Source: Chlorella sorokiniana (lineage: Eukaryota > Chlorophyta > Trebouxiophyceae > Chlorellales > Chlorellaceae). From it: DNA of 64,000 nucleotides. Position 1 is the first letter of the stretch, and every line of letters starts with the position of its first letter. The notes below the pieces were generated by a model, which worked only from the letters and a program-made list of their open reading frames with translations, did not search any database and had not been told where the DNA came from. The translations under genes were made by a program, and so were the position numbers. Positions 1 to 64,000 of this stretch are shown in pieces. Location: positions 2,232,001 to 2,296,000 of the forward strand of contig CP084609.1 of the NCBI GenBank assembly GCA_025917655.1, read 5' to 3'.

Positions 1-275
<275 letters not shown>

Positions 276-768
276 CCCAGGCTGCACCTACGAACACCAG
301 CCTGCAGCTCCCTTTGCTGGGCAGCATAGGAGAGAGGCCCCGGCGCGGCGCCTGGCGGCGTGCAATCGGCCGCGGCGCTGCATGGCTGCAGCCATCGTGA
401 ACCCAGGCGGCATGCTGTTGCTTGCGCGGTGCAGCGCAGAGGTCACACCGGCTGGCCATGCATGAGATCGACCATGGACGTGCAGACTGCGTTGCACTGC
501 ACCCTCGCCTGTCCAAGGCATGGGTGCCACATTGCTTTGACTCACAAACGCACTGTGTAATGCTTCAATACTATGCCGGCTGACTGAAATCCCGAGAATA
601 TGCTGACCTGCTGCGGTCTGGTTGTCTGTCGTCAAACGCGGTACAGCAGCGGGTACTCGGTGCTCTCCAAAGGGGAGGCCTGAACGCCGGCGGGTCATTT
701 TCCCTGACTGCAGCATGCTTGTTCAATACATCAAGACGTCTGCTGGCCAGGGTTGAGCCTTGTCTGTG

Positions 769-3700
769 ATGTCCAGCGGCCGGTGGGTCGGCCCCTGGGA
801 GAGGATCACTCACGCCCTTCGCGAGCGCGTTCGGGCGATCCAGGCGGTCGATGATCGAGCGCTCAAGTCAGTGCTGGCGGCCCTGCGGTCTCGCCCACCG
901 CCCTCCCCTGCTGCCTGTCGCAGCAGCGATCGTGGCGGTCCGGCGGCCTGCAGGGATGCACACGAGCTTCCCGATACGCCCATCCCGGCGCAGGTCCTTC
1001 CCCGCCTCCTCCAAGTATGTGCTGGCGCCGGCGCTGCGGGTGCTCGCCGCCCTGTACGCGTCGTACAACTCCTCGCGCCACTTCTTCTACCGCCAGGGCA
1101 TGCTGCGCCCCCTGGGCCTGCCCTGCCCCGTCATCAGCATAGGCAACCTCACAAACGGCGGCACGGGGAAGACGCCGTTTGTGGAGTACCTCGCGCGGCA
1201 CTACGTCTCGGTCCACCGCATGCCCACAATGGTGCTGCAGGCGAGCGGGGGCTGCCTGCCCCTCGTTTGCTGCCATTTGCTGCAATCTTGTTGCAGCGTT
1301 GCTGCTCATGCCGGCGTAGAATGGCACCACATTCAGGCACCTGTGCATGCGCTTGATGGCCGCCGCCTGCCAGCCGCCGCTGTGCCGATCATGTGCTGCT
1401 GTTGCGGCTGTCATGCGATGGACCCAGCCTCAGCCCCTCTTCCAGCTGGGCTGCTGTTGTTTGCGCAACCCAGTCACGTACCTGCGCGCACTCACACGCG
1501 TGTGTTGCTGCCATGCAGCGCGGCGGCGGGACCGTCGACGAAACCATCATGCTGCGGCACGCGCTGGACGGGCTGCCGGTGTATGTGCACGACTCGGCCA
1601 CGTCGTCGGGGGAAGCCAGGGAGTACCTGCGGGACAACCCAGACACCCGCCTCGCCCTGCTGGACGACGGCCTGCAGAACCTGGCGCTCGTGCGGTGCGT
1701 ACTGCCCCCCGCCCCCCCACCCCCCAGCTTACCTTCCAGGCTGATGCATAGCTACCAGGCTGGCGGCGAAATACTGGGCTGCACAGCAGTTTGCCTGCTG
1801 TCGCCCTGGCCGGCCCTGCCTGCTTGCCGCTGGGGGCTGCCGGGGCCAGCCGCAGCGGCTGCCTTGCTGTCGGCATGGCATGCTGCATGGCAGCCGCTGC
1901 ACTCTCGAACAAGGCCTGACCTGCCACGCCTGCTGTCAGTAGCCTCCACACCCGCTCGCCCCTTGCTTCCCTGGCGTCGCAGCGACCTTGAGATAGTGAT
2001 GGTCAATGGGCTGTGCCCCTTTGGCAATGGGCACCTGCTGCCGCGTGGCACCCTTCGAGAGCTGCCCAAGCAGGCGCTGCGCCGGGCCGACGCACTTGTG
2101 CTGCACAATGTGGACCTGCTAGGTGAGGATGCAGGCATGCAGATGAACCCTCATTTCTGCTGCCTGCCACCCCTACCTCTCCTGTTGAATCTGCCTTTGC
2201 TGATGTGGCTGCTGGGGCCGCAAAGGTGCACCTCCCCAGCTGGCAAGTGTTTCCTGTGTGTTCCTCTCGCACCGTGCCTGCTCGTGCTGTCTCTATATTT
2301 GGTGGAAGTTCTCACTGCCGCAGCCGCTGCACATGCCATGCCTTGTAGCGGCGCATGTGGGGCCAGGGCCCTATTGCGCCACCGTCGTCCGCACCAGCCG
2401 CTGCTGCCCCTGCTCGCGATGCAACCGTTGACTGGGTCGCTGCCTGCCACTGCCGCCTGCAGGCCCGGAGCGGCGGGAGGTGGTGGAGCGGCAGCTGACG
2501 TCGGTTGCGCCGCGGCACACCATCTTCTTGCAGACGCAGATGACGCCCACGGGACTGCGCTCGCTCATACCGCCCACAGGCAGCCTGGGTGCGCACACCT
2601 GTCGGCCGTGGTTCTGCGTTGCAACGACAGCAGCCGAGGGTCACAGTGCTGCAAGCCTCCGGGGCTCGAGCGTGCTCGTGTCAGCGCTGTTGCTGGCATC
2701 TCCAGCGCTGTGCTGCGCTGCATCGCGCTGCCTGCGATGTGTGTGGGATGGTCACCGCCTGCGCCTTCCTGCTGCTGGCCTGCAGACATGAGCATCCAGG
2801 CGGGGCTCGGGAGAGCCTGCCGCTCAGCCGCCTGCACGGCGCCGCCGTTGTCTGCCTCGTGGGCATCGGCAAGCCGGAGGTGCGGCGGGGGGGGAACCGC
2901 GGCTGCACCTCCCCGCTGCTGCCGGCTGCCGCTGGCTGCCGCTGGTGTTGAGCTGGGCCTCCTGGCGCTCTGGTAGTAACCCCAGCCTCACTCCTTACCA
3001 TCTGGCCGTGTGCACAAACACACGCTCCCTTCACCCTCTCCCCACCCTCTCTGTCCCCTTCCTGCCGCTCGTTCCATTTCATGGGAACGCATGAATGTGG
3101 TTGTTCATGCACACATAAAGATGGCTTTGTGGCCACCCCCCCCCCTCCCCGGCAGACGCTGGAGCGCCACCTGCAGCGGCTGGGGGCCACCCACGTGGAG
3201 GGGTGCGGCTCCTACGAGGACCACCACATGTTTGCGCTGGAGGAGCTGACGGACGCGATACGGTGAGGCGCTGGGCAGCGCGGCGGGCGAGCGCAGCAGG
3301 TGTTAGTGTCTGGGACATTGTTGCAGGTCCTGTGGTTGGCGACAGCGGCGATGGGGGCAGCGGCTACCTCGTGGCGTGGGAGAGGGGGTTTGTTTGGAAG
3401 GGGGTTTAGAGGGGGTGGCTGCATGCACACGCGCACCACCGCCTCCTTTCAAGCAGCACTTGAATCTCGATTCCAAGGGCCGGGGCCCTACCCAGCTCCC
3501 CGCTCCTTGCACCCCCATGCCCTCACGCCAGCCTGTGTCGCGCCCCCTGTGCCTCTGCACCCCCATGCTCTCACGCCAGCCTGTGCCGTGCCCCCTCTGC
3601 CTCCCTGGCAGGCGTGTGGAGGACCTGCAGCGCAGCGGCACCTTCCGCCACGTGTGCCTGCTGATGACGGAGAAGGACTATGCGCGGCAGACCGACCTCT

Positions 3701-4614
3701 TCTCCGCGGTGTTCAGGTGGGGCGGTACAGCGGCGGAACGGGGGCGGTAGGGGGCAGGGGGCAAGGGCATGGGGCAGTGCAGCGCGGCGGCAGCCCCGTG
3801 GCACCTGGGTCCGCAGCGAGGCGGGAAGCCCCGCTGTTGGGGTGCGGGCGCTGCCGCCGCGTCGGCTGCTCCTCGCGCCCAGGCCGGCCATGGCGTGGCT
3901 GGGCCCTGGCTGGCGGTTGCTTGCGCACTGGTTGACCTGGCACGTGAGCCCCCGCCTGGCTTGCTCCTCCCTGCCGGCCCTGGTGCTGCCTCCTGTTCTG
4001 ACGCACCTACCCGTCCTGCCGCTGCTGCAGCCAAGTGTCGGCCAGCCCGAGCAGCAGCAGCGGCGAGGAGGGCTCCTCGGGCTGGGGCGCGTACGTGCTG
4101 CAGGTGGGCGGCTAGGGCGGACCTTGGGGACGCTGAGCAGCACGTGCGGGTGGCAACCGTGCTCGGCCTGAGCTCCGCCCGTCGCCTGCTGCCGCCTGAT
4201 GGGTGCAAGGGCGTGTCGCCAGCTCGGCAGCCATCTCCCTGCGCCCCGCGGGCCTTCCCCACTGCCTTTCAACCCCCTTTCATCCGGCTGCCACCTGCTC
4301 CCTCTCTGCCACGCGCCTTCATCTTCACACCACCACCCACCAGCACAGGCCCCCCACCCCCAACACACACACACACGCCACCACACCGCCATGTCCCCCC
4401 CCACCCCCACCCCCACCCACCCCACACACATACACACACACATTAGCCACCACACAATGACCCTCAACCCTCCCACACACACTCGCTCGCTCTGCAGGCG
4501 GGGCTGGAGGTGGTGGACCACGACCGACGCTTCTCCTCCCAGGGCGCCACCCTGAACGCCATGCTGCGCCTGGCGGTGGACAACTTCCGCCGCCGCTCCT
4601 ATCTCACCCTGTGA
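769..4614 (+). CDS. lpxK: Tetraacyldisaccharide 4'-kinase (LpxK)
   Basis: LpxK phosphorylates the 4' position of the disaccharide precursor of lipid A; plants keep the gene and target it to mitochondria. My model has ten exons: 769-887, 994-1240, 1519-1694, 1983-2122, 2463-2588, 2800-2879, 3156-3262, 3612-3716, 4031-4103, 4498-4614. All junctions are in phase and give 429 residues. Family landmarks appear in order: a hydrophobic N-terminal helix, then VISIGNLTNGGTGKTPFVEY with the P-loop, GGTVDETIMLRHAL, LALLDDGLQNL, DLEIVMVNGLCPFGNGHLLP, VVCLVGIGKPE, EDHHMFALEEL and LLMTEKDYAR. The second intron uses a GC donor (CAG|GCGAGC). The ATG at 769 is the first that joins in phase to exon 2. No frame break was seen. 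The promoter is not recognisable. Confidence 0.9.
4358..4445 (+). repeat. (CA)n/(CCCA)n tract in the last lpxK intron
   Basis: Simple CA- and CCCA-rich sequence upstream of the final lpxK acceptor, one of many such tracts in introns of this window. Confidence 0.8.
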
Positions 4615-4973
4615 GCCGCAGCGGCGGCGGCCCCCGGATGCCGCGGGAACGTGCGGTTGCTGGCGCCCCCAGGCCCAGCGCTGCTGCCCAGTGCCCGGCA
4701 ACCCTGCTTGCCAGCTGTTTTCCGCTGCCGCCGCCGCCAGCCACTGCACCCAGTTTTCCTGCCTGCCCCTGCATGTTTTCAGCCCCTGCATGTTCTTGGG
4801 GCCCCGTCCTGCCCGCTGCTTGCTCTCGTCCCCCGTCCTCAGCTGCGTGCCCTGACCGGCGGGTGCCGCGCATTGCGTCGCCGCCTTCACTTCTGTGTGC
4901 GCCTGGCTTTCAACAGCTGCAAACAGGCCAGATCAACGCATGACCAATCAATCCACTTTCCAAACAATTGTGC

Positions 4974-5060
4974 AAACAATTGTGCAAAAGACAGCATTAC
5001 ATCGACGGGTGCAGGGGAAGAGAAGGGCGGGGCAGGAAGAGTAGGGACTGAGAAAATTTT
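4974..5060 (+). repeat. 87-bp direct repeat, left copy
   Basis: Begins aaacaattgtgcaaaag and ends gactgagaaaatttt. It matches 6651-6737 over 87 bases with about five substitutions. Together the two copies bracket the hairpin cluster. An extra aaacaattgtgc lies immediately before it, so its left edge is locally duplicated. Confidence 0.85.
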
Positions 5061-5131
5061 AGCAGGGGTCAACTTCACATGTTTTGGGCAGTTTCTTCCA
5101 GCCAGTTGCTGCCCAGGAAGCATGGCAAGGT

Positions 5132-5362
5132 TGCCATGCACAGTCGCGTTTAAATTTCCTGCCTCTTCATACAGCGGCTTCGATGTCTGTCCAGACTTCA
5201 TCATTGTGGGAAACACTGGCAGGGTGGACTGTGCCCGCAAGAACTGCGGCAGACGGCTGAGCCGCAGTTCCCTGCCAGTGATTTCCACAATATCAAGTTT
5301 GGGCAGACATCGATGCCGCTGTATGAAGAGGCAGGAGAACTCGAAAAGCGACTGTGCATGGC
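5132..5362. repeat. Long hairpin 1
   Basis: Arms of roughly 100-115 bases (about 5132-5248 and 5261-5362) are reverse complements with scattered mismatches and small gaps around a loop of about 12 bases. Shared arm sequence includes tgccatgcacagtcgc and tgcctcttcatacagcgg. No ORF or protein family was recognised. Confidence 0.8.
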
Positions 5363-5377
5363 AGCAGGTCTTGCAGC

Positions 5378-5581
5378 GGAGCCGGCAGGTGTTGCTGGTA
5401 CTGCAGTGCGGCCTGCTCCCAGCCTTCCCCATGCGTGACGAAGGCAGCACCAAAGAGGCACGCGGCCGCAGTGCTGCCTTCGTCAGCTGCAGCCGTGTGC
5501 CTCTTTGGTGCTGCCTTCGCCACGCATGGGCAGGCCGGGAGCAGGCCGCACTGCACAGTACCAGCAACACTTGCCGGCTCC
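5378..5581. repeat. Long hairpin 2
   Basis: Arms at about 5378-5461 and 5497-5581 are reverse complements over about 84 bases; ggagccggcaggtgttgctg pairs with the end of the right arm. The loop holds a further partial copy of the gaaggcagcac segment in inverted orientation, so the inner part can also fold. Confidence 0.8.
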
Positions 5582-5750
5582 GCACACTGCAGCAGCAGAC
5601 ACTACGGATGTCGTGAGCTTGTACTGAATATCCAGCTTGTTGACCGCCAGGTGCGCCTCCAGCACGTGCTGGAGGCGGATCTGGCAGTGAACAAGCTGGA
5701 TATCCAGTACAAGCTCACGACATCCGTAGTGTCTGCTGCTGCAGTGTGCG
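5581..5750. repeat. 170-bp near-perfect palindrome (hairpin 3)
   Basis: The sequence is symmetric about the 5665/5666 junction: 5581-5665 is the reverse complement of 5666-5750 with five mismatches in 85 pairs and no spacer. The centre is cctccagcacgtgctggagg. It abuts hairpin 2. Confidence 0.9.
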
Positions 5751-5987
5751 CGCAACGTACACATCGACCTGGCCGAGCAGCCGATCCTACCTGTGCACAA
5801 GGGCCAAACTATTTGTACATTGTACTGATGCCATTCAATCCCCGACAGACACAGCGCTGTTGACACGCGTCAGCCAGCGGAAAGAGCCACCCCAGTGCAA
5901 TCGCTGGCCTGACAGCCGCTTGTTACATGCGCTGCACGATAGCCAGCTTGCCAACTCACCGCGCTGCGAGATGGGCGGGCCTCCACC

Positions 5988-6205
5988 GGCCCACCACTGC
6001 TGGACGCTGGGGTGCTCTTCCGGGCGTGGCCGTCTTGTGTGTGCCAGGCCGAGCCGTGGGGAGTCTCCACCTGGGGCTTGTTGCTGGGGTTGAAGTACTT
6101 CAACCCCAGCAACAAGCCCCTTGGGAGACACCCATGGCTTGGCCTGGCGCACGCAACACTGTCACGCCCCTGAAGAGCACGCCAGCGTCCAGCAGTGGAG
6201 AGACC
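5988..6205. repeat. Long hairpin 4
   Basis: A palindrome centred on tgaagtacttca at about 6096/6097. Arms of about 105-110 bases pair with scattered mismatches; the inner 60 or so bases are almost perfect (cttgttgctggggttgaag and its complement). Confidence 0.85.
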
Positions 6206-6650
6206 CACGAGTGCGCGCGGCGGCATCCACAGCAGTCCTGGAGTTCCCTGCACTTTCATGGCGTCTGGGTGCGTTTGCATGCAGATGGAGTACAGAGCAA
6301 CGTAGATAATGACTTGGATGCTACAGCAACAAGCAGGCAGGCATAGGTAGGGGCGGCCCTGCTGAGTCGCTCACCTTTCAGCGCATTGCGGCTGCAGGAG
6401 TCAACTTCCAAGTGCCCAAAGAGCAAAAGGCAAGATAAACGACCTTGTGGGCAGCGATTTGAGCAAAGGCAACGAGCTTGGAAGATCCAAGGCTCACTGA
6501 TGAAAAGGCTGACTGCACGTGGGCGCCAGCTTGGCCTGTGCGGTGCGTGCTGCTCTCAGACGAGCACACTACAAACGTCTGCTGCAAAGCTCTACAACTT
6601 TCCTGGATGTATGCCTCACAGAAATTCGTGTCCTGCAGGCCACTATTCAT

Positions 6651-6737
6651 AAACAATTGTGCAACAGACAGCATTGCAGCAATGGGTGCAGGGGAAGAGA
6701 AGGGCGGGGCAGGAAGAGTAGGGACTGAGAAAATTTT
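6651..6737 (+). repeat. 87-bp direct repeat, right copy
   Basis: Second copy of the 4974-5060 repeat in the same orientation, ending in the same gactgagaaaatttt. It closes the hairpin cluster on the right. Confidence 0.85.
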
Positions 6738-6853
6738 GGGATGCAGTGCATCTCAACGCACACATGTACCACCAGGGGCAATTGAGGTGGCCTTCATCCT
6801 GTTGAAACACTGGTGCAGACTGCACAGCTGGCTGCTGCCTTCCTGCGTCCGTT

Positions 6854-9800
6854 TCACTTTGCGGCTGCAGGCTGCGGCACCGCAGGCTGCGGGGCGGGGG
6901 CGCTGGCGGCAGCGGCGGCCGGCAGCACTTGCTGCTCGATGAACTGCAGGATGTGGCGGTTCACCTGTTCCGGCACCTCGTCATGGGGGCTGCACTCAGG
7001 GGGGGGGGGGGTAGAAATGAAGAAAGGGGGCACCATTTGTGCGTGTGCGCGTGTGGGGGTCAGGGCAGCAAGGATGGGGGGGGCCGCAAGAGGGGAGGGG
7101 GCCCAAGAGCGGAGGACAGGCAGGAGGACGGGGAGCATGGCTGACTTTAGTTGCCCGGCCTGCCTGTCGGCGGTGCCCCGGAAAGGCCCCACGTTGTTAC
7201 ACCCGCTGCCAGCTTTCCTGCTGCCGGTGCTCCCATCTGCAGCCCGACGCCTCCCCTAACCCCACAGCCGCCCACCAGCCACCCACCAGTGGCCGGCGTC
7301 GAGGCGGATGACGCGCGCGTTGGGGCAGGCGGCGGCGAGCTCAGAGCGCGGCGGCGGGCGTCGTTCAGTGGATCCTTTTCGCCCTGCGTGAAGGGGTGCG
7401 TATGTGTGTGTGTGGTGTGTGTGTGTGCGTGTGTGTGTGTGTTTTTGGGGGCGGCGATACGCTCACTTCAATCAATCGAGCGGTAGGTGGGTGGGTGCGG
7501 AGGGTGCGGCGGCAGCATGCACATCATGCTGGAAGGCGGGCGGGGAAGCAGGGCCCCCGCAGCGCTGCCCCCACCTGCAGCACCAGGGTGGGCCCCGAAG
7601 CGCTCTGCCACCAGGTGGTTGAGGGCGCGGGGGGGGGGGAGGTAGAAGACGCTCCTGCGGAGGCAGACAGGAAACAGGGCGCAGAAGGGGAGGGGGGGGG
7701 AGGCTGTTGAGCGCCGCACGTGGCACATTGCCAGTTCCCTTCTCGCGGTTCACTGAGTCCTCGCCAGCGGGGGCCAATGCACATGGTTTGCTCAACCGCA
7801 CACGTGCTCAGCCAGCTTGGTGCGGGCTCGGCGCGGCGCCCGCACCTGAAGACGCCCAGGGCGCCGGGGTCGCGGGCGGCCCGCGCAATCTCGCCTCCCA
7901 GCCACGCGTCGGCCCGCTCGGGGCGCACGGGGTACACTCGGCGCAGCTGGTTGGTGACGTTGCCCTCCAGGAAGGCGAAGAGGCCCTGTTCGCATGTGCG
8001 GTGGGGGTTGAAGGGGGGGAAGGGTGGGCCGGGGCACGCGTCAGTTGGGTGGGTGTGTGGGGGGTGTGGGCGCGCGCGCGCCTGGACAGAATAACTAACA
8101 GCAGCGGAGCAAGCGGCCGAGGGCGCATGTTGAAAGGGTAGAGTCGAGCCATAAGCTGTGTGCTTGATGCAAGGGCGCAGGGGCAGCGGCAGGCAGCGGC
8201 GCGTCAGCACGCTGCCAACTCGTCTATGCAGGCGACGCGAGCGGGCACGAGCGAGCCTGCCCTGCCGCCCCTTCTCACCCTGGCAATCCCCTCCACCACG
8301 TAGCGAGGGGGCGGCCGGGCCTTGGGCGGCACCGCAGGCGGCTGGTACCCAGGCACGATGCGGCCTGCACACAGAGAGGTGCGCGAGGCAGGAGGCGGCG
8401 GGCTTCAGCGGAGGCTCACAGCTCAAAAAGCGGCGCCAACAGAGGATTGGCCAGGCCCAGGCGAACACAAAGCAGGCTGGTGCGCTGAAACGCGTTCATG
8501 CTTCTGCTGGATGCCCTTTGCATCACGAAAGGAAAGAACGAAAGAAAACAGGAAGAAAACCAGACAGAAAGAACAGGGAGGGAGGCGAGGAGGCGCACCC
8601 GCGCTGTTCAGCAGCACCAGCCCCTGCACGGCCCCCGGGTAGTCTGCCGCCAGCGAGGCGGAGATGAAGCCGCCGATGGAGTTGCCGGCCACCACCACGG
8701 GCGCCGCACCACCTGAGACAGACACAGCGACGGCAGGAGGGCCGGGCGGGTCAGGCGGGAAGGCTGGGCCGCAGCAGGCCGCGTCTTCTTGAACACCGCA
8801 ATCGTTTGGCATGCGGCGCAGGCACGTGAGGCAGGCACGTGGCAGGCAACATGCAGCCCTGTTGTGAGGCAGGAGGGCTGGCAGGCAAACACCAGGACGG
8901 CAGGAAGGAAGAAGTGGAAGGAAGCAGCGGCAGCCACCTGCAGCACGAAGTCTGCAAGGAACTGGGACCAAAGGTCCTGCGGCGGCGCAACGGGGGGAAG
9001 CAGTACATCACAGAAGCGAGGAGGCAGTGCACGAGGCAGTCGCTGAGCCATGCAGAGCGAGGGAACACCCAACAGGCGCATGCTCACGCGCAGCGCCTGC
9101 TCAAGCGGAGCCCCACCGCAATCAAACCACGGCGAGCCAGTGGAATGCAGAACACAGCCGCGGCCCGCCCACCTGGCTGTAGGGCAGCGCCGGCTTCTCG
9201 GCGCGGCCGTAGCCGGGCAGCGTGGGGCGTAGACGTCGTAGCCGGCTGCCGCCAGCGCCGCTACGTTGGCGCGGTAGTGTTCTGCAGCGGGCGAAGGAGG
9301 GGAGGTGGGGGCAGGGCAGGGGAGGGGACATGAAGGCGTGTGTTTTTTTGGGGGGACGACGCAGTATGATGTGGCTCTTGAGGTACCATGGATGTGTCCG
9401 CCCCTCGAAAAACAGCCAAGCCAGCGGGCAGAGAGGAAGTTGTTGACCGCATGCGCCCGAGCGGCACAGCCGGCTTGCCTGAGAAGGCGCCGAAGCCGTG
9501 GCAGAGCAGGATGGCGGGGCGGTCGGCGCTCGCGCCGCCCGCCGCCCGGCGCGTGCAGGAAATCCGTGAGCAGGCCGCGCCAGCGCCAGTGGCGCAGCGT
9601 GGCGTCGTGCACGGCGGCCCCCTCCCTCTCCGCAGCCATGCGGTCGTGGAAGTCTCGGGCGGCGGCCGACGCTGCGGCCGCGGCGGCCTTGCGGCGGCGG
9701 CGCAGCCGCCGCCGCGCGCCGCCGCCGCTGGTCAGCAGCCAGGCCAGCTGGCGCAGCGGGGCGAAGCCGAGCGGCCACTCCTGCTCCGCCTGCTGCGCCA

Positions 9801-12294
9801 GCAGCGCCGCTGCCTCGGCGTGCACCCGCCGCTCGAAACAACGCCCAGCTGCAGCGCCTGCGGGGGCAGCGCGAGGCAACGCGGCAGGAAGATTTGCTGC
9901 TTCAAGAGGGGCCAGCGGGGGCGCCGTACACGCACACAAGCATGCAGCGCTGCCTGCCGCAGAGCGCCAAAAATGCGGGGCCCCGCATGCCTAGCGGGGG
10001 AGCACAACAGAGCGGCGCCTCCTTCGCACACCCTGAAGCAGAGCATCACTGCGAGCGGTACCCGGCAACCCAAGCCGCACGCACCTGCCAAACAGGGCGG
10101 GAAGCAGCCATCCGGAGTGGCCGGCAAGTCGTACCGCTGGATGGCTTCGGCCAGCGCCGCCGCCGCCGCCGCCTCCTCCTCCTCCGCTTCGCTGCCGCCG
10201 CCGCCGCCCGTCGCGCTTTCTTCCAGGTGCCGCAGGTAGGAGCCGAGCGCGCGCAGCACGGGCCCCTCCCCCGCCGCTATCTCAGCCGCCAGCGCCGCCT
10301 CCCAAGCCTCGCGGCCGGTGCCGCTGCAGCCCGGCGGCGACGCCATCCCCTCGACAAACGCGCCGCCCTCGGAAGCGGGGCCGGGGCTGGGCACAAGGCG
10401 GTCAAGGAGGCGGCCGCCGCTGCTGCTGTCCTCATCGCTGAAGCTGGCGCTGTTGGAGGTGCCATTGGAAGCGGCTGCAGCGGCATGGGGCGCAGGCGCC
10501 GCCGCCGCCACGTCGCCGCCGTAGCCCGGCAGCGCCGCCGCAGTCGGCCGCAGCGCGGGGCTGAGCGTAGAGTGGAAGGCTTCCGCCGCCAGCCGCCGCA
10601 GCTGCGCCGCCGCCCAAGCCCAGCCCGCCACTGGATTCGTCGCCGCCGCCGCTGCCAGCCGAGCCATTGGTCAACGCCGACGGTGCGCCCTGCGGCAGTG
10701 GCGGCAGCCGATCCAGCGGCGGCAGCGGGTCGTTGTAGCGCAGGCCCCGGGCCTGGAGCTCTGCAAGGGCAACAAACAAAAAAGAGAGATTTGCCGTGAA
10801 CCCATTTGTGACGCAGGAGCGGGAACACCTGCAAGCACACGACGGTGGCAGAGGGCCGGCCAGAGCCGTGCACCGCTCTATGGGCGCCGCTTAAAGCGGC
10901 GAGAGCCGCGTGCGCCAGGCCTCCCACCCCCAAAGTCGTCGCCGCCGTCGGCCAGAAGAGGGGCGCGCCACTCTTGCAGCGCGGCGCCGGGGGGCAGCGC
11001 CGACGCCGCGCGGCCCACGCCCTCTCGCCAGTCTGGAGCAGGGGGTGGGGAGCAGGGGAGTGGGTGTGGGCGGGTGGGGCGCAGGCCAACTTACGGCTAG
11101 GTTCAAATTACAGCTCGTCGCTGCTGCCAAGAAATGCCGGGTCAAAAACCTTGTAGTAATGCCGAGGCAAGCAAGCGGAGTGAAAAAGTGTAGAAGTCGA
11201 GTCAAGGCTGGGGCCGGTGCCAGCTACACGCAGGCCAGACCGCCTCTGGCAGCAGCAGCTTGAGTGCGGGAGTCGACCGTCGCACTACATAGGCGTGCCC
11301 CTCACCCGCCTCCACCTCTGCCTCGGCTACCACGCCGCCGCCGCCCAGCAGCTCCACCAAGGCGGGCAGCTCCCGCTCCCAGGGTCCCACCCGCACCAGC
11401 AGGCGGCTGCCGCGCTGGCGCAGCGAGCGGTCCAGAGAGGCGAGGGCCGAGCAGAGCGCTGCAGGCGGGACGGGGACGGGGCAAGCAAGGGGGTGGGGTG
11501 GGGTCCACGCCGCGTCGGTGCTTGCAGCACTGCTTCTGGGGCCGCTGGTGCGTGGGAGTGTGCAGAAGCAGGCCCCCAACATGTTCTTTTCCCACAAGCA
11601 GCCGGCTGGTGGGCTCCCCCTTTCAGCAGGGCTTGTTGCGGGGGGGGAGGGTTGCTGCTGCTTCCCTGCTGCTTCCTGCCGCATCACCTCAGCCCAGCGA
11701 GGCAGGTGGCCCCGCGCTGCACCCTCAGCCTGCGCCGCACCTTCGGCGCCGCCGCGGGAAGCACCAGGGGGCGTAGCGGGCGGGGTCGAAAACGAAGACG
11801 GGCTGCACGCCGGTGCCGCCCGCCGCGGCCGCCGCCGCGTGCCAGCCAGGGTGGTCGTCCAGCCGCAGGTCTCGCTTGTACCAGAGCAGCAGCGGGCCGC
11901 TGCTGCTGCCGCCGCCCGCGCGCCGCCGTTGCTGCTGCTGGCGGCGGCGCTGCTGCTGCTGGCGGCGGCGGCAGACGGGGCTTGGGCGCCCCTGCCCGCA
12001 GCGCTGCCCTTTGGTCCTGCCTGCAGGCAGAAATTTTACAAGCACAACCGCATCGCTCAGATCAAGCGTCCAGCTGCTAGGTTGTGCCAGGGGTAAGGGT
12101 CACTAGCAGGTGCGCAACCAACTCACCAAGGCGCGAGGCTGCTGCTGCAGGCGGCGCCGCCGCCTAGGTGCCGACCAGGCGACGCCAGCGCTAGCGCCTA
12201 TCTGCGGCTTTGTTGTGATCGAAGCAACTGCCAGAGGCTGTCTGGCCCGGCCAGGCGACCTTGCGCAGGAAGTTGACAGAAAAGTGGAAGACAT
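6854..12294 (-). CDS. Photolyase-domain / alpha-beta hydrolase fusion protein
   Basis: The N-terminal domain is the Rossmann-like half of the photolyase/cryptochrome family: LLLWYKRDLRLDDHPGW and VQPVFVFDPARY (about 11880-11780), then SLDRSLRQRGSRLLV (11470-11306) and an ALQEWRAPL block (11032-10928). The FAD-binding photolyase half is absent. After a glycine/alanine linker comes an alpha/beta hydrolase: AILLCHGFGAFS (9500), EHYRANVAALAAAGYDVY (9281-9173), VVVAGNSIGGFISASLAADY with the nucleophile-elbow serine (8712-8599), RVYPVRPERADAWLGGEIAR (7985-7846) and PHDEVPEQVNRHILQFI before the stop. Plants have the same fusion, plastid-targeted and of unknown substrate. The first exon (12294-12127) reads like a transit peptide, but its join to the next exon is not clean. 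Several blocks are out of phase by one base. The intron after HGFGAFS has a GC donor (9479). Confidence 0.75.
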
Positions 12295-12577
12295 GTCGTG
12301 GTTACCGTCCTGTGACTCTGCAAACAACGGAAACGTGTCGGAGGCGCAATCGCGGCTGTCAAATGTGGGCAGTTGAATAGGCAGCCCAGAAGGACGACTG
12401 CTTAGGAAGCAGTACGAGTTCCACATGGATCCCAAAGAATAAAGGTCGCCCTCCTGGGGCCCAGAATCGCATTTCTTATTGCGATCATCATCGAATTAAC
12501 ATTCTCGATTCGGTGCCAGCCTTGGCTACCCCGAATTTGTGACGCCATCGGCTAGCTGCAGCTGGGTGGGGTTCCTC

Positions 12578-13233
12578 ATGGGGCGTAAAGTCAAAATCGC
12601 GGGTATACGATCAAAGGTGCCTGCTGCCGACACCCTGACGCCCGCGAGTCAGGCCCCAGCTGCCCTCCCGCCCACCCCACACCGCCACAGCACAGCTGCT
12701 CACCGCCCGCTCTCCTCATCCCCCGCAGAACATCGAGACTGCCCTTGAAGAAGAGGAGACTGCCCTCACCACCGTGCACATGGCCATCAGCAAGCAGCTG
12801 AAGCGACTAGAGGTCCGCCTGCTGGGGTCGGCTTGGCGAAGCTCCCACTGCACGCGTCCCTGCTGGCAGCACACGCGCCAGGCCACTTGCCTGCCCTCAT
12901 GCTTTGCAGGTGGAGGAGCAGCTGCTGCAAGAGATGCTCAGGCAGGCAGAGGCCGAGGAGCCGGGGCTGGCGGCGCAGCAGCAGCAGGAGGCGCGGCAGG
13001 GAGAGCAGGAGCTGCAGCAGCAGCAGGAGGCGCGACAGCGAGAGCAGGAGCTGCAGCAGCAGCAGGAGGCGCGGCAGCGAGAGCAGGAGCTGCAGCGAGC
13101 GCAGGAGCGGCAGCGAGAGCAGGAGCTGCAGCAGCAGCAGCAGGCGCAGCAGCGAGAGCAGGAACTGCTGCAACCGCCGCCACAACAGCAACAACGGCGG
13201 CCGCAATACCAGCGGCCGCCAGACAGGCGATAG
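12578..13233 (+). CDS. Coiled-coil protein resembling SNAPC5, with a Gln/Glu repeat tail
   Basis: Three exons (12578-12616, 12729-12812, 12910-13233) join in phase to 148 residues starting MGRKVKIAGIRSK. Residues about 18-55 (EEEETALTTVHMAISKQLKR then LEVEEQLLQEML) resemble the small coiled-coil subunit SNAPC5 of the snRNA-activating complex, which runs EEETLL..., DQLNRLKVEELALQ. If correct, the product helps recruit RNA polymerases to snRNA promoters in the nucleus. The match is short and all-helical, so a different coiled-coil protein is possible. The rest is five tandem units of about 13 residues like QQQQEARQREQEL, then a Pro/Gln-rich end. The gene is divergent from the photolyase/hydrolase gene, with 283 bp between starts. 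Confidence 0.6.
12976..13170 (+). repeat. 39-bp tandem repeat within the coiled-coil gene
   Basis: Five in-frame units of 36-42 bases encode Gln/Glu/Arg heptad-like blocks. Length polymorphism between strains is likely. Confidence 0.85.
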
Positions 13234-13535
13234 CCATTTGATAATTCTTGCAGACATTTGACTGTTCTAGACCTGACACGACCTGTTCCCATCCTGATGC
13301 CGCTCCAATTCTTGTGCCACGCACATTCTCCACTATGCACAACACATGGCCACGACATCAGGAAAGTGTCACAATCAAAGCAAACTCGGCATACATTCCG
13401 TTGTCGCTCTGCGTTTAACATGGGCAAACACGTGGCTGCAAAGTCTTGCACTCCTGGCTTTGGTCATGACAGGCACAGCGGGCGCAGCAGAAAGTCAGCC
13501 TCCAGCCTTGCTGTGCTCCAATACACTACACCGAC
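13234..13535. other. Intergenic spacer
   Basis: About 300 bases between two same-strand genes, less GC-rich than the coding flanks. It holds the coiled-coil gene 3' UTR and the aminotransferase promoter. Nothing else recognised. Confidence 0.5.
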
Positions 13536-16500
13536 ATGTCGATCGACAGGCAGCGATTGAAGGCTTTGATTGAGCAGGAAGAGGCCACGTACCTTCGCGC
13601 CCACCCGAAAAGCCATGCTCTGTACCAGGAGGCTCGTACCTGCCTGCTGGCAGGCGTCCCAATGCACTGGATGTGAGTCGAAGCTCTGGTGTGCACCTTC
13701 GCTGGGAAAACCTAGGGCGCTAGGGCAGGGTCTCCCGGCGTGGCCCGCCTCTTGGCAGCCTTTGCAGCCGTTTTGAGCTGCCTGTGTGCTCTCAAAAGCT
13801 CTAATGCGCGATCGATCCCGCCCATCCGAGCGCCAGGCCCGTCGAGCGCCAGGCCCGTCCTTGCCGCCGCCTGCCCTCAGGGTGCGCTCCGCCGGCAACC
13901 AGTTCCCCATCACCGTTGCCGAGGGCCAGGGCGCGCGCTTCAGAGACGTGGACGGCCTGGAGTACGTCGACTTCTGCCTGGGCGACACGGGGCGATGGCG
14001 GGGCACGCGCCTGCGGCCACTGTGCAGGCGCGTGGTGGGGCAGCGTCGCGCAGGTGGCTTACCCAGCTAGCTGCTTAAAGAGGTTCAGTCGCACGATTCT
14101 GTTTGTATGCAGGCCATAGCGCGCGCGCCGCCGCCGGATGCACCTTCATGCTCCCCACCGAGGACGCGGCGTGGGCGGGGCGGGAGCTCACCCGCCGCTT
14201 CGGCCTGCCCTACTGGCAGTTTGCGCTGACCGCCACGGACGCCAACCGCTTCTCCATCCGCTTGGCGCGGTGCGACGGTGGTGTGTGTGTGCAGGGGAGG
14301 GGAAGCACTGTGGGCTTGGCTGTGTGCGGCAACAATCATCACGCCATCCATGGGCTGGGGGCAGGGACGCAGCGTGGGGTTGACGCCTTCAGAGACCTCA
14401 GTGGGCAAGCTTCGGGGTGTGAGGGTCGAGGAGGGAGGGAGAGGTGGAATCAACCATTCTGCTCATTTGTCCGCTGCACCTTCTGTTCGCGCAACGCACT
14501 GCCGGGGCAGGCACACACATCTGAAGTCCACAAGCATCGCCGCCCTCCAGGCGCATCCCCACTCGCACCCCGCCATGGCACGCTGTGTTTGTGCGTGCGC
14601 TGTGCAGGCACGTCACGCGGCGCCCCAAGATCCTGGTGTTCAACTACTGCTACCACGGCTCCGTGGACGAAACATTCATCACGCTGCAGTGAGCCCCGCA
14701 TCCCGGCGCTGTTTCCTCTGTTGTGCTGGCTTCAGAGGGCCAGGCCCCACTGCGCCGCCGCATCTGCCATGGTGCCAGCCCCGTCCCCCTGTGCTGCCAT
14801 TACCAAGCGTCTGACGTGCCGCAGGCCTGACGGCAGCGCTGTGCCGCGGGCAGGCAACGTGGGCCCTCCCGTGGATCCAAACCTCACGACCAAGGTGGGG
14901 CCGGTGCTGGGCGGGGGTGAGGGCAGGGCTGGGAGCCGGGGCGAAAGAGGGATGGATGCATTTTTGTTGATGCAGCATGCATGGAAGGAAGATGATGGGG
15001 CGAAGGCTGAGCGGGGTTGTTGACGCCGCCCTCCGCTTCCGCGCCCCGCGTGCGAGTGAAGGTGGTAGAATTCAACGACGTGCCGGCGCTGGAGGCGGCA
15101 CTGGCTCCAGGCGACGTTGCAGCCGTGCTCGCAGAGCCCGTCATGACCAACATCGGTGCGGCGGCGGGGGGGGGCGGCAGCCTGCGGGCGGGCGGGGCAG
15201 GGCCGCTCTGCGCCCGAAATCCCGCCAACACCCGCCGGGCTCACATCCTCGTGCAGCATCTGGGCGGGGCCTCCATCCTGCAGCCACAGCTAAACGCAAG
15301 CCTTCGTTCGCTGGGGTGCACCGCTGCGCTTTGAATGCAGCGTGCTCAGCCGCTCGCGCCGTTGTGAGCCCCGCAGGCATCATCCACCCCGACCCCGGCT
15401 TCCACGCCGCCCTGCGGGACATCTGCGATCGGTGGGTGTGGGCGGGGCGGAAGGGTGTAACTCAATCAATTGTGTGTGGAAGGGGGCTGCTCTGCACCGG
15501 GCAGGTCACCATGTCTCGTTTAGACGCCCCCAACCCCCCGGCTACCCCCACCCCCATTCCCACCACCACCCACCCACCCACCCACCGCCCCACACACCAC
15601 CACAGCAGCCACCACACACACGCACGCGCGCACCTCCCCCGCAGCACCGGCACCCTGCTCATCATCGATGAGACCCACACCATCTGCGCTGGGCCGGGGG
15701 GGGTACACGCGCGCCGCAGGCCTGCGCCCGACATCTTTGTGCTGGGCAAGCCGATTGCGGGTGGGTGGGCTGCTGGGGCCGGCGTTGAGGGCAAAGGGGG
15801 GGTGGGGGCTTGGATGACTGTGTGCTGGGCAAGCCGATTGCGGGTGGGTGGGCGGCTGGGGCCGGCGTTGAGGGCAAAGGGGGGGGCTTGGAAGACTGTG
15901 GGAGGGGCAGGGGCCAGGGGAGCGGAGCTCCACCTGCTGGCAGCGTTCGGGGGCTAGCGCGCGCCGCGCACCTCTCTCCTGCATCTCAGGCTGGGGTGAC
16001 GCCTTTCATTCTGACCTGTTTGCCGCCCAGACTTGAGCAGCTGAGCCAGACGTGTGCATCGTGCCTGGCTGCCAGGCGGCGTGCCGGTGGCGGTGTACGG
16101 CTTCACCGCTGAGCTGGCGCGGCGGCTGGCAGGCAGCATCCGCACAGATGAGAGCGACACGGGCGGCATTGGCGGCACGCTGGCGGGTGCGCTGCGTGCG
16201 CTGCGTGGCCACGCCGCTCCTCGCCCCAGTCTCTTTGTGCTTGCGACAGCGCCCGGCGTGGTGACTGCCAGCAGGCCTGTGGCGGCCTCGCCACCCGCTT
16301 GCTGCTCTGGGGCAGGGCTTTGCGGGGTTGAGGGCAGCTGCCGCTCTCACCAGTCGCCGCCCACCGCGCTTTCCTCCCTGCCAGGCAACGCGCTGAGCAT
16401 GGCGGCGATGCGCGCCACCCTGGAGCACGTGCTCACCGAGGAAGCCTTCAGGCAGGTTCCCGCCAGCTTCCCGCCTCCCGATGGACGCGCCCGCTCGACA

Positions 16501-17191
16501 GCGCTGACTCGCTCATGATAGCGAAAGATCAGCCTGTGTGGGCAGCCTGTCCGCGCCGCTGCCTCTGGCCAGCGCTGTGACCTGAATCTTTGGAATCGCG
16601 CACTCGCACCTGCACGCAAAGACGCTGCTTCTGAAACCCCCACTGACCCTGCATCCCACCCCCGCCGCCTTTCCGTCAGGCACACCATCGCGCTGGCCCA
16701 GCGCTTTGAGGCAGGCGTGGCGGCGGTCATCGCGCGCCACCGGCTGCCCTGGATCGTCAAGCGCCTGGGCTGCCGGGTGGAATATTGGTTCCGCCCGGCG
16801 GCGCGCGCTGCGGGGGAGGCCGCCGCCGCCGTGGACCCCGACCTCGACGCGTTCATGCACCTGGCGGCGCTGAACCGCGGCATCATGCTGACCCCCTTCC
16901 ACAACATGGCCCTCATGGCGCCCCAGACGCGAGAGGAGGATGTTGACAGGTGCGCCGCCCCTTCCCGCTCCCGCCTCGCCCACAGCAATGACCTGTCAGC
17001 AAACCACCCTCCTGAACTCTTTTGCACCCGCACACACCACCAGCACCCTGGCCCGCACCAGCCTTGCAACTGCTCTGTCCCCCTCTTGGCCCCGCCTTTC
17101 CCCCCCCCCCCCCGCCCTGCCCTGCAGGCACACCGCGGTGTTTGCCGAGTGCGTGGAGCTGCTGCTGGGGCTGCGGGCCGCGCGGCTGTGA
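13536..17191 (+). CDS. PLP-dependent class III aminotransferase (glutamate-1-semialdehyde aminomutase-like)
   Basis: A fold-type I PLP enzyme of the subgroup annotated in bacteria as aspartate aminotransferase family; substrate unknown. Twelve exons were read: 13536-13672, 13881-14027, 14113-14270, 14608-14688, 14825-14894, 15062-15155, 15377-15431, 15645-15760, 16076-16186, 16385-16451, 16680-16949, 17128-17191. Landmarks are LLAGVPMHWM, GARFRDVDGLEYVDFCLGDT, FGLPYWQFALTATDANRF, ILVFNYCYHGSVDE, VVEFNDVPALEAAL, LLIIDETHTICAGPGG (PLP-contacting Asp), FVLGKPIAGG (likely Schiff-base Lys) and HNMALMAPQTREEDVDRHTA. Two introns have GC donors (14027, 16451). One-base frame losses occur near 13990 (expected GDTGAMAGH) and 14128, and a +1/-1 pair near 15705-15730 replaces the expected YTRAAGLR. 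An 83-bp duplication repeats the exon 8 donor. Confidence 0.85.
15535..15625 (+). repeat. (CCA)n/(CCCA)n/(CA)n tract in an aminotransferase intron
   Basis: Simple-sequence pyrimidine/CA tract leading into the acceptor at 15644. Confidence 0.7.
15739..15901 (+). repeat. 83-bp tandem duplication spanning a splice donor
   Basis: The segment starting gtgctgggcaagccgattgc at 15739 is repeated at 15822 with few changes. Copy 1 holds the last 22 bases of aminotransferase exon 8 and its gtgggt donor, so copy 2 carries a second exon end and donor inside the intron. Confidence 0.85.
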
Positions 17192-18076
17192 GTCGTCAAC
17201 CTCGCGGGGCCCCGGCAGCAGTCGGCTGCACACCGCGACACAAACTGAAGCCATTGCATTCCTTATCCCTCACATATGTCTTTTCTGCATCACAGAATTC
17301 TTTCCTAAACACCCTTGCGCATTTCTACACTGCCTCCAGCAGTCGAGAACTTGCATCACCGTGCCTCCACCCTCATAACATGTGCGCCTTACATGCAACA
17401 GCTACGGCACAGGGCGCTGCGCTTTGGCACAACGGATTGCAAGGAATGTTCCCAGGTCTGGCGTGGGTATCTATGGGTGGGGGCGGGATGGGAGCTGAGG
17501 TGCAGGGGTGAACGGAATGGCAGAGGAGCGGACAAACCACGCTGAAGCAAGCAGCAGGGCTGGCAAAGCAACGGGAAGAGGGGCGACGACAGGTCACGGG
17601 AAAGAGGTATGTGGGTAGAACAAGGGCAAGGCAGCGGGCGCTTGGTGAGAGGGGAAAATCAGGCGACGCTGCTTTGGATGAAACACAGGCAATTGCAAAG
17701 GCGGGGCGCAGAAAACTGGGTGCCGACGAGGCTGGCTTGCGCTAACAAGGGGAGTTGGCGTGAGGGAAGATGGGCAGGGCGCAGTAGGCCGGGTGGGGGA
17801 AGCTGGAAGTGCAGGAGCGGCGGGCAAGATGCGCTTCTGCTGCTACAAGCTGGGTCTGGCGCTGCTTTTTTCCAGGGCCTGCATCGGGCATTGCACGGCC
17901 AGAATCAGGCCCGGGTCAGGCAGATGGAAGACAACATCGTGTCACCTCCCACATCTGTGGCAGTAGATCCAGCAGAAAGCCAACGACAAGCTGGTTCACC
18001 GCACAGTCTCAACTAACCATTGTCGTGCGAGCACCTCGCACCTGACAGACTGGCGGCGCTCGCGACGAGCGGCGGC
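17192..18076. other. Intergenic region with no gene recognised
   Basis: About 880 bases after the aminotransferase stop. Short ORFs occur in several frames, but none shows a family motif, a splice pattern or a plausible start. The first part is probably 3' UTR. Confidence 0.5.
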
Positions 18077-18286
18077 TCAGTCCTTCTTGGGCGGCGCATT
18101 GTCGGGGCGCGCCTGCTCCTGCTGCACATCAACATTCTTGGGACTGCTGGGCGGCGTAGTGTCGAGCTGCTGGACTCTGCCGAGCAGCCTGCCGGAGAGT
18201 CTGCCCTGGGCGTCTCCAGCCGCCAGGCGATTCAGCTGTTGCGCCGCCAGGGCGGGTGAACCATGTACTTCAATCTCAAAAGCCAT
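18077..18286 (-). CDS. Possible small protein, 69 residues
   Basis: A single uninterrupted ORF from ATG to TGA encodes a hydrophilic protein starting MAFEIEVHGSPALAAQQLNR and ending ARPDNAPPKKD. Composition is more balanced than the surrounding random GC-rich ORFs, with an amphipathic first half and a polar tail. There is no signal peptide, membrane helix or recognised family. It lies between the convergent ends of the aminotransferase and FAD oxidoreductase genes. It could be a single-exon gene, one exon of a larger one, or chance. Confidence 0.3.
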   Translation of the reverse strand: MAFEIEVHGSPALAAQQLNRLAAGDAQGRLSGRLLGRVQQLDTTPPSSPKNVDVQQEQARPDNAPPKKD

Positions 18287-18544
18287 TGCGGCGCGCCCGT
18301 GACGGATGCCGGGGTTGCGGGAGTGGGCGGGAAAACTGTGTTACGTGAGTCCAGGGCGCTCCGAATGGATCGCAAACACTGCTCGGTTATGCCAAAGACG
18401 AGGAAATAATGATAACACTGGGCCCAGCCAACCAAAAGGCTGGTTCCTCATGCAGTTGCCATCTTCTGGGGAAAGGTAAGGAAGGCAATCTCGATGATCC
18501 CAAGGGTGTGTTCACAAGCTTTCAAGCGGCAAGGCCCCGCTCCG

Positions 18545-21500
18545 TCACGAGCTGCCGCCCCCTGCTGCCGCTGCCGCCGCCAACGGCGCCTTGGCGGCGC
18601 TGCCACCGCTCCGCGCAAGGTCTGCCAGCACAGCCTCTGCCGCCACGCGCCCGACCGCAGCGCGCCGTCCAGCGTGGCACTGAAGCGGTGGTCGCCGCAC
18701 ACGTAGAGGCCGTCGCCCAGGCTGACGGGGCGGAAGAGGTCGGTTGGCGGCGCCTGCACGGCGGGAGTCCCGCAGCAGGCACACCTTGTTCCAAATCCCG
18801 CCAGTGCCTCTGTTTGTCCAGCCCATGCACGGCGTACCCTGGCCTGCTGCTCCCGGCCATGCAAACAGAGGCTCGCGGCGCCACCGGGAAGCCAGCATCA
18901 GGCAGGCGCGCTTGGTGAAGCACCCCACCTGGTTGGGCTGCGCAAACGGGATGCGGTACGTCTTCAGGTGCTGCCACGCCGCCACCTCGTCCTGCCCAAA
19001 CCAGCCGCCCAGCTCGCCCTTCACCCCCTCAATCAGCTGCTGCTCAGACAGGTGGTCCAGGGTGCCGACGGTGGACACCGACACCAGCGTCTGCGGGCAG
19101 TGTAGGCAACACCACAAAAGTCGAAAGGAGAGAAAACAAAAAAACACGGAACCAAAGGGAGGGACCGGTCGAAACCCACCACGCTGGGAGCGGGCAGCCG
19201 CCTCCGTGCGAGGAGGCCAGCAGGGCGGGCAGACCGCTGCAGCGCGCGGGCGGCACCGCAAGTTTGCAAGCGGGCTCCAGCGGCCCCCCGTGGCGTGGCC
19301 GGCCACCCGCCAGCAGCGCGTACCTGGCCGGGCGGCGCGTAGCTGCGGGCCACCTCAGACGGGAAGCACATGTTGTTCACCAGGCCGCCGCCTTCGCCCG
19401 CAAGGTACAGCGTGTTGCCGGGCCTGACGGGCGGGTGGAAGCGAGTGAGTGTGAGCAAGCGTGGGTGGCGAGGGAGGCAAGGTGAGGGGGAGGGAGGGGG
19501 AGCTGATGGCTGAGCGCCCAACATTGCAAGCAGGTTTGGAAAGGAGCAGAGGCAGCGGCAGCTGCTTTGCAGCAGAGCCAGGGCAGCAGGCCCGGCAAGC
19601 AGAGGGGCCGGCTGCCGCAGCGCAGGCCCGCCCACCTGGCCGGCCGCGGCGCTTTGAAGTAGAGGCAGCAGGTGCCGACGCCGGGGCCGCCTTGCTGGGC
19701 GCGGTCTGCAGCGCGGGGCCCAGCAGCCGCTCCGCTTCCGGCCCCTCCACCGCCACCACCACCGCCCGGGCCGCCAGCGAGCCTCCCCCGCCAGCGCCAC
19801 GGCAGCGGGGCCGCCGCCGCCGGCGCCCGTCACCGCTGCAGCCGCAGCGTTGAGGCGGATGGCGCCTGCGGGCAGCCGCGCTGCCAGCTGGTCTGCCACG
19901 GCTCCGATGCCATCCGCAGGCAGACAGTTCAGACCTACAGGAGGAGCAAGGGGGTGGGGGGCAGCAAGGTGTCGTGGAAACGCTCGGCGCCTCGGGCAGG
20001 CCTCCAAACAGCCGGCAGGCAGGCGGCTGCCCCCTGCAGATCCATCCTGGAGCAGGCCACCCAATGCGCAGGCCGAGTGGCACGCAGCCGCAACGCAACA
20101 GCCGGCCCAGCCCCTTCCGTGGCCAGCGTGCGGCGGGGGGCAAGGCCAGGCGGGCCCCGCGGAGGGCAGGCGGGCAGGCGGCTGCCAGTAGTGCATTCAG
20201 GAGGGGTCTGGGGGCTGGCGAGCGCGCACCCGTGGCCAGCATGCGCATGACGAAGGAGAAGAGGCGGGAGGAGGTGCCCAGGGAGCGGTCGAAGAAGATG
20301 CCGCCCAGGAAGGGGCGGAAGAAGCGGTCGACGATCTCGGGGAGAAGCCCTCGGCCTGCGGCGGCGGACGTGAAGGGTACAGGTTTCCTTACTCAAACGT
20401 CAGAACTTAGCATTCCATTATTAAGCATCAGAATGGGTTGATGGCGGGCTACGCGGAGAGAGGGGGAGGCAACCGCAAGGTTGTGTCTGTGGATAGAACG
20501 CCAGGAACGGCGCAGGCGAGAAGGAGGTGCGTGGGATTGGGTTGTTGGAAGTAGCAGGGGCAGCTTTCGCATGTGTATATGCAGGGGGCCTGCGTTGGCG
20601 TCAGAAGGGCTGGCCCCGTCCGTGGAGGCGTGCAGCGGTTGTGGGGCCGCCCCCGACCCATGTGGGCACCCATGCACAGCGGTGCCTACCGGCCTCCCAG
20701 CAGCACCCACCCGCAGCCGCTCTTCGATGGTGGTCTCTGGGGCGGTGAAGAGGCTGTCCAGCGGGCCCAGCAGGCTCTTCAGCCGGAACAGGCCCACCAG
20801 CAGCTTGTCGCGCACGGAACCGACGGGGTTGGGGAGGGAGGCCAGACCGTCGACAAGGTGCCTGGGTGGGTGGGTGGGTGGGTGGGTGGGGGGGTGGGGG
20901 TAAGTTGGGGGATAGGGCGTTGGGGGTAGCAGCAGGCCGCTCGAAATGGTGGGCAGACGTGTGGGCGGGGTGGGGACAGGAAGGCAGCATGCTGCTGAGC
21001 CCGCTCCCGCGGGCAAGGCAGGCGGTTGAGGCAAGTGGCTGGGTGCCAGCCCAGCCTGCCAGTCCGGCCAGCTGCCCGCACCCCCACACCACCCCCTGCC
21101 CCTTGCTGCCGCTGTCCTGCCCGTGAGCATGCAGAGGCACGCTGGTGGGGCAGAAGAAAGACGCCGCCGCACCTGAAGGGGTCTGCCACCCGATGGAAGT
21201 CACCCGCAAAGCGCACGAGCGCGCCGGCATAGAAGGGCTGCAGGTCGAGCTCGTCGTAGTCCAGCGCTGCCTGCAGAGAACGTGGATGGAAGCAGTGAGG
21301 AAGCAGCGTGCCGGCAGGGGGAAGCGGTGGGGGTGGGGGCTGGGGGCCATGCGGGAGAAGAGGTTGTGCAGGCGCAGGAAGCAGCTGTTCGCCCGCCAGG
21401 CTGCCTGGCTCAGCAGGGCAGGCTGTAACTGAAACAGCTGCGCAGCTCGCATGCTGAACAGGCATGCAGGGTTGCAAGGGCAGCTGCGTGTGAAGCAGGG

Positions 21501-22305
21501 CAGAGGGCGCGCGCCATGCACCCTCTCACACCGCGAGGACGGCGCCGTCCCGCCAAACTCTGCCCACTCCCCCTGCCCCCAAAAGAACAGGAAGAGTGCA
21601 GGAGGTCACAGGCAATGTGCCGCACCCGCGCTTCCGGGTAGGAGGTGAGGAAAATCTGGAAGCCGCGGTCCAGCAGGAAGCCGTCCACCTCGTCGGTACG
21701 CACCTGCAGTACCATGGGGGAGGTACTGGGCCCAACGACAGCTGAGTGGGCGGCCCGTCAACCGGCCAACGGCCCATGCACAGGCATGCCGCAACCTGGC
21801 AGCGCCGTCAGCTGCGCAGAGCTACCGCTAGAAAGAGTAATAGCAGGGGCACGGGCTCGGCACGGGAAGGCAGGCAGGCAGGGTGGGGCGCAGGGGCGGC
21901 GATGCAGCGTGCCCAGCAGGGGCGCACCCGTCCGCCGACGCCATCGGAGGCCTCCAGCAGCATCACGCTCACGCCTGCAGATTTGCAGGCCAGCGGACAC
22001 TCTTATGCCAGAACACAGGGTAAGGCAAACCTTTCTGACGCTGGTGCGTGCGGTGCGGCTGCTGCAGGGCAGCACAGCTTGCCTGCTTTGTGCAGCGTGG
22101 CAGCGGCGTTCAGGCCAGCCACGCCGGCCCCCACCACCACCACATCGGCGGCATACTGCTGCTCGGCGGAAGCTCGGGGACGTGCAGAAGCCGCCCTGCG
22201 CGCCGTGAAACGTCGGCTGCTGGGCGCAAAGGGCCGGCAAACTAGCTTGCCAGCAGGGCGGCAATGTGCAGCCGTGAGGGCTGCTTGATTGATCACAGCC
22301 ACCAT
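18545..22305 (-). CDS. FAD-dependent amine-oxidase-type oxidoreductase, probably plastid
   Basis: A flavoprotein of the amine oxidase / phytoene desaturase / protoporphyrinogen oxidase superfamily; substrate unknown. Exons read on the minus strand: 22305-22083, 21974-21928, 21703-21626, 21270-21173, 20861-20711, 20355-20230, 19934-19636, 19423-19324, 19090-18929, 18753-18545. The start MVAVINQAAL opens an Arg/Ala/Ser-rich presequence like a transit peptide. Then come the dinucleotide-binding ADVVVVGAGVAGLNAAATLH, MLLEASDGVGGR, the GFLLDRGFQIFLTSYPEA block, LASLPNPVGSVRDKLLVGLF, a FLGGIFFDRSL core, and near the C terminus DGLYVCGDHRFSATLDGALR, the usual FAD-contacting end. The first intron has a GC donor (22083). 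One-base frame losses occur in the last five exons (near 20341, 19777, 19668 and 18685). It is head-to-head with the GDPD gene. Confidence 0.8.
20861..20905 (+). repeat. (GGGT)n tract, G-quadruplex prone
   Basis: About eight GGGT units, then G runs, next to the exon 5 acceptor of the FAD oxidoreductase. The G-rich strand is plus, so the transcript carries the C-rich form. Confidence 0.75.
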
Positions 22306-23248
22306 GAAGATATAACAGGTCCGCCCTCGACCCCGCAAAACGCAACAGGAGAAATCCACCGCTTCTGCTGGGCTAAGCTGGGCTTGATACCCGCTGTCGG
22401 CGCTCTTGTTGGATGCCACCAGCAGCAAATATGACGATCGCTTCTGGGTGGCGGGATGGCGCATCGATAGGGAGAAAACGATGACGTGGCAGGCAGCAGC
22501 AGCACTGGCGGCAGCATTGGAGGGATGGCTGAGAGTCCTGTGCCATGAGTATCTTGCACAGTCATGTATTCATGACGCGTGCAACGCTGATGTCATATCC
22601 ATGCCTCCCGCGCTTTGAGAAAGGCTCTGCTAAGAGGAAAGCAAATGCGACACCGCGAAGGAACACCCGCACAGCTGCTGCAGGGCGTCGCTTCCGCCCT
22701 GCACACTGCTGCATAGGCAGCAATAGGGATATCCTGTGGAACATTGTTCCTCACCTCCATTCAGCCAGCGGGAAAAGATTATGGGACATGTGGGCTGTGG
22801 AGCAGGTGCTGCCGCATGGCGGTACGACTGGCATGTGCAACCGGAAGGGCCTTACGAGCTGAGTCGGCCTCGTTCGGACATCGCATCGTCACGGCTGTTA
22901 TGTTGAGCGGTCGTTGGCTTCATAATCTCACTTTCGAAGCGCAGCGACCATTCAATCCCGCCCTTGGGTGCTTTTAAGCACGCATTCCCTTGAATAACTT
23001 GTCTATCGGATTGTAAATCCTGACACCGGCCTTGCCAGCGGCCCAACGCGGCTTCACGCTACCAGAGGCGGGTGGGGGCGGGCACTGGCGGCCGGCGGGT
23101 CTGCTGTGACTCACAGTGGGCATGTTTGGCGGTGGCGATAAGCTGCAGCCGCTGCTGCACACTCGCAAGAGTGTAGCGGATGCCAGAAGGTGCAGGGGGC
23201 GGGAGGGTCTCTCGATGATTGTGTGCCAAACTGCCAATCGACAGCCAC
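22306..23248. other. Divergent promoter region, FAD oxidoreductase / GDPD
   Basis: About 940 bases between two opposite-strand genes, noticeably less GC-rich than its flanks. No gene was recognised. Both promoters and possibly a 5' exon of the GDPD gene lie here. Confidence 0.5.
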
Positions 23249-25968
23249 TCCATGAGGTTCTGTTTCCTGTCGCTGCAGCAGTCAGCACCACCATCCCTGG
23301 CATGCTCCTACTCCCGGCATCGCTGCTGCCTCAACCATCTGCAGGCCTGGGCGCCGGCCGGCCGCGCCAGCACAGCGTCCCCGCACGCTGCTGGCGGGCG
23401 TAGGCCTGCTGGCGGTTGCGGCGGCGCTGGCGTTGCTGTACCGCCTGGCTCCCGCCGCACGCGGCCCCGGTACCGCCCAACCCACCGAGGAGGAGGCCCG
23501 CGACGCGGCCCGCGAGGAGCAGCTGCTGCGGGGGAGCCCTCCCCCGCGTTCTGCGCCCTGCCGCCCCCGCTGGTGTGCGCGCACGGCGGCGACGTCGCGG
23601 CTGCGCCCCCAACACCGCCGCCGCCTTCGCCGCCGCGCTGGCGGGCGGCGCGCGCTGCGTGGAGGTGGACGTGTCCCGCACCCTGGACGGCCAGCTGGTG
23701 GTGCTGCACAGCCGGGAGCTGGGCCGGCTGCTGGAGCTTGCCGGCGGCGGCGCCCGCGCGGCCGCACCGCCCGGGGGCACAGCCGCAGGTGCAGGGCTGG
23801 CTGGCTGGCCCGCCGCCTCGCTTTCCCCCGCTGCACTGGCCACCATCATGCATAGCCTGCGCCCAAGATTGGCGGTTGGGCTGCAGGACTGGTCCCCGGC
23901 TTGCCTGCCGCCACGTTGCTGCACTCGAGCGCAGCGTCGTCGTTGTTCCCAGCGCAGATCCCCTCCCCCTTCCCTCCCCACTGACACATTCCACACCCCA
24001 GGTTGGCGATTTCACTTGGGACCAGCTGCAGCGGCTGCGCTGGGCGGGCGGCGAGGGCGTGGAGCGCGCCGAGGACGTGCTGCGCCTGGTGCGCTGCTGC
24101 TGCCGGCCGGCTGGGCAGCAACGCTGGCGGCGGCCGCGCCCGTGCTGCGGGCTTGGCCGGGTGCTGCAGGTGGCTTGGTGGCTCTTTGCTGCGGGCTCGG
24201 CTGGCTGGGGGGTGGGCTGCCGCTGAGGCAGGAAGGCTTGGAAGCAGGGCGTGCCAAGCTGGCGGCTGGCCCGGCGCCCCTGTGCCGGCGGCTGACGCCC
24301 AGCCGCGCAATGCTCTGCGCCAGGTGGCGGACCAAGTGGAGCAGGTCACGCTTGATGTGAAGACGCACAGCCAGGTGGGGCGCTGCGGCGCTGCTGCCGT
24401 GGCGGCACGCGCTGCGCGTGGTACTGCTCGCGCCAGCTGCGGGCTGGGCAGCGTGTCTTTGTGAGGGTGTGGGTACGGCCACCGCAGGACGGGCAGAAAC
24501 GGACATGGCGGTGGGAGGGTGTAAGTGCCTGGTGTGGCGTGTCTCTGTGTGTGGGGAGCGGGCGGCGTCAGGGGCGGCGAGTGCGGGTTTGTTGGTGGGT
24601 GTGGCGCCAGGCGCAAGCTGCAGCCCCGCGGGCTGCACAGGCAGCAGCGCCGAGCGCCCGCCGCCCGCCGCCCGCGCCGCAGGCTGGGGAGGCGGTGGAG
24701 GAGGACTCCCTTGCCCAGGCCGTCGTCGATCTGGTGGCCCGGGCCGCCTGCACCCGCTGCCTGGTGTGGGCCAAGTCAGACGCGGTGGTGAGCCCGCCTG
24801 GCCCCCCGCTGCCCGACTGCTCGCAGCTGCGGCGCGGGGGAGCGCGGGGGGCTCCCCAGGCGGCGCCGCCGCAGCTGGCCCGCCCCCTGCCATGCGCGCC
24901 CTGCCCCCAGCCGTGGGCACCCCAAGCCTCACCCCCGTTCCCGATTGTACCCAACAACGGCCTGGCTGGCTTCTTGCCTGCTGCCCTTGGCGCCTTTCCC
25001 CAACCGCCACCCGCCGCCTCCCTTCCTGCCGCAACCCAGAACCTCGCTTCCCTCTGCTTGAACCCTGGATCATCCACATTCAGCAGCAGCAGTTCAATCT
25101 CCTATCACTGTTTTTGTTTAGGACCCCTGCCGTCTGGCCCGCGCTGTTGGTCTCGGCGCTGGCTGCCCCCTCTCTCGCGCCCCTTCCCATCCTGCCATTC
25201 AGCCGCCATTGTCAATCCCCGCCGGAACGCCACAGGCCCCCTCTCGGTTTAGCTGCACGTGTGTCGCATTGTCGCAGATCGTTTCTGGTTTGCCCGTCGC
25301 CCATCGACCGTCGCCTCCCCGCCGCCCGCCGCTTGCAGGTGCAGCTGGTGAAAGGGCTGGCCCCCGCCCTGCCCGTCGGCTACGTGGTCCTGAACGAACG
25401 GCGGCGGCCCGCGCAGCAGGGTCCCACAGCCTGCTGCGCCTGCCGGCCGCCGAGGTGGTGGGCGCTGCACTACGCCATGGCCAGCGACGGCGGCGTCACG
25501 GCGGCGGCGCGGGCCGCCGGCAAGCAGGTGTGCGCTGGGGCGGCGCTGAAGCGCGGCCGGCGTTTTGCCCCCAGCTCCCTTGCTTGCTGTAGCAGCAGCA
25601 ACCCTCGCCCCACCACTAAAGACTGCATCTCTTTGCCAGCTCGGCCGAACGCCCGCCCGCCCGGCCCACCCAAGCCCACCGGCCCCACCCCGCCAGGTGC
25701 ATGCCTGGACCGCCAACACGGCTGGCATGATGCGCGGGGTGCTAGATGCCGGGGTGGATGCGGTGGTGACCAACCACCCCGCAAGCTGCAAGCAGCCATC
25801 GACAGCCGCGTGGCCGCCTGCCAACGACAGCCGGGGTGGGCTGCAACGCGGCCGACACGCAGCCTGTTTGCTGCGGTGGGCGGCGGCGGGAAGCTGCTGG
25901 CGGGGGCGGCGCAGGGCCTGGGTGGCAGCGGCGGAGGCAGCGGAGAGTGGGGCTTGCTGGGAGTTTGA
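23249..25968 (+). CDS. Glycerophosphodiester phosphodiesterase, plant GDPD4-like
   Basis: GDPD enzymes split glycerophosphodiesters from deacylated phospholipids into sn-glycerol 3-phosphate and an alcohol. The N terminus (about 23390-23450) has a membrane helix, LLAGVGLLAVAAALALLYRL. The catalytic domain opens with VCAHGGD and PNTAAAF, then CVEVDVSRTLDGQLVVLHSR. HGG in place of HRG and the loss of E before NT match the Arabidopsis GDPD4 (At1g71340) subgroup. Further exons: 24002-24088 (VGDFTWDQLQRLRW), 24324-24374 (VTLDVKTHSQ), 24683-24787 (CTRCLVWAKSDAV), 25339-25527 (LHYAMASDGGVTAAARAAGK) and 25697-25968 (VHAWTANTAGMM, LDAGVDAVVTNHP). Start and first exon are uncertain. One-base frame losses occur in the long first coding block and in the last two exons (near 25398 and 25785). 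The 3' end runs into the tandem repeat family. Confidence 0.8.
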
Positions 25969-27309
25969 GCCGGGCTGAGCGGCAGCTCCAACTGGATCGC
26001 TGCGTGCAAGCCAGGCAGTACTTCAGCCTGCAACCCCTTCCCCAAGTAAGAGCCAGACAGCAGACAGTCTTTTGCCGCTGCCTGCTCAGTCCTGGGGTGA
26101 CGTGCTCCTCAGTTGCGGCTGACAGTGGTGGCAGGGGGCTGGATGAGCTGGCCGCCAATCCAGCCTGGTTTCAGCAAGTCCCGCCGTTGGAGGAGTTGCG
26201 ACGAGGTAAAAGGAGCGGGCTTGAGCAGCGCAGGGCAGGGTGACCCTTCTGGTGCAGCTGGGCAGGGAGCTTTTCGCTTCAAGTGTTGCTTCAACAGGAG
26301 CGCCCGCTGCTCCGCCTTTGGCTAGCGAGCTTGCATGCCCCCAGCGCATCGCTGCCGAGACGCTCCCACACAGGGCATCCTCTGCGCCAAGTGCTGGCAG
26401 GCTTTGACAGGTGCTCTCCTGCGAATGTCTTGGAGCAGGTGTGCCTGTTTAAACATCAGGAGTCGAACACATAGACCATCAACGCGACGATGGCCAGGCA
26501 GCCGGCAGTGTAGGCGAAGATGAAGTAATCGAACCAAGTGTGGCTGTTCAGCAGCAGAACGCACAGGAAGGACCCTGACCCCAAGCAGGCAGCGATCTTC
26601 GCCTTGACGTCGATCTTGGATTTCGGAGCTGGTCTGCAGAGATCCTCCACACTCTGCTGACGCTTGCGGCCGTGCCCCCTCACATCGCGTGCACCGGTGC
26701 TGGGGGCAGCCTGCCGGGTGCTCTTGATGGCGGCGCAGTGGTCAACCGCCTCTTGACTGGCAAAAGGCCTGCAAAGGCGTACAGGCGCAACAGGCAGGGC
26801 CGCGTGTGAGCCGGTCAGCAAGGACCGCGGCAGCGGGCACGGACCAGTTGGGCGCGGCAGCAGAAGGGGTACAAGCCAGGCGCAGCGCCCGACATCTGGT
26901 CGCGCAGCCAGCCAGGCCGAGCGGCGGCCCTCATGTCCACAAATGCCCTCCAACTGGCCCACTGCGGGTTTCACGGCAGCTTGCCTGCCGGCTGGGAGCA
27001 GAGCCCGCGAGCGCTGGCACGCTCTGTGTCCCGCAGGAGCCCCTTACGACATATCGAAGGCTCCAAAGACCCAGCAAGTCTCATTCGCAGCCCTGACCTG
27101 CAAGGCGCGTCCCGGTGGGGCCTTTGCTATGGTTTTCTCTGACTGCTGGGGTCGCAGCAAGCAAGGTGCCCAGAACTCTGGCAGGAGACCCGAAGAAACG
27201 GGATCAAACAGCCACAGACGGCTGGATGGGCATCTCCTGCAGTGGCAGCCTGCGCAGCCTGCGCACCTGCTTTGCATGCTGCTCCATCACGGACAGGAAG
27301 TATCCTGCC
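25943..27309. repeat. Tandem repeat unit 1 (older, diverged body)
   Basis: First of three units with a period of about 1.36 kb. It starts gagagtggggcttgctgg inside the last GDPD exon. The body (to about 26930) is clearly related to units 2 and 3 but has many substitutions and small indels. From about 26930 to 27309 it is nearly identical to the end of unit 2. Confidence 0.85.
26456..26768 (-). CDS. Small membrane protein, C-terminal exon, paralog 1
   Basis: The exon begins after a tttgcag acceptor and gives about 103 residues to a TGA stop. It opens PFASQEAVDHCAAIKSTRQ, continues through a basic stretch (ARDVRGHGRKRQQ) and ends in two hydrophobic segments, ACLGSGSFLCVLLLNSHTWF and YFIFAYTAGCLAIVALMVYV, then FDS. 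This looks like a hairpin pair of membrane helices with a short tail. Family and function are not recognised. The exon is open throughout, unlike the same frame in copies 2 and 3. A 5' exon containing MRAAARPGWLRDQ is likely but its donor was not resolved. Confidence 0.5.
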
Positions 27310-28672
27310 GAGAGTGGGGCTTGCTGGGGAGTTGGAGCCGGGCTGAGCGGCGGCTCAGTTGCATGCATGCCAGGCAGTACTTCAGCCTGCAACACCCTTC
27401 CCCCTCCCCAAGGAAAGTCCAGGCTGTCTGCAGGCAGCCTTTTGCCGCCGCCTGCTCAGTCCTGGGGTGACGTGCTCCACAGTTGCAGCTGACAGTGGTG
27501 GCAGGGGGCTGGATGAGCTGGCCGTCAACCCAGCCTGGTTCCAGCAGGTCCCGCCGTCGGCGGAGTTGCGACGATGAGGTAAAGGAGCGGGCTTAAGCAG
27601 CGCAGTGCAGGGTGACCCTTCTGGTGCAGCTGGGCAAGCAGCGTGTTGCTTCAACAGGAGGGCCTGCAGCTCCGCCTTCTGGCTGGCGAGTTGCATGCCC
27701 CCAACGCATCCCTGCCGAGACGCTCTCACACAGGGTAGCCCCATGCGCCAGTGCTGGCAGGCTTTGCCAGGTGCTCTCCTGCGAATGTTTTAGGGCAGGT
27801 ATGCATGACGAAAGTTCAGGAGTCGAACGTGTAAATGTAGAACAGGACGATGGACAGGCAGAAGGCAATGCAGGCGAAGACGACGTAGTCAAACCAAGTG
27901 CGGCTTGATAGCAGCAGAACGGACAGGAAGAACCCAAACGACACAGACACAGAGAGCTTTTGCTTGACGCTGATCATGGGTTTCGGTTCTCCAGAGGATT
28001 CCTCCAGTCCCAGCTGACGCCTATAGCTGTGCCCCCTCACATCGCGGGCGGCGCTGCTGAGGGCAGCCTGCCGCCGTGCTCTTGATGGCGGCGCAGTGGT
28101 CAGCCAACTCTTGACTGGCAAACGGCCTGCAAAGGCGCACAGGCGCAACAGGCAGGGCGGTGGGTCGGCCCAGCCGAACAGCAAGGGCCTGCTGCAGCGG
28201 CTGTGGACAAGGCGGGCGCGACAGGAGCAGGTACTGGCACGGCGCAGCGCGAAAAATCTGGTCACGCAGCCAGCCAGGCCGAGCGGCGGCCCTCATGTCC
28301 ACAAATGCCCTCCAACTGGCCCACTGCGGGTTTCACGGCAGCTTGCCTGCCGGCTGGGAGCAGAGCCCGCGAGCGCTGGCACGCTCTGTGTCGCGCAGGA
28401 GCCCCTTACGACATGCCGAAGGCTTCAAAGACCCAGCAAGCCTCATTCGCAGCCCTGACCTGCAAGGCGCGTCCCGGTGGGGCCTTTGCTATGGGTTTTC
28501 TCTGACTGCTGGGGTCGCAGCAAGCAAGGTGCCCAGAACTCTGGCAGGAGACCCGAAGAAACGGGATCAAACAGCCACAGACGGCTGGATGGGCATCTCC
28601 TGCAGTGGCAGCCTGCGCAGCCTGCGCACCTGCTTTGCATGCTGCACCATCACGGACAGGAAGTATCCTGCC
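27310..28672. repeat. Tandem repeat unit 2
   Basis: Exactly 1363 bases before the corresponding start of unit 3. Its first 1.16 kb appears identical to unit 3. Its last 200 bases instead match the end of unit 1 almost perfectly. Confidence 0.9.
27816..28126 (-). CDS. Small membrane protein, C-terminal exon, paralog 2
   Basis: Homologous to the 26456-26768 exon. The last 65 or so residues are conserved in type: ISVKQKLSVSVSFGFFLSVL, then LLSSRTWFDYVVFACIAFCL and SIVLFYIYTFDS, giving two membrane helices and the same FDS end. At the start the ancestral frame (PFASQELADHCAAIKST) runs into a stop because this copy has one extra base near 28074; the downstream frame is open further up as SRARRQAALSSAARDVRGH. 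Either splicing differs from copy 1, or the N-terminal part is lost. Confidence 0.4.
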
Positions 28673-30030
28673 GAGAGTGGGGCTTGCTGGGGAGTTGGAG
28701 CCGGGCTGAGCGGCGGCTCAGTTGCATGCATGCCAGGCAGTACTTCAGCCTGCAACACCCTTCCCCCTCCCCAAGGAAAGTCCAGGCTGTCTGCAGGCAG
28801 CCTTTTGCCGCCGCCTGCTCAGTCCTGGGGTGACGTGCTCCACAGTTGCAGCTGACAGTGGTGGCAGGGGGCTGGATGAGCTGGCCGTCAACCCAGCCTG
28901 GTTCCAGCAGGTCCCGCCGTCGGCGGAGTTGCGACGATGAGGTAAAGGAGCGGGCTTAAGCAGCGCAGTGCAGGGTGACCCTTCTGGTGCAGCTGGGCAA
29001 GCAGCGTGTTGCTTCAACAGGAGGGCCTGCAGCTCCGCCTTCTGGCTGGCGAGTTGCATGCCCCCAACGCATCCCTGCCGAGACGCTCTCACACAGGGTA
29101 GCCCCATGCGCCAGTGCTGGCAGGCTTTGCCAGGTGCTCTCCTGCGAATGTTTTAGGGCAGGTATGCATGACGAAAGTTCAGGAGTCGAACGTGTAAATG
29201 TAGAACAGGACGATGGACAGGCAGAAGGCAATGCAGGCGAAGACGACGTAGTCAAACCAAGTGCGGCTTGATAGCAGCAGAACGGACAGGAAGAACCCAA
29301 ACGACACAGACACAGAGAGCTTTTGCTTGACGCTGATCATGGGTTTCGGTTCTCCAGAGGATTCCTCCAGTCCCAGCTGACGCCTATAGCTGTGCCCCCT
29401 CACATCGCGGGCGGCGCTGCTGAGGGCAGCCTGCCGCCGTGCTCTTGATGGCGGCGCAGTGGTCAGCCAACTCTTGACTGGCAAACGGCCTGCAAAGGCG
29501 CACAGGCGCAACAGGCAGGGCGGTGGGTCGGCCCAGCCGAACAGCAAGGGCCTGCTGCAGCGGCTGTGGACAAGGCGGGCGCGACAGGAGCAGGTACTGG
29601 CACGGCGCAGCGCGAAAAATCTGGTCACGCAGCCAGCCAGGCCGAGCGGCGGCCCTCATGTCCACAAATGCCCTCCAACTGGCCCACTGCGGGTTTCACG
29701 GCAGCTTGCCTGCCGGCTGGGAGCAGAGCCCGCGAGCGCTGGCACGCTCTGTGTCGCGCAGGAGCCCCTTACGACATGCCGAAGGCTTCAAAGACCCAGC
29801 AAGCCTCATTCGCAGCCCTGACCTGCAAGGCGCACCCCGGCGGGGCCTTTGCGAGGGTTTTCCTCTGACTGCTGGGTGTCGCAGCAAGCAAGGTGCCCAG
29901 AACTCTGGCAGGAGATCCGAAGGGACGGGATCAAACAGCCACAGACGGCTGGATGGGCATCACCTGCAGTGGCAGCGGCGTGCCTGCTTTGCATGCTGCA
30001 CCTGGACGAGCGGTACCCTGCTTCATCTAC
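28673..30030. repeat. Tandem repeat unit 3
   Basis: Identical by eye to unit 2 up to about 29830, then diverges; 29835-30030 is a recognisable but substituted version of the unit end and leads directly into the next plus-strand gene. Confidence 0.9.
29179..29489 (-). CDS. Small membrane protein, C-terminal exon, paralog 3
   Basis: Base-for-base repeat of the 27816-28126 exon with the same two helices, the same FDS terminus and the same extra base in the upstream part. Identity this complete means a very recent duplication or ongoing gene conversion. Confidence 0.4.
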
Positions 30031-30073
30031 CTGGCCTCCACGGCTCCAGCCTGCGTTCCACCTCGACCACCAC

Positions 30074-31048
30074 CATGCAGCAAGCTTTCACATGTGGCCC
30101 AGCAGACGGTGAGCCCGGGTTCTGGACCTGCCTGTGCGGGGAGCCCCCCAGCTGCCTTGGACTGCCTTGGGCCGCTCCCACCTCACCTTGCTTCGCGCCC
30201 CATGCATGCAGGTCTCGCCAGGGGCAGCGTGGCCCGCCCTGATGCAGCGACGCGCCGCCCACCCTGCCTCCGCCCGGCGGCTCCACCCCCTCGCCAGGCA
30301 GCTCCTCCACGCACAAGCTCCTGGCACCAGCGCCGCCATCGCGAGGGCTCGCCGCTAGCGGTGCAGCGCCCACCAGGGCCCGCGGCAGCCGCTCTTCGGG
30401 GCAACTGGGCGGCTCTTCCCCCAACAACAGGCAAGCAAGGGGGCTCCCCGCACGCATGAACACTCTGCAGGGCAACAGCAAAGCAGCAGGGCATGCACGC
30501 CGCGCGGCTGCAACAGCAGCGGTCTGGCAGCACACGGCAGCAGAACTGCTGTGCTGTTACAGCGGCGCAGCGCTCGTGCCGCCAGCGCTGGCCTGCCTGC
30601 TGCGCGCAAAGCGCAGCCCGTGGCCCCGTGCGCCGCAGGCGCCGCGCGTGGATCCGGAGAGTGAAGCCATTCTGAAGTCGCTGCACGTGGAGACCCAGCT
30701 GAAGCTCTGGCGCCTCAGCCACGACATACCGCTCAGCTTCAAGCTGTTGGCCCTGCAAGTGGTGTCTGTGCTGCCCTTCATCTTCATCGTCGACCTCCCA
30801 GGGCTCCTGGAGCCCCCATCCGGCTGGCCATCATCGACGGGCTGGGCTGCGCGACCCCGGAGGCTGCGGCGGCGGCGCCCGGCCTCTCTCAGGCCGCAGC
30901 CTACCTCCTGCTTGCGCTCGCCCTGCTGGGCCCCGCCAAGTCGTGCCTGGACCAGCTGATCGCCCGCGCGCAAGCCCAGTGCTGCAAGGCTCAGCTGGAG
31001 ACGGCGATGACAGAATACTCGATAGAATGGGAGGATGTGGGCCTGTGA
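30074..31048 (+). CDS. Unknown membrane protein
   Basis: The well-supported part is the last exon (30639-31048), after a cgccgcag acceptor. It starts APRVDPESEAILKSLHVE, continues LKLWRLSHDIPLSFKLLALQ and VVSVLPFIFIVDLPGLLE (a membrane helix), then a second hydrophobic block LSQAAAYLLLALALLGPAKS, and ends TEYSIEWEDVGL. Between the two, one base seems to be missing in a C run near 30812, because IRLAIIDGLG and the rest are in the next frame. A likely first exon starts at ATG 30074 (MQQAFTCGPAD), followed by a Pro/Arg-rich exon ending at a GC donor (about 30430). The link from there to the last exon was not resolved. Family not recognised. Confidence 0.5.
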
Positions 31049-32551
31049 TGGCCCGCCCGCCCGCCCCCTCCCTCCTGTTCCCTCCGCTCTCTCCAGTGCG
31101 GCTGAAGCTGTGGGCACCGTCATGACATGTAAGGCAGCAGCACGTGCCTGTAATCCCCTCAAGAGCAGGAGACAGCAGGCCGCTGTGTTTCGGTCAAGGA
31201 GGCCGCAACAGCCTGCCAGTCAGCCCCGACGTTGGAGCAAGGGTCGACCCTTGCCGGCCCGGTCTGCAGAAGCGAGGCTACAATTGTGGCCAGGCATGGC
31301 AGCAGCCAGGGGCACACGCCTGCAGCCAGCCGGGGTGCCGGCGGAAGGCAACGCAGCATTTCGATGCTGCGCTTGAACCACCGGATTGCAACGGCGGCCG
31401 CTGCCGGTACGCTGCTGCCTGCAGCGCTTGGGGGGTGCCAAGCAGGAGAACTGCCAGGAGGGGGCATGCTGCTGTGCAGCTCACGGGAGCTGATGTCTAG
31501 AGAAGCGGTCCAAGCGCTGTGCGGTACCGATGGCGGCGGGGCTGGATGCCCAGAAGCTTCCTTTCCCATTGAGCCCTCGACGCTCTCAAGTGTTTGACAG
31601 GCAACAGGTACAATTGTTGTGGGTGGGGTCACAAGCGAGGGCAGGCAGTGCAGACATAGGAAAGGGTATACGAAGCTGGGGAAAACATGCACGCTGCCGC
31701 GCATGCCAAGGCGAGGGGCCTGCCCAAAGCGGCCGGGACGGGCGGCTGGGCAGAAGCGGCGGCGGAAAAACAGCCAGCACGTGCCAGCGGGAGCGCCCAA
31801 GCTGCGGCAGGCCTGAAGGCGCTGTCCTCGCCCGCTTGCGGCGCGGCAGCGGACAAACCCATGCATGCATGTTGCAGAAGGGCGGGGGCCCCGCTGAATT
31901 AATGGCCAGCAGCAGGCGGCAGGCATGAGGGCAGGCGGGTGAGGGGTACGGGTTTGTAAGGGGCGGGATGGGGCGGCAAGCAGAGCAAGCCATCCATGCA
32001 GAACGGGTGAGGCCCCACGCCCAGCCAGGGCAACAGCGGAGGGAGGGGGGGGACCCAAAGCATGCGGCGCCACCTCCATGCCCCGGCGAAGACATGCATA
32101 GGAGACCGGGCAACATGTGGAGAGACAGTAGGACGGGTTAGGACGGTTTGTAGGAAGAGCTGGAGTGTAGAGCAAGCGGACGGGTAATTGGAAACGCGGC
32201 TGGCGGGGACTGCAGGATTGATCCTGCGGACTGGGGAGCGGGTCGTCGGCGGCGGCGGGCATCACGCGCCGCCGCCGGGCTCCTGCCCGCTGGCGGCGCG
32301 GGGGTCCCATCCTGAGGCGTCTGCCGGAGGGGGGGGGGCGACGCAGCGAGGTCGGCAAGCCCCCAGAGCAGCGCGTAGGCCGTGAGCAGAGCCTAGAGCT
32401 GATCAGCGGCGGCCGGCCAGCCCTCCATGCCGTGCTGTCAAGCATCCCTCTCCCCCGCGTCCACACACAAACCAGCACTAGAGGCAGCAGCGGTTGGCCC
32501 AGGGCCAGGGGCCAGGCGGCAGCGCCGACGGCGGCAAGGCAGCAGGCCGTC
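31049..32551. other. Intergenic region with no gene recognised
   Basis: About 1.5 kb between convergent genes. A minus-strand reading frame stays open across it, but its composition (Pro, Arg, Cys, Trp without motifs) is what GC-rich noise gives. It holds two 3' UTRs and perhaps unrecognised exons of the minus-strand gene. Confidence 0.4.
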
Positions 32552-35500
32552 TCACCGGGCGGCGCCGCCGCCGCCATTTGCGACCGTAGCCGCAGCGCTG
32601 TCTGCCCGCAGCGCACCGCTGCCGCTGCCGCTGCCGCCGCTGGCGGCGGCCTGCTGAGGGGCTGCGGCCGCCTTTGCCGCCATCGCAGCCGCGATCGCGG
32701 TGAGGAGGTGGGGGCCGAGGGCGGCTGCTGCGGCTGCGGCTGCGGCGCGGCGGGCTGCTCGCCGCTGCCGCTGCTGGCGGGCGGCGTGGCTGCGCTGCCG
32801 CCGCGGTTCAATCCGGTTGTGATGGTCGCGCGACCGGCCAGGCCCCAAGGGGGCCAAAGCAGCGATCCAGGCCCCCGTTCAGCGTCACCTCGAGGCGGCC
32901 GCCGGGCGGCGCGGCGCCGCCCCTCCTCGCCGCCGCCCTCCGCCGAGCCCTGCCGCGCCGCCGCGGGCACAATCACAATGTTGGGCTGGCCCGCGGGCAG
33001 CGACAGCTGCGCGGACAGCGAGCGCTGCAGCGAGAGCGAGCGGGGGCCGGCGCCGCCGCCGCCGCCGCCACCCGGCGCCGCCGCCGTTGGTGCCGCCGTC
33101 AGGAATGACGATGTGAAGTCTGGCACCGTGCCCGAGGGCTGCCGCTCGGCCACCACGACTGTGAGGGGCGGGTCGGTGGCCCCCCGCCGCCGGGAGCGTG
33201 GCGGTGCCAACGCCCAGCGACCCCTCCGCCCCCAGCCCCCCCGGCTGCCTCGGGCGGCGATTCCCCGCTGAGCAAGTCCAGCAGGTGCTGCAGCTGCGGC
33301 GGCGGCGGCGGCTCGGGGGCGGCGGCGGCGGCAGGGGTGGCGGCGGCTGCGCCGCCGCGCCCGCCGCGCCTCGCGCGCTTGGCCGCCGGGCGCCTCGCCC
33401 GCGCCCTGCCGCTGAGGCCGCGCCCGGCTGGCCAGCCGTGCGGGCAGCGGCGGCGGCTGGGCAGCAGCCGCCGCCTGCGCAGCGGCAAACAGGGCGGCTG
33501 CGCTGGGCTGCGGGACGGGGGGCGGCGCGGCGCGCCGCCCCCAGCCCCGCCAGCAGCGCGCCCAGCTGCTGCGCGGCGCCGTCGTTGGCGGCGGCGGCAG
33601 CGCCGCCGCCGCCCGCAAGCTGCGACAGCGTGGTTGCCAGGGCGGGGCTGTGCGCCGCAGCGCCAATGGCCGACAGGATGCCCTCGCTGATGCCTCCCGG
33701 CACGGCGTGTGGCACCCTGCCGTTGCCGCCGCCGCCCGCTGCCGCCCCGCCGCCGCCGCCGCCGGCGAGCAGCTTGCTGGCCGCCAGGACAGCCTGCAGC
33801 GCTCCAGCGCGCCGCCGCCGCCCGGCCCCAGCCGCGGCCTGCAGGGCGGCCATGGCCGCCGCCGCCGCCGCCGCCGCGCTCTGCTCCTGCTTCGCTGCCG
33901 CCGCCGCCGCGCCGCCGCCGCAGCCGCCGCCTGCTGCTGCTGCGAGGCGGCGGCGGCGCCGCTCAGCATGCGCAGCATGCCGCTCTGCCACAGCTGGCTG
34001 CTCAGCGCCAGCACGCTGCCCACATCCGGGCAGGCCTGCGCCGCGGGAGGAAAGCGCAGAGGGAAGGTCAGCGCAGCAGGCTCAGCATGGCGGGGCGGCG
34101 GCCTGCGCCGCTGCAGGAGCCTGCATCACCCTTTCCGCGTGGAAGAAAGCACGAGCACCACCGCCGCTGAGCATTGGGAGGGGCGAGGGCTGGGGGCCTG
34201 GCGGCGGGCCCTCGCCGCCGCCGCTTGCAGCCCTTCCTCACCCCCAACCCCTCCCGCTCCCCCACCCCCACACACACTCAGCAGCCCTCAGCTCCGCCGC
34301 TCCCCCTCCCCACCTGAAGCACCGGCTGCAGCCCCTTGTAATACTGCGGCGGCAGGTGCCCCGCTCCGCCTGCCAGCTCTGCGAGCGCGGGAGGCAGGCG
34401 GGGCAGTGGGGAGGGGTGCCGCGGTGCTCGAGCCGCCGACCGGGAGGGGCAGCCTGCAGCGCCTCCGGGCGCCGCTGCCCGAGTGCCCACAGGCTCGTCG
34501 CATCGCGAGCAGGATCATGCAAGGCGATGGAGGGCGGAGGGCAGAGGGCCGGGAGGAAAGACAGGCGCACGCCGGCGGCACAGCGGTTGCTCTGCGCGCC
34601 GCCCTCACCTGCCCGTGCTGCAGCGCAGCCCAGATGCGCACAATGTCGTGGGCGCAGCCCAGCTCGGCGGCAGATGGGGCGGCCAGCCTGTGTGCGTCAG
34701 GGGGTGACAGGATAGGGGAGTGGGGTGTGGGGAGTGGGAAATGTGTGTGTGTGTGTGTGTGGGTGGGTGGGTGGGTGGGGGCGGGCAGGTGCGAGGGGAA
34801 TACGCAGGGTGGAGGGTGCAAGCAGCGAGCCAAGCGGTTTTCCGATGCAGGGGCTGTGGAACAGCGGCGCAGGCCTCACCTCAGCAGCTCCAGCAGGAGG
34901 GGAAGGCCCTGGGAAGCCAGCTTGCCGGAGGGGGCGGCGCGGAGGGGGCGGGCGGCGGCGCGGGGGGGGGGCGGGGGGCGGAGCGGGCGCCGCCGCGCTG
35001 CCCAGCCCAGCAGCAAGCAGCTGCACCAGCAGGTTGGGCTGCTGCTGCTGCTGAGGCTGCTGCACTGCTGGCTGCTGCGGAGGCTGCTGCTGCTGCTGCA
35101 GCGGCAGCCAGCAGGGCGGCGACGGCGTTTGCGGTGCCCGCCGCCTGCCCCCGAAGCATGGCCCGCAGGGGCGGAGGCCTGGGCTGCCTGACCAAAGGCC
35201 GCAGCGGCGGTAGAACCGGCGGCAGGTGCCGCCGCCGCAGCGCCGCTGCCCGCCTCGCCGCCCGCGGTCGGCTGGCCCTCTGGCCCGCCTGCTTCGCTCT
35301 TCACCCTGTTTGCCAGCGCCTGGCCGCCGACAGCATGACCCTGGGCTTGGGCTGCGGGAGGCGGCGGCCCTGCCGCCATGCCGCCAGGCGCTCCCCCGGC
35401 CAGGCTGTGGCGGCCCTGTCCCTCGATGCGCTGAGCTGCTCCGCCCTCATCCACCTCCATGGGCTGTGCTCCCGGCCCGCCGGCAGGCTGGGCATGCGCG

Positions 35501-37207
35501 GCAGCGGGCGGGGGTGAGGGGGAGGAGGGCCACACGCTGTGCGTGCCGTGCCCGACAATGTCCTCAGCTCTGAGCGTCACCGCCGCTGCCTCGCCGCCCG
35601 CACCCCCGCCGCCGCCATCTCATCCGCCCGGCCCTGCGCCGCGAGCAGCAGCGCGCGCGCCGGGCGCGGCGGGGGTCGGCGAGCCGGCGGCGGCGGCGGC
35701 GGCGGAGCGGCGGCGGCGCGGCGCCCCCTTAGCGCTGCCGCCTCGTAGCTCTGCCTGGGGTCTCCGATGCGGCGCTTCTCCTCCGCCTGAGCCTGGGCTG
35801 CCTCCATGCCTGCCCGCAGCTCCTGCAACAGCACCCTGCACAGGCGAACCGCGGGGGCCACGGCGCCCCAGGCTCTTCTGAGTACTTCTCTCTTTCAACA
35901 GGTACCACTTTGCTCTGGCGTCAGCCGGGCACCCGCCACGCCGGCCCCCGCCCGGCCTCCCCCAAAAATACACACACACACACATACACACTCTCTCACA
36001 GCCTGCTCCCTCGTGTGCTGCGGCTGCAGCCGCAGCTGCAGTCGCGAGCTCACCCGCGCGCCAGCGTGTGGCCGTGCTTGGCGCAGTGCTTCAGACCATA
36101 GATGACGTCGTCCCTGCTGGCAGCGCCCAGCAGGCACAGCAGCTCCTCGTCTTGATACTCCGACAGCGGGTGGTTGGTGCCCGGCGCCTGCAGGCTCAGC
36201 GGGACGGCGGCGGTGCCCGGCTGGCTGCTGAGGGCGGCGGCAGCCGCAGAGCGGTGCAGGGCGGGCGGCAGCGCCGCCACCCTCGCGGGTGCGGCGGGAC
36301 GCAGACGCGAGAGGCCAGGTGGGTGCTGACGGCCGCCAGCTGTCTGGCGTCGCAGCCGGCATGACCAAATTCTCTTAGATTCTCGAGCAGACCCGGCGGC
36401 GGCGGCAGCGGCGGCGGCAGCGGCTGCGCACCGAGTCCTCGGAGAGGGCGGCGGGGGTGCGCCCCTTCTCAAGCGCGCGCTTTAGGGTGAGCAGGTCAAA
36501 AGCGCGTGCCGCAGCGTCCAGGGTGGAGAACCCGTAAATCTTGGGGTGCTTCTTGGTGCCGTTGTCGCAGAACACAAACCTGTGGCAGCGGCGGTGGCGG
36601 GGCGGTCAGGTGGCGGGCACAACGCAGACGGCACGCTGCAGCGCTTGGCTGGGGTAGGAGCCCCCCGCTAGCCAATTGTCCTGCAGCGGCCCCTGCTGCC
36701 AGGCTCAAGGTTTGATGACCGGCCAGCAGGGTGGAAGGCAGCGGCAGCGCAGCCGCCGTTTTGCAGCGCCACAGGCACGCGTGGCGGCTGCGGCAGCGAC
36801 AGCCTGGCAGCCCAAGGCGGCCTGCGGCAGCGGCTCCGAACCCCTGCCACTCACTGGACATCGTATTTCTGGGAGCCTGCGGTGCAGGAGCAGGGGCAGG
36901 CGGGCAGGGATGCTGTCGGGCGCAATCAGAGGCTGGCAGGCGACGGGCGTCGGGACCCGCCTAGCAAGTGAAGCCCCCACGCCCTCTCGGGTTGCCCGCT
37001 CTTGAACAACTGGGCAGCAGGCCCCCACTCACCGCTGTTTGCACCGGTGGTGGCCGTCACGCCTCGCCACTGGGTGGATGTTCGCTGCCTGTAAGAGCCG
37101 GGTGATGGGCTCGACTGGGACGGTCCGATCGGCTGGCTTAGGTTTCCCTGCTGTTCAGAGACCGCTCCTGAGGAGGGGAGGGGGCCCAGGCCCTCCTCGG
37201 AGCTCAT
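32552..37207 (-). CDS. AP2-like DNA-binding protein with long low-complexity tail
   Basis: The first three exons join in phase: 37207-37033 (MSSEEGLGPLPSSGAVSEQQ..., ending STQWRGVTATTGANS), 36876-36855 (GSQKYDVQ) and from 36579 (FVFCDNGTKKHPKIYGFST, LDAAARAFDLLTLKRALEKG). WRGV, the short beta-strand residues and a closing FST.DAAARAFDLLTLK helix fit one AP2/ERF domain, so a nuclear transcription factor is likely. Later exons encode LSEYQDEELLCLLGAASRDD (36150), VLLQELRAGMEAAQAQAEEK (35840), KLASQGLPLLLELLR (34920), HDIVRIWAALQHGQ (34640), YYKGLQPVLQ and VLALSSQLWQSGMLRM (34000), separated by Gln, Ala and Gly runs. I place the end at a TGA at 32552, in a frame ending VANGGGGAAR, but this is uncertain. 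Some low-complexity blocks change frame. The AP2 call rests on the motif only. Confidence 0.55.
34742..34782 (+). repeat. (GT)n(GGGT)n tract
   Basis: Simple-sequence tract in an intron of the AP2-like gene. Confidence 0.75.
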
Positions 37208-38510
37208 GATGTCGCCGCCGTGAAAACGTGCTCCTCAAGTCGTTTTTCTGCCCGCATGCATCTTCACAAAACAGCGGCTTAGCTTTAAGCGGGGAGAGGG
37301 GCGCAGCTGCGTGAAAGCGAGGTGAGGGGGGCTACCCTGGGTACTACAGCCCAAAGCAGGTTGTACAGCTCAGGGGCTCAGGGGACGCCAGCCGGCTCAC
37401 AACGAGGCTTCAGAGAGCCCTTGATTGCGTGCACCTGCGAAATTCGCGGGCGCAGTGCCGCAACGCTTCACAAGAGGAGGCCCAGTTCAGCGGCGGCGAC
37501 GTGTGGACACGAGCGCTCCGCCCTGCGCGCCCACCCCAAGCATCACTACAGGACAGGCCTGCGGCAGTGTTGCCAAGTAAATAGATAAGGAGAGGTTTGT
37601 CCTGTGAGTTCCATTGGCAGAAACAACATCTGGCCTGCACGACAATGGGCCAGGCGTGCAAAGAACCTCGCAGAGCCACCCAATCACTCACCTTGAGGTT
37701 GCATGCAGCTGCAGCCAGAGGCGTTCTCACAGTTTCCAAGGGCAGCGTCGCCACGGTAGGCCGCACACTGCAGCGCCGCCACCTGCCGCAGCGGCTGATC
37801 GATGCCACTGAGTCCTGTACCTGCCAGCTGGCACACCCCCTCAGTTTGGCCCGGCATGGCAGAGGACAAACGAGTGAGCTGTTTGCTGGGGTGCCGCAGC
37901 ACCCACCCCACAGTAGCTGCAGTGGGCGGCAGTGGAACCGCTGTTACAACACGGGAGGGACTCTGCGCAGCCCGCTGCTGCAGATGCCGTGGCAGTTGGT
38001 GCCAGGGTGGGCCTCGCCATGATCAGCCGGCTGGTTCCTCGCCCAATAAAGGTGTAGGCCGGTGTGTTATTGCAGCTGAGAGGTGAGTGACACCTGAGGC
38101 CCACCAGGTTCGAGGCAGCGGCATGCATTCGGCGGCATGCTGGCCAGCTGCAGCAGCCTGGTGGCGGCTCCGGCCACCGAAGAAAGGCGGCCGGCTTGCA
38201 GGGCCAAATGCGCGGGAACCCTACGCCACCTGCGATTTTTAGCGATGTTACATGCTAGAATCCGCCATCTGAAGCACAGTGAAGGGCTCCGCGTCACTTG
38301 CGAGCTTTACGAGCTCGCCAAGCCCCAACCCTTTACCGGCTGATAGTTTGGCGCCCGCTTTTTGCACACAAGCAATTACATAAGCTACTGGAGCTGCGGC
38401 GGCTCAAGTCAAACCCTGAGGTGTCAAGCCGAAAGTCCCCATCCCGGGGTTTTAACGTGCGCAAGGCTGAAAGCATTAAGATCGCAGGCTACGGGACCGT
38501 TGCGTACATT
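37208..38510. other. Divergent promoter region, AP2-like gene / 38511 gene
   Basis: About 1.3 kb without a recognised gene. It is less GC-rich than its flanks, and open frames are short or of random composition. It probably holds both 5' UTRs and promoters. Confidence 0.45.
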
Positions 38511-40903
38511 ATGGAGCCCCCCAGCCTGACGGGGGAGCAGACCAGGCCTGCGCTCGACGCACGCGGCAGCGGCGTGCTTGCGGCGGCGCAGGCCTTTGCA
38601 GCGGCGGCCGCAGCAGAGCGCGGCGGCAACCCCCCGCTGCACGCGGCCGGCCTTGCGGTGGCAGCCGCCGTAGCAGCACCAGCGGCGGACGAGGCAGCCG
38701 CCACCCCTGCTGGCTGGGAGCAGGCGGCCGGGGGCGACGAAGCTTGGGGCCAGCCGCTGCCTCGGGGCCTGCACCACCTCACCCGCCACTGGCTACCCGA
38801 CGAGGCGCGGGGGAGGCGGTGCTGCAGCGGCTGGGTGCTCCAGATGTGCGTGCAGCGGAGCAAATGATACGGTGGGGCACTCTTGATCTGCGAGCGGCAA
38901 CCCCCTCAAGGGGGGCGCGGGGGGGGGGGGGGCGGCGGCATGGCGGCTGCCAGGGGGCGCTCTTGCTACTGCGGTTTCAGCGTTAAGTTTGACAGGCTCC
39001 ACCCACAACCAGGCCGGCAGCCAGCCCAGACGCAGCTGCTGCGGAAGCTGGGCGCTGGCTCGCCTCGCACGCAGCGCCGCCGCTTGTCCGCGCCTGCCCT
39101 GCCCCACCACCTCAAGAAACCCGTGCCCTGCGCCGCTGCAGCAACATGGGCCAGCGGGAACTGCGGGAAGCCTTCCAGAGGGTGTATGGCGCCACCACGC
39201 AGGTGCGATGCAGTACAATGCAGTACACTGCAGTACAATTTGTACTGCTTCACGGGGTCCACAGCCGGGTGCACGTCCGCACGCGTGGCTCCAGCCAGGC
39301 GGCTGGCCCGGCTGCCGCAGCCGGCCGCCGGGGCCCGGTGGCCATGCTTGCACACGGGCGGCAGGACGCTGCAAACCCTCCCCAGAACCAGTCTGCGCCT
39401 CTGCCCCCACCTGTGCAGAGCTTCAACAATGCCTGGCTGCGGCGCAAACTTGCTGAGGGTGAGGCGGGGGGGGAGGGGATTTTTTGCCGTCGTTTGTGGT
39501 GGTGGTGTGGTGGTGGTGGGGATTCGGGAGGCAGTACTTGGCACGGCAGGGGGTGGCACTAGGGGCCAGGTGCAGCGAACCCTGCGCCCTCCTCTCCCCT
39601 GCAGCGCTGGGAGTGAGAGCCGGTGGCGTGAGCAAGGCCCGCAAGCGCCCCAGCGGGGGCGGGGCGGGGGCCGACGTGGCGGCCGGCAGGCCCAGCGCCT
39701 CGGCCGCGCCGAGCCTGCCGCAGCAGCAGCCAGCGGCGGCGGCGGTAGCGGCGGCGGCAGCGGCGGTGGCAGCCGGCCAGGGTCTCGGGCCAGTGCCCGG
39801 GCTGCGCTGGCGGCTGCCCTGGCTGCCCAGCAGGATGGGTCGGAGGAAGGAGAGGCTGACAGTGTGGGGGAGGAGGAGGAGGAGGAGGAGGAGGAGGGGG
39901 GAGGAGGAAGAAGGATTTTGGACGGATGTGCCGACCCGCTTGGCTGGCAGCATGGCCGCCCCCTTGCGGCCGCGGTGGCCGCTGATAGGGCGGCAGCAGC
40001 GGCGGGTGGCGACAGCGGCGGGGCGCAGCGCCGGTCGGGAGGCGCGGGATGGGGCGCGATGCTGCGGCGGACGCGATGCATGCCTTTGCAGGGGCGCTTG
40101 TGTCGGCTGCCGAGCAGCTGCGCACCCCTGACCAGCCCGGCTTGCTGCAGCTGCCGCCAGCGGCAGAGGCGGGCTTGGGCGGCGCCGCCTCTCCTGCGCT
40201 GCGCCCCCACCGCGGGCGAAATGGCGGCGTGGCGGCAGCAGTGGCGGCAGCGGCACCGCGGCGACGACTGGCAGGAGGCTGAGGAGCAGCCGGCAGCTGG
40301 CGCGCCGCATGCCGAGGCGTCTCCGCCGGCCGTGCTGGACCCACAGAGCTGCTTATTGCAGCGCCGGGCTCACCCCAACCGCAGCAAAGCACAGCAGGCA
40401 CAGCAGGCCTCCGCCGCCTCCACCACGCTCCCCCTCTTTGTGGGCGGCGGCAGCATCAGCCCACGCGGCCCTGAGGCCAGCCCGCAGCTCGCTGCTAACG
40501 CGGCTGCAGGGCAGTCGGCCGCTGCCACAGCGGCCTCCGTCATCCCAGCTGGCAGGGGGCGCATGGAGGCGACAGCCTGCTGCCCCTGCAGCCCTGGCAT
40601 GCCCCTGTGGCGGCTGCAGCTGTTGCCGCCGCGCGGCAGGCAGCCGAGGTGGCCGCCGCTGCAGCCGCCGCTGCCGCGCTGCCGCCTGTTGTGGGCCCTG
40701 CACTGCTGCAAGGGCCAATGCTGGCAGCGCTGCAGGGGAGGCCTGCGACCGCTGCTGCCGCCTTCCCGGCGTTCAGCGAGGCTGGCAGCACCGAGGGGGC
40801 CCGTTTCCTGGCGCTGCAGCAGCAGCCGCAGACCGCAGCAGCAGCAGCGGCGGTGGAAGCGAGCGCCGCCGCGGATGCAGCTGCACCTCCTTTCACAGAC
40901 TGA
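38511..40903 (+). CDS. Unknown, probably nuclear protein with acidic and Ala/Gln-rich tail
   Basis: Exons 38511-38871, 39142-39202, 39419-39458 and one from 39605 have matching phases. The protein starts MEPPSLTGEQTRPALDARGS. After an Ala-rich stretch comes a conserved-looking region: HHLTRHWLPDEARG, EAVLQRLGAPDVRAAEQMIR, then NMGQRELREAFQRVYGATTQ, SFNNAWLRRKLAEALGV and a basic KARKRPS. The charge pattern and FNNAWLRRKLAEA helix suggest a small protein- or DNA-binding fold, but I do not recognise the family. Further on are a Glu run (EEEEEEEEE), SRASARAALAAALAAQQDGS, a LPLFVGGGSISPRGPEASPQ block and a C terminus ending ASAAADAAAPPFTD. One base seems missing near 38811. The low-complexity part changes frame, so exon limits after 39605 are approximate. 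Confidence 0.5.
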
Positions 40904-41778
40904 TGGCGCGCTGCCATTTCCTGGAGAGGGAGCTTGCTCCAAGCAGGGCTCCACGATGCATCACCTTGCAGCCCTCTGTGGCGGCATGTCTAGCCGTGCC
41001 TGCCGCACAGCCAGCCTGGTGCCGTGACGCTGCCGCCCTTCCGCCTCATTCCCGCGTCACATCGGAAGTCGCAGCGGCAGCGCAGCACGGCCTCACCGTA
41101 ATGAAGGCACTTGATCCTTCTCCCTGCTCTTTGAGTTTGCGTGTTAATCAAGGGTTTGCGCATGTTTGTTCCAGCTGTCTTTATGCCGTCCCTGAATGCG
41201 GCTGTTGGTTGAGATTCCTGCCAGCAGCGCACTTGCCCGAAGTTCGCCTTGGGGTTCCCACTTTCCTGCGTTCGCTTTGAGCAGAATGCGGGCTGGCTGT
41301 GCTCTGGAGCATGCCGCTTCTTTCCAACCACGATCGTGCATAAATAACCATGGTATCACCCCGTTTCCTCGTTGCCATTCAACTTTTCAATCAAGTGAAT
41401 GTTGCTTGAACTGCACCCAGCGGCGAGCTCGAGGCGAGCCCGCTGTGCATCTTTCATTTTGCTGCATCGCTTCCCTGGCCTGTCACTCGCCTCATTTTTG
41501 CCTTGCCCCCCCCCCCCCCCGCTTCCTGCTACTGATTTGCTGCACTGGCAGTCAGCAGCTTCCCCCTGCGCTCGCGTTTCTCCGCTAGATCTCTCTCTGC
41601 CCTTCACGCTGATGGACCATTTCCCCTCAACGGCCGATGCTGCTGAGGTGGCCACGCTGCTGCGCTTACAACTGCTCGCTCCCATCAGGCAGTGTAACAA
41701 GCGCCTGCCTTACACTGCAGCCGGCTGAGCGCGCCGGAAAGCGCCTGGGTGCCAGGGTGCCAGCAGCCTTGAGGGGTT
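40904..41778. other. Intergenic region with no gene recognised
   Basis: About 870 bases between convergent genes, comparatively AT-rich in the middle (41100-41400). It holds two 3' UTRs; nothing else seen. Confidence 0.5.
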
Positions 41779-42296
41779 TCAGTAGCCCTGGGAGCGGCCG
41801 CAGTGCAGGAGGCTGCCAGCTCCGAGGAACAGCCCAAACACCGCCGCGCTGCTCAGCGTCGTCTGCGAGAGGGAGGGGCAGGCAGCGGCGGGGCTGGGCG
41901 GGCGGCACTGGGGTCGAGCTGCAGCAGCACCATCACAAGGAGTGAGCGGCGGCGGCATGCATGCATCTGACGCTCGTTGGCAGGACGGGAGTGAACCTCC
42001 TGGATGTGCAGCCAGCATGCTCTGCATGTTCTGCTCTGCGCTAGACAATGCAGGGGCCGCCCTGCTGACCTGGCCGATGTATCGGACTTTGTGCAGCCCT
42101 GGAACCCTGTACCGAAAAGCCTCGTATGTGCCGTATAGCGCGCCTGCGTGGGGCAAATGGGCGGGGCAGCCAATCAAGCCGATGGGCATGTGAGGGCGCG
42201 CGCGGCTGGCCGCAGAAAGCTGGCCGCCCAACCCTCCGCACCTATTGAAGCCCCCAGAGCGCCGCCCACTGCCGCGCCCGTCGCCACTCTGTTCAT
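41779..42296 (-). CDS. ROMO1/Mgr2-family mitochondrial inner-membrane protein
   Basis: Three exons (42296-42242, 42143-42070, 41862-41779) join in phase to 70 residues. The protein starts MNRVATGAAVGGALGASIGA, continues LYGTYEAFRYRVPGLHKVRY and ends IGQTTLSSAAVFGLFLGAGS then LLHCGRSQGY. Two Gly-rich helices around a short basic loop, with the order RV..G...G...G...GA.(F/Y)GT then G.TT..S...FG.F, match human ROMO1 and yeast Mgr2. Mgr2 couples the TIM23 translocase to lateral sorting; ROMO1 is linked to inner-membrane morphology and oxidant production. The ATG chosen is the only one just upstream of the RV..G motif; a longer N terminus is possible. The gene is too short and split for ORF-based gene finding. 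It is divergent from the MscS gene, 625 bp away. Confidence 0.75.
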
Positions 42297-42921
42297 GCAG
42301 TGCTTATCTAGGAGGGCCACTGCAGGCAACCCGGGCCACACAGCAAGGCCTGGTGAGCGGCGTGGCGTCAGCGGCCGGCGGCAGGCGGGGCCGAATGCAG
42401 GCTGCACCCCGCAGAGACGCGCGTAATATCGGGGCACAGGAATCAACGGCTCGCTCACTTCTTCAAGCCGGCCGCCACCGCTCGACAGAAGCCCCTGCTC
42501 AAAGAGTTCTTTCCGTCAATGAGTGGACCCGAAGCAACAAGCTCCTGTCTTTCCCCCGGTGAGGACTTCAACCTATGTGGTCGATAATTCGATGGGAAGG
42601 AAGCGCTGAATGTGGGCAAGACTGAGTTAGCACGGCCAGCGACAGTGCACGGTGCGAGAGGAGCTTTAGAGCCTTTTCGATATCGAGAACGTGCTTCTGA
42701 GCTCACGGAATCCGCCAAATGGGCTGCCTTGCCCGCCAAGGCCTCCAGGTCAGCAGGGTTCCTGCCCAGCAGAAATGGGAGCATCGTTTGACGAGGGAGG
42801 ATCTTCATCACACTTTGTGCTCGCGCTTTGTAGACTCTGGTGCGGCAGAACACGGAAACACCGCCATCCCAGACTCGCCTTGGCGAGGTACCGCTGGCCG
42901 GACCTTGTTCAGTGGAACGTG
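42297..42921. promoter_or_regulatory. Divergent promoter region, ROMO1 / MscS channel
   Basis: 625 bases between opposite start codons. It must contain both promoters, but no specific element was recognised. Confidence 0.5.
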
Positions 42922-45900
42922 ATGGAGGCCCTGAGAGTGACGCTGCCAGACAGCACCGGTCTGGCGGCAGCGCGCAGGCCGGTGCCGTCAGACCGACGTT
43001 GCAAGCGGCACCGCCTGCTGCAACCGCGCTGCGCTGCCCCTACTGCGCTCTCCGGCTCAACTGGCTGCCCTCCCAGCAGCTGCAACGGCCCACAACTGCT
43101 AGCCGCGGCGAAAGTCACAACTGCAAGCGCCTCACAGCTGGCTGGGCTGCAGCTGCCGCCGCGGCGCCGGCGCTTGCACGTCGCGCACGGCAAGGCCGTC
43201 GCTGCTGCCCCGATTGCAGGTGAGGCGCGGTTCGGCTTCCCTCTCGCTGTGAGAGCAACCGAGTCTGAACCCCAAACCATGCTCAAACCATCAATCTGCT
43301 GCTTCTGGCATTGCAGCGGCAGCCGCCGAGAGTTGGATCAAAGCCACCGGCGTGCCGCTGCTGGAGGCCCTGCGCCAGATGAGCCTGCAGGCGGCGGCGG
43401 CGCGCTGCGCCATGCTGGTGGCGGCCACAGCGCTGGGCGTGCTGCTGGGCAACAAGCTGCTGGCGCTCGTCGGGGCCAAGGTGAGCTGCGCACCAGCCTT
43501 TGCGGCAGCCTGCCCGCTCCGTTTGTGGAGGCCAAGCCGCGAAAGCTCGGGGTTTTGTAGGTTTGTACACCCGCCTGCCAAAGTGGACGGGCCGTGACTG
43601 CTGTGCTGTGTTGCACACCCCTCTTGCCTGCCGGCCCACCTGCTGCCTCGCCTGCCCGTGAGCCGCAACCCTTCCATTCCTACCTGCCCCCTCCCCCTGC
43701 CCCGCTGCCCAGCTGGAGGCTGTGAACGAGCGCATGCAGCGCAGCAGCGGCCTCGACCTCCTCCTCTCCTCCGCCCTCTCCTCCGTCCACCGCCCCGCCC
43801 TCGTGCTGCTGCCCTGGTGCGCGGCCCCCCCGCCCCGCTGCAGCAGCTGCGCTTGCCGATGGCAGCACCGGGCGCTGCCTGGCGCGCCGAGCTAGCTCCG
43901 TCGCCTGCTGCCGCCGCCCATGCCGGACGGCCAGCTGCAGCGTGGCGCAGCTGCGCTGCTTGCCTCTCCGCGGCCCACGCTCCTGCCTCTACTCCAGCTG
44001 CTAGTGCGTGTGCGGGTATGCTGCTTGGCGGTACTGATCGGTGCTGCATCATTGGTGCCGCAGGTACGGCTTCTGCTACATCCTGCTGGTGTCCTCCGCG
44101 TTTGCTGAGGTGGCGGTCTCCCGCCTGGATGCCACCGTGCACAGCGTGTCGCGTGAGCGCCGCCGCCCGCAGTCGCCCGCGCCAGCCGCCGTGCCTGGCT
44201 CTGTGTCGCTTCTTTGCCCCTGCTCTCAGCCCGCTTCATCGGCGCTGCAAACAAGCCCTCCCACCACCTTCCACACGCAACCATGCTTGCCGGCTCGGGA
44301 AGGCACGGCCGCAAGCAGTACGGGGGCAGCAAGTGCACGCACTCGCCCACAGCCCCACTTCCAACACACACACGCGCGCACGCGCACCCCCCAACCACCC
44401 CCACACCGCAGACTTGTGCGCCCACCAGCTGCTGGACGCGCTGCAGTGGCTGGCGCAGCTGATGCAGGACACGAGCGAGCTGGTGCTCATCATCTTTGCG
44501 TGAGGGGGCAGCCACCCCTGCTCTCTCCCCTGCCTGCGTGGCGCCGACGCATTGCGAGCCAGCTCCGTGCGGCGGGCCCTTTGCCTGGCATCCTCTGCCC
44601 CATTAACGAGCCGTTGCGATCGCCGTTCATCCTGCTGCATCCATGCCAGCGTCCTTTTGGGGCACCCTCCTCGTCCTGCACGCCCCTTCTCCCCCACCCC
44701 ACCCCTCCCTTCTGATGATCAGTGAACAAGGCGCCAGCAGCAGTCAACCCCTCTGCGCATCCCCTCTCCCCCTGCAGCGCGTGGTTCCTCATCTCCTGGA
44801 AGGAGCACCTCGTGCAGCGGGTGGTGGCCTCCATGGAGGAAGATGGCATCACGTGAGCCACCCCGTTCAGCATAGATACCCTGCTTTCCTTAGGAACGTT
44901 ATGTGGAGATGACGATGGGAAAGCTCAATGCGTTTGCCACTGGAACGGGCACCCGAACGCCGCGGTGTTGCGGTGGAGGGCCGCGGCGCGCCTGCACGCG
45001 GCAGCACGTGTGCCCGGCAGGGCCACGCTCCCGTGCCGTTCCAACGCAGAGGATGCAAGACACTAGCCGGCTGTGTCCGGTTTCCTTTGTGTGCTGCTGC
45101 GCAGGTCTGACGAGCTCAACATTGCTCGTGTGCTCGTGCCGATCAGCAACCTAATGTCCTGGGTGGGTGGGTGGTGTGGTGCGGTGGGTGCCTGTGCGAT
45201 GTGTGGTGTGTGTGCGTGTGTGGGAAGGGGGTGCGCGGGTGGGATGTGTGCATGTATTTGTGGAAGGGGGCTGGATGGGGCTGGTGATATGTGTTGAGAT
45301 TGGGTTAATTGCTTTTGCGTGCGGGTGAGCGGGAAGGGGTCCGCGTTCCATGGACGCTGGAGAGGTCGCCAGGGGCGGTCACTTGCCTCTCACACCCGCC
45401 CGCTGTTTCACTCTTGCACCTCCGCTGGCGCATGTGCCCCCGCCCCCGGCCCGCCCCCCCCCCTCTTCCCTCCCAGGCCATTGTGATGGGGTCGATAATG
45501 GTCACCCTCACCGCCTTTGGCGTCAACGTGCAGCCCCTGCTCACCTTTGGCTCCATCGGCACAGGTGGGGGGAGGGAAAGGTGGTGGTGCGGTGTGTGCG
45601 TGGGGGCGGGCGGGGTGGAGGTGGGGGTTGAGAGTGGAAGGACGGGGGGCACTCTATTTGTGGGAATGGGACAAGAAGTTGTGCCGAGCGAAGAGGTAAT
45701 GGGTTGCATGGGCGATGCGTGAAGGTGCAACGACGAGGAGCGCTATTGGGGGCCTCGCAGCTTGGCGCATACAGATGGCTCACCCCCCTCCCAACGCCCA
45801 CCCCCACGCCTTCCCCCAATTGGCTTGCCTGCCTGCCTGCCCACCACCTCCTCGCCGGCCTCCATCGCCCGCCCACTGCATGCCTCAACGCGCTGCCGCC

Positions 45901-46751
45901 CCCTGCTCCTGCCTCGCAGTGGCGGTGGGTTTTGCGGCGCAGAGCACGATGCAGAACGTTGTGTCGGCGCTGCAGATTGTGAGTGGCCTGCGCTGCTGCC
46001 TGCGTTTGGCGCCAGCATTGCCCAGCCTCCCTGCATCCTTGCCGCCTGCTGCGGCTGCGCACGCTGCCGCTGCGCTGCGCGGTCGCGTTGCCGGGGCCGC
46101 GCCGGTCGCTGAGGGCCCTTGAGCTGGTCCTGCCTGCCTTGCCTGCATGCGCCTCTGCCCCCACTTCGCCGCACCGTGCGCCCATTCGTGAGGGCAGTGT
46201 ATCCTGCCCGCGATCCTGCTCCTCCCGCCCCTCTTAAACCGCCCAACTGTGCTGAGAGTTGCGCTGGTTCTGTCCCTGCTGTTCGTGTGAGTTGCAGTAC
46301 TCCTCCCGGCCCTTCATCGTCGGCGACCGCATCCAGCTGAAGAGCCTCGGCGGCGCGACCATTGTGGCGGGTGGGCTGCCGGCGGGCGCCTGGCCTGCCC
46401 AGCGTTGCGTCTCGGGCAGCTTCCTGCAGCTTCCCGCCTGCCCATCTTGGCCCCTACACAAACCTCGCTCATGCGCCTATCATTCCCCCGCCCCCACGGC
46501 CCCCTTGCACCCGTGGACGCCCCTCATCCGCCCTGCTCCCCCAACACCCCCAAGAGCAGGCCAGGTGGAGCACATTGCCCCCATGCGCACCGTGGTGCGG
46601 GGCGACAACAAGCTGCCCTCCTACATCAACAACAAGGACGTGATGAGCCTGATCGTGGTGAACGAGAGCAAGCTGCGGCGCGAGGCGGTGCCGCCCAAGC
46701 TGCCGCTCATCACGGGCCAGGTGGGGAGGGGTGTGTGTGTGTGGGGGGTTG

Positions 46752-46794
<43 letters not shown>

Positions 46795-48317
46795 GGTGTG
46801 TTAATGTGAGAGTGTGTGTGTGTGGGGGCGGCGCGCGCGGGGCGCGCGCGGGCGCAGGCACATGGAGAGAAGGGGGAGGGGCGAGCGTGTAGGATGGAAG
46901 GTGTGGGGGATGCTTGGGTTGCTGGGTGGGGGAGAAGTAAGGGTGTGGGCTGTGGGTGAGGTGCAACGCGTGTGCAGCCGTGTTCAGCAGCCAAGTTCGC
47001 ACCTGACGACCGCATGGCGGCGGCACGTTGCGGCGCGCTGCCTGCGTATTGGGAGGCGTGGAGGCTCCTTTTGCCTACCCTTCTCCTCCCGATTGTACTG
47101 CAGCTGTGCCTGCGGTACCAAGACGTCGACCTGCTGCCCCAGATTGAGCAGTGCATCACAGGTGCTTTATGCTTCGACGCCCGCTGGCCAACGCGGCATG
47201 CGCCGCGCCACAGCCACGCCTGCTCTGCGCCGCTCGCGCCCGCGCCCTGCGCCCTGTGCCCGCCGCCTGGCGGCAGCGCCCGGCCCAGCCCGGCGCACAG
47301 GCGTTCGGCTTGCCCGAGCCACACGTGTTGCAGCAGGCCGCCTCCCTCTCTTCTCGAAGCAGGCCCCACGCCTCCTCCTGGCTGCAACCTGGTGGGCCAT
47401 CCGTTCTCATGCGGCCTCCTACTTTCTTCCCTCTCCCCTGTCCAGAGTACCTTGCGGGTCACCCCGACGTGGACCCCACCATCTCAGCCCGCTGCGTGCT
47501 GCAAGAGTTTTCCGTGGGCGGGCCCGTGCTGAGCTTCAGGGTGCGCAGCTGGGTGGGGTTGGGTGGGGTGGAGGGGAGGCGGTGTAGGTGGGTGGGTGGG
47601 TCACGGTTGGCGGGGCTGGCGGTAACCTGGCGGAAGCTGCATGGAGATCGGCAGCGGCTCAGCCCAGCAGCAGCTTTGCGGCAGCTGCTAGGGTGGCAGG
47701 GCAGTTGGTGCGTACAGACCAGGCTGGAGTGCTTTGTGTCGCCATGCACTCGGAAAGAAGCCCCCACGCCCCCACCCCCCGCCTCCCAACACGCCTGGCG
47801 TTTCCATCATCCCGCTGCCTCACTCGCTGCCTCCCGACTGCTGCATCATCACTGCCAGCCTCACCCCCCCCCCACACACACACCCCAACACCCCCCCCCC
47901 TTCAGGCCCTGCTGCACCGCCGTGCCGCCAGCCGCCAGGCGTTCGTGGCCGGAGCTGCTGCGTGCCGCAGAGCAGATCGTGAGGTGCGTCGCAGAGAAGC
48001 ATCAGTAGGGAGAGGAGGGTGGGGGCTTGCATGCGCTCGAGTGGCAGCCCTCCACGCCCCCACCCGGGCCCTGCCCCGCCCGCACAGCACATACACGCAC
48101 CACCACCCGCACTCTCACTGCAGGGCGCATGGAGGGTATCTGTCTGTGGAGGGAGCGCGGGAGCTGCCGCCCTGCCCCCACCCCAGCTGCCGCCAGGGGT
48201 GGTGCGGGTGCTGGGCGCCGCGGCGGGGGCGGCAGCGGCGCAGGCGGCAACGGCGGCGCGCGGCCCTCGGCGGACCGCAGCACAGACTGGCCCAGCCCGA
48301 CCGCCTCCACTGGCTGA
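42922..48317 (+). CDS. MscS-family mechanosensitive channel (plant MSL type, organellar)
   Basis: Channels of this family open under membrane tension and release osmolytes; plastid and mitochondrial members control organelle volume. Exons: 42922-43219, 43317-43480, 43713-43816, 44064-44152, 44412-44499, 44778-44852, 45105-45162, 45477-45564, 45920-45978, 46298-46370, 46560-46720, 47104-47161, 47446-47540, 47906-47983, 48124-48317. Exons 1-13 join in phase. Residues 1-99 are Ala/Arg/Ser-rich like a transit peptide, then several helices. The pore helix and beta domain are plain: LLTFGSIGTVAVGFAAQSTM, QNVVSALQIYSSRPFIVGDR, VEHIAPMRTVVRGDNKLPSY and NNKDVMSLIVVNESK. The C-terminal alpha/beta part (LPQIEQCITEYLAGHPDVDP) follows. 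Exon 14 seems to lack one base near 47950 before ELLRAAEQIV, so the last 80 or so residues are approximate. Confidence 0.85.
46754..46793 (+). repeat. (GT)n microsatellite in an MscS intron
   Basis: An uninterrupted run of about 20 GT units, the longest in the window. Confidence 0.9.
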
Positions 48318-48913
48318 GCAGCTTCATTGTGAGGCCTTCCGCCAGCCAGGACGCCCTCGTGTCCTTCCTCACATGCCAATCTGCCTTGCTGGGCCAGCGA
48401 AGAGTCACACAAGGGGGCAAAAAACAAAGGCAGCAGGGAGACAAAAGCGCGGTGCCGAGGGCGGGGACAAAGGAAACAGCAGGGGGCTGCGCTGTGCTTG
48501 GTCAGAGGTGCAACAGCGGGTACGGGTGCTTCAATGGGTGGAGGACAGGCACAGACGGCATGCATGGGCAGCTGCAGGCAGAGCAGCGTGCCGGCGTGGG
48601 GCGCCGCGGCATGCATGGGCGGGAAGGGGGCAGTGCTGCAAGGCAATGGTACAGTGGCGGGGGGCCGCTGCAGGAGCTGCGGCAGGGGCCGGCATGGGGT
48701 GAGTCCGGGAACGCAAGTAAAGTCAGGGCGGCAGGTACTGCAAAACTAGAGAAGACAGGGCGGTTGATGTGGGCAGCAAGGGGGGCTGCGGGCGCAGGGC
48801 CACGCCCGGGAGAACGGCGCTCAGCCCGCCGAAGCGGGCTTGGCCCCGGAAACAGCTGTGGCGAGGACGGGGCGGTACGGACGGGCCACCCCAATTCGTC
48901 AGAGGGACGCGCT
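48318..48913. other. Intergenic region between convergent MscS and CDS1 genes
   Basis: About 600 bases holding two 3' UTRs. Open frames are unremarkable. No gene or terminator-like structure seen. Confidence 0.5.
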
Positions 48914-51900
48914 TCAGCCCCTGGACAGCGCGCGGCCCGCTGCCTTGGCTATCGCGCCGCCCACGGCCGGCGGCAGCAGCTGCTGGCCTTGCAGCACGTT
49001 GCCCAGCCGCTCCAGCACCTCCATCTGCAGCGAGGGAGGGGCAGCGGGGGCGGCTGGGAAGATTCAGCTGCCAGGGCGAGAACCAGGCCAGGCAGGCAGG
49101 CACGCAGGCGGAGCGAGGAACAGAGAGGCTGCTGGTGGCGGCGGTGGCTGGTGAAGACACAGCGACGGTGCCGGGCCAAGCCGGCCTCCTGCACACCCCA
49201 CACCATTCCCGCCCCTCCACAAGACCTACCGGCTGTCGCATGCAAAGAGTGCCCACAACGCACCCATGCCCGCCGCCACTCCACCCCCTGCAACCCCACC
49301 GCCCTCCCCCAAGTGCCCCACCTGCTGCAGCGGGGTCAGCTTCAGCGCCGCGCTCATCACCGCCGCCACTGTGGCCGAGCTGCGGGCCACGTAGTTGTTG
49401 AAGTAGATGTAGGCAAACACCGCCATCACGACCTGCGGCCGATTGGGATGGTGGTGTGCGTGGGTGCGGTTTGCTCAGCTGTGCTACAAGTGCGGGGGTG
49501 TTATCTGTGGGGCATGTGATGTGTGTTTGGGTAAGGTGGCGGTGGATGGTGGATGGGGGTGGGGGCAATCACACAGAAGGGTCGGGGGCACAGGGGTCGC
49601 CAGTTGCGTGCGGCAGACAGCCCGGCGGCTCCAACCTGGCAGTCGAAGCGGTCGGTGACGCCGCCGTGGCCGGGGATGGAGTCACCAAAGTCCTGCAGGG
49701 AGAGAGAGCCAAGGCGGGTGGCGTGGATGGGTGGAGGGGACCAGAGGAGTGCCTGTGACGTGAGGATGCAAGCTGGGGTGGGTCGGGGGCGTGCCTTGAT
49801 CTTGAAGCCGCGCTTGAAGCCCGACGCAAAGAAGCCGCCAAAGGGGGCGATGAAGGAGGCAAACAACGCCAGGGAGACCTGCAGGCACGGGTGTGGAGAG
49901 GCGGCGGCGCAAGGGGAGCCCATGGTTTGATGGCTGGCTGGCCAGTGTCAGCAGTGGGGGCAGTTGGAGCGCGTGAACAGAAGCGATTCAGCGCAGCGAG
50001 GCGGAAGCATCTCCGGGGACGTTTGTTGACGGCAAAACGGCCAGCATAGGCATCAGTGACACGGCGTGCGTAGTTCGAGGCACAGCACCATCCCCTTTCT
50101 TTTGAACGCTGCGCTTTCTCCAACACACTCACCGCGTGCAGCTGCATGGGCAGGCAGGTGAAGGAGTAGCCTGCGATCGCGGTGCGGAGGCGGCCAGGCA
50201 GCAGCCCCCAACTTGGTAGACCAAGTCGTTGAGGGCGGGATTGGCGTCGTCCTGGCAAAGGGGGCCAGGATAAGCGCACGCATGGGTGGTGATTGCGGGG
50301 AGGTGGTGGTGGTGGTGGTGGTGTTGTGCGACTGTTGGTGGCTTCGGAAGGGGGTAAGCGCGTATGTGTGCGTTCATGCGTGTGAGGGGGAGGCACGCGT
50401 GCGCGCATACATATGGCAGGCAATGTGCTCCGAGCTGTCCAAGCTGCCATGAGCAGCGGTGCAGGGCCCCGCAGCAGCCCAAGCCCGCACTCACCAGCAG
50501 GTCGGCCAGGCGGAAGGTGTGCGGGCGGAAGGTGTCGGGCACCTCTGCGCATGGCATGGGCTGCCAGATGGACAGGTCCTGCTGGGGGGCATCGGGGGCA
50601 GGAGGGTAGTGCAAAAATGGTGGGCAAGGGTGTGCACACGGGAACGGTTTCTTGAAGGCCCGCTTCAGCGGCCAGCCCACACTTAGAAGCGATTAATAGA
50701 AGTGGGGGAATGTATGAATATGTGGCTGCGGCAGCGCACCGTTCGGGGGCAGATGAACCACTTGAACTGGCTCATCAGCAGTGCGCCGTACCAGGCAGCC
50801 ACGACTGTGGGGGTTGGTGGGGTAGCAGCATCGCAGCCGGTCACGCCTGAGCCAGGCACCGGAATGCTGGGCAGGCTGAGCCGAGTATGTTAGAGCCCAT
50901 GCATGCGTCCGTGCGTGCTGCAATAGCTGTACGGCGGCCCCCGCCCGGTGCGTGCAAGCACGGCCGCACCTGTGCCGACGCAGCCGCCCAAGAAGCCCTC
51001 CCAGGTCTTCTTGGGGGACAGCTTGATGAGCGGCGTGCGGCCAAAGAAGAAGCCTGCAGGGGGTGGGGCGGCGCGCATGCAAGTTACAGCATGGGCTGCT
51101 GCGCTTGGAAGGCGCTGAGTTGCATGCAACCCAACTGCACCAGCTCTGCAACCCCAAGGGCGCCCATCAGGGCGTCGGCGGCAACACCAGCCCGGCCGGC
51201 TGTACCAGGCAGCCACCGCTCCACCCCCTCCGCTGTTCCGTGCTGCCACCTTCTGCCCAGCAGCTACATGGCAGCTTCTTGGCAGCTGCCGCTCACCTGC
51301 CAGGTAGGCCATGATGTCGTTCACGATCACCAGCGCCGTGGGCAGCAGGAACCAGATGAGGCCCTCAAACAGGAGGGAGACGAAGAAGGAGGAGGGCATG
51401 AAGACGACCTGCGGCGCGGCCTTAAATGAAATTTACGAAACTCAGAAAACAAGTCAAAGTCTATGAAATCCTGCAAGAGAACCAACATTGAGAACTCTTT
51501 TCTCATGAAGAAAAGCAAACGAATTGGGGAATTATTTTCGTGCATTCTTTCATGAAAAAATGCAGGTGCGGCGTGAGCAAACAAACAAGAAGTAAAGGGC
51601 TGTGGGGCAGGAGGCGCAGGCAGCAGGATGGGTTTGCGGGCCGGGAGATGTAAGCGGTGGGTCGGGATCCAGGGGCCAAGGTGCAAGCGGAAGAAAGGTA
51701 TCCGGCCGGTGCGTGTATGGTGGTGGTGGTGGTGTGGGGGTGTGTGTGAGTAGATGGGTGGGTGTGGGTGGGGGGTTGAGGGGGTCAAGGGGTGGGGGGT
51801 GGGGGGGGGGGGAGGGTACAGCCAGCACGCCGGTCCCAGGCAGACAGCGTGCTTGGGCAGGCAGGTAGGATCGCAGTGTGTTGGCGGAACGCACGGCACC

Positions 51901-53530
51901 AGACAGGCATGCCAGACAAAAAGAAGCTGCCAGGCAACTGCTGCACTGGAGCAGGGTTGCTCACCATGAGGATCATGTGGGTCCAGGCGTACTGCCCAAA
52001 CTGGTACGTGTACCGCCCCTTCTTCAGCGTCAGCACGAAGCTGCACGCAAGGGAGCAGCGCCAAAGGGTAGCCATTTTGGGTGTCGACATACAGTGTCAG
52101 GGGCAAGCACGCCTGGTCTGTGGTGCCCTTGCGGGCAGACGCCGATTGCAGCTGCCGACAGCTGGGCCCCGCCGTCATCATGCCGTCATCATGGTATGCC
52201 AACGCACAACCCAGGGCCATCGTTCTTGCTGCATACACTGCATGCACTGCAAAACCAACGGCAACCAGGCACAGTCCGCAAGCATTTACCTCACGAAGCC
52301 AGCGGTGTAGAGGTAGAACGAGAGCATGGTGTGGCGCTTGAGCAGCCAGCCAAACATGCGGGCCAGGCGGGCGGAGGAGGTGATCTCCACAATCAGGTTG
52401 TTCTTGATGAACCTGCGCAAAACCAGGCGCATGGGCGTGTTGCGTCAGTCTATGAAGAGCTAGTGGGAAGTCCGGGAGATGGGGAGCGCAAGAACTGGTC
52501 AGAAAGCGCAGTAACGAGAACTCACACACTCGTGACGCGCGCATGCACGCAGGCGCGAACACAGGCGGATGTGGTTGCATGCACGTCTCGCACCGCCGCC
52601 CACCTGATGTAGACCCAGAAGGCGGCGACGCCGAAGAAGAACCACTGCTGCGCGCGGAAGCCGGGCAGGCGCCGCTCCGCCTGCGCTCGCGCGCGAGCGT
52701 GAAGAGCTCCTTAACCATCATGGTCTGCGGGGGGGGGGAGGTGATGCAAGCAATCACCAATAACATTTCATAGGGAATCAAGGGGATGGCAAGGTTTGAT
52801 GAGCTCAGGGTTGAAAACCAGTGGGGGTGAATGGGGCGGAGTTGGGAAACGGTTGGGGAGGTGTACAAACAGGGAGCGGCACTGCGGGCAGAGCACAGCG
52901 GAAGCCCGCACCGCAGCGCAGCAGCTCGAGCAGCCAGAGCAACCAGAGCAGGCGCAGCGCAGCGCAGCGCAGCGCAGCGCCCACCTGGATGCCCAGCACC
53001 ATGAACATGAGCGGTACATGTCCTGCCCAGATGATGGCCAGGAAGGAAGCTATGAGGACGATGGAGGAGATGAAGCGCACGCGGAAGGAGCGGTACCGCG
53101 TTTCGACAGGCTGCAGCAAAGGGGGCACAGTGGCGAGCGGGTCTGCATGCTGAGTTGCAAGGGGTGGAGCAGCATTCACCGTGCAGGTGCCGGTGGCACC
53201 CGATGCCAAAAGAATGAAATACGAAGCCAAGCAAGTGTTGGTCAGGATCGCAAGGCAAATGTGGCAGACTGGTGTCACATTCGCGGCACCTGCCGCTGAG
53301 AACTCGTTGGCGGCCTGCATACACGCGTGATGCCAGATGCCTGGCTGTCTGCTGCCCTAGTGAGACATACATGCATTGCCGGTACCAACCTGATCCACAA
53401 GCAGCAGCGCATTGTCCTTGGGACCGCCAGAGGAGGGTTGACGGTTTGGCGTGCCGCCGCTGCGCCGCCGCAGACTGCTGCTCTTCCTGACGAGCACCGC
53501 CCGGGCCTCGCTGGCCTTGGGGCTGGGCAT
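48914..53530 (-). CDS. CDS1: Phosphatidate cytidylyltransferase (CDP-diacylglycerol synthase), eukaryotic type
   Basis: The enzyme makes CDP-diacylglycerol from CTP and phosphatidic acid, the precursor of phosphatidylinositol and phosphatidylglycerol, in the ER membrane. Exons: 53530-53390, 53110-52985, 52724-52604, 52412-52295, 52040-51965, 51408-51297, 51053-50970, 50804-50740, 50578-50495, 50251-50133, 49878-49795, 49692-49636, 49432-49322, 49024-48914. A basic Ser-rich N terminus is followed by many helices. The family signature is complete across exons 11-12: [10 protein letters not shown] then [19 protein letters not shown]. Other landmarks are [50 protein letters not shown] and [10 protein letters not shown]. 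Exon 11 ends at a GC donor (AAG|GCACGC, 49795). Exons 3 and 10 change frame by one base internally (near 52665 and 50205), and the exon 4/5 phases disagree. A divergent promoter is shared with CPN10. Confidence 0.9.
51420..51600. other. AT-rich island in a CDS1 intron
   Basis: About 180 bases that are mostly A and T (for example ttcatgaaaaaatgcagg) within an otherwise GC-rich gene. No ORF, tRNA or known element was recognised. Confidence 0.7.
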
Positions 53531-54019
53531 GCCGCCGCCCTGAGAACCGCGTCTGGGACGCAGCTGCGACAGCGCCAGATTTGAGGAGAGACGGGGCCGC
53601 GGGGAGCTGCTATTGTTTGAGGGTGCTCTAAAGGGGCGGCGCGCTCTGGACAAGCTGTAGGGGCAGCAAGCTGTCTGGAACTAACTGATCACGATAATGT
53701 GATGTCTGAATGCAAAGGCGATCAAGGCAGGGGATGGGGGAAGGGCTTCTCTTCGACGTGGAAGGCAAGGGAGCGAGACTCCTGAGCTGCACCTTATCAG
53801 TCGTTTAATAATTTGATTTCATGCATACAACCCATCACCTCACTGCGACCATCAGGTACTGCCCCATTGCGAAGTACAGGTGTCTCGAAGCGCATGGATG
53901 GGGGCCGCTGCCCTGCGCCTTCTGCATTGCGCAAAGTGCAACGTGAATCGAGGAAGCTTGTTCCCGCGGCAGTGGGTTCCGGTTTTGCTCGGCCCGGTTG
54001 TTTTGCACGGCAAGGAAGG
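53531..54019. promoter_or_regulatory. Divergent promoter region, CDS1 / CPN10
   Basis: 489 bases between opposite start codons, with a less GC-rich centre (53680-53870). Both promoters must lie here; no motif was identified with confidence. Confidence 0.5.
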
Positions 54020-54857
54020 ATGAGCGGCCTTAAGAAGCTTGTGCCCCTGCTTGACCGCGTCTTGGTGGAGAAGATCGCGCCTCCCACCAAGTCTGTTGGC
54101 GGCGTGCTGCTTCCCGAGTCGGCCGTGCAAAAGGTAGCCGCATGTGGGGCTGGCTGTCCGTGTAATGTGCATTGCAGCAGGTCACGGATTCGCTGTCCCA
54201 CAACGATGGCATGACGACAGCGTGGTTGGTGCTGCACTGCCGCAGATCAACTCGGCCACCGTTGTCGCCGTCGGCCCGGGCCGGAGAGCAAACTCTGGTG
54301 AGCACGCGTTTGCCAGCTGCATGGCGGCAGGGGCAGCAGGGCTGCAGAATCTCACAGTTCAGTGCTGTGTTTTTGCTTTCCTTGGCAGTCCGGCTACCCA
54401 CGTCGCTGCCCGCCCTGAGCCGCCGCCGCCGCCGCCGCCACATCTGTCTGCAGGCGAGCTGATCCCTGTGAGCGTGAAGGAGGGGGACAAGGTGCTGCTG
54501 CCCGACTACGGCGGCACCACGGTGAAGCTGGAGGAGAAGGAGTGAGCCCGCTGCGCCTGCTGCCAAGCCTGCCCCTGCGCCTGCCCCTGCGCCCGCTGCC
54601 AAGGCTGCGCTGGGCCCGCTTGAAGCTTCTCGCTGCCCGCTGCCGCCCCTGCCTGCCGCTGGCCAACGGCGTGGGTGGGGTCAAAGGGGTAACGAGTTCG
54701 GCGAAAGAGTGTTCATCACAGGAGCGCGTGGCATGGTTGGCCCACGGCTTGTTTCCGCCGCCTTCCCGAATGTGTTGCGACGGTTCCTGCTGTCCGTCCC
54801 TTTCCCAGGTTCCACATCTATCGTGATGACGAGATCCTGGGCGTCCTGACAGAGTAG
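54020..54857 (+). CDS. CPN10: Chaperonin 10 (GroES-type co-chaperonin), mitochondrial type
   Basis: The co-chaperonin caps the CPN60 folding chamber. Four exons (54020-54133, 54246-54297, 54454-54541, 54809-54857) join in phase to 100 residues, the normal size. The sequence opens MSGLKKLVPLLDRVLVEKIA with the mobile-loop region PPTKSVGGVLLPESA, then ATVVAVGPGRR, ELIPVSVKEGDKVLLPDYGG and TTVKLEEKE, and ends FHIYRDDEILGVLTE. As a single-domain protein it fits the mitochondrial CPN10 rather than the two-domain plastid CPN20. The start is the ATG immediately before the conserved N terminus; an in-frame upstream extension without family similarity exists. No frame breaks. Confidence 0.93.
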
Positions 54858-55227
54858 GCAGCCCAGCGCGCACATTGGGCGAGCCACCTCAGCAAGCGGA
54901 GCACGCGCCCGCCCCCCGCCCCCTACCGCACCATCGCCGGCTCTGCTGCCGCGGTGGCTGCGGCGGCGCCCGCCGGCTGAGTGGGCCCTGCTCCGCTTCT
55001 GCCCGTCTGATTTCATTTTCCTACAGCACAGCTCCCTCCCCCGCATCGTTGTGAGCCCCGCACGACTCGCTCTGCGCTTGCTGCTGGGTGGGGCCTGCCT
55101 CGCCCTTCCTGGAGCCATGCCCCGTTCCTGATGTGACAGACACATGCCGCCCACGCAACAGAGCCCGGAGTGCAGCCATGGCAAGCCTCGTGCTGTGATT
55201 ATTATCGAGCAGTCGGCTGGTCAGGGG

Positions 55228-58200
55228 TCAGTCGGAGTCTAGAGTGAGGTCAACGGGGCTCTCTGCCCTGCCTGCAGCCTCCCGCTGCTTCGCTGGCCGC
55301 ACAGCCGCCGGCCTGCCCTGCCGCCGGCCAGGCTGGCTGGCAGGCTTGGGGGCCGCTGCGGCGGCGGCCTTGGGGGCGCAGGGCCGCGCTGCAGGGCCAG
55401 AAGATCGGCAAAGCCAGCGGCACCTGGCCCCTGCGCCGCAGCAGCAGCAGCAGCGGCAGCAGCAGCAGCAGCGTCTGCGGGTGCGGCGGCCGCCGCTGCC
55501 GGCTGCCTGCTGGAGGCTGCCTGGCGCGCTGCCGCGGCCCCTGGACGCGTCGGCTTTGCACCAGTGGAATGCAGGGGCTGCCTTCTCTGCTCCTCATCTT
55601 GCTGCTTCCCCCTTGCTGCTGCTGCTGCCGCTGCCGCTCCTCCTGCTGAGGCGCTGCCTGCTGCTGCTCCTCCTGCTGAGGCGCCGCCTGCTGCTGCTCC
55701 GCCTGCTGAGGCGCCGCCTGGTGCCGGTCCTGGAGCAGAAGCGCCGCCTGCCGTGGCTCCGTCTGCTGTCCCCGCTCCCCCCCCGCTGCTGCTGCTCTGC
55801 GCTTGCTCGCTGCTGGCTGCTTCCCGGCAGGCCCAGCTGCTCCAGGGTTTCGTCCAGCCTCAGCGCCGCCACCTGCTTCCAGTTGCGTGCCACGGCCTGC
55901 ATGCGATCGCGCAGCGGCAGCGGGCTAGGGCTACCGACGGGCGGTGCGGCTGCAGCGCCGCCGCCGCTGCCTCCTCCAGCTGGCTGCTGCCGCTGCTGCG
56001 GCGTGGGGGCTGCAGGGGGCCGCCTGGCAGGGGTCCATCCAGGGGAGCCCAGCTCTGGGGAGCTGAAGAGGATCTCAATATCGCCGTCGTCGCTCTCCGA
56101 AGATGCGGCGGGGCTTGCAGCCGCGGCGCCGCTACCAGCCGCGAGCGCCCCCGTGGGCTGCGCTGCTTCTTGGCCGGCGAGCCGCCCTGCGGGCGCGGCG
56201 GCGGGCGCAGCGGGCGCACCCACCCCGCCTGCTGCCGCCCTCCCTCTCCCTCCAGCTGCCCGCCTTGCTGCTGCCGCTTGGCTGAGTCCTGCTGCCGCTG
56301 CTTCGGTGGGTGCGGCTGCTGCCGCTGCTTGGCGGGCGCCACCTCCTCTCCCATAGCCCTGCTGATCAGAGCGCGCATGCTGTCTGCAGAGGCAGGTAGC
56401 TGCTGCTGGTACTGCCTCCCGCACGCACCCTCGCCGCCACCGCCGCCGGCCAAGCCAAAGCGGCGCGGCCCGCGGCGTGGCCCGCCTTGCCCGCCCCGCC
56501 TGCGGCGGCGGCAGCAGCTGGCCGCTCGCCGGGCCGGCGCTGCACCAAGAACTCGGTGAGGTCCCCGTCAGCCTGAAGTTGCTGCTGGTTGCGGCCTGGC
56601 TGCCGCCGCTGCTGCCCCTCGCCTCCAGCAGCGCCCGCGCCAAGCGCCAGCCTGCGTGCCGCTGCGCCGCCGCTACGGCCCTTCCTGGTGTCGCCGACAG
56701 GGCGCCGGCGCCACGGGTGACAAGCTGGCAGTACCGTTCCTCCAGGTGCGGAACGTACGAGCGTACCGCAGTGAAGCGCACCGCTCTGAACTCCGCAGGC
56801 TGCTGCTTGAGCCAGCGCTGGTCAAACTCAACTACCTGCCGCAGCCAGCGGGGGAGGCGAGGATGTATGAAGGCGAGCGACCGGGTCACAAGCTAGGTCA
56901 CAAAAGCCAAAGAGCTTGCAGCAAGGCACAGGCCAGGGAACAGGCGTAACCTGGCGCTGCGTTGCGGCGCTGTGCAGGAACGATGCAGGGCAGCGGCAGG
57001 AAGGGCGGCAGGCGCCACCTACCGACAGCTTCTCCGCAGGTCCCAAGCTGCCCAGCGGCTGGCTGCCCAGCGGCTGGCTCAGCAGCTCCGCATCGTCGTC
57101 CTCGGCGGCAGCCTCCTGCAACTCCCCCTGTTCGGTGTCGGCCGCCGCTGCTGCTGCCCTGGAGTTGGCTCGTGGCTTCTTCTGACGCACCTGGAGCAGC
57201 GATAGAGCGGGGGTGTGAAGGAAAAGGGGAGGCGTTCCAGTCGGCGGAGCTGTGAAGACACGTTTGCTGACGGCGCAAGCTGCCAGTACAGGCCGCCGCT
57301 GGGAGCTGCTGCTTGCAGCCGGCCAGCCAGTCAAGCATGTCAAGCATGCCGGGCTGCGCGCGCGGTTGCTGCTGGGGGTGCCAGGCACAGAGCCAGAACG
57401 GCAAAAAGCGGCAGAAGGTCCAGGCTATGCTGTGCTGTGCTGTGCTGTGCTATGGAGCAATAGAAGGGCAGGGTGGCAGCCTTCCAGCCGCCCAGCAGCG
57501 GGCAGCACCCACCTCCAGCTCCCCCAGTCCCTCCGCATCTCCTCCCAACCGCTCCCAGCGCAGCACATACCGCCAGTGAGCGGCTGCAAAGGGGGTGGGG
57601 GCAGAGAATAGAACTTCTGTTCAATACTTCATTGGCAGCTGCAATCAAGGTCGACTCTGCGTTGCTGCGCGCATGCTGCGTTGCTGCGGCAGCAGAGGCT
57701 GCAAGGAAGCTGGCTGGCTGCGGGTCACCTGTCGGCTCGTCGCTCCGGGCCTTGAGGCCATGAACCTTCTGCACCTCTGCCGCCGCAAACTCCACCTGGC
57801 CGCCTTCCTGCTGCGTGCAAGCAAGATAGCAAGGCCATTCAATGGCAATCAAGCTGCAAGGAAACAGCGTGTTCCCTGGAGGGCCACCCATGAGCGGACA
57901 AAACGGCATGAGCAAAGCATGCAGCACAGCCCTTCGCCGCATGCCCCCACCTCGCTGCTGCCGCCACCAGCGCCGCCGTGCGCTGCCCGGCCAGCCTGCT
58001 GCAGGTCCCACTCAACGAGCAGCGGCAGCAGCTTGGAGCGCACGGCTGCAGGATGAGAGGGAGGTGTGTGGGTGGGGTGGGGGGGTGGGGGGGAGAGGAT
58101 GGCGGGCCCAGAGTCACTAACGAGGCCGGGCATGGTTGCAGGAATCGCGTGCTGCATAGGAGCTGTGCGCATGCAGAGCAGCGGCAGCAGCCAAACAAGC

Positions 58201-61200
58201 GGCGCACCCACCCGCCGCGTCCCAGCTGAGCTGGCGCCGCCGCGCGTCGATGAAGCTGTGCACGCCGCGCACGCTGGGCCGGCGCAGCCTGGGGGGCGGG
58301 GCACATCACCGCCACATCAGACTGTGTGGGGCGAGCGCCACGCGGGCCGGCAGACATGTGATAGGCTGCTGAATGCAGAGGCTGCGGCCTGCACCAGCCT
58401 GCAGCCGGCCCGCGTTCATTGTCAAGCCGATCTGCCTGTGCTGCCTGGGTTGGCAGGCCCCCAGCACCCGCCAGCGAGGGGCCGGGAGCGGGCCGCCTCA
58501 CCAGCGCAGGCGCTGCCCCGAGGCAAAGCCTAGCTCCCGCAGGCGCTCCTGCACGTAGGCCGACGCCGCAGCGCCCTGCCGCTCAAACACGGCCGCCGCG
58601 GCGCGCGCCTCCTGCAGGAAGGAGGGCCGCCGCCGCACCCTCTCCAGAATGCGCTCCACCTGGGGTTGGGTGTGTGTGTGGGGGAGGGTGGGCGGGGGAT
58701 CAATTTGTGTGTGTGCTGTGCTGGAAGTTGAGTGGGCACTGGTGACGGGGGTTAGTGATGGGGGTGGGTGGGGGATGGGTGCAGCGCGGAAGCCGGCAGG
58801 AGGAGAGGCGGGCAGGAGGGCAGGGGTGTTAGGGACCGCTGAGGCCAAGACGAGGCATGCTGTGCGGGCCTTGAACGTGAGGCGCCAACAGGCGGAGGGG
58901 GGCCAGGGAAGCGGGAGCGCCCCACCCGCCCCAGCCCCACCAGCCCCTCCACCGCAGAACATGGGGAAACATCTGGCGTAAAGCAGCGGCCGCACCCGCC
59001 GTTCGGTTTCGAGGCGGTGGAAGGCGCAGCCGCAGCGGGCGGCGGCGGCGGCTGCCGAGCAGCTGCCGTCCTGCGGCGACGGGGACGGGAGGGGAGGGGT
59101 CAGCACACCAGGCGCCGCTCGGCCATAGCTCTGTCCACTGCCGCTTGGCATTGCTGACAATCGAAAAACATGTTTTGTGCTGTGCGCCTGTAGGGGTGGG
59201 AGCAGCGCATGGCAGACAGGCTGAGCAGGCGCCGCCCCACCTGAGTCTGCGGGCAGCAGGGGCAGGGGTTGGAGCGGGAGTGGCGCTGGATGCGCCCCCC
59301 GCGCCCCCTCGTGCCCACACGTCCGGCAGCCGGTGCAGGCGGTCAGGGCCAGCAGGTCCTGCCGCGGCGGTCGCTGCGCAGCCAGGGAACGGCGAAAGAC
59401 GTGAAAAAGGGGGGTGCCAAACAAAGAGACTTATAGTTTGTGAGGCAGCAGGTAGCGCCAGAAACACACCGGATAGCTGACGCTGTTGGCAGGCCAGGCT
59501 ACCGCCCCTGCAACAAGCCTTGACACCCAGCCATCGGCAAGGGCACCCGTGCTCCCGTTGACTGCATCGCGCGGTTGCCGACACGGCCCCTCCTCGCCTG
59601 CAGCAGCTCGGCCATGCGCTCCAGGATGTCGGCGTCATCCGCCGCCAGGGCCACGCCCCCTCCCCGCCCTGCTGGCCGCCGCCGCTGCCGCCGTGCAGGA
59701 GGTAGCGCGCTATGCAGAGGCCGCCGCCTGAGGAAACGCCCTGAGCACCCCGAATCATAATCTGGAGGAGGGGGGGGAAGATGGGTGCATAGGCGGCGGA
59801 GAGATGGGGTGGGGTGGGGGTGGGGGAGGTGGGGGGCTGATCAGAGTGAGTGGTCTGGGGAATTGCTGGCAGCAAGCTGGGGCTGCTTGCCCTGCTCGAT
59901 CAGACCTTAGCTGCAAACTCAACATGACGGGCAAGCAAACACGCACACGCGCATACCCTGAACGCCGGCGGTATCTAGCTGGCGCATGCGCTCGCGGCCG
60001 GCAGCAAGGCGTACAGCGGCTGCCTGCCTCCCACCGCTTGCAACCTCTGGTGCACACTTCTCCCCCAAACGCCCCGCTTTCCAATTGATGCAAGGTCTCA
60101 CCCGACCCCGCCAGCATGGCCAGCACACACAGAGCGCGCGCGCCGCCGCTCGCCAGCCCCAGCCGCCGCCGCACCGAGGACATGGACACGCGGCGCAGCT
60201 CGCAGTCGCGAGGCTGGCCAGTCTGCGGGGGCGCGTGTGGTTGGGGAGGGGGCAGCAGAAAGCGTGGCGTGAGGATGAAAGCTGGCCGATAGGGCAGCCA
60301 ACCCAGCAACGTTGAAAGCGCTGCCAACCGCCCGTTCTGCGGCACAAGGCTGATAAGCAAGCAGGACAAGGATCAACCAGATGCAACGGAAGCGCCCACC
60401 GACAGCCTCAGCGTGTGCAGCAGCGTCTCTGCGCCGTACAGCAGCGTGTCGCCGTCGGGAGACGCCACGGCATCCACGGCGCCGGCGGCGGCCAGCGCGG
60501 CGGCCGCCGCCTCCGCTTCGCCAGGCGCGTAAAACACGGGCAGGCCCTGGGGGCAACCAGCAGGGGCAGGGAGCTGGGGGTGAGGAAAGCCAGGGTTGCT
60601 GGCAGAGGCGACGAGAGGCGTGGGTTGTTGGGGCGGGCGGGTACTGGAAGGGGTGCGCCGATGCAGCACGGCACCCGGCCTGGTGGCGACATCGTGGGCC
60701 TGCCGCCGCTGGGAGCTGGGCAGCTTCTGGTTTGACCGACTCCCCCGCATCGCTTCCTGCCAAGAAGCATGGCCCAGCCACTGATGCACCAATGCCACCC
60801 GATGTCTACAGAGCTGCCCAGCTGATAAAGCCACACAAGAAAGGAAAAAGGGGCCGTCGAACGCCGCACCACGCTGCCCGCACCTCGGCCTCCCTCCCCT
60901 CCCCCTCCACACACAGAAAAACACCCACCAGATGCTCCAGCAGCTGGCCCACAGTGCGCCCCAGTCGCTCAAACGACGAGGCTCCCGCGCCGCTGCCGCC
61001 GCCCGCGTGGCCGTTGCGCGCGGCATAGCGCGCCCGCTGCGCTCCCTGCTTCTCCAGTGGCGGCCGCCCCTCCACCACGATCACTGGCAGGCAGCCGTGC
61101 CGCAGCCACTGGATGGCCTGCCAGGGAGAGGGGGCCACGCCACGGCCAAAGAAGCAGTGTATCAGTCAATCCAGAGCCAGCGTTGGCGGGTCACGCAGGG

Positions 61201-61778
61201 CTGGAGGCACGGCAAGAGGGGTTGGCAGGCTTGGAGGGGCTACCACGGTTACACAGCGGCGCCACGCCGTGCCTTTGAGTAAGCATTGCATTCCCTCTAA
61301 GCGGCCGCTGGCCGCCGGAAGGCGATGCAAGCGGCACGGAGCTGGGGCGCCTTTCCCCCAAACCCTCACCCGCTCGAAGGCCACCTTCATGCAACGCTCC
61401 TCCTGGCTGAAGAGAGACAGCAGCGTCGCCTGCTGGTTGGCCTGCGCGGGCACAGGCGTGTTGCAGCAGGCGTGCGGCGTTGCTGGAAGAGCGGCACGCG
61501 GCCTCAAAGCGCTTCAAAACAACCGTAGGAAACGCTCAAGCGACTGCTGCCCTCCGTGCGCTCTGCTGCACGGCATGCAGCATCAACGGCCTCCCCTTCA
61601 GAAACTGCAGGGGCGGTGACCGGGGCCCCACCTGGAACAGCCAGGGCGCGAGGTCGACCGCGACGACGGCGCCATCCACCGCAGCCACAATGCTGGCATG
61701 GTCCTCGCTGCTGGAGCCGCGGTAGTGCTCCACCACCCCCTCCTTCTCCAGCAGCGGCCAGAGGGCGGTGACGCCCAT
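55228..61778 (-). CDS. XPG/RAD2-family nuclease, GEN1-like (Holliday-junction resolvase type)
   Basis: GEN1/Yen1 nucleases cut Holliday junctions and flaps in the nucleus. The N-terminal XPG domain begins at 61778 with MGVTALWPLLEKEGVVEHYR; exons 61778-61632, 61441-61370, 61117-60929, 60546-60400 and 60222-60102 join in phase. The internal XPG block is clear: GLPVFYAPGEAEAAAAALAA and AVDAVASPDGDTLLYGAE with catalytic Glu/Asp residues. The next exons, including the helix-hairpin region (about 59980 and 59740-59598), are rougher, with one-base losses. Then come a Cys/His cluster CTGCRTCGH and CPCC (59373-59241), CGCAFHRLETERR (59070-58953), and the GEN1-specific RRQLSWDAA/VRSKLLPLLVEWDL (58288-57951). 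The tail has an acidic TEQGELQEAAAEDDDAELL (57190-57023), FDQRWLKQQPAEFRAVRF, DDGDIEILFSS, and ends ESPVDLTLDSD at 55228. The exon ending at 59598 uses a GC donor. The limits of the last 1.6 kb are tentative. Confidence 0.75.
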
Positions 61779-62313
61779 TGACACGCGCTGCTCAGGGGTG
61801 GGGGCGGCGGCGGCGGGTGGGGGCGACGAGCGCCTGACGGTCAAGGCTGGGCTCCTTGATCGGTTGTCATCAGCGCTTGTAGGGCTGCTGCCGCCTGCCC
61901 TAGCCCCTCGACAGGTGTTGAGGCGTGCCGGACGGTTCGGCAGGGACAGCCGGTAAACACCCCCAGCAGCTCACTACTGCAGCAACATTCTAGTACAAAT
62001 ACTATGCTTTATGCACGGCAGCCCCTCATTCGTGCCTAGGCACCCTGAAAGCGGAAAAGAGCACCTGCCTGCTGTGAATGCTGTGCGCCCTCCCAAGCCG
62101 AGGGCCTGCGTCGCTCCCATCTCGGAGTGCACCGATCGGTAGGAGCCGAGCACTGCAAGGGGGCACACGCTGCCTTCACTGCCCTCGCCTGTCTCGGCCC
62201 CCCATCCCGGCGCACTCAGGGTGGTCAAGCACCCTAAAGTGCTTGGTGCAACTTGAAGATATCGAAGGAGTTCGGGTTCCTGCTCCAGGGCCCCGCTAGC
62301 TCCCCAGCCACGC
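61779..62313. promoter_or_regulatory. Divergent promoter region, GEN1-like / mitochondrial carrier
   Basis: 535 bases between opposite start codons. No gene or specific element recognised. Confidence 0.5.
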
Positions 62314-64000
62314 ATGCAGGCTGCCACAGCGCAGGTCAGCGAAGGAGAACGTGGTGCACCGCTTGAGCAGAAGCTTCAGATCAAGGTAAATTGCAAGGAG
62401 TGAGCCGCCTCGGCGCCCACTGACTGGGCCCTGCAGGAGCCCTCGCCGCTGCCAGGGCGGCGCTGCCGCTGCACCTCCTGCGCTGCCTGCCGGCCTTGCA
62501 GCAACACCCATCTGATGTGCTGTTGTTCTGCTCGACCTGCACATTATGCAGCAGCGCGCGCCTGGCATGGCTGCGGAAAAGGAGAAGCGGAGTTTGACGT
62601 GGGCGCAGATAACCAAGTCGCTATGTGCCGGCGGCGTGGCAGGGGCCGTGTGAGTGTGCCGGCCTCTCTGGGCCATCAGCGCCCGGTCCAGTCCAGGCAG
62701 TACAAGGGAGCAACTTCCAGCATCCGTCAGCAGCTTGCTACAGGAGGCCGCAGCTGCCCGCAGGCACCGCCCAGGGTGGGCCGCCGCTCGCGATGCCGTG
62801 CCGGGCACCCGCCTCACGCACTCTTGTGCTTTGTTGTACCCCCCGCTGCAGGAGCCGTACAGCGGTGGCGCCCCTTGAGCGGCTGAAGATTCTGATGCAG
62901 GTGCAGGGCAACGAGAAGCTGTACACAGGGGTTGTCCAGGTGGGTGCTGCTGTCGAAGCCACCCCTGCCACCGCCCATCCACAGCCCTGCGGTTGCCCCC
63001 AGGCAGCTGAGCCGCATCTGCAGCTCTCCCAAGGAAGCGGCTGCCCGCCCGCAATCTTTGAAAGCTGCTCCAGTTAGATTCTGCACGGTTTCTGCTGCTG
63101 CGCTTCCGTGTCGTTCTTCGCTGAGCCGCACCTCCCTGGCACCATCGGCCGCCTTCGCCGTGTTGCACAGACGGCCCTCCCAACCACGCCCTGGGCCCCT
63201 GTTACCGCGCAGGGCACCATGCAAATGTTTAGGAACGATGGCATGCGGGGCATGTTCAAGGGCAACGGGCTGAACTGCATCCGGATCGTGCCCAACCAGG
63301 GTGAGGGTGTGGGTGCGGCAGCCATGTAGGCGAAGGCTATGTTCTGTGTGTGGTGCTGGTGTGTGTGTGTTGGGGGGTGGGGGGCTTGCAGGCAGTTGAG
63401 CCAGGCCAGGGTGCAGCGTTTAACTGCGGCGCACAGCAGCAGTCGGAGTGACAGGCGGGCGGCAGCCCAGAGGCAAGGTGGGGTGGCGGTTGGAAGCCAG
63501 GCAGCCATGGGGAGCAGCTGCAATACACAGCTGGGCGGATGGCTCACGACAGCGCGTCCCGCCTGTACCGCAGCCATCAAGTTCCTGACGTACGAGCAGC
63601 TGTCCCGCAAGATCTCCCACCACTTGATAGACCAGGGCGGCGACGGCCAGCTCACGCCGCTGCTGCGGCTGACGGCGGGCGCAGGTGCGTCGGCGCCGCT
63701 GAGCGCCTGCCCTCCGCGCGTGGCAGACCCCTGCGTGTGCTGCCAGCGCGTCGTTCCTGTTCTGCCACGTTGTCAGTCGGTCCTGGTCGCAACCCTGCTG
63801 CCGCCACCGTCCCATGTCCCCCTCCCTGCTTCCGCCTTTACCCCACTCTTTGGTTGTCGCCTGCCCCTGCCTTGCCAGTGCCAAGCCTTCCCTTCTTGCC
63901 TCTCCACTCGCCCCACTCGCCTCTTTCCTTGTCACCCCCCGCGCCCCACCCCCTCTTCCTTGCCACCCCCTCCGCGCCCCACTGGCCTCCTTCCTTGCCC
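62314..64000 (+). CDS. Mitochondrial carrier, adenine-nucleotide (ADNT1)-like, 3'-partial
   Basis: Members of the SLC25 family exchange solutes across the mitochondrial inner membrane; the closest type I recall is the plant adenine nucleotide carrier ADNT1. Exons 62314-62385, 62552-62649, 62852-62939, 63213-63300 and 63574-63684 all join in phase; the rest lies beyond the window. The start is MQAATAQVSEGERGAPLEQK. The first carrier repeat has SLCAGGVAGAVSRTAVAPLE then RLKILMQVQGNEKLYTGVVQ, including the P-x-E-x-x-K signature, followed by MRGMFKGNGLNCIRIVPNQA and IKFLTYEQLSRKISHHL. The second repeat begins QLTPLLRLTAGA. The 63685-64000 stretch is pyrimidine-rich intron. An alternative start is the ATG at 62567. 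No frame breaks. Confidence 0.88.

Follow-up and report, generated by a model that had tools for sequence, protein, structure and literature searches.

The window, that is, the whole stretch of 64,000 nucleotides that was analysed, contains an array of four near-perfect stems inside 1.07 kb, which lies between two protein-coding genes and is bracketed by a pair of direct repeats (Table 1). The introns in its LpxK and photolyase genes, its G+C content and the size of the genome point to a Chlorella-like green alga. The two neighbours, LpxK on the plus strand and photolyase/hydrolase on the minus strand, are convergent, so that both are read towards the hairpins. Reading by eye placed the LpxK stop at 4612-4614, and the last exon of this gene (4498-4611, 38 residues), taken alone, had no Pfam match. 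We infer that the photolyase and hydrolase frames are one gene, of which the last minus-strand frame (ending at 6854, without a Pfam match) is the last exon; photolyase and alpha/beta hydrolase may be fused in this gene. The array, located between convergent genes, could be part of a long 3′ UTR of either neighbour or a separate RNA gene.

Table 1. The hairpin array, its bracketing repeats and the neighbouring genes (window positions; energies from plus-strand RNA folding, z relative to 200 dinucleotide shuffles of each hairpin).
Feature	Position	Strand	Description
LpxK gene with introns, left neighbour	851-4614	+	PF02606 in two frames, 851-1741 and 1393-2973
87-bp direct repeat, copy 1	4974-5060	+	extra AAACAATTGTGC unit directly before
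Hairpin 1	5132-5363	.	arms match at 97/111 ungapped positions, 10 gap columns; −169.9 kcal/mol, z −20.1
Hairpin 2	5376-5583	.	arms match at 93/101 ungapped positions, 6 gap columns; −201.2 kcal/mol, z −21.7
Hairpin 3	5581-5750	.	spacerless palindrome, arms match at 80/85; −163.2 kcal/mol, z −23.7
Hairpin 4	5994-6198	.	arms match at 88/100 ungapped positions, 5 gap columns; −192.7 kcal/mol, z −21.9
87-bp direct repeat, copy 2	6651-6737	+	found by self-comparison and genome search
Photolyase and alpha/beta hydrolase frames, right neighbour	6854-12045	-	PF00875 at 11728-12045; PF12146/PF00561 at 8426-8971

Opposite-strand self-alignment recovered four separate inverted repeats, as the original prediction had described, with borders at most 7 bases from those given there. 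Hairpin 1 aligned at 78% identity (171 bits), hairpin 2 at 87% (245 bits), hairpin 3 at 94% (262 bits) and hairpin 4 at 86% (219 bits), and the half-lengths of 85-116 nt agree with the predicted arms of about 85-115 bases. No bases separate the innermost ungapped arms of hairpin 3, nor those in the core of hairpin 4, which is perfect over 24 bp and spans 6073-6120. In hairpin 2 the spacer is 15 nt long; that of hairpin 1, at 45 nt, folds into further short stems. Hairpin 3, which abuts hairpin 2, is perfect over the outer 46 positions of its arms. The hairpins had also been said to have no sequence in common, and self-comparison of the window reported no alignment between different hairpins; the sole exception to the lack of matches, a 23-nt direct match at 74%, joins hairpin 1 to 6229-6251, which is outside the hairpins. 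For each of the four hairpins, none of the 200 shuffles was as stable as the real sequence. All four fold into a hairpin, which is one of the miRNA-gene criteria given in the excerpted text of PMC5511227; a further criterion in the same text is that the main read has at most 4 mismatches to the opposite arm. Windows of 21 alignment columns with at most 4 differing columns, counted without a defined mature strand, made up 64 of 101 windows in hairpin 1, 83 of 87 in hairpin 2, 65 of 65 in hairpin 3 and 56 of 85 in hairpin 4.

No gene had been expected between the direct repeats, and the 9 open reading frames across the region indeed contain no Pfam family at the cut-off, the single sub-threshold match being to TehB (E = 0.2). 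The 64-kb window as a whole gave no Rfam match at the gathering score and no tRNA. Inverted protein-coding exons, and with them a derivation of the arms from exons of a known family of genes, were rejected: none of the 9 frames has a Pfam family, and the peptide of hairpin 3, which had looked coding, matches only itself in the genome. Of the 5 differences between the arms of hairpin 3, 4 share a codon phase, a weak bias given that there are three phases to choose from, and hairpin 4, by eye, has no such pattern; coding arms were accordingly rejected as well.

To set the array against the remainder of the genome, we used as a control 221,002 bases outside the window, in 23 stretches, of which 14 were placed at round coordinates and 9 had been chosen for other reasons, being next to the window or at or beside genes for RNase III, Dicer or Argonaute. 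The two highest-scoring inverted repeats in this control reached 66 bits (length 46 nt) and 52 bits (length 97 nt), vs. 171-262 bits at the locus. In the rest of the window, the inverted repeats above 60 bits within 1.5 kb are all at 33.3-34.0 kb, score at most 77.9 bits and have low trinucleotide entropy; the stretch in question (33281-33957) is rich in G+C and holds several weaker inverted repeats. The inverted-repeat scan covers 285 kb of the 38.8 Mb, window included, and further arrays may be present elsewhere.

Both of the 87-bp direct repeats that had been predicted to bracket the hairpins were confirmed. They are identical at 82 of 87 positions, including all of the last 54 bases, and are 1677 bp apart. 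Each contains a long purine-rich run and has GAGAAAATTTT at its end, and the extra tandem AAACAATTGTGC unit before the left copy falls within 4961-5060. The G+C content of 4974-6737 is 0.58, compared with 0.67-0.69 in three of the four flanking stretches and 0.57 in the fourth (6738-6855). The observed/expected ratio of CpG over the same interval is 0.63, compared with a median of 0.77 for 126 1-kb windows, among which the one from 6001 has the third lowest value (0.59); as a signal of methylation, low CpG at the locus is a hint at most.

In searches of the whole genome (38,804,885 bases in 15 contigs; very common words skipped), the 87-bp repeat was found in two copies, both at the locus, the whole hairpin region (E up to 1) matched only its own place, and one arm per hairpin (E up to 10) matched only itself and its partner arm. 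The hairpin locus is nuclear and, by these searches, single-copy. Because nothing except this locus was returned, a dispersed fold-back or TRIM-like element, which needs more than one genomic copy, was rejected, and the fold-back reading of the original prediction is not supported: neither the repeat nor the region nor the arms led to a second locus. For the same reason, an origin from a still-present gene was rejected; an siRNA locus formed by inverted duplication of its target gene would have an arm that matches a present-day gene elsewhere, and each arm searched matched its own hairpin only. Four exact scans of viral contigs with one piece per hairpin (27, 28, 22 and 21 bases) gave 0 matches, a kind of scan that diverged relatives would escape, and an exact 32-base piece of the direct repeat gave 0 matches in bacterial and archaeal genomes.

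The arms differ by substitutions at 5 of 85 positions in hairpin 3, 8 of 101 in hairpin 2, 12 of 100 in hairpin 4 and 14 of 111 in hairpin 1, with 0, 6, 5 and 10 gap columns, respectively. These differing divergences suggest births at different times, or different constraint. We compared the stems with simulated neutral decay, in which perfect hairpins were given the same number of changes (200 runs per hairpin, with indel counts roughly set by hand). On the plus strand, the fractions of simulated hairpins as stable as the real ones were 0.11, 0.29, 0.61 and 0.05 for hairpins 1-4 (combined p = 0.085), and on the minus strand 0.47, 0.04, 0.60 and 0.69 (combined p = 0.29), that is, the excess of pairing over neutral decay is not significant on either strand. 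Among the 39 arm mismatches, 12 are G-T and 7 are A-C, which leans to plus-strand transcription but is neither significant nor decisive (p = 0.36). TTACA, which we take to be the minus-strand form of the algal poly(A) signal TGTAA, occurs at 4997 and 5923, and TGTAA is absent from the plus strand of 4400-7000, which leans, again not decisively, to minus-strand transcription. Given that the pairing excess and the G-T excess are both non-significant, these comparisons fix neither selection nor the transcribed strand. A perfect run of the length seen in hairpin 3 (46 positions) had a probability of 0.105 by chance, and a run of at least 24 one of 0.137 in hairpin 4 and of 0.318 in hairpin 2 (own longest runs 23).

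Potential targets were sought at two scales. One 23-mer common to both arms of hairpin 3 had no site in the genome outside that hairpin at up to 3 mismatches. The plus-strand 21-mers of all hairpins, compared with 285 kb in which 5061-6650 was masked, had no match when up to 2 mismatches were allowed and 11 matches when up to 3 were allowed; the respective means for 12 shuffled 21-mer sets were 1.1 and 11.2. These counts are at chance level, with no sign of targets in the 285 kb.

Both a Dicer-like gene and an Argonaute gene are found in the genome, the RNase III parts of the former being weak singly. Argonaute is represented by four Piwi matches at C1:3585026-3586341 (minus strand), two of the frames reaching E = 1.3 × 10−16 and 6.2 × 10−14; the best PDB match of the Argonaute frame is Argonaute 10 (2.4 × 10−15), and the accompanying PAZ frame is just under the cut-off (28.5 vs. 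28.8 bits). The Dicer-like gene, on the minus strand of the same contig, has a Dicer_dimer match at 1090937-1091110 (E = 1.5 × 10−6, 33.3 bits vs. a cut-off of 23.7). Downstream of this match, a single RNase III domain is split in order over three frames, none of which reaches the cut-off; one of them best matches Dicer-like 4 (E = 0.024). Then follows a second RNase III start, which is below the cut-off (25.3 vs. 27 bits) and the frame of which matches Dicer homolog 1 (4.2 × 10−8) and Dicer-like 4 (5.7 × 10−7). A weak ResIII match upstream of the gene (E = 0.0024) and a further PAZ match (E = 0.15) are likewise below the cut-off. RdRP gave no match in the genome, but the control genomes were equally silent, so that absence is not implied. 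Two RNase III genes besides the Dicer-like one were noted, at C3:353680-353901 (plus strand) and at C3:3432281-3432478 (minus strand), the latter of which, read by eye, seems to precede a dsRNA-binding-like stretch.

We see about an even chance that the hairpins were born in place by snap-back copying and that they are transcribed, perhaps as part of a 3′ UTR, into a long-hairpin precursor of small RNAs. Under such a scheme, a replicating strand would have snapped back and copied itself, each hairpin thus being made in place; a non-coding RNA, or a long 3′ UTR, that carries the four long hairpins would be transcribed; the stems of about 85-116 bp, which have room for four or five 21-nt duplexes, would be cut by the Dicer of the alga; and the products would be loaded into Argonaute as miRNA- or siRNA-like small RNAs. 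By analogy with Chlamydomonas DCL3, a cis effect might be added, namely dicing of the 3′ UTR of a neighbouring mRNA. What the analysis establishes is the hairpins with their stability, the lack of further copies in the searches, the position between convergent genes and the presence of the Dicer-like and Argonaute genes; transcription, dicing and loading, any target and the snap-back origin are inferred. A small-RNA locus is the best single reading because transcribed stems of this kind are Dicer substrates, Dicer-like and Argonaute genes are present and there is a precedent in Chlamydomonas. Snap-back replication probably made each inverted copy where it now stands, given that no other copies were found, that the arms are adjacent and that they are unrelated between hairpins. 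The transcript feeding a Dicer/Argonaute pathway that the original prediction proposed thus gains indirect support from the two genes and from z values of −20 to −24, but not from any target. Template switching, listed there as a separate possibility, is plausible as the origin, with unrelated arms, little or no spacer in three of the four hairpins and no third copy; such an origin and a use in small-RNA production are compatible, not competing.

The locus is most likely an instance of a kind known from green algae. According to the portions of PMC4817775 at hand, most miRNAs of Chlamydomonas are products of DCL3 acting on introns and UTRs, and of 13 mRNAs that carry a UTR miRNA, 8 go up in dcl3 mutants; the excerpted text of PMC5511227 adds that many condition-prevalent miRNAs seem to derive from fairly long hairpin precursors and that Chlamydomonas miRNAs are not conserved. 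In these partial accounts, the DCL3-dependent precursors of Chlamydomonas reinhardtii are species-specific, sometimes long, often located in UTRs or introns and cut to about 21 nt (PMC4817775, PMC5511227). The locus described here resembles them in belonging to a green alga with Dicer and Argonaute and in having well-paired hairpins (PMC4817775, PMC5511227), and it differs in that four sequence-unrelated hairpins form one array between direct repeats and in that its small RNAs are predicted. Inverted copies made in place with a short or no spacer, as its hairpins probably are, are also a feature of template-switching quasi-palindromes, as far as the available descriptions of these go. The hpRNA loci of Drosophila and the long inverted-repeat siRNA loci of plants are near-perfect inverted repeats that are diced to siRNAs, evolve fast and are sometimes clustered, and they often derive from a target gene that is still present. 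Long near-perfect inverted repeats are a likeness to these loci, whereas the genome searches, at their sensitivity, revealed no target gene here. We found few papers on the small RNAs of Chlorella-like algae. In the excerpts of PMC10325826, miRNAs of 18-24 nt are reported for Chlorella pyrenoidosa, and in those of PMC8059543, the algal endosymbionts of Paramecium bursaria have Dicer, with no Argonaute and no small RNA longer than 20 nt, from which it follows that Dicer need not mean active RNAi in algae of this sort.

A serious rival to the small-RNA reading, and one that we hold to be quite possible, is that the hairpins are neutral palindromes: a hotspot of snap-back copying or template switching would have produced four inverted duplications at different times, which are simply decaying, any transcript being incidental. 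Arms that are unrelated between hairpins and lack a third copy, the missing spacer in hairpin 3 and in the hairpin 4 core, the 15-nt spacer in hairpin 2, and divergences that vary as independent ages predict (from 5/85 in hairpin 3 to 14/111 and 10 gap columns in hairpin 1) all agree with this explanation, as do stems indistinguishable from neutral decay and a target scan at chance level. However, the hotspot would have to be very local, since 1.07 kb holds four hairpins and the 221 kb examined elsewhere hold nothing comparable. Moreover, the literature describes palindromic and inverted-repeat sequences as fragile (PMC7999016 and PMC3855049, in the passages available), and survival to such divergence would be unexpected under pure neutrality.

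It is unlikely that the hairpins were brought in by a mobile (or immobilised) element present in one copy, with the 87-bp direct repeats as its termini. Their position between repeats 1677 bp apart that share the last 54 bases, and an internal G+C content lower than that of three of the four flanks (0.58 vs. 0.67-0.69; fourth flank 0.57), would fit such an element, but the genome searches yielded neither the repeat nor the region outside this locus, no matching short duplication is visible by eye outside the repeats and the 9 open reading frames contain no transposase or other Pfam family. Palindromic chimeric reads are a known artefact of long-read sequencing; they would yield near-identical arms, whereas here 6% to 13% of the ungapped arm positions are mismatched, three of the four hairpins also contain indels, and the four neighbouring hairpins are unrelated. 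A sequencing or assembly artefact is for these reasons extremely improbable. We also regard it as very unlikely, if slightly less so, that the array is a memory of silencing guides, in which unrelated sequences were added successively at one site, each becoming fixed in the form of a long hairpin, and are diced from one transcript against vanished invaders. We counted towards this idea the different arm divergences, the lack of a source sequence in the genome searches and the bracketing direct repeats; if it were true, the invaders silenced would be viruses or mobile elements no longer in the genome.

With four strong stems at a compact locus, and a Dicer-like gene and Argonaute in the same genome, the array offers a place to ask whether RNAi works in Chlorella-like algae. 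It also bears on the birth of new hairpin genes, and the arm divergences may provide a dated series at one site. Elsewhere in the window, at 25940-30002, a 1.36-kb unit is present in about three tandem copies, with 92% identity over a 2.7-kb overlap and 83% between the first and the last copy, and six open reading frames of at least 190 aa overlap 25500-30500.
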